Program-made: the position numbers and the translations under genes | Notes under the pieces: generated by a model | What the model was told of the DNA's origin: nothing | Databases searched by the model: none | What the model saw: the letters and a program-made list of their open reading frames with translations, nothing else | In this document: one piece after another, positions 1 to 64,000 of the stretch | Position numbering within the stretch: the stretch's first letter is position 1 | Layout of the letters: each line of letters begins with the position of its first letter | Origin: Clytia hemisphaerica | Lineage: Eukaryota > Cnidaria > Hydrozoa > Leptothecata > Clytiidae | Assembly (NCBI GenBank): GCA_902728285.1 | Contig: CACVBU010000957.1 | Span: 124,001-188,000 of the forward strand | Length of the DNA stretch: 64,000 nt | Direction: 5' to 3'

Positions 1-125
1 TTAAATTTTAATAAGCAGTGGGGGCGAGCAGAGGTTTTCAAAAGGGTCGGTCGGGTGACAGCAAAGCAATATTTTTTAAGTCTAGCATCGGTATATAATA
101 TCTTCTATACTTTATTTATAGGCAT

Positions 126-920
126 ATGCCCGAAAAACTTGATGGCGTAGACAAATCCAAAACCAGCCCAGGAAACAAAATGAGCAGCTCAATGATAAGC
201 GGGCAAATTAAATATTTTTGGACCAAATGTGTTGGGTTGACGGAAAAGAAACCGACTTTCAACGCCACAAAAGTTGAAAGTACGCAGTAACGAAAACCTA
301 CGAAGAAAATCCGGGCATGAAGAAAGATTTGGCAATGTTAATGTGCCATTCCGAAAAAAACGGCAGCAAAGTCGTACTACTTACAAGAGAAGAGCAAAAA
401 TGCTGCCAAAACGTCGCAGACGTTACGCCAAATCATGCGGAGCAACAACTCCTCAAAGGACGAGGAAGAGGTTTTGATGGAGATTTTTCCCGATTGCTTT
501 AAATTAGGTAAAGCAACACTTGCCTTGATAGATGAAAAGGGACGAGAAAAACTAAATTCAACACTCCAAGAGCTAAGTGATATCCAGCTGAGGAATAAAA
601 TAAACTATATGCTAAAAAAATCGGAGAAAGAAAAAGAAAATATAAGTGAAAGTGATGGTGACAGTGATTTTATACCGGAGGAAGAGGACGAGAAAGAAGC
701 ATCTATCAACATGAACCGAGCTGATTTTACTATCCAGGACAACAATCTGATAAACAAACATTTTAAAGATATTATCGAAAGCAAAGTCGTAATCAGAAGA
801 AAGGAAGTTGGAGATCGATGTCAAAAATATTGCCCACAACTTTTGGAGAAGTATGGAGAATATGAAATAAGTGAGAAAGTTCGGAAGGAGAGAACAAAGT
901 ATCACAAGACCGACAATTGA
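126..920 (+). pseudogene. Tyrosine recombinase (transposon-derived), C-terminal fragment
   Basis: Three reading frames join into one protein. Positions 126-290 give a segment with FWTKCVGL and KPTFNATK. About 290-355 gives YEENPGMKKDLAMLMCHSEK. About 350-920 gives TAAKSYYLQEK followed by an acidic, charged tail. The order Lys/Arg-rich strand, then CHSEKTAAKSYY, matches the last catalytic His and Tyr block of phage-integrase-fold recombinases. The same arrangement (LLSHNVSTAENIY) occurs in the copy at 7.0-9.1 kb. Two frameshifts, one in an A-run near 352, and the absence of the N-terminal half show it is dead. The intact-looking 435-920 frame encodes the tail and could be mistaken for a gene. 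The family is inferred from motif order; a Crypton or DIRS origin cannot be decided here. Confidence 0.6.
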
Positions 921-971
921 AAACTTGATGTGTTACCATAATTTTTTAAGAAGTTTTACACCTAGGTAAGT

Positions 972-1420
972 GAGTCTCTTGGAGTGTGAAGCTTGATCTG
1001 ATGCCTCAGGGTTGGCGGGCCTGCTAGTAACTTGCATTACTGGGGTTGAACGCAGGTGCCTCTAACAGCTGAGGTCGAAGAGATCGCAAAATACTCTAAG
1101 TGCTCATTTGCATTTGATCTCGGCTTTTGGTTCATAAAGGAATGAAGTTTTATTTAATTTTTGAAAAGATAAGGCAACTTTCCCGGGTTTTCTCGGTCTT
1201 GGCATCTGAGTTTCTTAGAATGTGGAGCTTGATCTAAAGCCTTAGGGTTAGCGGGCCTGCAAGTAACTTGCTTGACTGGGGGTGAACGCAGGTGCCTCTA
1301 AAAGCTGAGGTCTAAGAGATAGCAAAATACTCTAAGGGCTCATTTTCTTTTGATCTCAGATTTTGGTTTTCTAGATGAAAGAAGTTCTAGCTAATTACTT
1401 GAAAAGATAAAGAGATTTAG
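972..1420 (+). repeat. Tandem pair of ~236-bp repeats with 5S-rRNA-like core
   Basis: Two diverged direct copies begin near 972 and 1208. Each holds a core with TGATCT, then AGGGT, CGGGCCTG, TAGTAACTTG and a GAACGCAGG block. This order resembles the 3' half of animal 5S rRNA, including the internal promoter region, so the pair may be a 5S-derived SINE or pseudogene. The match is partial, and a tRNA-like B box (GGGTTGAACGC) is an alternative reading. No mature 5S gene is present. Confidence 0.4.
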
Positions 1421-1555
1421 ATCTAGGTAACTATGATAAATTATTATGATATAAATTCAAATATTAATGCTGTTCGCACTAGGATTTAGGATAGATTTTA
1501 GCAAAGAAATAAAAGGCTGTTTTTAATATTCATTTGTGCTACATATTTGTATATA

Positions 1556-2125
1556 CCGGGTGTCTCTGAAAAAACTTCCCCCTGTTTGATTCAATATTGC
1601 GAAAAAGTGAAAAAATATATCCATTTTTTTTCAAAAAGGGCGTAAAAAGAGGAAAAAACAGGGTATCAAATTAGACAAGAAAACACTGTACTTTATTGAC
1701 AGTAAAGTTTTACTTTCGGTCTTCTGTGCATCTTTTTTGTTTTATTATTCGTTTTTAATGATTTTTATTGCCAATTTAAAGCTCCTTTTGGATTCATTAA
1801 TGAGCATGAAGTTTTAAACAAGCAACAAACTTTTATCAAAATTTTTCCAAAAGTTTCCAAAGCTTAGCGAGTCTATTTGAGTGTCTTTTTTTCTAACAAA
1901 AGATTTGATACCCTGTTTTTTCGTCTTTTTTCGCTCTTTTTGAAAAAGAATTTTTTACTCTTTTTGTCATAACGTTTGGTCTAATGAAGCAATTTTAAAG
2001 TTTGATACACCAAGATTTAAGTTAAACCCTCCTCTAAACGATTTCGAAGAAATCAAGCAAAAATATTTTTTCACTTTTTCGCAATTTTGAATCAAACAGG
2101 GGGAAGTTTTTTCAGAGACACCCGG
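1556..2125. mobile_element. Fold-back MITE with TA flanks
   Basis: Terminal inverted repeats of about 65 bp start CCGGGTGTCTCTG and end with the complement, flanked on both sides by TA. The inverted homology continues inward, for example GGGTATCAAATT near 1660 and its complement near 1905, so the arms are long with an approximately 200-bp unique centre. TA flanks suggest a Tc1/mariner-type non-autonomous element. No coding capacity is visible. Confidence 0.75.
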
Positions 2126-2646
2126 TAGTAAAATTAAGTCTGAATATTCAAATTATTTTTTGAAAATTTCTTACATTTTAATTTTATTTATTGCATCAGA
2201 TAATGAATGTATAATTCTTACAATACATGATTAATTATTTTATTATTTTCATTGTTTACTTACCTCTCTAGGCTTTTTCATAAATCTTTTTTTATGCCAA
2301 ATGAATCAATAAAGGTCCAATCAGATTAAGAACATCAAATAAGAAATTTACCTTTGTAATATTCTTCTCTAATACTTTGCGTCTCTATATTTCAGTCAAG
2401 TTTCTGCATTCAGGTTGAGAAGTAGAGTGTGAATAATTCACTAGTATTTAATTTTTTTTACATATAGAAATTTAAAATAAAATATAAATAGAAGATCAAA
2501 ATTAAAAGTATAATTTCAGATTAATTCAGATTAATTAAAGAAAACGAAAAATCAATTTAATATTTATGCAATTTTTAAATGTCCTATTTATTTAGATATT
2601 TCATCTTTTAAATATAATTGAATTTCAATAATTTTAAAGTGTACAT
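2126..2646. other. AT-rich spacer
   Basis: Very AT-rich sequence with no convincing reading frame, exon or repeat structure. Confidence 0.5.
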
Positions 2647-2951
2647 ACTGTATTACTTCGAATAAACGCACCCTTTGAACAAACGTTTATTAGAAAATTG
2701 TCACTTTAGAACTTTAATACAAGGTTTGATTGGTATTGAATATTTTAGTCTTTTCTTATAACCAGAGCAGTAGTTTTAGTTGCTGAACCAAAGAAATTTG
2801 CACCGAAAACCTGGCATAGAACTAAAACAAAGAGTAGATTTGCTCTAAATATTCGACGTTAGATTCAAATAATACAATAAACGCCCCGTCTTTAAAACAC
2901 CCCCGAAAAAATTAACTAAACGCCCCTAGCGTTTATTTGAAGTAATACGGT
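2647..2951. mobile_element. Short TIR element (GTATTACTTC family)
   Basis: Inverted termini of about 23 bp, GTATTACTTCGAATAAACGC on the left and its near-perfect complement ending at 2951, enclose about 300 bp of non-coding DNA. A second internal run of AAACGCCCC lies near the right end. No clear target duplication was seen. Confidence 0.6.
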
Positions 2952-3898
2952 TTTAGGAATATTTACAGAGAAATTTTAAATTATAATACACAAAATTGTA
3001 TTGAAATTGAATTTGCTATTTTTCTACCCTCATGAAAATATCTTAATAAGTAAGTAAAGCTAACTTAGTTCCTTTTACCAGACACGAATTTGAATTATTT
3101 AACTCTTGCTGGTGGCATTGCTCTCGTTAACTAATGAGTGAGCTTATTTATAGCTCGTAAAAGCTCTTCACTCCGAAAGTATAATTTGAAAATATAAACT
3201 TTGAAATAAAAAAAAAACCAAAGGGCATTTGTCAGGTATTTGAAAACTCAATTGGTCTATTACACAGTTAACTTACTGACGATTTTTAAACGGAGTACTT
3301 TGCCTAATTGGTGGGTTTATAATTTTTTATGTTGTAATTGTGTGAATCTAGTTCTTTCAAGTCCAAGCTGACAATTTCATTTGTAATAAAGTATAAATGA
3401 AAATTCGAAAAAGTTGGTTTTAACTTCTCAACATAATCGTATCATATAAAATTTCCTTGATGTAAATCAAAAATATTCCCTCATACCCCTGATCAACTTC
3501 CGGTCATATATTTTTGTGCCAAAAAATTCCCTAAAAACAATAGCAATGCCTCGAAATGCTTTCAACTTTTTTGGATGTCTGAAAGCAAGAAAAAGGGTCT
3601 TTACCAGAAAAATTTGTTTCTCCATGAATGATCTACGAAATCCTTTTCCCCTCCCTAAATTTGTCTCATCCCTGGCTACAAAAAGATTACCCCCACGAAA
3701 AAAAGGAGAAATTCAGACTTTCAGAGATTCCTCCATCTTCCCCTTATGGCTTTTAATAAAAACTTCCTGAAAGTTCTAAGTTGCTGAGACTTCTATTTGG
3801 GGAGCTAAATAATTCTTAAAATGGACGCAATCAAATACCAGAATTTTTAGAGACTCTAAAGGACCCTGTAAAAGAGAAGTGCCGACTTTTGGCCCCTC
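2952..3898. other. Non-coding spacer
   Basis: The reading frame at 3516-3770 has no recognisable domain, no biased codon use and no splice context. I see nothing else in this stretch. Confidence 0.4.
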
Positions 3899-4337
3899 TT
3901 AAGGTAGGTTCCCTACCAAAAACGCAAAAACGGTCATTATTGATCCAAATAACTTAATTTTTGGTTGAATGAAACTTCTCAAAGTGAAAATAAGAATTTT
4001 CCAAAAAAAAAATTCCAATTTTTCAAATTTTGCTCACTTTGAGCATGATTTATAATTTTAAAGGGTTCCATTCTGAAGTCAATATGTTAAATGCTTCATG
4101 GCTTCTGCAGAGTTTCTAAAAAAATGGAGAAAATCACGTTTAAAGTTTGCATTTTGGCTGAAATAAGGACAAAATATGTTTTTTGCCTTTTTTCAAAAGG
4201 TCAACATATCAGCAGTCATCAAAAGTCATTCATTCAGTCTTAAAAGTCACTTTTTTCTCCAAAAGTAAAGACCAACCTATGGGTAGTCGTTAAACGTCAA
4301 CTTTGAAATTATCATTTATGGTAGAGAACCACCTTAA
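3899..4337. mobile_element. piggyBac-like MITE flanked by TTAA
   Basis: TTAA at 3899 and 4334 flanks inverted ends: GGTAGGTTCCCTACCA on the left, and on the right TGGTAGAGAACCACC, which reads GGTGGTTCTCTACCA in reverse. TTAA target sites are the hallmark of piggyBac-type transposition. The 430-bp interior is non-coding. Confidence 0.6.
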
Positions 4338-5358
4338 TTTATACCTTCTCATTATATGGAACACATCCAGAAAGCTGTTAAAGACTCTGGAGTGAACCAA
4401 TTTTGCTTTCGTTTGCGTCTCAAAATCAGTTTTTAAGGGGCCAAAAGACTAAATATAATTTTCCATTGGCACCTGTGAAGCAACTGATCGTTTTGAGAGA
4501 GTTTTTTATCTTTTCTGACTGTTGACTATTTGCATTAAAGGTGTTACTTCGTTTATCGTCACTCTAGATCCCTTAAAAATCATACCCAAAATCCAGGTTT
4601 TGAAAGATTAGCACACTTAAGATCATTTCCCAAGGGCTAGCACGAAATATCCGAGTTTCCTGACTGAATGAAATCTATTTTTCCGGATACCTGGTATTAT
4701 TTTGAATCATTTTGAGTGATTTGAGAGGATTTAATTAATTTTCTCTCACTCTAAAGTCCCTCAAAATGTGCTCCAAACTTTACTTAGATTGATTTAGGGT
4801 GGTTTTGAGAGATGACAAAACAAATTTTGGAGGTAGGTCACGTAAATTACTGATTCTGAAAATATTTCAAAACACAAAAATGATTTTAATTAACCTCAAA
4901 TACTGTCTGTCCCCTTGCCGAAATGGGTCTGGAACTTAGTACACCTTGCAGCTGTCCCAGATTTCTATGGGGCATAGCTCAAAACTACCATCATCCAGGG
5001 TGCTAATTTTTTGCTAGATTTTCAGTATTACATTGATTTTTCACATGAAAACAAGGTTTGGAATATTTTGCTGATGTAAATAAATGTTATATAATTCCCT
5101 TGAATGGGGCTCCAAACTTAAATTGTTTTCTAAGAGAACTTCAAACTTCACTCAAAAAAACTACTCATATTGAGTGTGGGTGATCGTAGGCTCGCTACAC
5201 GCTTTTTTATAAGAATATCTTCTATAAAGCTTTTTCCACATGTACGTAAAAAAGTAGAAAAAACATTGATTCCTTTTTTGATAAATTTGTGTACTGTATT
5301 ATGTGTAACAGCTCTTCGACAATTTTTTAAAGTTGTATATTTTGTTACTATTTGTCAG
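4338..5358. other. Non-coding spacer
   Basis: No supported gene. The phrase TACACGCTTTTTT followed by AAGAATAT near 5195 recurs at about 40710, hinting at a dispersed repeat. Confidence 0.35.
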
Positions 5359-5630
5359 ACTTCAAACCCTTCTTAACATGACAATGGAAGATTACTCGGA
5401 AGCTAGAAGAAAAGATGGATTTTTCACCATGATTCAGATAGAAAAGCACAAAACTTCTATTATGAAGAGTGAACACATCACTATTGGACAGAATGAAACT
5501 GAACATTTAAGAATCTATGTTGAAAAGGTGAGACCAATGTATGCCAAGCAAGACAGCAATCGTGTATTTACATCAATCCTTGGTGGAGAGTTGACACCTA
5601 GAGACATAAGTGATAAAGTGATAAATAAGT
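5359..5630 (+). pseudogene. Tyrosine recombinase exon (N-terminal half of catalytic domain)
   Basis: After a TTTGTCAG acceptor, this exon encodes NMTMEDYSEARRKDGFF, then KHKTS and RPMYAKQDSNRVFTS, and ends at AATAA before a GTAAAT donor. It aligns by eye with the 7.46-kb exon of the next copy (NITLKEYEKV, HKTF, RPTFARDKE). Both exons start in phase 2 after an Arg split as AG|A, so the intron position is shared. This region carries the first catalytic Arg context and the beta-hairpin Lys of the recombinase fold. No matching C-terminal exon follows directly, so it is an orphan exon or part of a rearranged copy. Confidence 0.6.
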
Positions 5631-6220
5631 AAATTGAGATTTTTCAAAAAATTTCGAAAGTATTTCCCAAAAAGAATTCAAATTTTTGCGAGAAAATGCT
5701 GATATCAGCAAATTTTCTATTTTATAAAAAAGAAATTTCCCTCCTCTTGATGAGTTCTATAATTGGTCTAAATTTCATAATGTTTCGAGTGTTAATTCTT
5801 GAGATATTCAACTTTTTAAAATTAGGACTCGTGAATAATTACGTCATAATCACGTTTTCTTAAAAAATCTCATATTCTGCTGAAAAAAAATAAGTTACAC
5901 CGATAATGTATAATTTGTTATAGTTTAAGAGCTGGAGTTTGGGGGAGAACACGAAAGTAATAGAAATTGAGGCAAAACTTGAGATTTAAAAAAAAGTTGA
6001 TATTATAAAAAAAAAAAAGTTTTTGAAGAAATTGGGACATGCATTAAGTTAGCCGAGTTAACTTTGTCGTTTTTTTTTTTTAATTAAATGTAGCGGTACA
6101 ATTCACTGATTTAGATTCAATGATAACCATTTATTAAACAGAAATTAAACAAAACTGAAATCTTAAATCAAAGCTTCTTAAAAACTTACGATATATTTTT
6201 TTAACTTTGAAATTTCACAG

Positions 6221-6446
6221 GTGATAGCAGTGGCTTTTGGTGAATCTCAATCTACCTTGAATGGAGTTTTGTTGAAAGGAAATCCGACATTCCTCGAATC
6301 TGACGATGTCCTCATTAGTGACACATCGCTCCAATTCAAAGCAGGCGAGAGACAGGAACACAAAGAGTACAACGACCTCGACGGATCAAACATGCTAAAA
6401 AACTGCTTGGAACATGTCAAAAATCGTGATAATGGGTTATATATAG
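6221..6446 (+). CDS. Exon-like open segment, unknown protein
   Basis: An open stretch follows a TTTCACAG acceptor and ends in phase 1 at ATATAG|GTATT. It encodes about 75 residues, mostly polar, including DVLISDTSLQFKAGERQEHK. The composition looks protein-like and differs from the AT-rich flanks. I do not recognise it. It could be an N-terminal exon of the recombinase copy downstream or belong to an unrelated gene. Confidence 0.35.
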
Positions 6447-7034
6447 GTATTCAAAATCTTCTTTTTTGATTAATCTATCAGTACACCCCTGTGTCACTGA
6501 CCCTGGGACCCCGGAAGAACGTTCATTCCCGATTAGAAAATATCCTGAAATTTCAGACCCACTTGGAAATTGACTTTTAAATTTCAATTAAATATTAAAA
6601 ATTGCACTCAAAAAACCATCCCCACCGGATTTTTTTTTCTATGGAAGATTTCAGAAAATATTAATATTTACAATACTTGTAATCTACTTTCTTTATTTAT
6701 AGTTTCAATGCTTGACCGTTTATTGCTACGTTGTTTGTTTTCTTCTACTTCTACTGTTAATGCTGCTTTTGTTGCAGAAGGTTGTCCTATTTCCATCTCC
6801 TGAAATAACAATGATAAATTACGGATAAATTATTATAAAGTATATCAACAAACCTTATAGCTTGATTATGCTTGTATAATGATATAATTAATATGTAGGA
6901 TTGTCGAGATTTGCTACTCTGCCATGGTTTACAAACATAAAAAAAACGATGGTTGACACAGTATATTATTAAAGTTTGCGGTAACTGTTACCGTTTTCAC
7001 ATGCCAACGTTCCTCCAGTTCTGGAACTCGGGTT

Positions 7035-9088
7035 TTGTTACTTGCGACAATAACGGGGACAGTGTTTCGAAAATCTTTTGTATACGGACATGCACATTTT
7101 CAAAGATCCAATCGTCCATTGAGGCAATGTGGTCCTATGACAAGGGATGTCGTAAAGATTCTCGGAAAAGCATCAGATGAGTGTGAAAGTTTTCTCCCAT
7201 CAAGAACTGAATTTCATTTGGTTAGAGACTGGTTATTGGCCGCCATCGCTCTTGCTAATGCTCACAGGTATATTCAAAATATTTCATTCCCAACTCACCA
7301 TCCAATGTTATAAAAAAACCGTCAACTTTTTCGCTAGATATTTTAAAGAAAAATACAAAAACATACTGTAACATGTTATTGTTCCTAGACATTACATATC
7401 CAATTATGTGAAGAATCCTATACTTAACTTAAAAGTTCACTTATTGTATTATCCTTAGATCCGGAGTCCCAGCAAACATCACCTTAAAGGAATATGAAAA
7501 AGTAATATCTGAAGACGACTACAAAATTATCAAAGTTCGTTCTCATAAAACCTTCTTCAAACACGGTTATGCTCACGTCACATTATCAAATCTTGTTTTC
7601 TAACACCTAAAGCTTTACAAGAAGTACATTAGACCTACGTTCGCTCGTGACAAAGAGTGTACAAATCTTTTCATAAGCCATAGCGGAAGAGCAATGGAGT
7701 CAGGGGCGGTGAGCAGACGTATCAACAAAATTTGGCATGAGTCAGGTGTTTATAAAGACAGACCGGAACCACCAAAACGCAATGTATGTGACAACATTGG
7801 TTCATGAAAAACGGCCAAATGACAAGCAGGCCGTAGCTGATTTGCTTTCACATAACGTCAGCACAGCTGAAAACATATATAGACAGAAAAAGATGATCCA
7901 TCAAGCTGTGCGTGCTGCGGAAGTAATCCAGAGTGTTACAAATGCAAACTCATCAAACGAAAAGTTAGTCACTTATCTATCTGCAAGTTAATATACTGAA
8001 TTTGACTTGGGCATTGAAGCTTTTTAAATAATAAAATGCTTTATGCTTTAAAAGACTTGAAAAATGCCGATATTTGGTATCTATTTTTAACGCACTACAA
8101 TACAATACAATACATTTTTATAAAATTAGCATCTAAAATGGTTAGTGTTCGTCGTGGGCGTCAAATGGTTCGACGCGTGGATTTAGACAAAAATTCGTTC
8201 GACACGCAGGATAGAAAATTTGACTTGAAAGTTCTAAACATGATAAAATGTGCCCAAATTTGTAAAATTTTGTAATCTACTTCATGATTTTATATTAATT
8301 TTATTTTGCTTTACGAAAAAAGTTCGTAGTGAAGACAAGAAAGGACTGAAATATAAACGCAGGCGCCTTAGAGTTAAACACGGGCGTCAAAGCATTAGTC
8401 TAACGCTTCGACAAGATTTCTTCTTTCTGCTTCAGCAGCCCCTGTTATTTAATGATATATTTTTACTCCTGTTTATAGAAATCCCGAAATTTCCTGCAAC
8501 GAAGTTGAAAAGAAAAAGAGCACAGAAACCGATTGTACCTCCACTCTTCAATCCAACGATTGTGACAGTATTCATTTGGAGACTTCAAATAAAAGGTTTT
8601 GTAATTTTCATTTAAACAACTACACGATCGCTTGATTGAAACTCCCATTTGAGTGTTTTGAATTTTTATTAAGCTTGACTTGGCCACGATCCATCTTTCC
8701 ATAGGGAGAGAAAAAGAAAAACAGTTTTAAAAAATTCCATCTCCTTTACAGATCGAAGGAAGATGCTTCCGAAGCATCCAATGATGACTCTGATTCAGAC
8801 ATTGATGACAGATCTGTGGTTGCCCCGTCTTCAACCGTCTCATCAGGAAAAGATAAACTCTTTACTGTGGTAGAAAGTCATGAATTATACAATATGGCTA
8901 TGGATTTGATTCGAAACCCACCTATCAACGAAGAAAGGATCAATGAAGTTTTGAAAAAAACTAGTTGTGGAAAACAATTTCTGCTGAAGTTTAATACTTT
9001 TCAGTTGGAAAATAAAATGAAATATGGCAGGAGATTGTTCAGAATGGCTGACTCTCGAGTAATTAAGCTTAAGAGCATCATAAAGTAG
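7035..9088 (+). pseudogene. Intron-containing tyrosine recombinase, decayed copy
   Basis: Exons read by eye: about 7035-7267 (ends LLAAIALANAHR, phase 2), 7459 to about 7990, 8479-8600 and 8752-9088. The second exon carries SGVPANITLKEYEKV, HKTFF, RPTFARDKE, SHSGRAM and LVHEKRPNDKQAVADLLSH followed by STAENIYR. This is the first Arg context, hairpin Lys, final His and Tyr of an integrase-fold recombinase. The last two exons encode a Ser/Asp-rich linker and a helical tail ending KLKSIIK. An in-frame TAA near 7601 and a one-base shift near 7777 break the catalytic exon. Exon borders match those of the copy at 5359, so the family carried introns before it was copied. Confidence 0.65.
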
Positions 9089-10430
9089 TTTTAACGGTAG
9101 AGTTTTTATAATGCTTTTTATAAGGTTAAAACTGTTAGCTTAATATTTGTCCATTACAATTTGAAAATTTCCGAGATTTAGCCTAGCTCCCAGTTCATAC
9201 TCCCATAGGACAAGTGTTTTTCGAATGTGAGGCCGAGGTACCTTAAGAACATGACTTTCTTTCCAGAACATAAAGAGACTTTCTTATTGCGTTAGCCACC
9301 TTGTAGCTGTTTTGTAGCATTTTTTTAAAGGCGTTCAGCATTTTGTACTTTTTATATTTTTTCATACTAATACTTCTTTAGTGTAACATCTACGATTGAC
9401 TTTCTAAACCTTAAAATATTCATTGTAAATGTTTATACCTACTCAGTAGTATCACAAAATATAGTCTACAGTAATGAATAAAACCCGAAATATGCTTTAC
9501 TATCCCTATCCCTGCCGTAATTTTGGCTATCCTTGATGTAGTTTTTAGCTTTGTACGGTTACGATCTGCAGCAAAGACGTGCCGCTAGACATTGATACAT
9601 AGAGTGTTTGTTACAGTACCAAACCGAGGACTTGTTTATGATTTTGGCGGGATATTCGAGGACTTTTTAGAGACCGAGGACCTACGCACACGTCCTCGAA
9701 ATCTATTTGTCTGAAACCTCGTAAACGAGGTATTTAAGGCTAGAAAAGGCTTCTCTTTAAAAAAAAAAAAGTTGATGTCCTCGAAAAAACATTTTGGACA
9801 TGTGAAGTGCGGAGGGGTCTAAATCAGTTTTCACTTTTAAAACTTCCAGATGGTACAGAGCAATCTCCTTTACATCCGTAATTATTGTTACAACGGAAGG
9901 ACAGCCAGTTAATTAATTCTCGAGAAGACAATTTTCCTTTACGCATGTCACAAACGCGCTTTTGAGAATGTCCTCACTTTCGTACTTGAGACACATACCT
10001 CACTTCCAACTTTAAGGTGCGATTTTCCTCACATTCTTTTTACCGAAGTTGATCTTGGACCAATGAGCAAGATGAACGATAATAGATCGGAAGAATGATT
10101 GACAGATTGAACTTCTTCACCCGCGGGCGTTCACGGGCGAATTAGAGGGTGGTTTATGTTGCGACTCGGCCGAGAGCCTAGGGGTCGGCCTTTTCACGGC
10201 ACCGAATTCAAAAATGGTAGCGTAGCCGTGAATCTCAATTTAAATGAACACCACGTTGTTTAAACTAATGCTGGACGTTCAAAAGTTCTTAACAAAATTT
10301 CTTTTATTTGAAGGCAATGCTGTGATTATTTTTTGTCTTATCTGGCAAATGAGGTTAGTAGGTTTTGAAATCGAGCATTTTATCATGTTGTCATTTTGTT
10401 AGTCAGTGATGACTGCTCTCCTGGAAGTTT
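9089..10430. other. Intergenic stretch with CCTCG/CGAGG motifs
   Basis: No gene is supported. Between about 9620 and 9990 the words CGAGGAC and GTCCTCG recur in both orientations, which suggests a decayed inverted-repeat element. Its ends could not be fixed. Confidence 0.35.
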
Positions 10431-10889
10431 TAGGGCCCGTTTACATGGATTTTCGGTACTGTCTGAGATCTAGACCGTTCTGAGTCTCTGTCTTGTTTAC
10501 ATGAGTGTCTCGGTACGGGCTGGATTTTCAATTTCGGTTCGGGGTTGTCATAGTACTTTTAGCAGGCCGAATGTTACTTCAAAAATGAAAATCTATCCCG
10601 TCGTTTAGAAAGCTCTAGAAAAAGGCGCTCCAGTAATTTTTTTTTTGAGTTCTGTGATAATCGGCCCTAAAAAAAGTGCTACGACCACCCTGAACTGAAA
10701 TCTTTTAGCGTTTACATGGATTTTCTGGATCGTACTGAAATTTCGGTACGGTGATTTTGAACGTACCGAAAGTTGGGGCGCACTGAAATCTCAGACCGGT
10801 CTGGCATATAAACGATATGAGACTTCAGACTGTAGACCGTAAAAAATCTCAGTACGCCCGTACCGAAAATCCATGTAAACGGGCCCTTA
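10431..10889. mobile_element. TIR element with AGGGCCCGTTTACATGG ends
   Basis: About 28 bp of terminal inverted repeat, AGGGCCCGTTTACATGG continuing into ATTTTCGGTAC, is matched almost perfectly at the right end. Internal copies of GTACCGAAA and its complement occur throughout. The terminal sequence resembles hAT-type ends, but I could not find an 8-bp target duplication. Non-coding. Confidence 0.7.
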
Positions 10890-11085
10890 GACTCAACTGG
10901 CAAACCCTGTTTTTACCCCAAAAACTAGTAGGAAAGTAAAAAAGCAATGCTAATAATAGTCATTGTATGATTGCTTCCAATCTTTCCTAGCATCAATAAT
11001 TAAAAATTCAATTACTCAAATTAAAATATTTATTGAAAAAACTCTGAATGAGACTTTTTCATGTGAAAAGCTACTTTCACTTTCC

Positions 11086-11936
11086 CAGACCCGATTAATC
11101 GAACTTGTCGAACCAATCGAACCATCGAACTAATCGAACTTCATCGAACTTCATCGAACGATTAAAGTTCGATTAAAAAAATTAATCGAACTTTCCATTT
11201 TTCAAAAGTGTTCGATTAAGTTCGATCACTAATTTGGTTTGATTAGTTCGACAACCTAATTTGTTCGATTAGTTCGCACCATTAAAAGTTCAATTTTAAA
11301 GTAAAAACCGGATTGTAGATCGGGAAAGCTACTCCCAATATCAGAATTGAACATTTTTCCCAAACCAGTGCTAACATTGCGTCAGCAACGCGCATCCGGC
11401 GCGGCCGGACGTCAAAATTACTGCGCGTTTGCTCGCGCGGCTCGGGTGTTAGCAGTCGTGTGGACTAAATATTGTCGGGTCGGTAAACTGAATATCCAGG
11501 AGAGTAAAATATCTGGGACTCGGCAAGATGGCAGCTTTACAAAAATCGGAGTGCTAACATTGCGTCAGCAACGCGCACCCGGCGCGGCCGGACGTCAAAA
11601 TTACTGCGCGTTTGCTCGCGCGGCTCGGGTGTTAGCAGTCGTGTGGACTAAATATTGTCGGGTCGGTAAACTGAATATCCAGGAGAGTAAAATATCTGGG
11701 ACTCGGCAAGATGGCAGCTTTACAAAGAAGTCAAAGAAGTGGCGATAAGTTTTGCAAAAGGAATTGAGGATTGGAATAACGAACTAATCGAACTAATCCT
11801 TTGCTTTTTACCGAATTAATCGAACTAATCCGAAGCAAATACCGAACTAATCAAACTCCAATTTCCGGTAAAATTGAGAGTGTTCGATTAAGTTCGATGG
11901 TTCGATTGGTTCGACAAGTTCGATTGATCGGGTCTG
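11086..11936. mobile_element. hAT-like non-autonomous element, TCGAAC-rich ends
   Basis: Inverted ends of about 55 bp start CAGACCCGAT and run through repeated TCGAAC words. The right end is the complement and finishes TCGGGTCTG. Flanks are CACTTTCC on the left and CACTTTCA on the right, an 8-bp duplication with one mismatch, as hAT elements make. The centre carries two 183-bp direct copies of GC-rich DNA. No transposase is encoded. Confidence 0.7.
11368..11733 (+). repeat. 183-bp GC-rich tandem duplication inside the hAT-like element
   Basis: Two copies, 11368-11550 and 11551-11733, are nearly identical and rich in CpG and GCGCGG words, in strong contrast to the AT-rich surroundings. The period is a multiple of three, so a repeated 61-residue frame stays open across both. 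The composition (ARAARVLAVVW) looks accidental. Each copy ends with CAAGATGGCAGC, a YY1-like word often found at transcription starts. Copy similarity implies a recent duplication. Confidence 0.8.
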
Positions 11937-11989
11937 CACTTTCACTTTCAAAGCTTCACCGAAACCAAAACAAACAGCCATAGTCTAAA

Positions 11990-13958
11990 CTCAAACAATT
12001 GAAATAGTAATTGGAAGATAATAATGTTGTCTACTTAGTGATTTCTGGTAAGAAAGGATGACTTAGCAAACACAAAAGAATACACGAGCAAACAAAAATT
12101 CTACGTACCTTTGGCGCACTCCAGACGACGACCGAACGTGCTCTTACTCAAAAGAAATCATAAGTTACAATGTCATGAAGTATTACTTAGAGTTTTACAA
12201 ACCTCCATGTACATTAAAGAAGCATTAAAACACCTTCCACAACAACAAATGAGGATGAAACACACAGCAAGCCTGATCTCATGAAAGCAACCACTGAACT
12301 GCAATGGCGGTTTTTGTTTACCAAAGTTCAAACTCTTATATACTCAATATTGGTACATTTAAGCGACTCGAACCTTCTAGAAACGTTTTTACCATCTTGA
12401 AGACGGTCTGTAAGGATTTTCAAGCCGTTTGAGCCGCTAGAACAGGATTTATTGCTCTTTAATTGCCGGGCGGCAGAAAGGGCGTCAGCGGGCGGAGTCC
12501 TTGAAGCTCCAGGAAGGTGTTTTAAAACCCAAATGCTTCCACTTTCTCTCTGGATTTATGGATTGAAATTTTTAGATTGTTACTGAGAGGTTATATTTGA
12601 CTTTAAGCCAAAAAAACAAAAATCCACTGACAAATGTTTCACTTTTATTATTTTGGGTCGACGACCACCTTAAACATATTACTCCCCCCTTAATCTACAA
12701 AGCCTCATGGTGTATATTCGGGGCCAAAATTTCATTCATATCTGGTTTTGCTTTCATGATTGAAACTTTTTGAATGCTCGATGGAATTTCAGTTAGAAAT
12801 AGTTTAAATTATAAATCTTGGATATTGCTAAATTATTGAAAAATTTCTTATTGGATCATGGATTTCTATTGGAAGTTGTAGAAGTTTAGATTATGGTAGA
12901 AAAACGTGTTGGTAAAGATACTGATGCTAAAACATTATTTTACATCATTATCATGCTGGTCCTATGTCTGATGAATATTACAAAGAATTACCATCTGTTA
13001 AGTTTTTGTTGCAAAGCATTCTACATTCAAATTTTCAAGTCCATAAGTATTTACAGTTAGGAAGAGGTTAAGGGTAAGGTTTTCTTTTTTCTGTAGTTTT
13101 TTTCAAGAAATTTCATCTCTTAGTTTGGTATCCACGCTCGTACAAGATTGTAATTTTCAAAAAGATATGCTTTAATATTACGAAATATTATAGAAATTTT
13201 GACAAGGAAAGTTTATGCGTTAACTGAAAACATGGAAAAAAGAGACTACATTTTTTTTCTAACTTTTTATTTTCACACTTGCCTGAGATTCTTAATTTAC
13301 CAAGAAGCTTAAAAAATCCGGGTAAAATTATAAATTCCTAAATTCAAAATTTTAATCGCCTAATCCAAAATCTCAACATAATTTGCCTTTATTTTATATC
13401 CATATTGGCAATTATGTCAATATGTGTTACATTTTAATTTAAGGAAATATGAAAGAATCTTGAAAAATTTTGAGTTTCTTCTAGCTTCATGGGAAAATTT
13501 TGATTGAGAAAACAATTCGAGCTCCGTATTAAACAATTAAGAACTAAGCCCAGATTTAATAGTTCTTATAACAAAAGATAGAGGTAAACAAAAAAGTTTT
13601 TCTTAATTTTTTCATTATTTACAATAACTTTGGCTATTAAAACCCTTTTTGCTTTTGACCACATCTCAAGGGGAAACTATACCATAAAATAACATTTCTT
13701 TGATCTCCAAAAGATTTTGTGGCCATTTCAAAACCATTTAAAGGTGATCAAAAAATCAAATCAAAAAGATTTTAAAAAGCAACACAAAGAAACACACTTT
13801 TTCTCTCATAAAAGAAACGTAACTTCATAGAACTTTTCAGAAAAAATGTATACCAAATGTTAACGAAAGGTTCACTCTTTAATTCTATTTTACTCTTCTA
13901 AGGCACACATATCTTTTATTCTTTTGAACGTAATTATAAACGGCCGGTTTTATGCCGT
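11990..13958. other. Intergenic stretch, no gene seen
   Basis: AT-rich DNA with a short GC-rich patch at 12460-12510 (GGGCGGCAGAAAGGGCG). A single GACCACCTTAA end near 12660 resembles the termini of the TTAA element at 3.9 kb, but its partner was not found. Confidence 0.35.
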
Positions 13959-14064
13959 CCCACTGAGCACAGAACGTTTTTCAACGTTATAAAACGTAAT
14001 GTCAACGTCGAAACGTTAAAATGACGTTTTAATAATGTTGAATAAACGTTCTGTGTCCAGTGGG
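13959..14064. mobile_element. Very short hairpin MITE (CAGAACGTT family)
   Basis: Inverted ends CCCACTGAGCACAGAACG and the complement of CGTTCTGTGTCCAGTGGG enclose only about 60 bp filled with AACGTT words. The same words recur in the element at 48.9 kb, so the two are probably related. Confidence 0.55.
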
Positions 14065-14067
14065 GTG

Positions 14068-14712
14068 TCTAATTCAAATAATTAAGTTCGGCAAAAGTTC
14101 GACATGCATTTGAGTTTGACTGTATAAACTTATGTTACAGCAAATTTATTTTTTGATTTTTAAAGGAACCTTAACTTTGCTCTGAGCCAGGAGTTCCTTA
14201 TTTTTACAGAGAATTTCAGCCTCGAAGTTCCTTAAGGTGGCGGTCTACTGCCAAATTGGTAAAAATTGAAAATGTTATGAAATTTTTTTTTTTGAGGTTT
14301 TCTATTCTATAACCTATTCTGAACACTTCCTGAAAATTCCAGATCAAAAGCTAAAATACTTCCTTCAATATGAACGATTTTTGTCAGGAAAGGTAAAATC
14401 AGCTTTCCTTAGCAACGGATATTGACGTCGGTTGCTATGGTCCAAAACGGTAACCGCTGCTTGGAACCCTATCAAATGACCCGCCATTGGAAAGCTCTTT
14501 ATACGCCCGTTTCGAGCGTTTATAATTATATTGACTTTGCTTAACGGGATTTTTTGCAAATCGGGTCTAAAGATGGTAGATGTTATAGTGGGAAGTGTTT
14601 TTGATGCAGAAAGCAGGGTAAAAGTACTGTATTGTTGTTGTTTTATTTTTAAATGACTTTAAAGCATATTTGAATGTTTCATTTATCTTTTTAAGAAAAA
14701 ATAAAGTAAATA
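14068..14712. promoter_or_regulatory. Upstream region of the Mutator-like gene
   Basis: No gene is present. A TTAAGGTGGCGGTC end at 14234 looks like a lone terminal repeat. 14390-14570 is the GC-richer stretch directly upstream of the transposase start and might have been its promoter or element end. This is inferred from position only. Confidence 0.25.
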
Positions 14713-16656
14713 ATGACAAGAAAAAAGGCATCAAAGTATGCTAGTCGTGTTGGCAAAACGTCCCTCCGACGTCGTGGTTTCAAAGGCACCCAAAAGCAAA
14801 ACATGCCAAACGTTTTGAACGCTGTAAGAACTGTTAGTGACCAAGCTTCTTCATCAAATACACCACAGACACCACCCAGGCCACAAACTCCATCTTTGCC
14901 ATTAGCTGCTGATGAACCAGGGCCATCGTCCAGGGTCACCTGCTCAACTCCTCCAACGGCATTACGCAATGTTGCTGCTGCAGCCATGTCACCTGTGAAG
15001 AAATCATTGGCGGCGAAAATTGAAAAGCAAGAGTTTCGTACTCTTACTAATAGAAGTGCTGAAAAATTAGAAAGAAACAGCAAATTAAAATCAAAATTCA
15101 AACAATCTAAATTGTTCAAAAGAGTTTCTTCTCGTAAGGTCAATGCCCGTACCCAATATCGTTCCCCCTGAGGAAATGAAATTATCGATAGCGGCATTTT
15201 ATACAATATCTTATCTGATCATGTGTCATGTAAGAAGTGCAATCACAAAGGTATTGAACTACAGGAGAGTAATGGTAACAAGAAGGGCCTTTGTGAATTT
15301 CTCAGAATCTATTGTAATAATTGTAGCTAATCCGTTAATTTCAAAACGTCCAAGCGTAACAAACAACGGACATTTGAATGTAATTTACGCTCAGTTTTAG
15401 CTTCTTTACCTCTTGGAAGAGCAGGACTCAAAACTTTTTGCTCTATTATGGACCTTCCACAGCCTGTCAATGAGCAGCCCTTTACGAATATTCAAAACTC
15501 TTAGGAAGATACATCCACAAAAATTTGTAACGACTTGCTCATCGCTGCCGCCAAGAATGTTTATGAACTTACCGCAAAGGAAAAACCTGAAAACATTGTT
15601 GTTGACGATAAAGGTGTAAGCCATGCAAAAATCTCTGTAAGTGTAGACGGTACCTGGATGAAGCGGGGACATCAATCAAAAATGGGTATCGTCTTCGTTC
15701 AGTCAGTTGATACGGGTAAAGTGCTAGAATATTCGGTAAAGAGCCTATTCTGTCAAACATGTGCAACCAAGAAAAAGAAATTATCCGATAAGGACTTTGA
15801 AACTTGGTACGAAACTCATGAAGCAGATTGCAAAATTAATCACAAAGGATCTTCCGACAAGATGGAAACTGAGGGTGCAGTGGAAATCTTCCTTCGGTCC
15901 ATGGATAGGAACTTGATATACAAGCTCTTTGTTGGGGATGGCGATAGTGGCACGTATGGCCATGTAAAGAACGCATGTTTTGAGAAATCTATGATGTCAT
16001 TAAAGAAGAGTGTTCGGGACACGTTCAGAAAAGATTGGGAACCCGCCTCAGAGAGTATAAGCGTATTCATCGAGGGGTGAAGCTATCTGACGACAAAGCT
16101 GTTGGTCGTGGCAAGAATCGACTTACTGATAAAGTCATTGATAACATGCAGAAATATTACGGTGAAGCAATAAGAGGCAATATTGGTGGTAAGAGTGCTA
16201 TGTATAAAGCAATCTGGGCAATTTATAATCATTGTATCAGAAGTGACACAGACACTCTTGAGAAACAACTTTCCTATTGCCCTGAAGATGGTTGATGTAA
16301 GTACCGCAATGACAACGCAAATTATAATGACAAGAAGCGACTAGACCCTGTCTTTCGAGTTGAATTTAAAAAAATCTATGAGAATTTGAGTGAGGACTCT
16401 CTTTTGGATAGCTGTCTTAGGGGATTAACTCAAAATCAAAATGAAGCCATCAATGGTGTTTTATGGCGGCTTTGTCCAAAGAACAGCTTTTGCGGTTTGG
16501 ACAAATTGAAACTAGCCGTATCCATTACAGTCGGGAAATTCAATAGCGGTGGAGGTTATTATTTAGAGTTACTTGAGGATCTTGTTGACAGTATTGGAGA
16601 AAACACTATAAATGGATTTGAGCAACAAGATCTAAAGCGAATCAAGGATGCTTCTA
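14713..16656 (+). pseudogene. Mutator-like transposase (PF20700-type), inactivated
   Basis: The frame from ATG 14713 begins with a basic tail (MTRKKASKYASRVGK) and continues through a Cys-pair block (CKKCNHKG, YCNNC). The catalytic-type core reads ISVSVDGTWMKRGHQS, FCQTC, NHKGSSDKME and FVGDGDS. After a shift near 16003 come RLTDKVIDNMQKYYG, KAIWAIYNHC and LTQNQNEAINGVLW. This order is that of the Mutator-like transposase domain common in cnidarian, sponge and insect genomes. It is dead: in-frame stops lie at 15169, 15328, 15502 and 16293 (the last apparently TGG to TGA in EDGWCKY), plus the frameshift. The final frame runs without a break into a SET domain at about 16657, making either a chimera or a splice junction. 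Confidence 0.8.
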
Positions 16657-18424
16657 GGAAGATTGCTGGTACCTCTTTTGCCAAAAGAAACATCAAAAAG
16701 GGGGAATTTATAGCCTCCTTTGAAGGAGAAAGAATTACTCATGCTGAAGCGACCCAAAGCGACTACAAGAAGATACCGATCGAATCTACTTGTACTTTGT
16801 ATCGCACAAAAGAGAAAAATTTTGGTAAAGGTTTCTAAAGTCTATCCCAAAACAAAAAGAATTGGCAGTTGACACATTTTGCTTTCCTGCTCCTAAAAAT
16901 ATAAAATGTTACGAAGATAAGTGATGCCTCCTTGGAAAGATAATTTAAAGTGGGTAGTTATTAAAAATTAAAATTTGTCAAAAAGTTTGAAAATGTAGTG
17001 AAACAAACAGATTTTTATCTAGCAATCCTAAGAACTTGAAATTTAGTAGAAAAAATATTCCAATGGAGCTGATCAGTATACATTACTTTCCTTGAATGTT
17101 ATAGAGGTAGAGGGATCAAAAAGTTCAAAATCGGATTGAAATTGGGGAAAAATCGGGAACCTAGGCCTACTTTGAGGAGATATTTCGATACCCAGAAGGG
17201 TTCTGGTAAACACCTCTCATAATTATCCCTTCTAAACTATCTTTCCAATGAGGTATCACTTGCTATTGTGGCAAGTCCATTCAGAACTTCTGACAGAAAC
17301 TAGAAGACAAAAAAGTGCCAACTGCTAATTCTTTTGGGATAACATTTTAATGCTATTTAGATCATCTTGTTTTCTTAAGATAAATTTTCTACATTTTTTT
17401 ATTTTCTTTCTTTTACATTATCAACTTGCTAAGGCATAGAAATACCATTCTTAACTTATAGACAACTATTTTTTTGCGTTCTTATAGCATGCATCAAAAG
17501 TCGACAGACTCGGACGTTACATCAACGATTCCAAGAACCATAATTGTGTGGTTAAGACCATCAGCAGCGGAGTTCCATGTGTAGCAATATTGGCCGCAAG
17601 TGATAAAGCCGAGGGAAGGGAGTTTCGATATGACTACAATGATTGTAACTTATTCCGGAGAAAGCAGGTATTTGAGGCATTGCTACTAAATTAAGTTGAT
17701 TTTTCCTAAATTTTAAAATTTCCTTAACTTTTCATTCTAAATTCTTACAAAGGAGGTCACGCCAAATTAGAAAAAGACGTTTTACCATTTCAAATTCCTA
17801 ACTTATCGATTTCTATGCCTCTGGTCTTGATTCAAACCTTTCCCTCCTATTCATAGGACGAGTTCAAGAAATACAGAAAGCCACTACTAAAGAGCGATCT
17901 GTCTGCCAGGTATTATTTTAAGAGTTATAATTTGATTTTTTATTCATTTTCAATCAGATTCAATCAAAAGTCTTAATTATCACTGAAACTTCCAGATTTT
18001 AAATTTTTTAAACGTAGATAGGTTTTGACATGATATTTAGATTGCTAATAAAACCTTTTTTTTCGTTGCAGCAAAGAAGAAGGACAAATTATCGAAAAAG
18101 AGGTATTTTGATATTGTATTACCAATTACATCCACTTTTAACGAATTATCGTTATTGTATAGATTGCTATACCCCGATTTTCATTATTCATTACCGAGGT
18201 CAAAATATTAACCTCAAGGTCATGTGAATATTAATTCCAAAGTAACCTCTGTTAATATTAAATATCAAAGTCCAGCATTGATTATTACACCTACCTATTC
18301 TCAGCAGACCCATGATTTATCTTTTAATCCAATTATTTCAGTATCATTCTTATTTGATTCAATTTAGAATTTAAATCCAGATGTAGTTCCACCAACTCCA
18401 GAGAAGAATTCACGAGGTCTATAA
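16657..18424 (+). CDS. KMT5A-like SET-domain protein, partial gene
   Basis: The exon ending near 16828 encodes TSFAKRNIKKGEFIASFEGE, the N-terminal part of a SET domain. The exon ending at 17668 encodes VDRLGRYINDSKNHNC and AILAASDKAEGREFRYDYND, the SET core with the RxIN-S-NC pocket and the final catalytic-type Tyr. Spacing matches the KMT5A/SET8 histone H4K20 methyltransferase family. Small exons 17857-17906, 18072-18102 and 18367-18424 keep phase (0-2, 2-0, 0-stop) and end PPTPEKNSRGL. Two points argue for divergence. The canonical NHS is NDS here, and the phase between the first two SET exons fits only if the acceptor lies at CAAAAG|TCGAC. The N-terminus is either the Mutator-like frame or an unseen exon. 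Confidence 0.6.
16843..17341. mobile_element. Fold-back element in the SET-gene intron
   Basis: TATCCCAAAA at the left and TTTTGGGATA at the right open two imperfect arms of about 130 bp, including GGCAGTTG/CAACTGC and GGAAAGATA/TATCTTTCC. TA borders suggest a TA-target transposon. It lies between the two SET-coding exons and would form a long hairpin in the pre-mRNA. Confidence 0.65.
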
Positions 18425-18649
18425 AAATCAATTTGTAAGGTAAAACTGCTGGGCTTGTTGTTCTTTCAATCATAGTTTGAAAAATGTTCTCTAGTTGTTT
18501 TACTAATCCCCAGGCTAGAGGAATGAAAAGATAGCCAGTTTAGTTCAATCTAGATTGTTACTGTGAGTATCACACATGTCATATTCAAAATGTGTGACGA
18601 CGAATCGCCATTCTATTCAAAGTGAGAACAAATAAACCATAGCAATCAT

Positions 18650-18720
18650 CCACTTTCCGAAATTTCAATATGAAGATAAAAGTGCTCATCCGAGGACTAG
18701 ACATAGTGTCCTAGTGAGTT
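18650..18720 (+). repeat. Dispersed satellite unit
   Basis: Contains the core AAATTTCAATATGA then AGATAAAAGTG and CATCCGAGGACTAG. The same core occurs at about 19380, 22020, 24270, 24430 and 24540. Confidence 0.6.
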
Positions 18721-19254
18721 GGTTCCCCACCCTTGAAAATTGAAAAAAATCCATCCGTCCCCCCTTTTAGTTCCCCTCCCTAAGGATTTTAAAATAATTT
18801 CCCAACCCTTGAAATTTTTTTTATTTTTTGCTTATAACATAATATTGCTTCTATTCATGTTATCTCGTCCCTATATACAAAGAAAAAATGTAAATCGCCA
18901 CCACCTCGAATATAAAGCTAACATAAAAGCTAACTAAAGCTCTTAACAAGGTCTTGTAATGTTACCTATGGTATTAAACTTCTCTCAAAACTCACATTGA
19001 GTGCAAAATTAGATCATCAGGAACAGAAACAGAAATTTTTTTCCTCAGATGTTTTCTCCCCCCACCCTTGACTTTTTGGAACTAATTTTCTCCCCCACTC
19101 TTTTGATTGAACCCCTAGAATTTCGAAAACGATTTTGCCCACCCTTTTCCCATTCTCTGAAAAAAAACTCCCCCCCTCCCCTTAAAAGGGGGGGGGGCAT
19201 TATGCTGGAGCAGTACTAGCTATCTTTTAACGACTCAAACTTCTTAAGTTTTCT
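18721..19254. other. Poly-C/poly-G rich spacer
   Basis: Runs of C with CCACCCTTG words repeat through 18725-19150 and end in a ten-base G-run near 19188. No gene is seen. It looks like a decayed element with C-rich ends similar to 29.70-29.85 kb. Confidence 0.35.
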
Positions 19255-19470
19255 CTTAACTATTTTTTTTCTATTTTGCGCCAAATGTTTATCCGAGGAC
19301 CCTTAGAATTCATTAAAGCAATGCTCAAATAGGGTTTAAGTTTTATTTACCAAAAATCTCTTTTAACTAATTCTCAATTCACGAAATTTCAATATGACGA
19401 TTAAAGTGTCCATCCGAGGACTAGAGCAGTACTAGCTTTTTTTAGTACTTCTTTTAACGGCTAATACTTA
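19255..19470 (+). repeat. Satellite unit left of the recombinase element
   Basis: Carries GTTTATCCGAGGACCC, CAAATAGGGTTTAAG and the ATTTCAATATGACGAT core. The matching next part of the unit resumes at about 21945, so the recombinase element was probably inserted into this satellite. Confidence 0.55.
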
Positions 19471-19827
19471 TTAACCCTATTCGTACTGGGGGGGGCTATT
19501 TTTTACCACCTGAAAACTTTTTTTGATAACTTCTGTAATTATATGGTTGATTACATTTAGCTTAGATTTGTAAATGACGAGCGGGGCGATAAATCCGTAA
19601 TAGCCCCGCTTTTTTGTAATCGCCCTGATGTAAACAAAAATTTCTATTGGTTGAAAAGTATCGTACGATATCTTTAGAGCATTTTGATTGGTTAACAAAA
19701 TATCGTACGACTTTTTAAGCCAATCAAAATGACAGTGTCAATTGAATGTTTTTTATAATTTCGAAAGTTTTCGAATTTTTGAAAAAAATAGCGAGCAAAA
19801 GGAAAAGAATTCAAAACACAGAAGAAA

Positions 19828-21081
19828 ATGGAGGAGACAAGTGTTAGATTCCAACTTCTTTCTGAAGAAGAACTTTCAAAAATAGCTGAAGAATCGAAAA
19901 ACAAAAACACTAAAAGGAGTACGAACACTTGGATCAATGTCTACAAAAGCTGGGCTGTTCAGAGAAATATGAAAGTCCAGTTGGAAGAGTACAGCCCTCC
20001 TGAATTGGATGCTGTATTATGCCAGTTCTACGGTGAAGTCAGAAAGAGAGATGGAGATGATTATGAACCAGACTCTTTACGTGTAATGCAGGCAGGACTT
20101 CATTGTTACCTTGTAGAAAACAACTATCCGAAGTCTATCATGGATGAGACTGTATTCAATAAAAGCATCAAAACTCTTGAAGGGAAAGCACGTTTGCTTA
20201 GACAAAATGGAATGGGGAAACGTCCAAATGCAAGTCAAGCTATTACGAGGGATGAGGAAGATGAACTTTGGCGTTCTGGAAAATTGGGAATATCGAACCC
20301 AGTTTCACTGCTGCATACAATATGGTTCCTTAACATTCAACACTTTGGTCAACGAGGCCAACAAGAGCATGCTTCATTAAATATCGAAAATTTCCAAACG
20401 AAAACTGACGAAGAAAGTGGATTAGTGTACATTGAGTATTTTGAGCCTCCCACAAAAACACGTCAACACGGTTTGCACCCGAATCCTCGAGTTACAAATC
20501 CAAAGATGTTTGAAATACCTGACAATGAAAGATGTCCTGTCAGGATATTTAATTTTTACGTTTCAAAGCGCTCTTCAAATCTACAAAACACTGGTCGTTT
20601 TTATCTTTCACCGAAATCTGTTTATTCGAAAGACGTTGATGAACCTTGGTTTAAAAGCGTTGCTGTTGGCAAAAACAAGATTGCAACCTTTATGAAAGAG
20701 ATTATTTCAGGTACAAACATCGAAAAAGGCAAGAAAATCACTAATCATAGTGGTCGAAAACTTTTTGTCAAAAAGATGAAAGCAGCCAACATTCCTGAAA
20801 CCTCAATCATCAAGATAACTGTTCACAAAACAATTGAGGGGTTAAAGAGTTATGACCCTGGTGACCAAGGAGAAATGAAACGTATGTCGGATGCTATTGT
20901 TTCACGCCCTAAAAGTGCTTCTTCTCACCCCTCTTCATCTACAATAACTCGAAACCCAGAGCAAGTGGGACACGTATTTACCAATTGCACTGTGACTTTT
21001 AATAACATAATTCAAAAAAACGAATCGAGTCGGAAGCGAAAACGTGTGATTTATAGTAGTGACTCTTCTCAATCGCAATAA
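19828..21081 (+). CDS. Intact DUF3504/Crypton-type tyrosine recombinase, 417 aa
   Basis: This is a single uninterrupted frame from ATG to TAA. Residues 20-130 resemble the helical N-terminal core-binding domain (TWINVYKSWAVQRN, the usual site-specific recombinase SAM-like fold). The catalytic residues are visible in order: Arg176 in FGQRGQQEH, His307 and Arg310 in NHSGRK, His333 in TVHK and Tyr342 in KSYDPGD. PPTKTRQHG carries the hairpin Lys. These are the marks of the recombinase domain in Crypton transposons and in the domesticated ZMYM, QRICH1 and KIAA1958 proteins. A basic Ser-rich tail follows (SRKRKR). The complete catalytic set and lack of stops suggest recent activity or selection. 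Host domestication is the alternative to a live element. Confidence 0.85.
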   Translation: MEETSVRFQLLSEEELSKIAEESKNKNTKRSTNTWINVYKSWAVQRNMKVQLEEYSPPELDAVLCQFYGEVRKRDGDDYEPDSLRVMQAGLHCYLVENNYPKSIMDETVFNKSIKTLEGKARLLRQNGMGKRPNASQAITRDEEDELWRSGKLGISNPVSLLHTIWFLNIQHFGQRGQQEHASLNIENFQTKTDEESGLVYIEYFEPPTKTRQHGLHPNPRVTNPKMFEIPDNERCPVRIFNFYVSKRSSNLQNTGRFYLSPKSVYSKDVDEPWFKSVAVGKNKIATFMKEIISGTNIEKGKKITNHSGRKLFVKKMKAANIPETSIIKITVHKTIEGLKSYDPGDQGEMKRMSDAIVSRPKSASSHPSSSTITRNPEQVGHVFTNCTVTFNNIIQKNESSRKRKRVIYSSDSSQSQ

Positions 21082-21304
21082 AATGATAAAAGTCAGATTT
21101 TTTTGTTTAAAGTCATGAATATTTCTTGGGTTATTGATGTATGTTTATTTATAGCAATTACTGTTGTACGTTTTTTAAAATTTGAAATTTCTTGAGTTGT
21201 CAATTTTAATGATTTAAGTCTAAAATGTTACAAAAAATTGTACTCTATTGCACTTTACGATTGAGTCTTCTTCAATTCTTTTTTGACCATATAATTAACG
21301 CGGA

Positions 21305-21457
21305 ATAACATGGTATTCTCGGGTGATTTTGGATTAATAACCCCTCGTTTCATTGAAAACATTTCAAAATAGCCCTCACTACGTTCGGGCTATTTTGAAA
21401 TGGTTTCAATGAACCTCGGGGTTATTAATCCCAAATCACCCTCCAAACCATGTTATT
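21305..21457. repeat. Long perfect-like hairpin 3' of the recombinase
   Basis: Two arms of about 70 bp pair almost throughout, from AATAACATGGTATTC with GGTTATTAATCC to the complementary right arm, around an 11-base loop near 21380. It lies about 220 bp after the recombinase stop and inside the proposed element. Confidence 0.8.
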
Positions 21458-21944
21458 ACTAGTACAAATATAGATACTAAACCCCCCCCCCAATTTTCTG
21501 ACTTTTAATCAAAATTATCTGGCAAGAAAATAAAACTAGTTTGAGTCATTAAAATTTTTCACACCTTCTGCATGATGTCATTTTGGGCAATAAGGTGTCA
21601 TAAAAATGACACATTTTCTGCATAATTTGAATTTTGTCATTAGATATATCATTCAAATCGTAATTTCACAAATAATTTGAATAAACAAAGTCATTTTCAT
21701 CCATTTATTACATTCCCAAGGTGAAAATTCAGGATTTGGAATTTATGGTGGCAAAAAGTGCTATCTTTCATTTTTGCTCACATCAGCATGAGTGACGTCA
21801 TCAAAAAAAATTTTATGTCATTTTTATCTGTTTATAGTAAGGGTCATGTCTACCAAATTTCATCAAAAAAGGACAACCAGAAAAAGAGTTAAGGGGTGGT
21901 ACTAAAATAGAATAGCCCCCCCCCCCTAGTTCTGAACCGCCCCT

Positions 21945-22150
21945 AAAAGCCTAGAAGCATTACTCCAATAGGGTTTAAGAACTTTTACTAAGAATCGCTT
22001 TTAAAACAAATCTTTATTTACGAAATTTCAATATGACAATTAAAGTGTGCATCCGAGGACTAGTAGTAGCTAAAGACTAACGGATCAAAATTCTCATTTT
22101 CTTCTAAAAAGTTTTGTTTCATTTTGCACAAAATGTTTACCCTTTAAGAC
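21945..22150 (+). repeat. Satellite unit right of the recombinase element
   Basis: Repeats the order seen left of the element: CCAATAGGGTTTAAG, then ACGAAATTTCAATATGAC and GCATCCGAGGACTAG. Confidence 0.6.
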
Positions 22151-23473
22151 TTCGGGTCCCTGATGAGTGTCCCCAGGGCAAAAAAGCAAAAAAAGTAATA
22201 ATTAAGTTATTCTAATGAAATTACGGATATAACACAATTAAATGGTGTAGAATTGAATGGCAATATTATTTTTGTGTATTTGGGGGTAAAATTGGGGATT
22301 TTGGGCCCAATTCTGGGCTTTTAGGGCAAAAAATGACTCAAAAAATGAAGTTTCTCCAATTTCGATGAAACTTTCCACTTTTATCCAGTTTTTCATGTAG
22401 AATACGAAAATGAAACTCAAAATTATTCGAAAGCTCTGAAATACCCTCAAAAAGAGGGTTTTCGCCCCCAACTTTTTCCTGTAAAATATGAAAAACACTC
22501 TGAAAATTGTTCCAGAAAACGAAAATCAGAGGGGTTTTCAGAGAAACAGTCCGCGAAAGCAGCCGGCGAGGTGACCTTTTTTTCCGTTGTGTTCCGAGAG
22601 CATGGTTCAGTTAGAAATTTTAATTTATTCTGATCAGAACTAAATAATCAGCTAAAAATAATGTGTTCTGGCGAGACAGGGGTATAATTAAGTTCATCTA
22701 ACGTTTTCTTGTTGTCTAGGTAACCCTAGAAAGCTATGTAACATAATTTGATTGAACAGAAAAGTATGAAATAATATTGATGAAAATGATAGTTAAATTC
22801 CTATCACACATAAAAAACAACTTTACAACAATACCAGTCAATAGTCATATATCAATCATATATTGCGTACATATATACTATACTAATAATACACTAATGA
22901 AAAGTAATTGAAACTTTTCAAACAATAAATCATTTGTAAGGAAAATGCACCAAAAGGAACAGTTATGAAAATCAACTACAAGTTATGTATTTAGAAATTA
23001 TATACAGAAGTGTACGATAGAAAATCGTTATATAAACCGATGATACAGAGAATCTCAATCTTTGTCAAATGAAAACACTCTCATACGCGTTTTTTGACGT
23101 CAATAGTGCACTTTCACCAAAAGGTGAAGAGAAATAAACGATAAATTACTTTAAAAGCTTTGACGAAATAGGATTCTCAATATCAAATTCAAACGTCATC
23201 TTGAGACTGGCTGCTCGCAACATCAAATTCTCGCTTTTTTGTGGTAGCGTCGTCTTTTGTTAGCTTAGCTTCTGAATGTCGAACTTGAATATGAATTAGT
23301 GTAATTGTTTAAATATTCACTTTTTCTAAATAATGTGACACGATCACACTGAAACACTATTTGACAAGCTAAACAGATCCAAAATACAGATTAAAAATCT
23401 AAAAAGTAATTATGTGACTGTAGTTTAAACAAGCAAAAGGGAAAGATGAAACCTTTTAACGCTTTTCAGGAAT
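22151..23473. other. Non-coding stretch before the piggyBac relic
   Basis: No gene is seen. 22250-22500 is a purine/pyrimidine-biased stretch with TTTTGGGC words. 22800-23100 is AT-rich. Confidence 0.35.
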
Positions 23474-24253
23474 TTAGGAGAAACTAATTATTTTATTACC
23501 TTTACCTTTACGAGGTGATAACACGCTCATTTCAAATTTTCTTCTTTTTGAGACATTTGATGATGGGTTTCGTAACAGTTTGTCTTTATTATTGTACATT
23601 CTGCATTTTGCGTACCAGTTACGAATAACAGCAATTCTGAACTCGCTGCTCGAATATATCTGTTGCTTTTCCGTGATGAAATGAACATTTTTCCAGATTG
23701 TGAAGGTATTGCAATACGCGTATGTCTCAATTAAGGAATCAAGCACTCGGCTCTGTTTACGAACACTACGGCACTCGCTGTTGTAGTATGCTTGATGTTG
23801 GTTTGTACGGTCAACCATCCCATAAATCTGGCGATAAAAAACCACTGAGGGTGGAGTGTGAATGGCCTGTCCGTTCACCTCAATTGAAGACCAGTTTTCC
23901 CTGGCAGAATCAACATCATTGTCAAGGAAGCAAACTGCATTATTATCGTTCCAATATGTCAAGTTCAAATTTTCGTGATGTAGGGACTGTGAGTATCCTC
24001 TGACAAAGGATTTGGTATTCTTTAGAAATGAGCTGTGTTTCTTTGGAAGATGGGCCCTATTTCCACGAACAGTAGCAATGATTCGGGTGTTCCATATGCT
24101 AGCTGCATCTTTCAAAAGTTGAATAGTTGGAAATCCACTATCAATCACCACAAGTTTTCCCATATGTTTTAGCCCATCTAAAAGTTGCTCAACGGTGTTG
24201 TAATTTTTTCCAGAGCCCGTGTTTATGAACGTTTGCTTGCCGATTTCATTTCA
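23474..24253 (-). pseudogene. piggyBac transposase, 5'-truncated
   Basis: The frame on the minus strand is open from about 24253. It encodes TVEQLLDGLKHMGKLVVIDS, then RIIATVRGNRAHLPKK, LTYWNDNNAVCFLDND and YGMVDRTNQHQAYY, ending in a Lys-rich tail. This is the C-terminal half of DDE_Tnp_1_7 (piggyBac). Counting from the ATG at 24163, Asp8 and Asp118 correspond to the second and third catalytic Asp. The first Asp and all upstream sequence are missing, cut where the satellite core begins at about 24262. The usual Cys-rich C-terminal zinc finger is not seen. Non-autonomous piggyBac-like elements at 3.9, 26.4 and 41.5 kb have TTAA targets of the kind this enzyme family uses. Confidence 0.8.
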
Positions 24254-24261
24254 TTTTGCTG

Positions 24262-24700
24262 AGTTCACGAAATTTCAATATGACGATAAAAGTGTGCATC
24301 CGAGGACTAGTAGTAGCTATCGTCTAACGGCTCAAACTTGTTATTTGCTTTTTAAGTTTTTTTTTTAATTTCTTTAAAATCTTTATCTGAGAACTTATAT
24401 CAAATCATAACTTAATCCGTCGTTAATTTTTAATATGACGAAAAAAGTGTGCATCCTAGGACTAATAGTAGCTATCATAACAACAGAATGGTTATCCGAA
24501 GACCCTCAGAACTTATCAAATCATTATATAATTCACGATATCTTGATAAGACGATAAAAGTGTGCTTCCAAGGACTAGTAGTGTCTATCGTCTAACGGCT
24601 CATATTTATTATTTGCTTCTAAAGGTTTTTTTATTTGGCACAAAATGTTTATTCGAGGACCCTAAAAACTTATCCAACTTTTAATAAATTATGTCTTTTA
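24262..24700 (+). repeat. Satellite cluster of three diverged units
   Basis: The ATATGACGATAAAAGTGTGC and GAGGACTAGTAGT cores recur at about 24270, 24430 and 24545, spaced 120-160 bp. The array abuts the truncated piggyBac frame. Confidence 0.65.
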
Positions 24701-25912
24701 GTTTTTTCTCCTTTTCCATTTTCCTATATTAAGCAATGATAGAAATTTCCGCGGAATTTAATTTCGCGAATCAGACGTCGAAATCGAATTTTGATGGAAT
24801 TAAATTTCGCAAAATGACTAGATTTTGGGGGAAAATAGATGGACCATTTTAGAGGCTAAAACGACTTTTTTGAGGATAAAATCTCCTAGATTCTATATTT
24901 TAAATAAACAAATATTTTCCTAGAATATTTTGTATTTCCCAAAATTTAATTTAGTGAATGATTCAGTAAAATTTCTTGCTTTTGAAGTAAAGATCTTTGA
25001 CAATTTTATGATATTTTAAACTTTAGTGTGGGTCAAAGCAATCAGAAGAAACTGTACTTATCTTTCTTTAAAACCTACTTCCTTCAAAGGTTTCTTAAAG
25101 ATGTTCAAGTGCAAATATTAAATTTTGTATCTATTAAAATTTAGTATGGAACAATGGAATCAGAAGAGATTGTATTCCCAAGATTATAACGAGCCGAATT
25201 GACTGAAGGTGCTGATAGCCAGGTACAGATAAACTTTGTCTACATTTTCACTCTGATCAGGGGCAGGCATACAATTACTATATGAACGCTATGACACATT
25301 AGTACCGAGATGGCATATATAGAAAAAATTGCGAAACGAACAGTTAGTACACGATAAAATTTGAAAAGAGAGCATTTTTTTGAGTCTGGTTGAAGTAATG
25401 TTTCAAATTTTGTTGCAAATTTCGGCAGTGATTCTCTTTTACCTCAATTTTATATACCTAGGATCACATTAATATTTATTTGATACAATCAAATATATCA
25501 AATTTTTTTCAAAGTTTCCAAAGAAAAGGTGATTTCCCCACTCTTATCCCTAATAATTGTCAATATTGGAGTTTGGGGGTAGGGGTAGTGCCGGGATTGT
25601 TAAGGTCATAAACAGTTAATACATTGGGTAGTGACGAAATGGGGGGGTGGCATCTGATGAATATATCAAAATTTGCAGTTAATACACACAGTGTAAGATA
25701 GTTACTGTATGCCCCCCTCCTCTGATCAAGTTTAAAGAAGAATTTAATATCATCTTGGTCCATTACAGATATAAAATAAACACATCATGCCTTTTCTGAC
25801 TAAACGCTAACTAATTTTACAATAAAATTAAATCTAAAAATTTGGCTTACAGATTTCACAAAAATCATGTTTTGTGCGTAACTTATTATTTCAAAATGTC
25901 TTTACATTTAAG
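24701..25912. other. Non-coding stretch
   Basis: A TTTCCGCGGAATTTAATTTC motif at 24745 belongs to the TTTCGCG elements of 33.6 and 37.2 kb. No gene is supported. The minus-strand frame at 25560-25763 has no recognisable features. Confidence 0.35.
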
Positions 25913-26723
25913 GAATCTTCCAAATTAACCACCTCGTCTGCTAAAAGTAATGACGTCCTATTTGAGGTAAGATCTTTATTTTCATCACCCTTTACTTCAT
26001 ATGAAAAATACCACTGATTTACCTTAAGGGAACTAAATTTAATCATTTTGAATTGCAAAACAAGTTTCTAAGTTTCTTTTTCACTGTTTCTGGTTCTTTT
26101 TTACGAGATTTCGTAATATAAGGTTCCTGCAAATATTGTCTAACCGCAAAATCAAATAAATATTGATAAAATTAGTGGACCGTAAAAACTAATTCCACAA
26201 AAAAAATCTATTTTGTGATCCGCAAAAACTAGTTCCCGCAAAAATTAGTTCCATTAACAGCAAGTTGGAATTCGTGGAAACTCTACAAAAGCTGTTGGAA
26301 AGCCTTTGAAACCAGTTTTGCTGGAAATCTCTAGGCAAATTTGACCCCTGAAAACCATTTTTTGTCGAATTAACTCTTTCGGTACCATGGGAAACTCAAA
26401 TTTGACATTTTTTTTCTTTTTGCAATTACCAAACTTTGAAGCCAATTATCTCAAGAACCAGAAGGGCTAAACAGGTCAAGTTTGAGTTGGTTGGAAAGCT
26501 CTTCTCAAGAGCTATCTTTTCAGCGTGTCGGATTTTTGATTTAGGCCCTTAATCAAAGCTGCCGGCAGCCGAGAGTGATCGTACATATATGAACGAATTT
26601 TGGCTGGGTGGTACTGAAAGAGTTAAGGATCATTTATTTCATTTTTCATATTTGGATCATTTTTTCCTCAAGGATTGTCCGGAAACACCATCAAAAGATA
26701 GTAGAAAAATTGTTCTCCCACAG
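25913..26723 (+). CDS. Two-exon cassette, copy 1
   Basis: Exon 25913-25966 (54 bp) encodes ESSKLTTSSAKSNDVLFE, and exon 26673-26723 (51 bp) encodes DCPETPSKDSRKIVLPQ. Both have AAG acceptors and GTAA donors and are phase 0-0. The intron is swollen by a piggyBac-like MITE and an adjoining AT-rich insert. The P-TP-K-SR pattern recalls the last exon of the SET gene upstream (PPTPEKNSRG), so these may be alternative or duplicated C-terminal exons of that gene. That link is inference. Confidence 0.5.
26020..26260. repeat. Partial CCTTAAGGGAAC element
   Basis: CCTTAAGGGAACTAAAT opens at 26023. Repeated CGCAAAAACTAGTTCC words fill the right part, with a decayed right end near 26250. It is probably a truncated relative of the CCTTAAGG elements at 33.6 and 37.2 kb. 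Confidence 0.4.
26370..26626. mobile_element. 257-bp piggyBac-like MITE with TTAA duplication
   Basis: TTAA at 26370 and 26623 flanks inverted ends CTCTTTCGGTACCA and TGGTACTGAAAGAG (one mismatch). TTAA duplication and C-TTT ends fit piggyBac-type elements. It sits inside the intron of cassette copy 1 and is absent from copy 2, so it arrived after the exon duplication. Confidence 0.8.
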
Positions 26724-27202
26724 GTAACTTTTTTCATCTTCATATTCATAAATGGGATTTTTTGAATTGTATTAAAAAAATTTTTATGTACTTTTTTAAT
26801 GTACTTTTTTACAATAAAGAAAAAAACTTGATGAACCTTTTTGTTAATTATTCATCTTAACAATGAAGTGAGAATGAAACAAATGAAATACCTTTAACAA
26901 CGTAGTAGGTATTATATTAGCTACTATCAGTTGGTAAAAATATAACTATTGACACAGTTATGGACGACTAAACTTTATTTCAGATTTCATGTAAAAAAGG
27001 TTTACTGTAAAACTTTTTTCTTTACAAGTTGGTTACATATCGCCTGTTTCTTACAAAGAAGACCATCATAATTTGCTTCTCCCCCTACCCCTCTGACTAA
27101 GAATCGAAATAACAATAAAGCCAAATAAAAATCTAGGATGAAGAGAACACATTCACAAAAATCATGTTCTGTGCGTAACTTGTTTTTCTAATTGTCTTTA
27201 AG

Positions 27203-27392
27203 GAATTTTCCAAATTAACCACCTCATTTGGCAAAAGTAATAACGCCCTACTTGAGGTAAGATTTAATTACTTTATTTACATCATTCTTTACTTCATATG
27301 AAAAAGGGCCACTGATTTATTTAGATCATTTTTTTCTCAAGGATTGTCCGAAGACACCGTCAAAGGATAGCAGAAAGATAACTCTCCCGCAG
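27203..27392 (+). CDS. Two-exon cassette, copy 2
   Basis: Exon 27203-27256 encodes EFSKLTTSFGKSNNALLE and exon 27342-27392 encodes DCPKTPSKDSRKITLPQ, with the same lengths, phases and splice sites as copy 1. The flanking intron sequence is also similar (TTTACTTCATATGAAAAA), showing a genomic duplication of about 300 bp of ancestral DNA. Protein changes are conservative. Confidence 0.5.
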
Positions 27393-27699
27393 GTAACTTC
27401 TTTGTTTTCTTTTTTTATAAAATACGATTATTGGTATTGTTTACTAAAATCTTTTATATCTTTATGTACTTTTTTATAACGAGGTTTTCAATTTGATTCA
27501 TGTTTAATAAATATTAAGATTTTAACGAATTTAACTTTTAAGGGGATTGAAATAAATGAAAAGTGAACGGCAAAACGAGGGACGGGGAAATGAAGAGGGT
27601 TTGCAGCTGGCTGCGACGTGACTTCTAAGTAACTACTTTCAAAGGAAATTTGGAATATAAAAAATTGATGAACCCTTTTGGAAATCATTCTTCATGATT

Positions 27700-28416
27700 T
27701 ATAGCAATGTAATAAATTATAGTGAATATTCTCTATTTTGAAGTTTTTTCAAATTTCTTAGAATTGACAGTTTTTCAGGTGGGCCTTGTAAGATATGACC
27801 TTCTGCACTAATAAAAAGTTATGTGAAGAACTCTCGAGTCAACCCGCCATAGTCCCCACCATCTTCCCCTATAAAGTCCACCAACAGTGGCTTCTCTAAA
27901 AAGTCGATTAAAGAATGATCTGCAAACTCACGAACAGCGTCAGGCCAGATTTTTCTTCTTTTCACAGAAATAATTAGTCTATCCGTATCCTCTAGTAGTG
28001 CTAAATTTCTGTGATTTCGAGACTTTAGGGCAACTGCTTCATAGATGTTTTGAGGTGGTAAATAACTTATGTTAATACAAGAATTTGCCAATTCGTCGTT
28101 ATTGTTATTGTTAGCTGATGTTTCTTCTTGCCTTTTGGTTGAAGCAGATTCATGTCCGCTTAGGGTCGAGGCAGTTTCTTCTCTGTTTGGGAACAAGGTA
28201 GTTTCTTCTAGGTGTGAAGTCGAGGTAGTTTCTTCTAGGTGTGAAGTCGAGGTACTTTCTTCAAGGTGTGAAGTCGAGGTAGTTGCTTCTTGTCTCGCAG
28301 TTGAGGCAGTTTCGTTATTTCTTGAATCGGTTCTTGTGGCTGTAGCACTTTGATCTCGTCTTGTGGCTGTAGCACTTTGATCTCGTCTTGTGGCTGTAGA
28401 AGTTTCAACTCGTCTT
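27700..28416 (-). pseudogene. HECT E3 ligase N-lobe fragment
   Basis: After an acceptor near 28418 the minus strand encodes a Thr/Ser-rich region with triple repeats (TRRDQSATA; STSHLEE). It continues into RLIISVKRRKIWPDAVREF and DFIGEDGGDYGGLTREFF, the classical start of a HECT ubiquitin-ligase domain as in G2E3-like proteins. A TAA at about 27819 interrupts it, and the frame beyond continues with GHILQGPPEKLS before stopping. The C-lobe with the catalytic Cys is missing, so it cannot be an active ligase. Confidence 0.65.
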
Positions 28417-28904
28417 AAAAAATGATAAAAGTTATGTAAGAAATTGCTCTTTTTGAATTCGCTTGTCATTGGCCTGATCAAGAAAAAACTTTAATAAGAT
28501 TTAGTCATCTCAAGAAAATCTGAAGCAATTAGTGAGATAAACTTTTGAAATATTTAAATTTCAGGAATTGGGTGTCTGTCATGCGTTTAGCCAAATGGAA
28601 ATTTGAAAAGTCCTATCTGATATATTTTTGAACAAAACTAAAAATGAAAATGTTCTAAATGCATTTTTCACATTTTTAATGTTCTTTGCGTACAAAAGGG
28701 GTGGCAAAAATCTGGAAAATTTTGGCATGCATAATATGTGAAAAAAGAAGACTTTAAACAAGCCTTCAATTGAATATCCTTAGACTCTATATTGTAAACT
28801 TACTTGTTGCAACTATGCTTGTTAAAATCCTTTTGGTTTACCAGCTCATTACATTTAAAGCATTTCACTTTTGGGCCCAAAACATTCCTTCCATCTGATG
28901 AAGA

Positions 28905-29450
28905 TTGCTAAAGAAAGAAGGGAAAGAATGTCTCAAGATAAGCAACAGCAGACTCAAAAAGGTCTTAGAATATAACTTCAGTCAGTTCAGTTGGAATAGA
29001 TGTTATTTTATGCTCCAGCAAAAAGAGCTTGCGAGGCTCCAAGCAATATCAAAGACACAAAATTTAAGCCAGACAATAATCAGAGGAAGTAGGGAAATAT
29101 TTAAGGAGTTAGCGCAAGGAAAATCACAGCCAAGCTCAGATATTCCAGTGAAAATCATAAAGGATAATTGTGATATGTTTTCCAAGTTTTTATGCTCAGA
29201 AATAAATGCGTCATCCGAGTCAAACTCTTTTCCAAAAGAATTAAAAACTTGCTGATATAACACCTGTGTATAAGAGAAAAGGTTCAAATAATGACAAGGG
29301 CAACTTCAGACTGGTGAGTACAATTTCATTCTCCCAGTTCTGTCAAAAATTTATGAAAAAGTCATACATACCCAAGTCTCAACCTACTTGAGCAATAGAC
29401 AATTTGGATATAGAAAGGGGTGGTCAGGATTAGACAATCTGACGGTACTG
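28905..29450 (+). pseudogene. LINE reverse transcriptase fragment
   Basis: The first frame encodes SDIPVKIIKDNCDMFSKFLC and SFPKELK. Shifted frames continue DITPVYKRKGSNND, then LSKIYEKVIHTQVSTYLSNR and QFGYRKG. This is the N-terminal part of a non-LTR retrotransposon reverse transcriptase (CR1/Jockey-like order). It has at least two frameshifts and lacks the catalytic YADD block, so it is a short dead fragment. Confidence 0.7.
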
Positions 29451-29639
29451 AATGTTCCGGAAAACTTGAAAATAAATACTTATAAAAACGAAAGTAACAC
29501 AAGCGTGTACCAAAACCAAAACCAATAAAGTGAAAACTGTAAACAAATTTAAAGACCAAATTTTATGTGGAAAAAAGCCGAGGAAAATATTAGACAGCGA
29601 AGTGAAATGTAAGGCATCTTGAAGGTACAGCATAGTGTG

Positions 29640-29926
29640 TATTAACCCCATATCCTATGTAACCACGTATACAGTTCCTATCCCCTTGTTTTATTACAAT
29701 TTATTACAAGTTTTCTCAAGCCCCCCCCCTTTAAAATTTTACCCCCTATTTTTCTTTAACCCCTCCTCTTTTAAAATCTCAAACTGCCCTATTTCAAAAA
29801 ATTTGCCCTAAATGCCAACCCCCTCCTTTTTAAAGGGGGGGGGGGGGGTGCCCACTATGTATATAGTACCACTTTTTTGCCCACAGAAGGCATATTTTAA
29901 TAAGCTTAGTTAATTGAATTTGTAGA
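29640..29926. other. C-run/G-run spacer
   Basis: Contains CCCCCCCCC near 29720 and a 13-base G-run near 29837 with TTTAAAATTTTACCCCC between them. Similar C-rich stretches occur at 18.7-19.2 kb. Confidence 0.35.
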
Positions 29927-30768
29927 AACATATGACCATCTTCGATCTACTGGCTTTTTGGAATTGCCGCATAGGACTACGTTAAATCAATATAAAAATT
30001 TCACCGACATCGGCGCTGGATATAATGCTGACAAAATCCAACGACTATATGATGATTTCAAGCTTGATAGCTATGACGAAGACAATAGTGTGTGTTGGCA
30101 TTCGATGAAATGAAAATAAACTCTGGTATTCAGCAAAAAAACAGGTAAATACCAATTATCGTGGAATTTTTTTCACTAGATTTATTTGGTCATTTTGAGC
30201 AAGCTAAGGCTGTCATTTTTTCAATAATGGTGGATACTCTAAATTTTTAGTGTCAAATGCTACAGCACACTTAGGTTTATCGTTTGATTTTTTTTCTAGG
30301 TAAATTGATTGGATTCACTGAGCTTGGTGATTTAAATAATGAAATTGAAGAGTTCGAACGACAAGTGAAAAATGATGAAAACACTCCACCAGAATTAGCA
30401 ACTCATGTTCTATCTGTCATGGCAAGAGGGATAACAATACACTTCAACTATCCAATTTGTTATTTTGCAACCACTTCCGCAAACGCTGACCAATTATTCA
30501 ATGTTCTATGGGATGCTGTTGGTGTTTTGGAAATGTCTGGATTAAAGGTGGCATTTGTTGCTGATGGAGCGTCAGCCAATCGAAGATTTTTCAGCATGCA
30601 TAGGTTATATGATGGTGAAAATCAGACACCTTAAGGAGTTGTCTATTGGTGTTGGAACAGTTTTTGTAGATCCAGAAAGATATACTTTTTCAGTGATCCA
30701 CCCCACCTTATCAGCGAAATGTATAGCATGGTATGGGCTGAGAGTTTGAATTTCTCAGATCCTAATAA
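29927..30768 (+). pseudogene. P-element/THAP9-like transposase fragment
   Basis: The first exon-like segment (from 29927) encodes LPHRTTLNQYKNF and, after a one-base shift, LAFDEMKI. A GTAAAT donor follows near 30144. The second, after an acceptor near 30298, encodes GKLIGFTELGDLNNEIEEFE, HVLSVMARG, WDAVGVLEMSGLKVAFVADG and ASANRRFFSMH. After an in-frame TAA at about 30632 it continues VVYWC and IYFFSDPPHLI. This is the RNase H-like core of the P-element transposase family that includes THAP9. The N-terminal THAP finger and the C-terminal part are absent. Confidence 0.75.
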
Positions 30769-30922
30769 CGGTTGAGAACATAGCCAATCAAATTTTGTAA
30801 TTCTTTTACCAGTCACGCTTTCTTACGGAAAGCGCAACTTTCGAAATTTGGTTTTTATTTTAGTAATTGAGGACAGCGCTAAATTCGAGTTTCCCACTGT
30901 AAAAAATGAAAACAGCTCGAAC

Positions 30923-31267
30923 AGGACCGTGCCGATGCACCGGACTTAACGAACACCGGACACGCGAAAATCCGGTGTAAAAGATAATTTTTTTTACCAC
31001 CGGACAATTTCTACACCGGACTTAAGGAAGTCGGATGTTCGATGACAGAGAAGGATATTTTTTCCCACCGGACAATCAAAACACCGGACATGACCAGTCC
31101 GGTGCGTCCGGTGTTTCTTAATTTTTTGTTTCATAAATGTCCGGCGTCCAAAATTCCCTGTATGCAACACCGGACTGACACCGGACTTATTGCGTCCGGT
31201 GTAGCGAAAGGATACTTTTTGCCACCAGACAAATACACCGGACAGTCCGGTGCGTCGGCAGGGTCCT
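30923..31267. mobile_element. hAT-like MITE with CACCGGAC internal repeats, copy 1
   Basis: Ends AGGACCGTGCCGATGCACC and the complement ...GGTGCGTCGGCAGGGTCCT are flanked by GCTCGAAC on both sides (30915-30922 and 31268-31275). This is a perfect 8-bp duplication typical of hAT insertion. CACCGGAC and GTCCGGTG recur more than ten times inside in both orientations. Open frames here only reflect the repeats. Confidence 0.85.
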
Positions 31268-31365
31268 GCTCGAACCTGTCTTGTGTACATCAAATTATAA
31301 AAACACACACGTTAAATTTAATATGAAAAAGCTTCTTCAAAAGTAGTTCCTCCCAAAATAATACC

Positions 31366-31890
31366 TAGTCTGGATATCCAAGCTCAAAATTTTAGAAAAA
31401 ACAAACTTTACCTCAACATACAAAGTTCTAAAACTATAGAGCTTGGTCTCCCTAGAGAATGAAAGTGCAAACCCAGGGCAGCAAAACAGAAATTAATAAA
31501 AAGTAGTCTTACAAGATCTAAAACTATTTAAAACATCCAAAGATTACACCAAAGTCCATAAAAAAGTTTGCATGCATTATCATGACCAACCATCATGTTT
31601 TCTTGGAAAATGAACTTGCCTCTGTTTTCTTCTTTTTCATTTTTTCATGTAACAGAAAGCCCTATCTTCACTAGCAACTGGAGGACTATCCTATTTTTGC
31701 TTTAGAATTTATTATTTTTGCTCAATGATGTGTAGATTGGCTCTTAAGGTTTTAGCGAAGTGAGCGCGAGCAAGCGGACTGCATTCTCTTTAAGAATCGA
31801 AATCGCTCTAGGGAGACCAGGCTGTAAACCAGAACATTAAATATCAAAAACTAGACTGTGAAATAGTTTACAGCCTGGATATCCAGGCTA
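31366..31890. mobile_element. MULE-like MITE with palindromic ends, copy 1
   Basis: The left end TAGTCTGGATATCCAAGCT and right end AGCCTGGATATCCAGGCTA are flanked by AATAATACC on both sides (31357-31365 and 31891-31899), a perfect 9-bp duplication. The right end contains an 18-bp perfect palindrome. Subterminal GGTCTCCCTAG and CTAGGGAGACC form a second inverted pair. 9-bp duplications are typical of Mutator-like elements. It is non-coding. Confidence 0.85.
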
Positions 31891-31899
31891 AATAATACC

Positions 31900-32639
31900 T
31901 TAAGGGAACCTTTTTTGGTCAGCACTAATTTTGACGAACGGACGGATCTAAGATTTTTTAATTTCGGCGAGAACTAATTTTGGTCAAATAGGAATTTTTT
32001 TAAATTTCGGCGAATCAAAGATTTTCTAATTTTGGTTAAAACTTATTTTGGCGAATGACAGCGTAACTCTGTTCTCTGTTGTCTTATTTGAAGCTTATTA
32101 TGTCAAAGATTATTATCAAAGATTGAATCAAACAGAAAAACGAATTAATTCGAGAGGAAAAAGCGTTTTCATAAAAAAAAATTTCATTATCGGACGTTTT
32201 AGGGCGTGGCCAAACCCCAAAAAGGGCAAAAAGGATTGGGTAGCACTAGAAAACTTTGGAATGATATTTTTGCCCTAAAGTTTTGCATACCTACCCTCAG
32301 ATTGTGTTTGTGGTTTTTTTATGATATGCTTGCACAAAAAAGAAATAAAACCTGATCTGGTTGATGTATAATTGTAAAATTTAGTATACATGCTGGTAAT
32401 AGAATTATATTAAAAGTCAGAAATTTTCGGAGTGTTAAGAATTTTCGCAAAAGAGGGCCACCCTGATAAAAATAGGGTTAAGAACAAAATGATAAGTACT
32501 TTGCTTCCTTGTGTTTTGCGCAATTACACAGACGCCTGAAAACTCCTAACCTACATCTTGGGGACCATGAATAAAGCTTTCTGTTTTCAAATATAAAATG
32601 CACCATCAGACTGATGATTTTTTATTTCTTTTACTTAAG
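31900..32639. other. Partial CCTTAAGG element and spacer
   Basis: CCTTAAGGGAACC at 31898 begins AT-rich DNA with repeated AATTTCGGCGA words to about 32060, probably a truncated CCTTAAGG-type element. The rest holds no supported gene. Confidence 0.4.
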
Positions 32640-35600
32640 GACAAAACAATTACAAATATTAGCTTTGTCTAATATGGTCATTATATTCAATGAGCTAGAG
32701 ATTGCTTCGCCAATGGTTGGAAAGGCATTAAACCAAGCTCACGACAACTATGGGTGTCATTCAGTTGGTCGTGGAACACTTAAACCGAAAGCATCTCTGC
32801 TCGCCGCGTCAAATCAACTGATACCACACATAAAGTAATTATCTAATTTGATTTTAATTAAATACGTTCTCAAACAGTCTTGACTACTTTAATACAGTCA
32901 TTTTACATTTTTTTACATTTTTCCATTCACTAGAGGGATTCAATATTCTCAACTTTAGTTGAGTTAGAATATTGTGTGTATGTATGTAACTGTGTCTGTC
33001 AGTCCCCTCAAAGCTTTGGGGCAAGCCGAAGACTTTTTTTTTTTTCATTTTTAGGGTGGTCACAAGTTTTAGCCCAAAACGAGGTTAAAAACTTTGGGCC
33101 AGGCTGGAGACATAAAATTATCTAATATGATTTTCATATTGCTAAAGTTTTCTACGTTTGATCCTTGGGTGTGGATTCAAATTAGCTTGGCTTACATGGA
33201 TTTTACAATTGGGCCTACGAATGACTTTAAAGATACTGAAATTGTGTCAGTGCGGTTATCAAGTTAAAGAGTAGAATAAGTCATTGGTCAATTTTCTTTA
33301 GGCTGGACACACGAATCCAAATTATGACGTGTGAAGAGGGGGAAGACTTCGACAAAGTCGGAGACAAAAGGGCTTTGGATAATGATTTGACAAAATTGGT
33401 TGAATCAAATCCTGTAAGTAATCATTTTATTTGTTTTCGAAGGCTTTTACTTAATTCTATTAGAATCACATTGAAAACAGAGTTTATAGAAAAGAATGAG
33501 AGTATTGGTGATTTACTCTTTTGAAAATCATAGGTGAAGAATTATACCTACCTTAAGGGAAGAAATTTTTGCGGGAATTTAATTTCGGGGTTGATCAAAT
33601 TATTTTTTTTCGCGGGAATTTAATTTCGCGGCTCAGCAATTTTCGAAAAATTCGCGGGAATTTAATTTCGCGGTTGCAGGATATTTTTGGCCAAAAGCGT
33701 TATTAAGCAAAAAACCTATTTTAAGGCTTGAAAAAGTACGAATTTGGGGAATGCGTTAAATAAATTAAATTTTGCGGATTAAAATTTTGTAAAATTTCGC
33801 GGGAACTTAATTTCGCGGTTTTAGGCAAAATCCGCGAAAACCGAGAAATTTTGTTTCTGCGAAAATTTCTTCCCTTAAGGTAATGGTTCACAGTGCTCAA
33901 GCGGTGTGTTTTGACAACCTGTGACATGGCAACACCAAAAAATATTTCATGTTTTATTCTCTTGATTTTAGGGATTTCTCATCGCCTGGTGTACCTGGCA
34001 CAATGATATGGTTTGTAAAGCGATGGAAAGATTTGCAGACAAAGTTGCCAATGAAATTATCAGTTCACGCAACGACATTAAATCTCGCTTGTTGGACGCC
34101 AAGCGCGACAACGTGATAATTGCTTTCCTGGTTGGTGATTTTTTATTGTGCTTTTCATTCTTTTCTTTTTCTGAATCTTTGTGGAAGTCCTATGAAAGTT
34201 CGTTAGTTATTTTGTCCGTTCGTTAGTTTGCTCATATTCGTTACCAGCTTTTCTCAAAATTGGCTCATTCAATTTTTCAGATTTTTTGCACAAAGATGCT
34301 AATTATTAACCCTTTAATAATACAGAGCTTGATTTCCAGGAAAATTTTTTTTCAAATTTCTACAATAGACAAAAGACAATCAGGTACATGCTCCAGAATG
34401 CAAATCTGTGGTTTTCTTCTTTTAGCTCCTCGCTCAGTATGAGAATGATAGGGACTATATTAGCCCCTCAGCTATCTACAACAAGATTGTTGGCCAGTCC
34501 GTCCATGCCAATTCGATTGATAAAGAAAAGTCTTGGGTTGAAGTCCTGGATCTAATTAAATCTGATACCGAGGTAAGTTTTTAGAAACGGAAAGAAAGTC
34601 CATTCGCATCATATGTGCACTTTCATTTGATATTCTCAAGGTAATGAGAGAGTCTCTTGAGAGTGGTCGCCACATGGTATCAAATAAAGGTGCACTTTTT
34701 TACATCGAAACTTTTCGGTAATAAAATGTAACTAAAGTCAGTTCACAATAAGTGTGCACTCTTTTTTCTTTTACCTATAACTTTTGAAGGAATTCTTCAA
34801 AATTTGGTATCGTTGGAGAGATATTTGTGAGTGGAACAATTTAAAATAAAAAAGTTTTTAAAAAGATTCTAAAAAGATCTTGTAGAAAGCTGCTATAACT
34901 TTCATTTTCACTGGAGAAATTCTTTGATCTTAGGAGGTCATCACTGTGAAGAAATTTCCCTGAAATATTTATTCAATATAAAGTTATGATACAAAGTTAA
35001 TAAGTGACTGACCCCAAAAAACAGCAGAAAACAGCGTTTTTAGACGTCAATAAGCTTATAACTTTGTTTGATATCTTTTGACTGAATGATTGTTTTTGAG
35101 AAATCTTTTCACAGTGATGGTGTTCGATGATCAAGGATTCACTTCAGTGAAAATGATAGTTATACCACTTTTCTACAAGATCTTCATTTTTTTCTTCTTC
35201 ATTTTCATCTTCATTTTTAGAATTTTTTCAAAGAATTCTTTATTTCAAATTGTTCCACTCACAAATATGTCTCCAACGAAACCAAATTTATAAAGATTGA
35301 AGAATTCCTTCAAAAGCCGGAAAAACAGTTTTATTGAAAATCTACTAAATATTTTTTCATCAATTTTCACACTGATGCAAAATTGTAATGCCCAAAGATG
35401 GTAGATGTTATAGCTTGCATGGACCGGAAATGTACTCAAACAGTTTTTTTTCTCGAGAAAACTTTTGTCCCATTTCTTTTGTCTTTAGATTTTGCCGTCC
35501 TCATAAATATTGTTTTATGTTTTCAGGCAACCACTTGGTTCCATCCCTTTACAGGATTTAAAAGAACAGATACTAAAGGGAAAGAAAGAGGTGATATAAT

Positions 35601-38413
35601 CCCAGCAGTGGCAATCCATTCAGACAAGATGAAATGCCTTCATTCAGTCACTTTTAAGGTTAGTCATTCGGATGATATATGATTTTTTAATTGACAGGTA
35701 GTTGGTGTTAAAATAGGTGTATTTCTTTGTGTCTGAGTAAGGGAGTTGTAATAAAAAATCTCATTTTCCCTTGCAGTTTAGCCAATGACATCACTATTTT
35801 GCTCATAAAAGGTTTGCCCGGGCCTAATCAGTCCTACTTCTTAAAGATATCTTGAATTTACTGTTATATATTTGGTGAAAAATGTTCCTTTATATCCATT
35901 AGGAAATGGAGCTTTACTTGGGGACATATGGTAAGCGCGCTCACAACAAAAACGTTTGCTGGCCAGATTGGAAGAAGGCAGACAAAAGCAACAAAAGTCG
36001 AGGTAAGCCCTGATTAAAATAATTTTACCCTCAAATCACTGTAACAAAATAACTAATTTACGGATTTATGGAAATGAGCTTTTTGTTTTATCAATTATTG
36101 TGAATCGTAGAGACACGGTGGGTATTAAACTTGGGCCTCCCAGGCGGGAGTCAAAGTTCATAACCACTATACCACCACGCCTAAAAATCATCTCCTGATC
36201 GATATGTGGTTTAACTACCATTTTCAGATCAGTGAATTTTCCATCTTTGGGCATTATACCACTTTGAAAATTTTCAAAAAATAATCAAATCTCTTTCGGA
36301 AATTATGTAGATACACTTAAATTTGATATTTTCCAAAACCTGTATGGTGATGATTGATCTTAAAAGCGTAAACTAAATTGATTAAAATTTTTTTTTCAGC
36401 ATGCAAGTTTCCTTGGTCAGAAATACCATTTGACATCGCAACTGAAATTGCTGAAGGTAAACCGATAAATTTTCTTTCCAGATAGTCATTTCACCTTCAA
36501 GTATTTTTGCGAAAAAGTATAAGGGATGTCATTAATTTCTATCAATTCTCTTTGCTCCTAGTTTGTGGAGTTGCTGATATTCCAGAAGCACCAGCGTCCG
36601 AAGTCCAGTCGGCATCATTAGTGACTGAATTGTATTCAAAAGTGAAAGAATTTTATCAAGAGTATGGTATGGGATTTATATTGCGTCGACACTAAATTGA
36701 TATGAGAATTATACCCTATGGTGTTTAACAATGCATAGACGATTGGGGGTTGGGTAAAACGGAACCCTTAACAAGAGTAAAAAATTATTCTAGAAAAGTC
36801 AATAGCGTACCAGTACCACCTGTTAGAGTCTGCATACACTACAAGATGTTCGCAATATACTGCAGCTCGATTTGCAATATTCCAACAATACAGGGGGGTT
36901 GTTCACAGAAAGAAAACTTTCCTTTTTATAATATAGTATCAGTTGTTTACTTCGCACATTACAGTCCGCAAGCCATATTGTCGATTATCGCCTACCTCTA
37001 AGCAAAACGCACTGACGGATATAAAGCAGATATTCAATAAGTAAAAGTTGGTTATTGAGATTTATAAACCCGAGGCGGTGTCATATTCAACGAGGCGAAG
37101 CTTTGCTTCGTCGAATATTCATCAAGCTCGACTGAATATTTTTCGATATTCGAATTTTCTTGTCGAATATCTGCTTAATATTCTCCATCAATATATTGTA
37201 TAGTCTACCTTAAGGGAAGAAATTTTCGCGAGAAGATATTTTCGCGAGAATTTTCGCGAGAGGAAATTTTCGCGAGAATTTTCGCGAGAAGAAATTTTCG
37301 CGGAATTTAATTTCGCGAATCAGAGTTTCAAAATGGCAAATTTCGCGGAATTTGATTTCGCGAATGAGCCGATTTCAAAAGTTTCACGGAATTTAATTTC
37401 GCGATTGAGAAGAAGTTATCAACTTAGATTAACTTTTAAGCATCACGGAGTTGTTTATATTTGTTTATATTTGATAAAAAATACACGTTATGCTTAAAAA
37501 ATCAATTGTGTCCATCATTTTTGGTAACACCTGGTCAAAAACAACAAAATAAAATTAGAAGAGAAAAAATTGAATTTCGCGAAATTTAATTTCGCGATTT
37601 AACAATTTTGGTGTGATTCGCGGAATTTAATTTCGCGAATTACGCCCCAATTCGCGAAATTAAATTCCGCGAAAATTTCTTCCCTAAGGTAATTAGCCCT
37701 TTAGATGTAGTGTGTCCGATATAGAAGTATCGAGTATATCAATACTGTATATATTTCTAAATAGTGTTCTAAAATATAAGTCATCTACGATGTAATTATT
37801 TTGCATTTCAGGTCGGGATGATAATCTAAATGAAAATAATGTACCAACAAACGCGGATACAGTGAGTGTACTTTTAAAATTCTTAAACTGGGATTTTTCA
37901 AATATTTCTGTAACCCAGTTATAAAAGGCATCTTAAAAACTATCCTAAACTTAAAAAAAGACAAGCTAAGCCGTACAAATCTCGTACCCGTACCTTCTCG
38001 GTTTGGTTAAAAATTTAGAGTACCTCTCTATTGGGATAATTTTTTGTTTTAAGATAACGATGACGCCAGATGCAAAGCAGAAGTATGAAGAGATGAATAC
38101 TCCTAATAAACGTATTTACAAGCAGGTAATTTCGATTTTTTTTAAATTGAAAAGCTATTCAAATACCTGCAAGTCTAAGGTAATTTTCTGAGAAAAAAAT
38201 CTGTTTAAATTTGTCGTTACTGTTGGATCGGGCTGTTTCCGTGTATTACGCCATGAATACAGTTGACACTCACTAATTTGATCTTCAAAGGGAATTGGGG
38301 AATTTATTACGAATTTCTAAGGACGATTGACAGTTGATGTTGTATGAAATTTACATTGATATTTTTAGGCATACGAAGATATCAAACGAGCCAAACTGAT
38401 GTTTGAGGAATAG
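32640..38413 (+). CDS. Unrecognised 11-exon protein-coding gene
   Basis: Exons join in frame with GT-AG borders: 32640-32834, 33302-33413, 33972-34130, 34426-34572, 35527-35658, 35903-36002, 36400-36456, 36562-36666, 37812-37861, 38054-38125 and 38369-38413. They give about 390 residues ending KLMFEE-stop. Exon phases agree at all ten junctions, strong evidence for a real gene. The 5' end is open: the first exon starts inside a codon, and no start exon was found. Visible stretches include KALNQAHDNYGCHSVGRGTL, SAIYNKIVGQSVHAN and TTWFHPFTGFKR, with Trp-rich FLIAWCTWHND and WPDWKKADK. There is no transmembrane segment, zinc finger or known catalytic motif. I do not recognise the family. Introns hold two CCTTAAGG MITEs, a fold-back element and a SINE. 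Confidence 0.65.
33551..33880. mobile_element. CCTTAAGG MITE with TTTCGCG repeats, copy 1
   Basis: CCTTAAGGGAAGAAATTTT at the left and AAAATTTCTTCCCTTAAGG at the right are flanked by TA. The interior repeats GCGGGAATTTAATTTCGCGG several times. TA borders suggest a TA-target element. It is located in an intron of the unknown gene. Confidence 0.75.
34781..35316. mobile_element. Fold-back element in intron of unknown gene
   Basis: Arms of about 240 bp pair imperfectly: CTTTTGAAGGAATTCTTC opposite GAAGAATTCCTTCAAAAG, GTGAGTGGAACAATTT opposite AAATTGTTCCACTCAC, and TCACTGTGAAGAAAT opposite its near complement. The spacer near 35010 is about 60 bp. Target duplication was not identified. Confidence 0.7.
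36105..36188 (-). mobile_element. tRNA-derived SINE fragment
   Basis: On the minus strand, GGTGGTATAGTGGTTA is an A-box-like tRNA start, followed about 40 bases on by AAGTTTAATACCC, a degenerate B box. It is the same type of tRNA head as the SINE at 52.4 kb. Only the head is recognisable. Confidence 0.5.
37021..37182. repeat. Small inverted-repeat element
   Basis: AAGCAGATATTCAA at the left and TCGAATATCTGCTT at the right enclose a central palindrome CGAAGCTTTGCTTCG. Confidence 0.45.
37208..37689. mobile_element. CCTTAAGG MITE with TTTCGCG repeats, copy 2
   Basis: Ends CCTTAAGGGAAGAAATTTT and AAAATTTCTTCCCTAAGG are flanked by TA. TTTCGCGAGAA repeats occupy the left part, and GGAATTTAATTTCGCGAA is repeated inside. 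It is the same family as the 33.6-kb copy, longer, with a one-base deletion in the right terminus. Confidence 0.75.
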
Positions 38414-39424
38414 TAGTAGAGAAGGGAAATTTTACTGGCTTTGAAAAACGATTCTTTTGTTTTGATTTAGTGTTTTTATTGTTTATGTAACAATTTTTGT
38501 GTTCGAATATTTCTTTTTTATAACTAAAAGACCCAAACTAATTTTATACACGCTTTTATACAAGATACGGCTTTGCGGACCATGAAACGTGCGATTCCTT
38601 CAATAATTACATCAGAAACGTGTATGCGTTAGTCTAATTAGCCCTCTCCTAAATTACTAAAATATTTTTTATAATTGATCCCTTGACGGTTGTGGTTGTT
38701 ATATTAATTAGGTTCAATATCGATTACATTGGAACCGGAACATTGTCCAATTTGTTTTTATTTTTAAGCAGCAAAATATTTTAAAATTCATTTCAATGTA
38801 AATATTATGTTAAACATTTAAAAAGGAAAAGAGAAAGATTTTTATTTGTAATTTACACTGTACTGTAATATTTGTGAAGCGAACGTTAAATTTTATGTCA
38901 TATTTGAAACAACTAGGATACATTTTTTTACGTCGATGTCAAAGACTTTTTATCTTAAGGTTTTGTAAATATAGTTTTTATTTTGTTAACATGTCATATT
39001 TTCAAATAAAATTGAAAGCAGAAAATATCAATCTCGCGTCCTTTCATGGGCAGGCATGAATGTAGCATATTAGTTTACTCTATAAACATTTTAACATAGG
39101 AACAAATGACGTAGCTTAGTATCATATGTTTTCGCCGTGTTAGTCAATTCGATTGATCACTAGATTCACAAAATAGTGACTTACAGTGCGTTCCGTATAA
39201 AGATCAGGTTCATATTGTAAGATTTAAATCAATTATATGCATACATTCTCAAATGGTCATTATTTTTTGCTTCGTCAACATGCTATTTAATTAACCAATT
39301 CGAAACAACATCGATTACTAGTAAAAGTAACTGTGACATTCAAAACAGTTAGTTCGCTCGTTTTTCACAATTCTGCGACGAAATGTTTCCCTCTTTTTCC
39401 AAAGAATTTAACCATTATTTCTTA
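38414..39424. other. 3' flank of the unknown gene
   Basis: AT-rich with no further exon. An AATAAA signal at about 39004 could serve as a polyadenylation site if the 3' UTR is about 600 bp. Confidence 0.35.
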
Positions 39425-40290
39425 CTATAAATTGTTACCACAACTTGCCCCAAGAAATTCAGCCATGTGAACATCGTTATGTTTTTATGTCTAATGTTGC
39501 CACAGCTCGCCACGCTTTGCCCCATTTGCCCCAAGGAATTCTGCTATGAGGATATCCCTGTGTTCACTATATGAAATGTTGCCACAGCTCGCCACACTTT
39601 GCCCCGTTTGCCCCAAGAAATTGAGCTATGAGGATATCCCTGTGTTCACTATATGAAATGTTGCCACAGCTCGCCACGCTTTGCCCCATTTGCCCCAAGA
39701 AATTTAGCCATTGGTAAATCCCTGAGTTATGTTCAGTGTATGAAATGTTGCCACAGCTCGCCACGCTTTGCCCCGTTTGCCCCAAGAAATTCAGCTATGA
39801 GGATATCACTGTGTTCTCTATAACGAGCTCTATAATTAATATGAAATTTTGCCACAGCTCGCCACACTTTGCCCCATTTGCCCCAAGAAATTCAGCCATG
39901 GGAACATCGCTGTATTCTCTATAACGAGCTCTATAATTAATATGAAATTTTGCCACAGCTCGCCACACTTTGCCCCATTTGCCCCTAGAAATTGAGCCAT
40001 GGAGACATCGCTGTATTCTCTATAATATAAAATTTTGCCACAGCTCGCCACACTCTGCCCCGTTTGCCCCAAGAAATTCAGCCATTGGTATATCGCTGAG
40101 TTATGTTCAGTGTATGAAATGTTGCCACAAGTCGCCACACTTTGCCCCATTTGCCCCAAGAAATTGAGCCATGGAGACATCGCTGTATTCTCTATAATAT
40201 AAAATTTTGCCACAGCTCGCCACACTCTGCCCCGTTTGCCCCAAGAAATTCAGCCATGGAGACATCGCTGTATTCTCTATAATAAAATTT
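39425..40290 (+). repeat. Minisatellite, units of 83-103 bp, about nine copies
   Basis: The phrase GCCACAGCTCGCCACACTTTG followed by CCCCATTTGCCCCAAGAAA recurs from about 39496 to 40208 at spacings of 83-86 bp, with two of 103 bp that carry an added CGAGCTCTATAATTAATATG. Open frames across it on both strands are by-products of the repeat. Confidence 0.85.
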
Positions 40291-40811
40291 TGGCCACACC
40301 CCAAAGCGTCCAACACAGGCCCCTCAAAAATGGTCCAACAAGGCTTAGAATATAGCTTGGAAGCCAACAAACCCCTCCCAAATCGAAATATCCAATGGAA
40401 TAAAGTGGAAAGGCTGAAATCGCCTTTTTCGCCCGAACTTTAAATTCTGAAAAATGCTAAAATACCCAGAAATGCCAATATATTCTGACTATGATTGTAC
40501 CAAAACGGGCGTTTTTCCTGTCCTATGTCCAGCATCCTCTCGGCCCAATATATAGGGGGGGGATTATCTGACCAGCGAAAGCTATTGACACTTCTGATGG
40601 ACGCGTGGCTGGATATAAGATTTCCTATATTTTCAGTACAGTCACCGGACCCACTGTACGGTGTGAATCATTTGGGCCCTGGAGCTGAGGCTGGTATTTA
40701 AGGTTCTTACACGCTTTTTTAAAAGAATATTAAAATGTTTCAAAGTCTAGATTTTGAGATATTACGTGGATAAAAAATGCTTATGATGGTTTTATGTTAA
40801 ATCAATTTTAG

Positions 40812-43039
40812 GGGAATTATTGTTAAACAGTACCCGAAGGAAATTGTGGAAGAAACAATAATTCCAGGAGATGGTTATTGCATTATCAATGCGGTGATTC
40901 ATTGTATGAGGCAGAAACAGATGAAAGTGATACCTTCGCGCGATGGATTACTTCAAATGATGAAGTACGAAATTTTAAAGAATTTAGAGCATTACGCATT
41001 GTTTATTGAAGAAGAAAATGATTTTGTTGGACAGCTAGAAAACTACATTTACAAGCGAAGTTACGGGTCAAATATCATTGACTTGATTTTATTTAGCATA
41101 AGCAACACTCTAAGACTTTCAATCAATATTTTCGAGCTGCACAATGGCTCATACACGCTTTTTAATATGAAAAGCATACATCCAAGAGATGAAGCGCCGC
41201 TGTGTAACATCGATGTTGTTCGTCACTCCGACCACTTCAATTCAATTTCAATAATCGGTTAGTATACACTTTTGTAGAATTTATTTCAAATGAAAAAAAT
41301 TCTATCCCACTTTTATTTGGATTGCCGATAGTTAGGGTGAAAACGGTCTACGCAAAAAAGCTTTGCATTTTGAAAGAATTTGAAGCATAACCATTTTTAT
41401 TCAAAATGCTTTAAAACAAATATATTGGTCCGGAAAGATTGAGTCTAAACTATTAAGACAAAAGATTGTTGTTCGAGTTCTTAACCTTTACCACGCCTTC
41501 TCTCTGGGAACTTCACCCCGTGCACGCCTTGTCGTTTTGGGAAAAATGACAGTTTTACGCTTTCCGTCATAACTTTTGATCTACTAAACCGATTAAAAAA
41601 AATAAGCCCAATCTGGAAAGCCCAATTATCCTGCTTTCCAAAAATGTTAAAATAAAAGGATTTTCCTCTATCAATGGTGACACATTAGTCTTCTGCCTTA
41701 GAGTTGAAAAAAATTCAAAACGCAATTTGTCATATTTTTCAAAATTTTACGTTTCGGTTAAAAAAAAAGTGGGGAGAACATTTGCGATACCATAATTTTC
41801 TGGCTCATTGTTTCCACCATTATAACTACAACTGCTAGCCAAAAAATCACAATCATACCTTTACTAGAAAAGGCAGAATTCATTTTTAGAAAACCTTGGT
41901 TTTCGAGAAAATTTCAACGTAAATCAGAGGCACGTAAGGCAGAGGCCCCTTGAGGTAATTTTTATGGGAAATATCACTAAAAACAGCTAAAAATGACTTT
42001 CCTATCATCAACCAGCATGAAAGCAATAGAAATAACTTAGTATATACACTTTGAAGCTCTTTGCAGCCTTATCAGAAGCCTTAACTTGGGTTTCGGTGAC
42101 GGTCGATGACGGCCGACAAGCCTCCAGTCCTCACCCTTAATGTACCGTCATACTAAAGAATAAGGAGGCAGAAACTTACATCAAACACTGACTAAACTAC
42201 AAACAAGCAATACATAACATTTCCAACCAATAAAACAAACCATTTTCCACTAAATAAACATAAAAAGTTAGTTACAGCAGTCAATGAGCTCATAATTTCC
42301 AAAAAAATATTTTGCCTGATTTTCCAGTTTGTTTTGACAGTTAAAATCGAAAGTAGGTGGTTTCAAACTATTGAAAATAGTTTGTTTACATTTTCTCTCC
42401 GTCATATAAGACATTTCCCGGGATTTAAAGGCGTCTTTAAGGCGGTAGGGCGGCTTTTCTTAACACCCCATGAAAAACGTATATTTACGGCTTCGGCTAT
42501 ATATTAGAACGTAAATTTACGGCTTCGGCGTGGTAAAGGTTAACCTTTTGGGACCGCCAGGGCGATTAAAATTGCCGACATTCCAGGATGCAAACGGCGT
42601 ACCTATTTTAGATTCTTCCCTTTTTTACATTTGAATTTACTCAAGTTTATAACTTCACTATTTAATGATTTAATTGTTAACATTTATTTTTCAGAAACTC
42701 CTTCATTCAATCAAGGTAACAATGAAGATATCCGGATGAACTTTCATAACCAAGGACTCGTCAAAACAGGTAAAACAGGTGTAATTCTTTGTAACGAACT
42801 TAGGATTTGGCTTATTTTAGTCTGTTAAACCTTTGGGTATGTCTAGGCTGCTTCTCAAGACCAATTTTTCCAATGCAATTATCTAAATTATCAACTTTTT
42901 CTCAGCAAAGACTCAGCTTGCCCTATAAAACCTTAACTTAATTATGTCTAAATAAGCTCTCACAACATTTTTTTTTTATTTTCAGAAACTAGAGAAGCAG
43001 ATGTTAAACCAAATTTGGACGATTTGACTTTTGAACAAG
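40812..43039 (+). CDS. OTU-domain cysteine protease gene, partial
   Basis: Exon 40812-41257 encodes an OTU domain. GDGYCIINAVIHCM holds the catalytic Asp-Gly-x-Cys (Cys12 counted from the GTG at 40846). RHSDHFNSI near the end holds the catalytic His130 in the usual H-F/Y-N-S setting. OTU proteases remove ubiquitin. Exons 42695-42769 (ETPSFNQGNNEDIRMNFHNQ) and 42986-43039 (ETREADVKPNLDDLTFEQ) follow in phase 1-1. The start exon is not found. The next phase-1 acceptor is at 45393, within the SWIM/MULE gene, so the two could be one transcription unit encoding an OTU-MULE protein, or neighbours. Confidence 0.6.
41481..42543. mobile_element. piggyBac-like element with TTAA duplication in OTU-gene intron
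   Basis: TTAA at 41481 and 42540 flanks perfect 13-bp inverted ends CCTTTACCACGCC and GGCGTGGTAAAGG. Near the right end CGTAAATTTACGGCTTCGG words are repeated. The 1.06-kb interior encodes no transposase. Confidence 0.8.
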
Positions 43040-43685
43040 GTATAATTAGAAATAATAACACGTTTTTATACACATATAGTGATACATTGTCTGAGTTTGA
43101 ATGCTTAAAATTACCGCAACTTTTTTTCTTTCATTATTAAATTTGACGTAACTGAAGGGGAAAACATTGGCGAGAAGGAATTATGGCGAATTGGGCGAAA
43201 AATTGCCAAATTTTTTTTCCGCCAAAATTAATTATATGGGGGATTCACCAAAATTAATTCTCGCCAAATTCGATTTGATTCGATTTTCTGTGGAATTTTT
43301 CTAATTCGGACAAATATAATAAGCTAAGTTGTAAACAAAACAAACATTCCTTATTCGCCAAATTTTATATTTTTTTTTTTTCCGCCAAATTGCATCGATA
43401 TTTCTTCTTGCCAAAACTCCTTTCATCCTTAACCCTATTTGTCAGCTAGTTTCCCAGGGAAATTTTTTTTAATTTTGACTCCATCACTGTGACGTGCAAC
43501 TAAATACGCTTTTTTGGTATATAAATGACCATGCTAGGATAGGTGCTATTTCATGGTGCTACTGGTGCGGAAGAGTTGCGGTAATTCCGGACGTGCCATA
43601 ACAAGCCCGAGTCCTTATATTTTTACTAGGCCTTTCGCGAACAGATGTTTTTAATTTGTTATAACTTTTAATCATGTCGGTCTTT

Positions 43686-43697
<12 letters not shown>

Positions 43698-43723
<26 letters not shown>

Positions 43724-44814
43724 AAAGAATTACAGGTATATGCACACAAGGGCCTCTCGCTGATCTTGTTTTACAATAACTTTGGCTTAAAAAACTTTTT
43801 TAGGTAAAGTCCGTCCCGTGGACTTCCTCGTACTCTCCACACATAGTCATTATGCGACTCTGTTTAATTTCTTTCGTCTGCTTTCTTCTTCCATTCTTTT
43901 ACTAGGTTTCTTTCCATTTTTGTCATATCGTCCGTAATGCTAATCTTGGAGTATTTTTGATGATTTTTTAATTCGGTCAACCTCTTTACAAATTTGTATT
44001 TTTCATGAGCGTCTGTAAATATGACTTTGATTGGTCGTGCACCTTGTGATTTTCCAATGCGAGAGACATAGGTGGGTTGCGTCATGATATTAACATCTTG
44101 CAGAAGCTCGTTAACGTAATCTTTCTCGCTATCGTTTTCACTCTGATTCACTCCATGGATTATGATGTTGGCATCATTTAATTGTTTTCTTTGCTCTTCC
44201 ATTATGTCTTCGAGTTTCTCGCTTCGAAGTAACTTTTTAATATTTGGAATGTTTAATTGATTATTTGTTTTTGTGATCTCAGCAAAACTTCTTTTTTGGT
44301 TGGAAATTTGATTTTTTCCATGGAACTTGGTATTCATTGTTTCTTCTATTTTCGTTGTCAGTTTTGTTTCCAAGGCGGAAAATTGAGTTTCGATCAGGTT
44401 GGTGACACAGTTCTTGTCTTTGATATATTCTTGACATCTTGTTTGGAGTTCCTTGACCACGTTGCTCAATTTTTTCTCATTTTCGTTTTTTAATTTTATG
44501 ATACTTTCGCAAGCTTCAATTTCTTTTCGGCTGTGTGTGCGGCTTTGGATTCGTTCTGCTTGTTCGTGGACTTTTTTGTGCAGATCTTTCGCTATGAGAC
44601 AGCAGTCTATACATACATATTTTCGATAATTTTTAGTCATAAACATTTGTAATTGATATATCGGTAGTCCGGTGCATGCATAGTGCAGTGTTCGTAGACA
44701 TTTATGGCATTCGAGTCTCATTTTATCGTTATCATTCGTACAATTGTGTTCCGTACATTGATTTGTTTCGTTTGAACCTTCGTCAGAAAACCGAATTTTA
44801 CCAGGTGATGCCAT
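43698..44814 (-). pseudogene. LINE ORF1 copy with (ATT)n tail
   Basis: The 316-aa minus-strand frame starts MASPGKIRFSDEGSNE. It has a PHD-like Cys/His cluster (CTEHNC, CHKC, HYAC, CIDC) at about 20-80, a coiled coil at about 85-180, and an RRM-like part with NIIIHGVNQSE, YVSRIGK and RPIKVIFT. Beyond the stop, VRGSPRDGLYLKK can be read before an (ATT)n tract and T-run at 43681-43725, the element's 3' tail. This is the ORF1 architecture of L1/CR1-like retrotransposons. No reverse transcriptase is present, so it is 5'-complete but lacks ORF2, like a HAL1-type non-autonomous element. Confidence 0.7.
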
Positions 44815-45133
44815 GTTTAGGTGAAATTTGGTTGAATTTTATTGAAATTTCGCCATTTTTTTCAAAAAAAAACGAAGAGCACGACCGTTCTGTTTGACGT
44901 CAATTTTTTTCTTATCTTATGCGCCAAAACCTCTTCTGGGGTACCGCCTTGTGTTTACGTGGGAAATAAAGCGTTGAGCGTTAGCTTGTTTGTTTAAATA
45001 TATGTTTGGATCTTTGAAATTTTTGAATGAACAAAAACTGAAAGAATATTATATATGATGGTGGAAACAACTATAAGTATATGAGTAACAGTTTAGCCTA
45101 CTGAAGTTAAAAATCACACCACCACATTTAACA

Positions 45134-48100
45134 ATGACTTTCCGAAAAAGGAAATGTTATAATCCTTTTCCTTCCACGTTCAGGGACATCAGAAACCGTC
45201 TGGCAAAAAAAATAACAAGAGTAAAGAAGTCAAGATTCTACAAGCGAGGTATGTCATTAAATATTATCCAATTTAATTTTTTGTCACCTTTTATGGTTTA
45301 TTAACATCACCGCCATAACTACAAAATTGAAGTCAGACCCAAAACACATTTCATAAAAAAGAATTTCAGTTTCGGTTATTTTTACTTCTTAGAGCACCAA
45401 AACAAGATCGTTAATGGAAATAAACATGAAGTTGTGGTTATTTCGGGTAAATATTATCGAATAATTTTAATCTAAAATGTTAAGCCATTTTTTATTTTTT
45501 TTGTGGGTGACAGGTGACAGACGAGGATTTATCAAACAAATAACTGTGTCCGATGAAAAGATTTAATCATATAGCATTGTTTCGTTAAAATTTCTTCCGC
45601 GAAATGCGCAATTTTCAAGACTTCAATTCGCCCACTTCAATTGACTCTCGTAAATTTATGTTTCATCATGTTTTCTACATTTCTGGTGGGGCGTGTAGTT
45701 AAACATGGCTATAAATTTTCTTTTTATCAGTAAAGAAGGCTGAGATGAGTCCTAGATGAGATTTGCGTTGCATCAACTCCATCAAACATCAAACTGAAGC
45801 TTTGTAATTTGAAATTTATATATTTGTATCATATTTCAAAAAAAACTATTATATTCAATCATAGATTCGGAAAGTGAGAATGAATTGCCAACAAGTAACC
45901 GCTACTCTGCACTATCAAACGAGGAAGTTTTCAACCCTATAGGCCAAGGTATTGAGACGGGTAAATTCTAAATGACGTCTAGATAAAATTAGTGGATGTG
46001 ATATCAATGGTTTTACTCAATTTTTCTATGAAATTTAACGTCAAATTTAGACAATAAATTCACAAGACAAGAATCTTACTGATACCATCGAATTTCTATA
46101 TATTTTTAGTAACAGATTCAGATAGTTATGTCACTGACGATAGCTTCAATTTCAAACCCTTTACCGCTCAGCAAAGCAAATCTATTGGTAAGAATTTGGG
46201 ATTTTCAAGTAAAAAAATCAGCTATAAAATAATGTCACTTTTTGAAAAAATATCTATGTTTTGGCCCATTTTACTTCGGAACTTTTTATGCTATACGCCG
46301 ATAAGGTGACAGTGGAATTTTATCTCAAGTTTTGTTCTTTTCGTATATAGACCATGAAGCTGTGATCCTAATCAATTCTGACAGCGATGAACAAAGTTTC
46401 CAAGACGACATTGGTCCTGCTTTACATTCCCCTGCAGTAATCGACAACGTGGGTGAATGCATTGAGGTGATTAGCAGTGGCAGACAACAGAAAAAGATAC
46501 CTCGGACTATTTGGGCAGATGAGCCGGAACAGATTGTGGAGGAGATTCCTTTAGATATTGACGGTTTGCAGGTATATAGGGTTATAGCATCAGAGAGAAG
46601 TGAATTTAGTGCCAAATTGAAAGATGGAAGGCATTGGAAAAAGGACTCTAGAACTGAATGGGCTGGTTTCAAGTCTGTGAGGTATAGAGATTGCTTGGGA
46701 GGTTACTCGTGTCCAAATACTGACTGTTTCTATTTTCTCGAATTCAAACATCCAAATAGAAATCGCTTCAAGAGAAAGAATATTTGCGAGTACTGTGAAG
46801 GAATCGGAGATTACACGCCATGCTCAGCAAGAAAATATACAGCTTTTCGATCAGACAGCGAAGCATATGTCTACCATATTGGGTTACACACTTGTTATGC
46901 TAAACAACAACATAACCGACCAGCTTCCATCGTCCAGGAAGCGGTTCAAAGAGACGCAAACGTAAGACCTCGGCAAATACAAACGATGAGTATATTATCG
47001 GATTTAAGAGCGAGAAAAAACTGGTCTGAAGTGGAAAGTAATGCACGAAAGGTTTTAAATGTAAAAAATCTTTCAAACGAGAAAATTAAACAAAAGAAAG
47101 TTATGGAGCCTCACGGAGGAAGTTTTGAAGCTGTCAGAAACCTAAAAACATACACCGACACACAAGATCCTTTGCTCATCAAAACCATAGACGAAAACAA
47201 TGAACTGGTTTTTAAAACATCGACTCTAGAGATGAAGATTGCTAAAAACATGGAAGCATCTGGTGAGCATTTCCTTAGCAAGGAGTATTGCCATTTTGAC
47301 GGCAACCATAAACGCGTCAAGAACTACGTAACACTAACGGCCAGCGTCTACCATCCTATGTTACGCAAACAACTAGTGCTAGCCAGTATGAATTGCAAGC
47401 ATGAAGACGAAACATACGTCCAGTTGTTCTGGAGAAATTTTAATGACGCGTTTAAACAAGTAAACCTTACGGAGCAAAAATTTAATCCAAAAGGCTGGGT
47501 TACGGATATGGCTGGGGCAAACTTCAATGGTTTGAGTAGAATTTACGGCGAGGATGTTATGAACAAAATAAAGGGGTGTGAATTTCATTTTAAACAATCA
47601 ATAGAAAGAAAGGTTAAGAAGTTAGGGGATCAAGGTGGTGAAACATTCAAAAAACTCGCGAATGAGTTGCTGCTATCAGCCACGGCCGAAGCTTACGAGG
47701 CTGCGATTAAAAAACTAAAAGATTTTGCCAAAGCTAGTGCTCCAGATCTAAAGGATTGGATCTCTTGGTGGGATGATCGAAAGGAGAATGTATTTCGAGC
47801 ATTTACAAGTTTTGGCGCTCCCCAAAGTAACCTCGCCGAAGTCGTACATGCAGGGTACAAACACCGGGATCGTATGGGTGTCAACCTTCTTGAATGCGCA
47901 TATTTTGATATAAGGGACAGTATCCTTTTAGCACTCAACCTTGGAGAGCTTGAAAAGGGGGGACACGAATGTGGATATGGTCAGTCCATTTCTTCAAGAA
48001 ACAAACAACAAGCATCAAGAGATATTGGGCATGCTGAAAGACTTGGTCGGGATCTGATGGATTTTACAGTTCAGCAGACTGGAAGTAGTGGAAAGCGAAA

Positions 48101-48848
48101 ATCTTGTGAGCCGGTGGAGGGCTGTCACCCACCCAAAAAGCGAAGAAACATTGGAAAGTTATTTGACAATAGACTTGAAACTGCAAAAAAGTTGGAGGAT
48201 ATGATGAAGGTTAAAAAGTTAACTCGGCTATCGTCTCAAAAAATCGAGTGTCAGATATTGGGAACATCTTCCGGAAGGGTACATTACACAGTAACTATAT
48301 GCAATGTACCTACATGTACATGTCCCGATTTTAAAAAGCAAGGGTTGGTTGTTTCCTGTAAACACATAATTTTTGTTTTTTTATTCATCATTCGTTCTGA
48401 GGAAATGTGCAATGAACGCCACATCGGTGATGACGACCTTTGCAATTTGCTTTCAAACGTTGAGGTTGACGATAAGTATAAAGCAAATCCGCAAAGGTTA
48501 CCATCATCAAACAGAGATCGTGGTGAGATTTTAAGGAGCCACCATCTCTACAACCAAGGTCAAACTTTCACTGTCCACAAAAAAGCTAAACGAACAGCTA
48601 AATGCTCTGCTCGGCAATGTCAGGAGATTCTGACCGTTGGTAAACTGGCATTACGTGTGGATGGTGCACTATCGGTGATTTACGAGAGACCGGAAGCAGT
48701 TGAGAGAAAATTTTATTTCTGTCCAAAACAGAACTGTGTTCTGCAGTTTCCAGTGTGGTCAAATATTAGACCACCTGGAAACACAAGTGAACTTAAATTC
48801 GAGGATGGCGTCACACTTGAAGACATTTCATTTTATACTGATATTTGA
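45134..48848 (+). CDS. SWIM zinc-finger MULE transposase-like gene, 946 aa model
   Basis: Exons 45134-45248, 45393-45446, 45865-45960, 46110-46187 and 46351-48848 join in frame from ATG 45134. The first exon is strongly basic (MTFRKRK, KKITRVKKSRFYKR). Middle exons are acidic linkers. The last exon, numbered from 46332, carries the RNase H-fold DDE core: Asp323 in HFDGNH, Asp392 in GWVTDMAG, CEFHFKQS, and Glu503 in SNLAEVVHAG. A SWIM finger follows at about 655-685 (CTCPDFKKQG ... CKH). Cys pairs near the N-terminus (CPNTDC, CEYC) suggest a further zinc-binding FLYWCH/WRKY-like fold. All internal junctions are phase 1. The long intact frame with introns suggests a live element or a domesticated gene. 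Confidence 0.8.
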
Positions 48849-48883
48849 TTCATTCGGTTTTGCAAAAGTGTAGTTTTTAATTA

Positions 48884-49222
48884 GAGAACCGTAATAGCAA
48901 GCACAGAACGTTGTTTTAACGTCCAAACAATGTTGTTTTCACATCAGAACATTATTTGGACGTTGAAACAATGCTGAAATAATGTTGTGTGTCTGGGAAG
49001 CTATTGTTAAAAAATCCCTTGCAGTAAAATTATTTTTCTTAATTTCACGTTCTTAAGATGTTGTTCTTAATTTTTAAACATCTCTGACTCAATTTTCTTA
49101 TAAAAGTAAAGTATCTGCAACATGTAACACTGTTTCAACCTCCAAATAACGTTCTGATGTCGAAACAACATTGTTTCAACGCGTCAAAACAACGTTCAGT
49201 CTCTGGGGTTATTACGGTTCTC
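48884..49222. mobile_element. TIR MITE just 3' of the SWIM/MULE gene
   Basis: GAGAACCGTAATA and TATTACGGTTCTC form the ends, flanked by TA. Homology continues inward as GAACGTTGTTTT and its complement. The interior is built from AACGTT and AACAATG words shared with the tiny MITE at 13.96 kb. Confidence 0.7.
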
Positions 49223-49225
49223 TAA

Positions 49226-50270
49226 AGACAATGTATCTTTTTTGAAGACTGTCATTTCTTTTAAATTTCCATTGAAGCCGTTAAGTACAGCACGAGTGTG
49301 TCAATTGAAAAACGGTATACTCATAGTAGTAATTTTTAGGAAATCTTCTTTTTTAGCTTGGCTGTCTATATGTCCTACATTAAATTTTCTTTATATTCTC
49401 TATGCTAGGTGTTGCGACGATGGGTTTGCTCTCTTTGCGGATAGGCCCTGCATTGGAACAAACATGACTCGTAGCGCATAGAATAGATTTAATCACAAGA
49501 CAAACATGTTTTTGTTTTGCAATCCCAATCGCGTAGGTTTTAATTCAATTCACATAGGCCAGTACCATAGACTATTCCCCTTTCAGGTGATAATCAGAAA
49601 TCACGCGATCACTGAAGTGGTACCAACTCTACTTACGGATAGGCCCCGTTTTAGTAATGGTATCTCTACAGTGATTGCCCACTTCTCTTACTAATCTACT
49701 TCTCTTTTACATATTATTTTCTCCTAAAAAAAAGAAAACTGAAGTATTTATGTCTTAGAGATTTTTAAACAAAACTGTACATTTTCTTTATAAACTTATA
49801 TATTGCACGAAGAAAAGGATCATACTGGCGTTTTTTAGTATTATTCTTGATAATCAGTTGCTTTTTATAAGTTAGTTTACTGCCAGGAGAAGCCAATGGA
49901 CGCAGGCGGTGGGCGCTTTTATGACTGGAACTGCCACTGTTAACCCGTTGTTTCGGTGTCGATGTTGCAACTTCTTTATAAACTTATTATATAGATAGAT
50001 ATTCGATATACCAATATATACCTAATATCTGGTGATAAAGAGATTAGAAAACGTATAAATCTTTTATTAATATGAATAACGTACTCATATATTTCTTTTG
50101 TTTTCATTTTTAAAAGAAAAAGCTAATCAGTTTTAAATCTCACTTGTTTCATTATAAAAAAGATTGTTTCAGTATGTACATTCTTTACAAAAGTCCTGCC
50201 TGCATATTTCTAATTCTTTTTACTTCACACAGAGCTTGCAAAAAAATTGTTCTTCTTATGTTTCTAGAAA
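49226..50270. other. Intergenic stretch
   Basis: GCGGATAGGCCC near 49440 and a related ACGGATAGGCCCC near 49636 hint at a small duplicated repeat. No gene is supported. Confidence 0.35.
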
Positions 50271-50275
50271 ACATT

Positions 50276-50620
50276 TTGACCCACGTAAAAAAAATTTGAT
50301 CCACGTAAAAAAAAATTAGACCCACGTAAAAAAAATTCCGACCCACGTAAAAAAAAAATTTGACCCACGTAAAAACAAATTTGACCCACGTAAAAAAAAA
50401 TTGGACCCACGTAAAAAAAAATTGGACCCACGAACCCACGTAAAAAAAATACCCACGAACCCACGTAGAAAAAATTCTGACCCACGAACCCACGGACCCA
50501 CGTACATTTCGGACCCACGAACCCACGCGCTTTTCTAACCCACGAACCCACGCGACCCACGAACCCACGGACCCACGTAACCCACGGACCCACGACACCC
50601 ACGCGACCCACGTAATTTAG
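50276..50620. repeat. CCCACG minisatellite
   Basis: About nine units of GACCCACGTAAAAAAAAATT (18-21 bp) pass into shorter ACCCACGAACCCACG units toward 50620. The minus-strand frames with FFFTWV or FLRGS repeats are artefacts of this array. Confidence 0.9.
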
Positions 50621-50624
50621 CAGA

Positions 50625-51384
50625 CTCGTAGTGGGACTACCGTGAGTATCACAGCGCGAATAAATTAATATTTTCTCTTTGAAAACTTGACCTCTGATAC
50701 TCAGGGTATAGTGGGACTGCAATTTGATTTTCTGATTTTTCCGACCCTTAGTAGGACTTTGGAAATACAAAAAGGTACCCTTAAGGGTGGTACCCTCCAT
50801 TTGCCTAAGTACCCCTCCCCCCAATCCTGCCTGACTTGACCAAAGCAAAAAGAAGGTTGACAAAATTCCGACAAAATCCCAAAATTAAAAGCGGACGCGC
50901 GTTGGACAAGCGCGATTCAGAGTAAAATATTGTACAGTTTCCTTGCTACCAAAATAGAAAATGTATTATAAACAAAGATGGCGGTCGAAAAACACTGAGA
51001 AATCAGAAAATCGCAGTTTTTTATGATGGTATTTTGGTTTGGTAGAGATATCTTGAGTCTATTCTGATTCAATACATCTACAGATACAGAGGTAAATAAG
51101 TTTTTCAAAAAAGCCACTGAATTTTTCTTTCAAGTAGTGTTTTTTTTAATTTTTAGAGTAAAATTCTTAAAAATTCTTTTCTTTCTCAATCATGTATGTT
51201 TTCGGCCGGGGTTTTGTCAAAGTCCTCAAATGGCCAAGTGGCCTGAAAACCTTTGTGCTGTACCCCATGGGGTTTTCATGCAACCACTACCTTGAAATTG
51301 GGTAACTTGCATTAGTTGAGGGAAACTTGTGCATCATAGGCATAGGCGGCATGCATAGCCATCAAAACAAATAAAAGAGTCCCC
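50625..51384. other. Intergenic stretch
   Basis: No supported gene or element. The stretch contains GATGGCGG near 50978 and plain AT-rich DNA. Confidence 0.35.
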
Positions 51385-52289
51385 TGCCCAGTTGGCGACC
51401 GGTCTAGTTGGCGACCGAACGTCTTTGAACCCAGAAAAGTCATACAAAAAAAAACCTCTGGAGAATTTCTATTGGTAGTTATCTGCCTTGACCTATTTCC
51501 CGTATATACTGTGTAAAAAAAGTTTTAGAAAAAAACGAGTAGAATCCGAAAGATCCAACTTTGCAGAAGCACACGAAAAAGCTGGATTTTTCAAAAAAAA
51601 TAAAAAATGGCTACCTGTACACGTAAGAAAAAACGCTTCAACTCCCACTCCAAAAAATACTTGTCCAAAACAATGAGTTTGTTAGAAAGAATTTCTGTAA
51701 AAGTCAGCTCGATACAGTTTCCCTCGTGTGAAATATTGATAAAAAAGTTGATGCAATTAGCTTCGATATTTGACATCCAGTCTGCGACCGACCAAACTCA
51801 AAAAAAATGAAAAAAAATACTCCACATTGCGATCAAAACATTCTAGACGCAAAGAGAAAAAAAGAAGACTTTACATTGCAATCAAAACATTCAAGGGGCA
51901 TGCCCGCGGTCTTTAACTTGACAGCATAGCTCCAATGCAAAGTTTCTAGCTCTGGATTGAAATAACAAGGGAAACTGGTATATTAAATCTCCGGGTAGTC
52001 ATAAAAAAATTTTTATCAAATGAAGACTCTCCATAGACTGCCACTTTCACAACAAAACAAAAACAAACTTTAGAAAAAAATGGCAACTTGAAGAAAAATT
52101 CTGAAAAACATGCCAAAGGGAAATGTAAGTAAGCTATTTTAAAACAAAAGAACGAGTGTAAATAAATTTAATACGGGAAGGCTTATGAGTTTATGATCAA
52201 TTAATATGACCTTTTACCTGCAAGTAGAGCACTGATTTTCTCTTTCTTAAGATCGGTTGCAGACTAGTACGTCGGTCGGGAACTGGGCA
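51385..52289. mobile_element. Possible TIR element with TGCCCAGTT ends
   Basis: TGCCCAGTTGGCGACCG at the left and the complement of TGCCCAGTTCCCGACCG at the right (CGGTCGGGAACTGGGCA) differ at two positions. Target duplication was not found. The interior is AT-rich and non-coding. Confidence 0.45.
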
Positions 52290-52423
52290 CTAGTACCGCT
52301 CGCTTCGAAAGTTTTTTATTCTAAGAAGAGCGCCTCAAATAAAAAATTTGTGGTGGGAAGAAAACAATCACAATCTGATCTCAGGTTAAAAAGTACCGTG
52401 AGATCAGATAACTTGCATAAAAG

Positions 52424-52665
52424 GCGTTGTGGTATAGTGGACATCAACCTTGATTTCTGTACAGGCGGCCAAGGTTTGATTCCCACTCACAACGGTTCAC
52501 TTGGCAAGTAAACAAACCTTAGCCCGGGTCGACCCATCCCATGTGAGGGGAATTGGGTAGTCAGTTCAAGGTACTGACGGGATGCTTACTCAAAGCATCT
52601 ATAGTTGTGAGAATGGGCTCCAGAGCCTCCTGTAACTCAACCATAATAGATAGATATATCAGTGG
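52424..52665 (+). mobile_element. tRNA-derived SINE
   Basis: GTGGTATAGTGG (52429-52440) is an RNA polymerase III A box, and GGTTTGATTCC (52473-52483) a B box at tRNA spacing. A non-tRNA body follows and ends near 52665 with ATAGATAGATATA, a simple-repeat tail. The structure is a standard tRNA-headed SINE. Confidence 0.75.
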
Positions 52666-53424
52666 ATGCTAACTTGAATAGCTCTCAAATGAATGGCCTG
52701 GCTGGTCATTAAAATACAAATTCAAATCAAAACAAACCTGACAATTAGTCACACTAGGAAATCAAGCTTTCAGAAAAAATAACATCAGTCATCTACAGGA
52801 TTCATTTGCAACAACAAGGATGAGAGTTACCTGAATCAAGTTAGCAGGACAATTTATTAAAACTTGAAAGTTTGAAACAAAATAAAACGTGCAGCAGCCA
52901 AAATCAACCAACCAAAATTTGTCATTCAATTCCCAAGACAGCGCTTCAATTTTTAAGGCCTTGTTTATACGCTAAAGTAAAAACAACTCTGCACATGTAA
53001 ATGGGTCAATGTTTGAGGTCTGGCAAAATTTACAGGAGATAGCTTATCCGGCAGTGTGCGTCTCCCCCATAGATCTTATTCTTGGGAAGTTGATCTTCAA
53101 ATTTAGTTCTCAAGGTTAGGTTGGCTCAATTTTTTTCATCTACGGCTCAAATTTTAGGCAATTTCTCATAGTTTTTGAGAATGTTAATTACATTAAAAAG
53201 TGCCGGGTTATTTTTTCATGAATCCCTTTATAAGTTTTGCCTGGTTTTGCGGTGCATATTTTTGCTTGAGAGTCAAAAGGTAAACGATATAGCGCTTTTG
53301 CAGCATTAATCTTTGATATGTATTTCGGTGGGACGCTAGTGTGACGAACTGCCTGATTTACAAAATTTACGGATTGTAAAATGTATAATCTCCTAAACAT
53401 AAAAGTGATATCATGCATTATGTT
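52666..53424. other. Intergenic stretch
   Basis: No supported gene. The minus-strand frame at 53188-53418 has no recognisable motif. Confidence 0.35.
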
Positions 53425-54228
53425 GGGTATTCCTAAAAGGTAGGGTACCCCAATTGGGCTGCTACTATGTATCGAGAATGGGCCTTCGGGTCTGATGTTA
53501 CTTAAAAACCCATTTAATTTACAGACCAGAAAAACCGGAAATTTGTGGAGGAAAGCCAGGAGTTATGATTCTAAAGAATATTTCAATTAATATTGCACGA
53601 TGCAAAAGATATTCAAAGATACATTAATTACCATGTGATCAAAGCATAATGGTGTATGAAATAGAGCTTAGTGACAAGGGGTTTATATATGCCTAATACA
53701 TAATATGGGTAGCTACTTCAAAAATGATAATAACTCGACCCATTGAAGTAAGTCATTATGTTATTGTGTACATAATAGATTAAAAGACAAAAGATTGAAA
53801 AGATATAAGAGTCTGATGAAAGATCAAATGCAAAAAAGACAACAAAAGAGATTTTTAAGAAATAACAAAATTAAAAAAAGGAAATGATCGAAAAATATTT
53901 TCTTAATTTTACCAAACGAATTTGTTCTGCGTTTTTCAGAAATTTTATTCTGGTCTTTATATTTCCAAGTAAGACCAAGTAAGAGAAGACATGCATGGCA
54001 CCTAAACATTATAAAAAAAAGTAGATTTTAGTACCTTTGGGAAAATGACTATTGCAACTCAAGTTTTAAAGCAATCTTAAATCTGCTTTTTGTAAAGGAT
54101 CAATCGAAGGTTTTAGTATCATTCATCACAAAATCAAGCATCTGTTTATAAAATTTAGGACAAAAAGTGGTACCCCAATAAGCCTAATTGGGGCCCGAAT
54201 TGGGGTGCCCTACTTTTTACGAACACCC
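53425..54228. mobile_element. MULE-like element with 9-bp duplication
   Basis: Inverted ends of about 35 bp, GGGTATTCCTAAAAGGTAGG and the complement of GGGTGTTCGTAAAAAGTAGG, both continue into CCCCAATT. CATTATGTT flanks both sides (53416-53424 and 54229-54237), a perfect 9-bp duplication. The 804-bp interior is AT-rich and non-coding. Confidence 0.85.
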
Positions 54229-54323
54229 CATTATGTTTTTTAATATCATTATTAAATTTTTCTCCTCGTTCTTCCGTCAGTGAATTTTAATCATTGATTT
54301 ATTTTATTTTATTTCTATCAAAG

Positions 54324-56393
54324 TTAAATACAAAGAAATAAATCATGAATTTGTTGTTTTAAATGGGTCTTGTGATGTTGAAATGCCAAGAGCAGAAAAT
54401 ACTTCTGCAACATCAATCAACTCCAAAAACACTTCAGTGAGTGCCAGTGCTGTTCATCCTACTAAATTACAGGCTAGTGAAGAGAAATCCAGTCTACAAA
54501 ATGGACGTGCAGTTGATCATTTATTCACAACCACCAATCGCTGTAAAGCATCTCTCTTCATTAATACAGGAGAAAATCGAACTATCCATGTGGTACATTA
54601 TGCCCAACGAAAGCAAGACTTGTACACACAATCAACATTCTCCAAAACAGAGGATGAAAGTTATGAATCTAAAGTTACGTTATTTTTTATTCATGGAGTT
54701 GGTGGAACTATTCAAATGTGGGAACCCCAGATACATTATTTCCTTACTCTTGGTTATGAAATTATAGCATTGGATTTGCTGGGACATGGTCAAAGTGGGA
54801 AACCACGTGTATATAATGCATATCAATTCACAGAGCTGGCCTCTGATGTAATGTTTATTTTTGATAGATTTAGTAAACGTAGGAACGTTCTGATTGGACA
54901 CTCTTATGGCAGTTCATTTTGCACAATGTTATCGAAAGAACGAGCACGTAAAGTTTGTAAAACTGTTTTAATTTCTGGTGGAGGACCAACATTATTGATG
55001 CCAGATCGTTGTAGTGCTTTTTGTTTACCATTACCTTTCTTTGTTTGTATAAGAAAAAGTGTGGTCAAGATGTTTCAAAGGTAAAACCTTATCTTTTTTC
55101 GTATTTTGATGTTTGATGAAAACAGGTTTCTGGATTTCAACCATGGAAAATGTTCGATAACTATTTCAAAAGAAGGTTTGCATATGTACTTTAATCCAAA
55201 ATAATCACTGATAAATTATACTAGAAAATCTATTGATACCTCGTCTTATTCTTGTGGAAAGTTTTTCTAGTAAACTTTTCATTTTTATTTTTCTTCCCAA
55301 GGGCTTAGAATATATAAATTAGATTGGATCATTTTACAAATTAATTGTGTTTAAATTGAACGTTCTTTAAAACGGTAAACTATTTACTCCATTTTTCAGG
55401 ATGGCATTTCATGAAGAAACAAGTGATACTGTTCGTCAAAAGATTTCAACTTTTGAGATTTCATCTTTCGCTCTTAAAGCCATCATGCAAGGACAGGTAA
55501 AGTGTGAAGCCAATTACAAACGGATAAATTATGTTGAACCTAGGTAACAGCAGTAACAGTGTTGTGAAAGACAGATAAGTTATCATTTAAAAGATTTCTG
55601 CAGGAGTAATTAGTTATTTATAAGACCGTCGCGTTCTTTCAAACCTCTTGAAGCCTCATAGAAAGTACAGGGAGGTGATGAAATTCAGCTAAAATCTAAG
55701 AAAAAATTGATGATAATTTGAGAAAAAATACCGATACAGATGGGGTCTCACCCGGTGGAACCAGCGAACCAAAACTCGATGGGGATTAATATTTGAATTC
55801 CATTGTTTTCAAGCCAGATAATTCAGTAGGGATGGAAAATGTATTTGGAAAATAATTTGCAGTGAGGATTCGTTTATCTGATTATTTTCAGCGGGGAAAA
55901 AATGAGAGTAGAATTTCCCACGAGGGACAATTTTTTGCCAATATTTTCCAGTGGGAAGGGTTTCCAGTGAATCTGTGAGAAGAGAGTGTACACACAAGCT
56001 ACACAAGCTCCATTCAAAAGCAATAAGTAAAGAGAGTCTTCATAATAAAAAATTGTCTTTATATACCACGTGGAGGGAGTTTTATTGCAACCAATTTCCA
56101 ACTTTCCCGATGATTCTGTGACCAAAAAGATGAAGGGAAAGAGGAAATTTCCTCAAGCGAGACTGAAAGTTTGGAAAAACCTAAGAAAAAGATTAACGAT
56201 TATTTAATAAATACAGATGTACAAGTGTATAACTAATGCAATATATATTAACAGCCTTGGACTGAATGATATTTTGTTTATGTTTTTTGTTTTTGTTTCC
56301 AGAATTGGCACGAGTCAACAGAAGAATATCATGCTAGTTTGAATCTACCTGTACTGTTGGTTTATGGGAAAGGTGATCAGTTTGTTACTCTGG
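54324..56393 (+). CDS. ABHD8-like: ABHD8-like alpha/beta hydrolase, partial gene
   Basis: Exons 54324-55080, 55400-55496 and 56303 to about 56393 join in frame (phases 2 and 0). The first encodes a polar N-terminal region, then LFFIHGVGGTIQMWEPQ (oxyanion HG segment), IALDLLGHGQSGKP and the nucleophile elbow GHSYGSSF with Ser174 counted from ATG 54383. It continues to VLISGGGPT. Later exons give FEISSFALKAIMQGQ and LNLPVLLVYGKGDQFV, the strand bearing the acidic residue. The order and wording match ABHD8. The final exon with the catalytic His was not found, and the incoming phase of exon 1 implies an upstream exon also not identified. The last donor (GTGGGG) is weak. Confidence 0.75.
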
Positions 56394-56854
56394 GTGGGGG
56401 GGGGAATGTTTGACGTCATAATTGTTTAGGAGGTATTAGTGTTTTTTATAGCTTTATTCCTTCAAGAGCAATGTATCAAAATTTGCCAGTTTAACCACGA
56501 TGATTTATGTATCGACTTTTGTGCTCTTGCAAAAATCGTATGTATTATCTAAAACGAAAAGTTTTTCTTTGATTCCATTTATCAAAGTCACACCTTTTAA
56601 AGATCAATTTATTTGTTATATAATATCACACTTGAGGGAAAGAACATAATTGAAAAGACATAAAAAGCACTTAGTAGAAACCACTCTTATCTGTTTGTTT
56701 ATTCTCTCGTGCATAAATTAAGAGAAAGAAGAAACAAGACGACTTGAAGTCGAAAATTTCGCCTAGAATTTGAACTGCATGGGAAAAAAAAGAAGTAGAG
56801 ATTAAAGCTAATCTGAAATCTACTTTACATCGAGAACAATTGCTGTTTAATTTT
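56394..56854. other. Intron or flank of the ABHD8-like gene
   Basis: AT-rich, no exon seen. Confidence 0.35.
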
Positions 56855-58375
56855 TAAGAACTCTTACAAAGTATATGCTTATAGAAAATAAATATGCTCA
56901 CATTGTGCGCCGTCCCTTGTTTACTTTGTAAGAACTAATTACCGAAAGGTATATCACCCTCTATCAAGAGTTATTTATTTGATTCTTATAAAGTATATGC
57001 TTATAAGAAAAATAAATATGCTCATATTGTTTGCTGTCCCTTGTTTACTTTGTAAGAACTAATTACCGAAAGGTATATCACCGTCTATCAAGAGTTATTG
57101 AGTTGATTCTTATAAAGTATATGCTTATAAGAAAAATAAATATGCTCGTATTGTTCGCCATCCCTTGTTTACTTTGTAAGAAATAATTACCGAAAGATAT
57201 ATCACGGTCTATCATGAGTTATTGAGTTGATTCTTATAAAGTATATGCTTATAAGAAAAATAAATATGCTCATATTGTTCGCCATCCCTTTTTTACTTTG
57301 TAAGAACTAATTACCGAAAGGTATATCACCGTCTATCAAGAGTTATTTGAGTTGATTCTTAATAAAGTATATGCTTATAAGAAAAAATATGCTCATATTG
57401 TTTGCTGTCCCTTGTTTACTTTGTAAGAACTAATTACCGAAAGGTATATCACCGTCTGTCAAGAGTTATTGAGTTGATTCTTATAAAGTATATGCTTATA
57501 AGAAAAAATATGCTCATATTGTTTGCTGTCCCTTGTTTACTTTGTAAGAACTAATTACCGAAAGGTATATCACCGTCTATCAAAAGTTATTGAGTTGATT
57601 CTTATAAAGTATATGCTAATAAGAAAAATAAATATGCTCGTATTGTTCGCCATCCCTTGTTTACTTTGTAAGAAATAATTACCGAAAGATATATCACGGT
57701 CTATCATGAGTTATTGAGTTGATTCTTATAAAGTATATGCTTATAAGAAAAATAAATATGCTCATATTGTTCGACATCCCTTTTTTACTTTGTAAGAACT
57801 AATTACCGAAAGGTATATCACCGTCTATCAAGAGTTATTGAGTTGATTCTTATAAAGTATATGCTTATAAGAAAAAATATGCTCATATTGTTTGCTGTCC
57901 CTTGTTTACTTTGTAAGAACTAATTACCGAAAGGTATATCACCGTCTGTCAAGAGTTATTGAGTTGATTCTTATAAAGTAAATGCTTATAAGAAAAATGA
58001 ATATGCTCATATTGTTTGCTGTCCCTTGTTTACTTTGTAAGAACTAATTACCGAAAGGTATATCACCGTCTGTCAAGAGTTATTGAGTTGATTCTTATAA
58101 AGTATATGCTTATAAGAAAAATAAATATGCTCATATTGTGCGCCATCCTTTGTTTACTATGTAAGAACTAATTACCGAAAGGTATATCACCTTCTATCAA
58201 GAGTTATTGAGTTGATTCTTATAAAGTATATGTTTATAAGAAAAATAAATATGCTCATATTGTTTACCATCCCTTTTTTACTTTGTAAGAACTAATTACC
58301 GAAAGGTATATCACCTTCTATCAAGAGTTATTGATTTGATTCTTATAAAGTATATGCTTATAAGAAAATAAATAA
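56855..58375 (+). repeat. Minisatellite of about 13 units of ~120 bp
   Basis: Units start TTCTTATAAAGTATATGC and continue through AAATATGCTCATATTG, CATCCCTTGTTTACTTTG, AACTAATTACCGAAAGG and TATCACCGTCTATCAAGAG. Starts fall near 56860, 56980, 57097, 57227, 57354 and onward to 58338. Units are highly similar, with small length changes mainly at AAATAAATATG versus AAATATG. The array probably lies in the last intron or 3' flank of the ABHD8-like gene. Confidence 0.9.
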
Positions 58376-59574
58376 AAAAACAAACAGTTATATGCTTAAA
58401 TTTGTGGAATTAATATTCGAGCAAAAAACGCGACTTGATTATCTCCATAGTATACCGAACCAACTAACCAGAGAACGCCCGGGTCAAACGCCAACGCCAT
58501 AATCTTCGCCCCAAAAAAATTCTCCCCCGCCGCCGCCGCAGAAAGGCTATCGTAATACTTTCGCTAAGCGAAATTAAAAAATGAATGGGTGACCGGTTAA
58601 TGATATGTGGCGAAGTAGTGCTATGCACACCTTCCAACCTAATTTAGAGCTCTTCCAAATCATTTGTGGTTGTAAGACTTCGTGGGAATTTCCCATTTTT
58701 TAAATACTAGCCATAGCTTTCACTAACTGCCACCCGCTAGTACATATGCTTGTAAAAACTAATTAATGCTAATTAAGGCTTTTTAATACTTTATAGCAAA
58801 AGTTTGGAAATGATCTGAAATAGTTAGAATGATTCTTCTCAGCATTTTCTTTGAGATATCAATGAATAAGCTAACATAAATGAAACATATTTTTTATCTA
58901 AAAATGTGAATTACTTTTTACAAAGAATAAAATACAAATCTTAAAACATTCATTAGGAAAAGTGTCCAGGTAGAATCAATTACAGACAGTTACAGATACT
59001 AAACCAGTCAAAAGACATGCAACTATATTTATTTCAACCAATTTGAAATATAAATGAAACATAGTAGAACCAAACAGCATAAGAAATGCTATGAGCCAGA
59101 AACATAACGAGCAGGAACCAAAAATTGACAGGTAACAACGTACTTAGGAGTTTTTCCAACGGTTTAACAAAGGGTATCGTGATCCAAAATTGTTTACATT
59201 AAATGGATTTACCAGTAATCTAGAAGCTGTAACAGCGTTGTGTAAAGGATGGAAGATGATAGGACGGAACTTGGTAATAGTATCAGTAACGAGGCAATAT
59301 TGATGAGCAGGAAGCAGGTATTAACAGGAAATAGCGTACATTCAGAACTTTTTCCAATGGCATGATAATGGATCTCATGGACAGAATTGTTTACATTAAA
59401 AAGATATGCCACTTATCTTGCAGTTGTAGCAGCAATGTCGTGTAGAAGGATGGAAAATCATGACGTAACGTGGTAATAGTAGCAGTAACGAGGTAATATT
59501 ACGTTGTCAAGGTAACCGAATCCTCATTCATAAAAAGCTTAAATGGAAAATAAGAAACATATGAAATTAGATGA
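58376..59574. other. Intergenic stretch
   Basis: Contains CCGCCGCCGCC near 58528 and two similar stretches at about 59205-59290 and 59395-59490 (GCAGTAACGAGGTAATATT / AGTAACGAGGCAATATTG), a diverged direct repeat of about 190 bp. No gene is seen. Confidence 0.4.
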
Positions 59575-59579
59575 TATGG

Positions 59580-59952
59580 CGCTCATTGAAAAAATGCTCT
59601 GTCCGCGTCGCAACGGGTGTTAAAAATCATGCGGCGGACGGGNTGTAAGGCGGTCATCGAAAAAATGCTCTGTTCGCGTCGCAACGGGTGTTAAAAATGC
59701 ATGCGGGCGGACGGTCCGTCAAAAACATTCCTGGGTTTTTTTTAATCATGCCAGTATATAACTCAGGAGCGGGTGGTAACGCGAGCAAAACAATTTTTCG
59801 ATGGTCGTCAGAGCAATTGAGAAAAAAGCTATACTTTAAAAGAACAAATTGCTTTTCCCAGATTTTTTCCCGCATCTCCGCACCGGAAAATCAGCAGAAA
59901 ATTTGATGCGGGCGGGTGACGGCGCGAATAGAACAATTTTTCGATGACCACC
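59580..59952. mobile_element. Element with GGYGGTCATCGAAAAA ends and a tandem duplicated end
   Basis: GGCGGTCATCGAAAAAATG at 59649 and the complement of GGTGGTCATCGAAAAATTG at 59952 form inverted ends of about 40 bp rich in CG words. A second copy of the left end lies directly upstream (from about 59580), about 70 bp away. The single N at 59643 lies between the two. The interior is non-coding. Confidence 0.55.
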
Positions 59953-59980
59953 TGAAGCCCTGAAAATTCATGATTTTTGG

Positions 59981-60865
59981 TAGCCTGGATATCCAAGCTC
60001 AAAATTTTAGAAAAAATAAGTTTTACCTCAGCCAGACAAAGTTCTAAAATTATAGAGCTTGGTTCACCTAGAAATCAGGTGAACCCCTGTTGACAGATTT
60101 TCCTGCATGAATCCCATGGCTGCAAATAAATATATGCACATAATGACATGCATAATTTCAAGATGGTACTCCAGCAGTGATAAATCAATTTAGAATAGCA
60201 GCCTTGACCATAAAATATAGACAGTGTGGTGGACTGTGGTGGAAAGTCTGTATAGACAGAAAAAGTGCAAAGTGAATTTTGGAGAAATTTTTTTTTCAAA
60301 ATCCAACCCAAAACAGCAATTGGCAAACAGAAAAGAAGAATTGAAGCAAAATAAAGATATACCTTTTTAGTTCTTTACACGATGCAACCAAGTCATTAAT
60401 TAAGAAGATTAAAACAAGAATATCTAAGCAAGTAATTGAAAAGAAAACAGCCAGAACATCTAAAAATTCCCATGTTTTGATCTTCCCAATCTCTTTGCAC
60501 TTCTTCCCTACCATTATTGTTATTTTTATTTGGATGCGTGGTCAAACACCCAAGGGAGATAATTAAATATTCTATTGTTATTTGCTTCGAAGAAGAAAAG
60601 TCAGGGAGATTTGCAAAGCAGCGTATGCGCCTTGATGATCGCCCGCGCGGTCCACCTAAATATTTAGGCGAACACTTTAAGTCGGCTCGCATAATTTCTT
60701 ATACGCGCGCCACCATTCAGATCTCTGATTCGCTTGGACCAACCAATCAGAATATATCCGCATAATCATCCTCAGATGAGAATGCAGACAATCTAGGTAA
60801 ACCAGACCGTAAACATAAGAAATATCAAAATCAAAAAAAAGTTTACGGGCTGGATATCCAGGCTA
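59981..60865. mobile_element. MULE-like MITE with palindromic ends, copy 2
   Basis: The left end TAGCCTGGATATCCAAGCTC and the right end CTGGATATCCAGGCTA are flanked by GATTTTTGG on both sides (59972-59980 and 60866-60874), a perfect 9-bp duplication. The next 70 bases share the 31.4-kb copy's sequence (CAAAATTTTAGAAAAAA, AGAGCTTGGT). The middle differs and is longer, with a GC-rich patch at 60610-60690. Confidence 0.85.
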
Positions 60866-61357
60866 GATTTTTGGGGGTCTACAAAATCAAAAAATACCTA
60901 TACCACGTGATAGAGCTTTTCAAACTAGCAAAAAAATGTATTATATCAAAATCGAGACTTTTTTGAATTTTTTGTGGTCAAAAATTGATTGAAAACAGGG
61001 AATTTCCCCACAATTTGCATATTTCCATATGGATATTTATGCAAAATTATAGCACTTTTTTACCACAAAAACACCCATAACTTTGGATTGATCTAGAAAA
61101 GTTGAGACTTTGATATAATACATTCAAATTCCAAATTTATAACACCCTTGAATTGACTAAAATCAAAGGTCAAAGACGACCCACGGCATGGCCCGAACAT
61201 GTTCGGGCCTCTTGATTAATACTTTTCAAAAATGGCCCGCGTGGGCCCGCACAGTTTCGGACCATGTTCGGGCTAGTTTTTTTGAAAACTTGCTACCATC
61301 GCGCGTGTAATTTCAGGACCCAATATTTATATTTTAAATTCCTTATTTTAGCAAACA

Positions 61358-61950
61358 AATTTAAAAATCTTCATCTTTATTCAAATATATAAAATAATAA
61401 CAATAATAATAATAAAGCTTTACAGGTTTGCAGGCCACCGTGAAGACACATGGGCCTCTATAAACCGCTCCTACTTTTACAATGATCTTTTTGAAATAGA
61501 GTTTTTTTCGCGGGCTCCCCCGGACTTTCCATTTTGTGTTGTCTTCCTTTGTTTTAGCATTCATTTTTTCGGCTTCCTTACACCATTCTTTAATTATCTG
61601 TCTTTCATTTTTGGTCAAATCCTCTGTCACTCGGTAAGGAAAGCCTTTTTCTTTTGTTATTGCTTGCAACACTGTGTTCTTGTCCTCTTCGTTCGTAAAT
61701 GTGACTTTAATTGGTCGGTATCTCGCTTTATCTTCTCTTTCTTTCGTAAATTTCCCGATCCGCTGCGTCTCGGTAATCTTTACATTCCTCAGATGGAGCC
61801 GCTGACCAATAATTTTGTCATGGATAAATTCTTCGTCCTCGATTTTTGTTTCTTCTTCAGTTTCATCTGTCGATTCATCAATCCCATGAAAAATTAGGTT
61901 GCGTGCTGTAGATCGAATCAGCTGCTCCTCCTGTTTCAGTGTGGCTCGAA
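61358..61950 (-). pseudogene. LINE ORF1 fragment with AT-rich tail
   Basis: The minus-strand frame open from about 61945 encodes NLIFHGIDES, ITETQRIGKFTK, RPIKVTFTNEEDK and TEDLTKNERQIIKEW. It ends with KVRGSPRKKLYFKK and a tail with repeated AAT/ATT triplets at 61385-61420. Wording and order match the C-terminal half of the ORF1 copy at 43.7-44.8 kb (RPIKVIFT, DDMTKMERNLVKEW, VRGSPR), so it is the same retrotransposon family, 5'-truncated. Confidence 0.65.
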
Positions 61951-63216
61951 TCCTTCAGATCCTTGGTTAGAAAAAGCTATACCTGTTTACTTTTTTCTTC
62001 CCAGATTCAACAAGCCATCAACCAACAAAATTACCACTGACATCTGAAAATTCACACAACCTTTCCACTAGACACTTCTAAATTATCTGCCATTATGAAG
62101 ATGTTCCGAAATTAACCAATCGGGTTTACAATCGGAATTCCTCTGGGAGTTAGCGAGTCGGGAAATGTAAAGTTATGTAATAGGTAATACATAATTTTTC
62201 CGGGGGTTAAACTTATAAATAAAATTGAAATGGTTTGTTTTTTTCTTCATTATATATTTAAGTTTTCATTATCGAAATTCTAGAAATGCTAGTTTGTAGA
62301 CCATATTAGAAAATGGCTATATATTTCGCAAAATAAACACTTACAAAAGCTATTACTTACTATTTTTACCCCCGCTTTTTAAACAGCGTCTTCTGTGGGC
62401 GTGATATCAGGCGGAGACAAAACGCCCTCATCGTAAGATTATCGGGTTGTCTTATTGTTTGTTCCTTTTGTCGAGTCTGTCGGTCCTATTGTTCATGCTA
62501 AATCCATACACGATGACGTCAATGTTTGGCGGCATACCTGAAAATAAAAAACAAAAAGATTATCATATTATTTTTGCATGAATTACGCTACCTTATACGT
62601 CATTATAAAATTATACAAAACGAAAGCGAGTCTAGGCCGCCCGCCCAGAGCGCGGGCCCTAATATTTTTTCTCTCGCGGTCTTCAGGGGAAAACGAAAGT
62701 GATCGATATTCTTCGAAGGAAGAATTTGCCAAACAAACCCCTAGACAAAAAGATGTATTTTGAGGTTGGGAATGGATCCTGCGAAGATGAAAAAATTTTG
62801 ACTAGGCGTTTTTTTGGCAAAGCCAAAAACTCTAATTTTTTTCTTCCCTCAAGCTAAAAAGGTTACAGGTTTTGGGCAATCGAGGCAAAAATCAGCAAAA
62901 AGCTGGTGTTTTCCGTAAATCTGAGAATCGCGATAAGATCCTCACTGTAATTTTCTTTTCGAATCGCATCTCCAATGTTTTTCTCGATGTGTTTGGATGT
63001 GATTTTAGCGTAGCTCATTGGTGGTCTCTTCTCTTATTTCTTTTCGATGATGCTTTCAATCTTCTTTTCAAGCGTGGTTATATTGTTCAAATATAAAAGT
63101 TAATCATCTATTTTCCAATTAAGTTAGGAAAATTATTAAAAAGAATAATTTGAATCTTACATAATATGGTCTTCTTTTTATTCTTTATCCCGTTCCCTTT
63201 TCTCGTGGTCTTCTTC

Positions 63217-63408
63217 AGGACCCTGCCGACGCACCGGATTTAACGAACACCGGACACGCGAAAGTGCGGTGTAAAATTAGAATTTTTTTTACCACCACCG
63301 GACAATTTCTACACCGGACTTAAGGAAGTCGGATGTCCGCTGCCGGAGAAGGATACTTTTTGCCACCGGACAAATACACCGGACAGTCCGGTGCGTCGGC
63401 AGGGTCCT
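63217..63408. mobile_element. hAT-like MITE with CACCGGAC internal repeats, copy 2
   Basis: Perfect 22-bp inverted ends begin AGGACCCTGCCGACGCACC. Flanks are TCTTCTTC on the left and TCTTCTCC on the right (7 of 8). It is the shorter relative of the 30.9-kb copy and lies inside the 61.2-63.7 kb element. Confidence 0.85.
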
Positions 63409-63658
63409 TCTTCTCCTATTCGAAGCAGAATTTTTCTGGATCGTTTTTTGTACTGTTTTATACAACTTTGTGAATCAAACTGGTATTTGGAACTTTGAAT
63501 TTGTCTAATGAAAATATTTAACAATGGATGATGATAAACCAGGAAAGGTAATATATATAATACATGGCTTATCCAGGAAAGGTAAATAGGGAATTTAATA
63601 ATACTTTTTTGTGGCCCGAGCATGGTCCCAAACATGTTCGGCCCATGCCGTGGGTCGT

Positions 63659-64000
63659 GGTCAAAGCTTGTTCACCAGCATTTTGAAAAAAAGTGAAACG
63701 TTTTGAGGGGGCTGGCCATACAGACTAAAGGTGCATGAGAGGTTACCACCAGTTTTTAGTCTGAAGGTACGGTATAGCAACTTACAAGAAAAAACATAAC
63801 CCGAAGATCAGCATCCTTCTTAGTTTTTAAATAAAAAACAACAAGAAAGTATTCATAATGCGGAATATTTCGATGACTCTATCTCATCATTTTCAACCAT
63901 AAACTAAATACATTTCAAAAATCTACTTTTATTCTAAAAATCTGTACAGCAGTAAAATGATAATTAAAAACGTTAATGATTTATAAAATGTACAAGGGAA
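63659..64000. other. Right edge, no gene
   Basis: AT-rich DNA with no supported frame or repeat beyond the target duplication at its start. Confidence 0.4.

What the first reader, a model, noticed from the sequence alone, without database searches (positions are those of the whole stretch)
40812..48848. OTU protease exons next to an intact SWIM/MULE transposase, all internal exons phase 1
OTU or ULP-type proteases are known passengers of some Mutator-like elements. Here the OTU exons and the transposase exons all carry phase-1 junctions, so any linker exon can be skipped and OTU could splice directly to 45393. This would give a variable ubiquitin-protease/transposase protein. The internal ATG exon at 45134 would give an OTU-less form.
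Basis: partly seen in the sequence, partly recalled or inferred. Interest (0 to 1): 0.75.

Follow-up and report, generated by a model that had tools for sequence, protein, structure and literature searches.

The report
Headless copy of OTU-carrying jumping gene
This jellyfish (Clytia) stretch is one damaged copy of a Mutator-like jumping gene whose transposase appears to be made together with a ubiquitin-cutting (OTU) enzyme; such a pairing is already listed for a cnidarian element, and this copy has lost its front end.

Summary
The window is from the hydrozoan Clytia hemisphaerica. OTU exon and SWIM/DDE transposase belong to one gene of one mobile element. A complete relative (contig C472, transposase 100% identical) is 12.8 kb, with inverted repeats of about 320 bp and a 9-bp target duplication; three other copies have 8-9 bp duplications. 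14 of 23 genomic OTU loci lie within 10 kb upstream of a transposase, same strand (0.011 expected; 17 of 30 with a second query). Deposited Clytia protein P0014 joins OTU to transposase across five introns, phase 2 then four of phase 1. Four linker junctions recur as phase 1 in a diverged subfamily, where Ka is 0.20 (OTU) and 0.23 (transposase core) against saturated Ks. But the OTU exon is entered in phase 2; the 45134 ATG is missing from its apparent counterpart; and this copy lacks its left repeat and candidate start exon, so it probably cannot make the normal fusion. Variable splicing is unsupported. OTU in a cnidarian MULE is already in print (MuDR-6_HM, PMC6446971). Two possible SUMO-binding motifs are the freshest lead.

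The parts
40323..50627 (+). surviving part of the MULE copy (5'-truncated; three larger copies with both ends are 11.5-12.8 kb)
   Evidence: blastn to C472 (99.8%) and C460 (97.1-98.5%) begins at 40323 and ends at 50627-50630; lengths
40812..41257 (+). OTU exon, entered in phase 2, left in phase 1
   Evidence: Pfam OTU; fold; acceptor conserved in C807, C558, C786
41485..42539 (.). 1055-bp piggyBac-like insertion (TTAA on both sides, CCTTTACCACGCC..GGCGTGGTAAAGG ends) in the intron after OTU; absent from C472 and C460
   Evidence: the piggyBac label is recalled, by TTAA and end sequence only
42695..42715 (+). possible small phase-1 linker exon E2 (alternative donors further on); no counterpart found in C807
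   Evidence: AG/GT signals; no convincing homologue
42986..43039 (+). possible phase-1 linker exon E3; doubtful counterpart EIGDVDVKP in C807 (E 0.5)
43864..44838 (-). LINE ORF1-like frame (label recalled) with weak PHD match (E 0.04), inside the intron; also in C472 and C460 at 100% aa, not found in the C807, C558 or C786 stretches
45251..45295 (+). first coding exon of the deposited OTU-less protein P0001
   Evidence: tblastn mapping and protein sequence
45393..45446 (+). linker exon E5, phase 1/1; ends in the core of possible SUMO-interacting motif 1 (EVVVIS|DSES, across E5/E6)
   Evidence: P0001 uses acceptor 45395
45865..45948 (+). linker exon E6, phase 1/1, counterpart in C807
46110..46187 (+). 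linker exon E7, phase 1/1, counterpart in C807
46351..48848 (+). main transposase exon: zinc-ligand region, DDE catalytic domain, SWIM finger
46362..46391 (+). possible SUMO-interacting motif 2 (VILINSDSDE; PIVIHDSSDEE in C807)
   Evidence: matches only the looser patterns
47298..47840 (+). candidate catalytic D316 (47298), D385 (47505), CxxH C409/H412 (47577-47588), E496 (47838)
   Evidence: D, D, C, H invariant and E in 90% or more over 44 sequences
48291..48383 (+). SWIM zinc finger
   Evidence: Pfam 18.1 bits, below cut-off; 20 of 44 members of A1 match SWIM at E 0.01
48881..49225 (.). internal inverted repeat downstream of the gene, also within the C472, C460, C49 and C784 copies
50310..50627 (.). 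right terminal inverted repeat, made of ACCCACG-type minisatellite units; its left partner is missing here

Best explanation
The locus is a 5'-truncated copy of a multi-copy Mutator-like DNA transposon of Clytia. In complete copies one gene starts in a small ATG exon (candidate in C472 and C460: five codons plus AG|GTAAGA, about 1.6 kb upstream), enters the OTU exon in phase 2, runs through phase-1 linker exons with possible SUMO-interacting motifs, and ends in a large DDE/SWIM transposase exon. Shown: linkage, TIRs, target duplications, predicted fold of both domains, exon phases, constraint on OTU. Inferred: that the OTU is an active deubiquitinase; that it works on the transposase complex or on chromatin at the cut ends, for example by sparing the transposase from ubiquitin-dependent removal, with the linker motifs steering it to SUMO-marked sites. 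This window copy lost the left TIR and the candidate start exon; it probably cannot jump by itself, and at most supplies an OTU-less transposase.
Against: 9 of 23 OTU loci have no transposase found within 10 kb (8 of 23 and 13 of 30 in the wider counts). No RNA was seen; P0001 and P0014 are gene models whose support I could not check. The start exon is not alike in sequence between C472 and C807. No deubiquitinase activity is tested. The looser SIM patterns are not clearly above shuffles. Of six OTU-transposase candidates aligned, only P0014 and P0048 show the DGHC motif; P0086 has NGPC, P0088 AGSG, and P0012 and P0069 do not show it; P0088 and P0069 look OTU-like by eye only, with no HMM hit at the limits used.
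Confidence: 0.9

Rival explanations
1. OTU and transposase are two genes of the same element, each with its own promoter; the P0014 model wrongly joins them.
For: P0001 is an OTU-less model starting at 45251; several kb of intron lie between them; no RNA was seen here.
Against: Exact P0014 mapping with splice signals and matching phases; P0048, and less surely P0012, hold OTU-like and transposase sequence in one predicted protein; linker exons with phase-1 signals recur in C807.
Confidence: 0.08
2. Alternative splicing or an alternative start yields a deliberate mix of OTU-bearing and OTU-less transposases.
For: Phase-1 linkers are frame-neutral; an OTU-less model exists.
Against: OTU exon is 2-in/1-out; the 45134 ATG is missing from its apparent, weakly matching counterpart; this copy's OTU-less model is equally explained by its lost 5' end. 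P0001's transposase part is encoded identically by the complete copy in C472, so the model cannot be tied to one locus for certain.
Confidence: 0.15
3. The gene was domesticated by the host.
For: Open OTU and transposase frames in a copy with no left TIR found.
Against: A near-identical copy elsewhere with TIRs and TSD, and 39 transposase loci or fragments: recent mobility explains the open frames. No orthologue test was possible.
Confidence: 0.03

Closest known systems
MuDR-6_HM, group 14 in Dupeyron et al. 2019 (PMC6446971, Table 1; passages read)
   Same: Cnidarian MULE listed with 'Ovarian Tumour Gene'
   Different: Listed with no TIR and no TSD given; its sequence was not held here, so kinship is untested
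Ghost MULE clade (PMC6446971, passages read)
   Same: MULE transposases, SWIM listed for the arthropod members, some sequences from cnidarian genomes
   Different: No OTU listed; kinship untested
Ginger1 transposons of Hydra and others (PMC2836005, passages read)
   Same: DNA transposons whose transposase carries an OTU or Ulp1 protease domain
   Different: Gypsy-integrase-like transposase, protease at the C-terminus, CCGG/CCGT TSDs; here IS256-like, protease at the N-terminus, 8-9 bp TSDs
ULP1-bearing Mutator elements of plants, Hydra and lancelet (cited in PMC2836005)
   Same: Mutator element with a protease of the ubiquitin/SUMO pathway
   Different: Ulp1, not OTU
Rehavkus (PMC6446971, passages read)
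   Same: 9-bp TSD, minisatellite near the 3' TIR
   Different: PHD finger within the transposase; here the one weak PHD match seen is in a LINE-like frame on the other strand

Membership tests
MULE (Mutator-like) superfamily | DDE transposase related to IS256 | tested here: met
MULE (Mutator-like) superfamily | CH motif and W between second D and E (as stated in PMC5225508) | tested here: met
   C409 and H412 invariant; W469, W472, W473 in 90% or more; PMC5225508 says hAT shares these residues too
MULE (Mutator-like) superfamily | 8-11 bp target site duplication | tested here: met
   8 or 9 bp in C472, C558, C784, C807; not testable for the window copy; no clear one seen by eye for C460 and C786
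MULE (Mutator-like) superfamily | long terminal inverted repeats (in many members) | tested here: met
   about 300-320 bp in C472, C460 and C784; in C49 only the left one lay in the fetched stretch; the window copy has only the right one
MULE (Mutator-like) superfamily | zinc-finger DNA-binding region (WRKY-GCM1/FLYWCH and/or SWIM) | tested here: inconclusive
   SWIM below cut-off in the window protein, matched in 20 of 44; N-terminal Cys/His cluster kept in 9 of 9 slices but no PDB sequence match
OTU cysteine proteases | OTU fold | tested here: met
OTU cysteine proteases | catalytic D/C/H residues | tested here: met
   present in window, C472, C807 and C558; the residue names are recalled
OTU cysteine proteases | ubiquitin cleavage | not testable with these tools
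   needs an enzyme assay
Ginger1 | OTU/Ulp1 domain C-terminal to the transposase, CCGG/CCGT TSD | tested here: not met
   OTU lies upstream of the transposase; TSDs are GTATTTTTG, TTTTTAAAT, ATATCGAAA, GTATGCAG
MuDR-6_HM group | sequence kinship of transposase | not tested
   sequence not held

The most novel reading that the evidence does not exclude
The element encodes a SUMO-guided deubiquitinase-transposase: SUMO-interacting motifs in the linker bring the OTU to SUMO-marked transposition complexes or chromatin, where it removes ubiquitin and so controls transposase lifetime or end repair.
Probability: 0.25. Interest if true: 0.65.

Novelty: new member of a known kind. Interest (0 to 1): 0.4.

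Why it matters
Ubiquitin or SUMO proteases recur in unrelated transposons (Ginger1, Helitron, Mutator elements), and Bao and colleagues proposed that they act in transposition (PMC2836005, passages). This family has near-identical copies, matching exon phases across diverged paralogues and an OTU constrained about as strongly as the transposase core, in an animal kept in laboratories (recalled). That makes the old question of what the protease does for the transposon testable.

Tried and rejected
TIRs by comparing the window's flanks failed, as later explained by the missing left end; the best inverted match there, 36100-36182 against 52422-52500, looks like a dispersed repeat (my reading of the letters). 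No kin were found in GTDB or IMG/VR contigs. The third protein search gave only P0014 and P0095. A PDB sequence search with the N-terminal zinc region gave nothing, so WRKY-GCM1 kinship stays open. Domestication and two-gene readings are weighed under the rivals.

SIM test: 35 linkers kept from the 95 proteins then held. P0034 and P0057 were dropped as fusions with other domains, as were proteins without the DGRxW landmark or with under 65 residues before it; OTU parts of six were cut off. Strict pattern: 5 of 35 against 0.76 in shuffles (0 of 1000 reach it). The two looser patterns: 4 of 35 against 1.66 (80 of 1000 reach it) and 5 of 35 against 3.64 (290 of 1000). The proteins are related, so the counts are not independent. 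The patterns were recalled or made up by me, not taken from a call.

Ka/Ks: Ks is saturated between subfamilies, so no finite ratio is given; the transposase's first 172 residues are less constrained (Ka 0.343); within subfamilies there are too few changes. The output was cut in the middle; the lines used were in view.

Papers: passages of PMC2836005, PMC5225508, PMC6446971 and PMC13359780 were read; the others were seen in search listings only. My searches of the open library for an OTU with a MULE cannot cover subscription journals.

Full report
Origin. The transposase frame is identical to an NCBI protein of Clytia hemisphaerica, P0001; the window is C663:124001-188000 of a 417-Mb assembly.

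Observation. The OTU exon (40812-41257) and the transposase exon (46351-48848) are real. The OTU reaches Pfam's cut-off exactly and its model matches OTU structures over its whole length. The transposase model has an RNase-H-type catalytic domain closest to ISCth4, then Hermes, RAG1 and P element. Over 44 sequences D316, D385, C409 and H412 are invariant and E496 is present in 90% or more. SWIM is sub-threshold in the window protein but matches in 20 of 44. No Pfam MULE model matched.

One gene. An HMM made from the window OTU and three OTU-only relatives, without any fusion, finds P0014 (7e-11) and P0048 (9e-6), weakly P0086 (0.012), and P0012 only at the level of shuffled sequences (1.1); all four are transposase proteins. 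P0014, deposited as a Clytia OTU-domain protein, maps exactly to contig C256: an ATG exon of five codons ending AG|GTAAGA (phase 2), OTU exon, three small exons, transposase exon; the last four junctions are phase 1, one with a GC donor. In the genome 25 OTU rows make 23 loci and 60 transposase rows make 39 loci; 14 of 23 OTU loci sit 1.3-8.2 kb upstream of a transposase on the same strand, 0.011 expected. A search with P0014 adds places: then 15 of the 23, and 17 of 30 OTU loci in all, are linked, at 0.2-5.2 kb, and none of the unlinked has a near transposase in the wrong order. The tool scored only part of its candidates (54 of 118 for the transposase, 62 of 139 for P0014), so partners may have been missed. 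One unlinked locus, C455, is a copy that keeps the OTU, carries an insertion of some 5 kb and loses likeness to the element before the transposase.

One element. Copies in C472, C558, C784 and C807 end in GAGTCTGCTAAATTACG and are flanked by duplications of 9, 9, 9 and 8 bp; their lengths are 12807, 11477, 4498 and 12803 bp. Terminal repeats are about 320 bp in C472 and made of minisatellite units. C460 and C786 did not show a clear duplication.

The window copy is headless. It matches C472 at 99.8% from 40323 to 50627-50630, but the first 2.7 kb of C472 (left TIR included) has no matching block upstream of 40323 in the window. The candidate start exon, ATG GCA ACA ACA AAC AG|GTAAGA, lies in that lost part in C472 and C460, about 1.6 kb upstream of OTU once an 874-bp TTAA-flanked insertion in C472 is discounted; C807 and C558 have a different candidate at a like distance, also phase 2. 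That it is the start exon is inference from the P0014 gene, whose own lies 2.4 kb upstream. The window has its own 1055-bp TTAA insertion in the next intron.

Linker. Exons E5, E6, E7 and the start of E8 have counterparts in C807 (transposase 68% identical over residues 172-831) with the same order and phase 1. E4's apparent counterpart there is an internal exon without ATG, but the likeness is weak (31%, E 0.03). E2 has no counterpart and E3 a doubtful one. Between window and C807 synonymous sites are saturated while Ka is 0.195 for OTU, 0.233 for residues 173-831 of the transposase and 0.343 for residues 1-172: the OTU is kept about as strictly as the transposase core. EVVVIS|DSES against EVLVIS|DSED and VILINSDSDE against PIVIHDSSDEE look like SUMO-interacting motifs kept in both subfamilies; the statistics are mixed.

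How it may work. Shown: a mobile element that keeps an OTU with catalytic residues in the same gene model as its transposase. Inferred: the OTU trims ubiquitin from the transposase or from host factors at the ends. Nothing here tests activity.

Known or new. Dupeyron et al. list MuDR-6_HM, a cnidarian MULE group, with 'Ovarian Tumour Gene'; Bao et al. describe OTU in Ginger1 and Helitrons and Ulp1 in Mutator elements. So this is a new member of a known kind. What it adds is the anatomy: boundaries, TSDs, phases, constraint, the linker motifs, and the correction that the copy in the window is truncated.

Noticed in passing
window 15505-16838, +: A second, different Mutator-like transposase (Pfam PF20700, E 8.7e-30 for 15508-16077); the following frame ends with a stretch that looks SET-like to me (recalled; no Pfam match at 0.001).
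   Followed up: partly
window 43864-44838 (-) and 61361-61954 (-): Two LINE ORF1-like frames (label recalled) with TTA/TAT-type low-complexity sequence close downstream and no ORF2 noticed; perhaps an ORF1-only non-autonomous LINE. The first is inherited with the MULE (C472, C460).
   Followed up: partly
window 19792-21081, +: DUF3504/QRICH1 frame of 429 codons, of the kind found in Crypton-derived genes (recalled).
   Followed up: no
window 23474-24250, -: DDE_Tnp_1_7 fragment, the piggyBac type (recalled); two TTAA-flanked insertions also sit in MULE copies (window 41485-42539; C472).
   Followed up: partly
window 54284-55084, +: alpha/beta hydrolase gene fragment.
   Followed up: no
window 39445-40298: 82-101 bp tandem satellite ending 25 bp left of the MULE break point at 40323.
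   Followed up: partly
window 56862-58374: 124-bp satellite, about 12 copies, also present in the C13 stretch.
   Followed up: no
P0003, P0025, P0037 and P0086: Some relatives carry a C2H2/C2HC-like finger in the N-terminal linker; P0086 has both OTU-like sequence and a finger.
   Followed up: no
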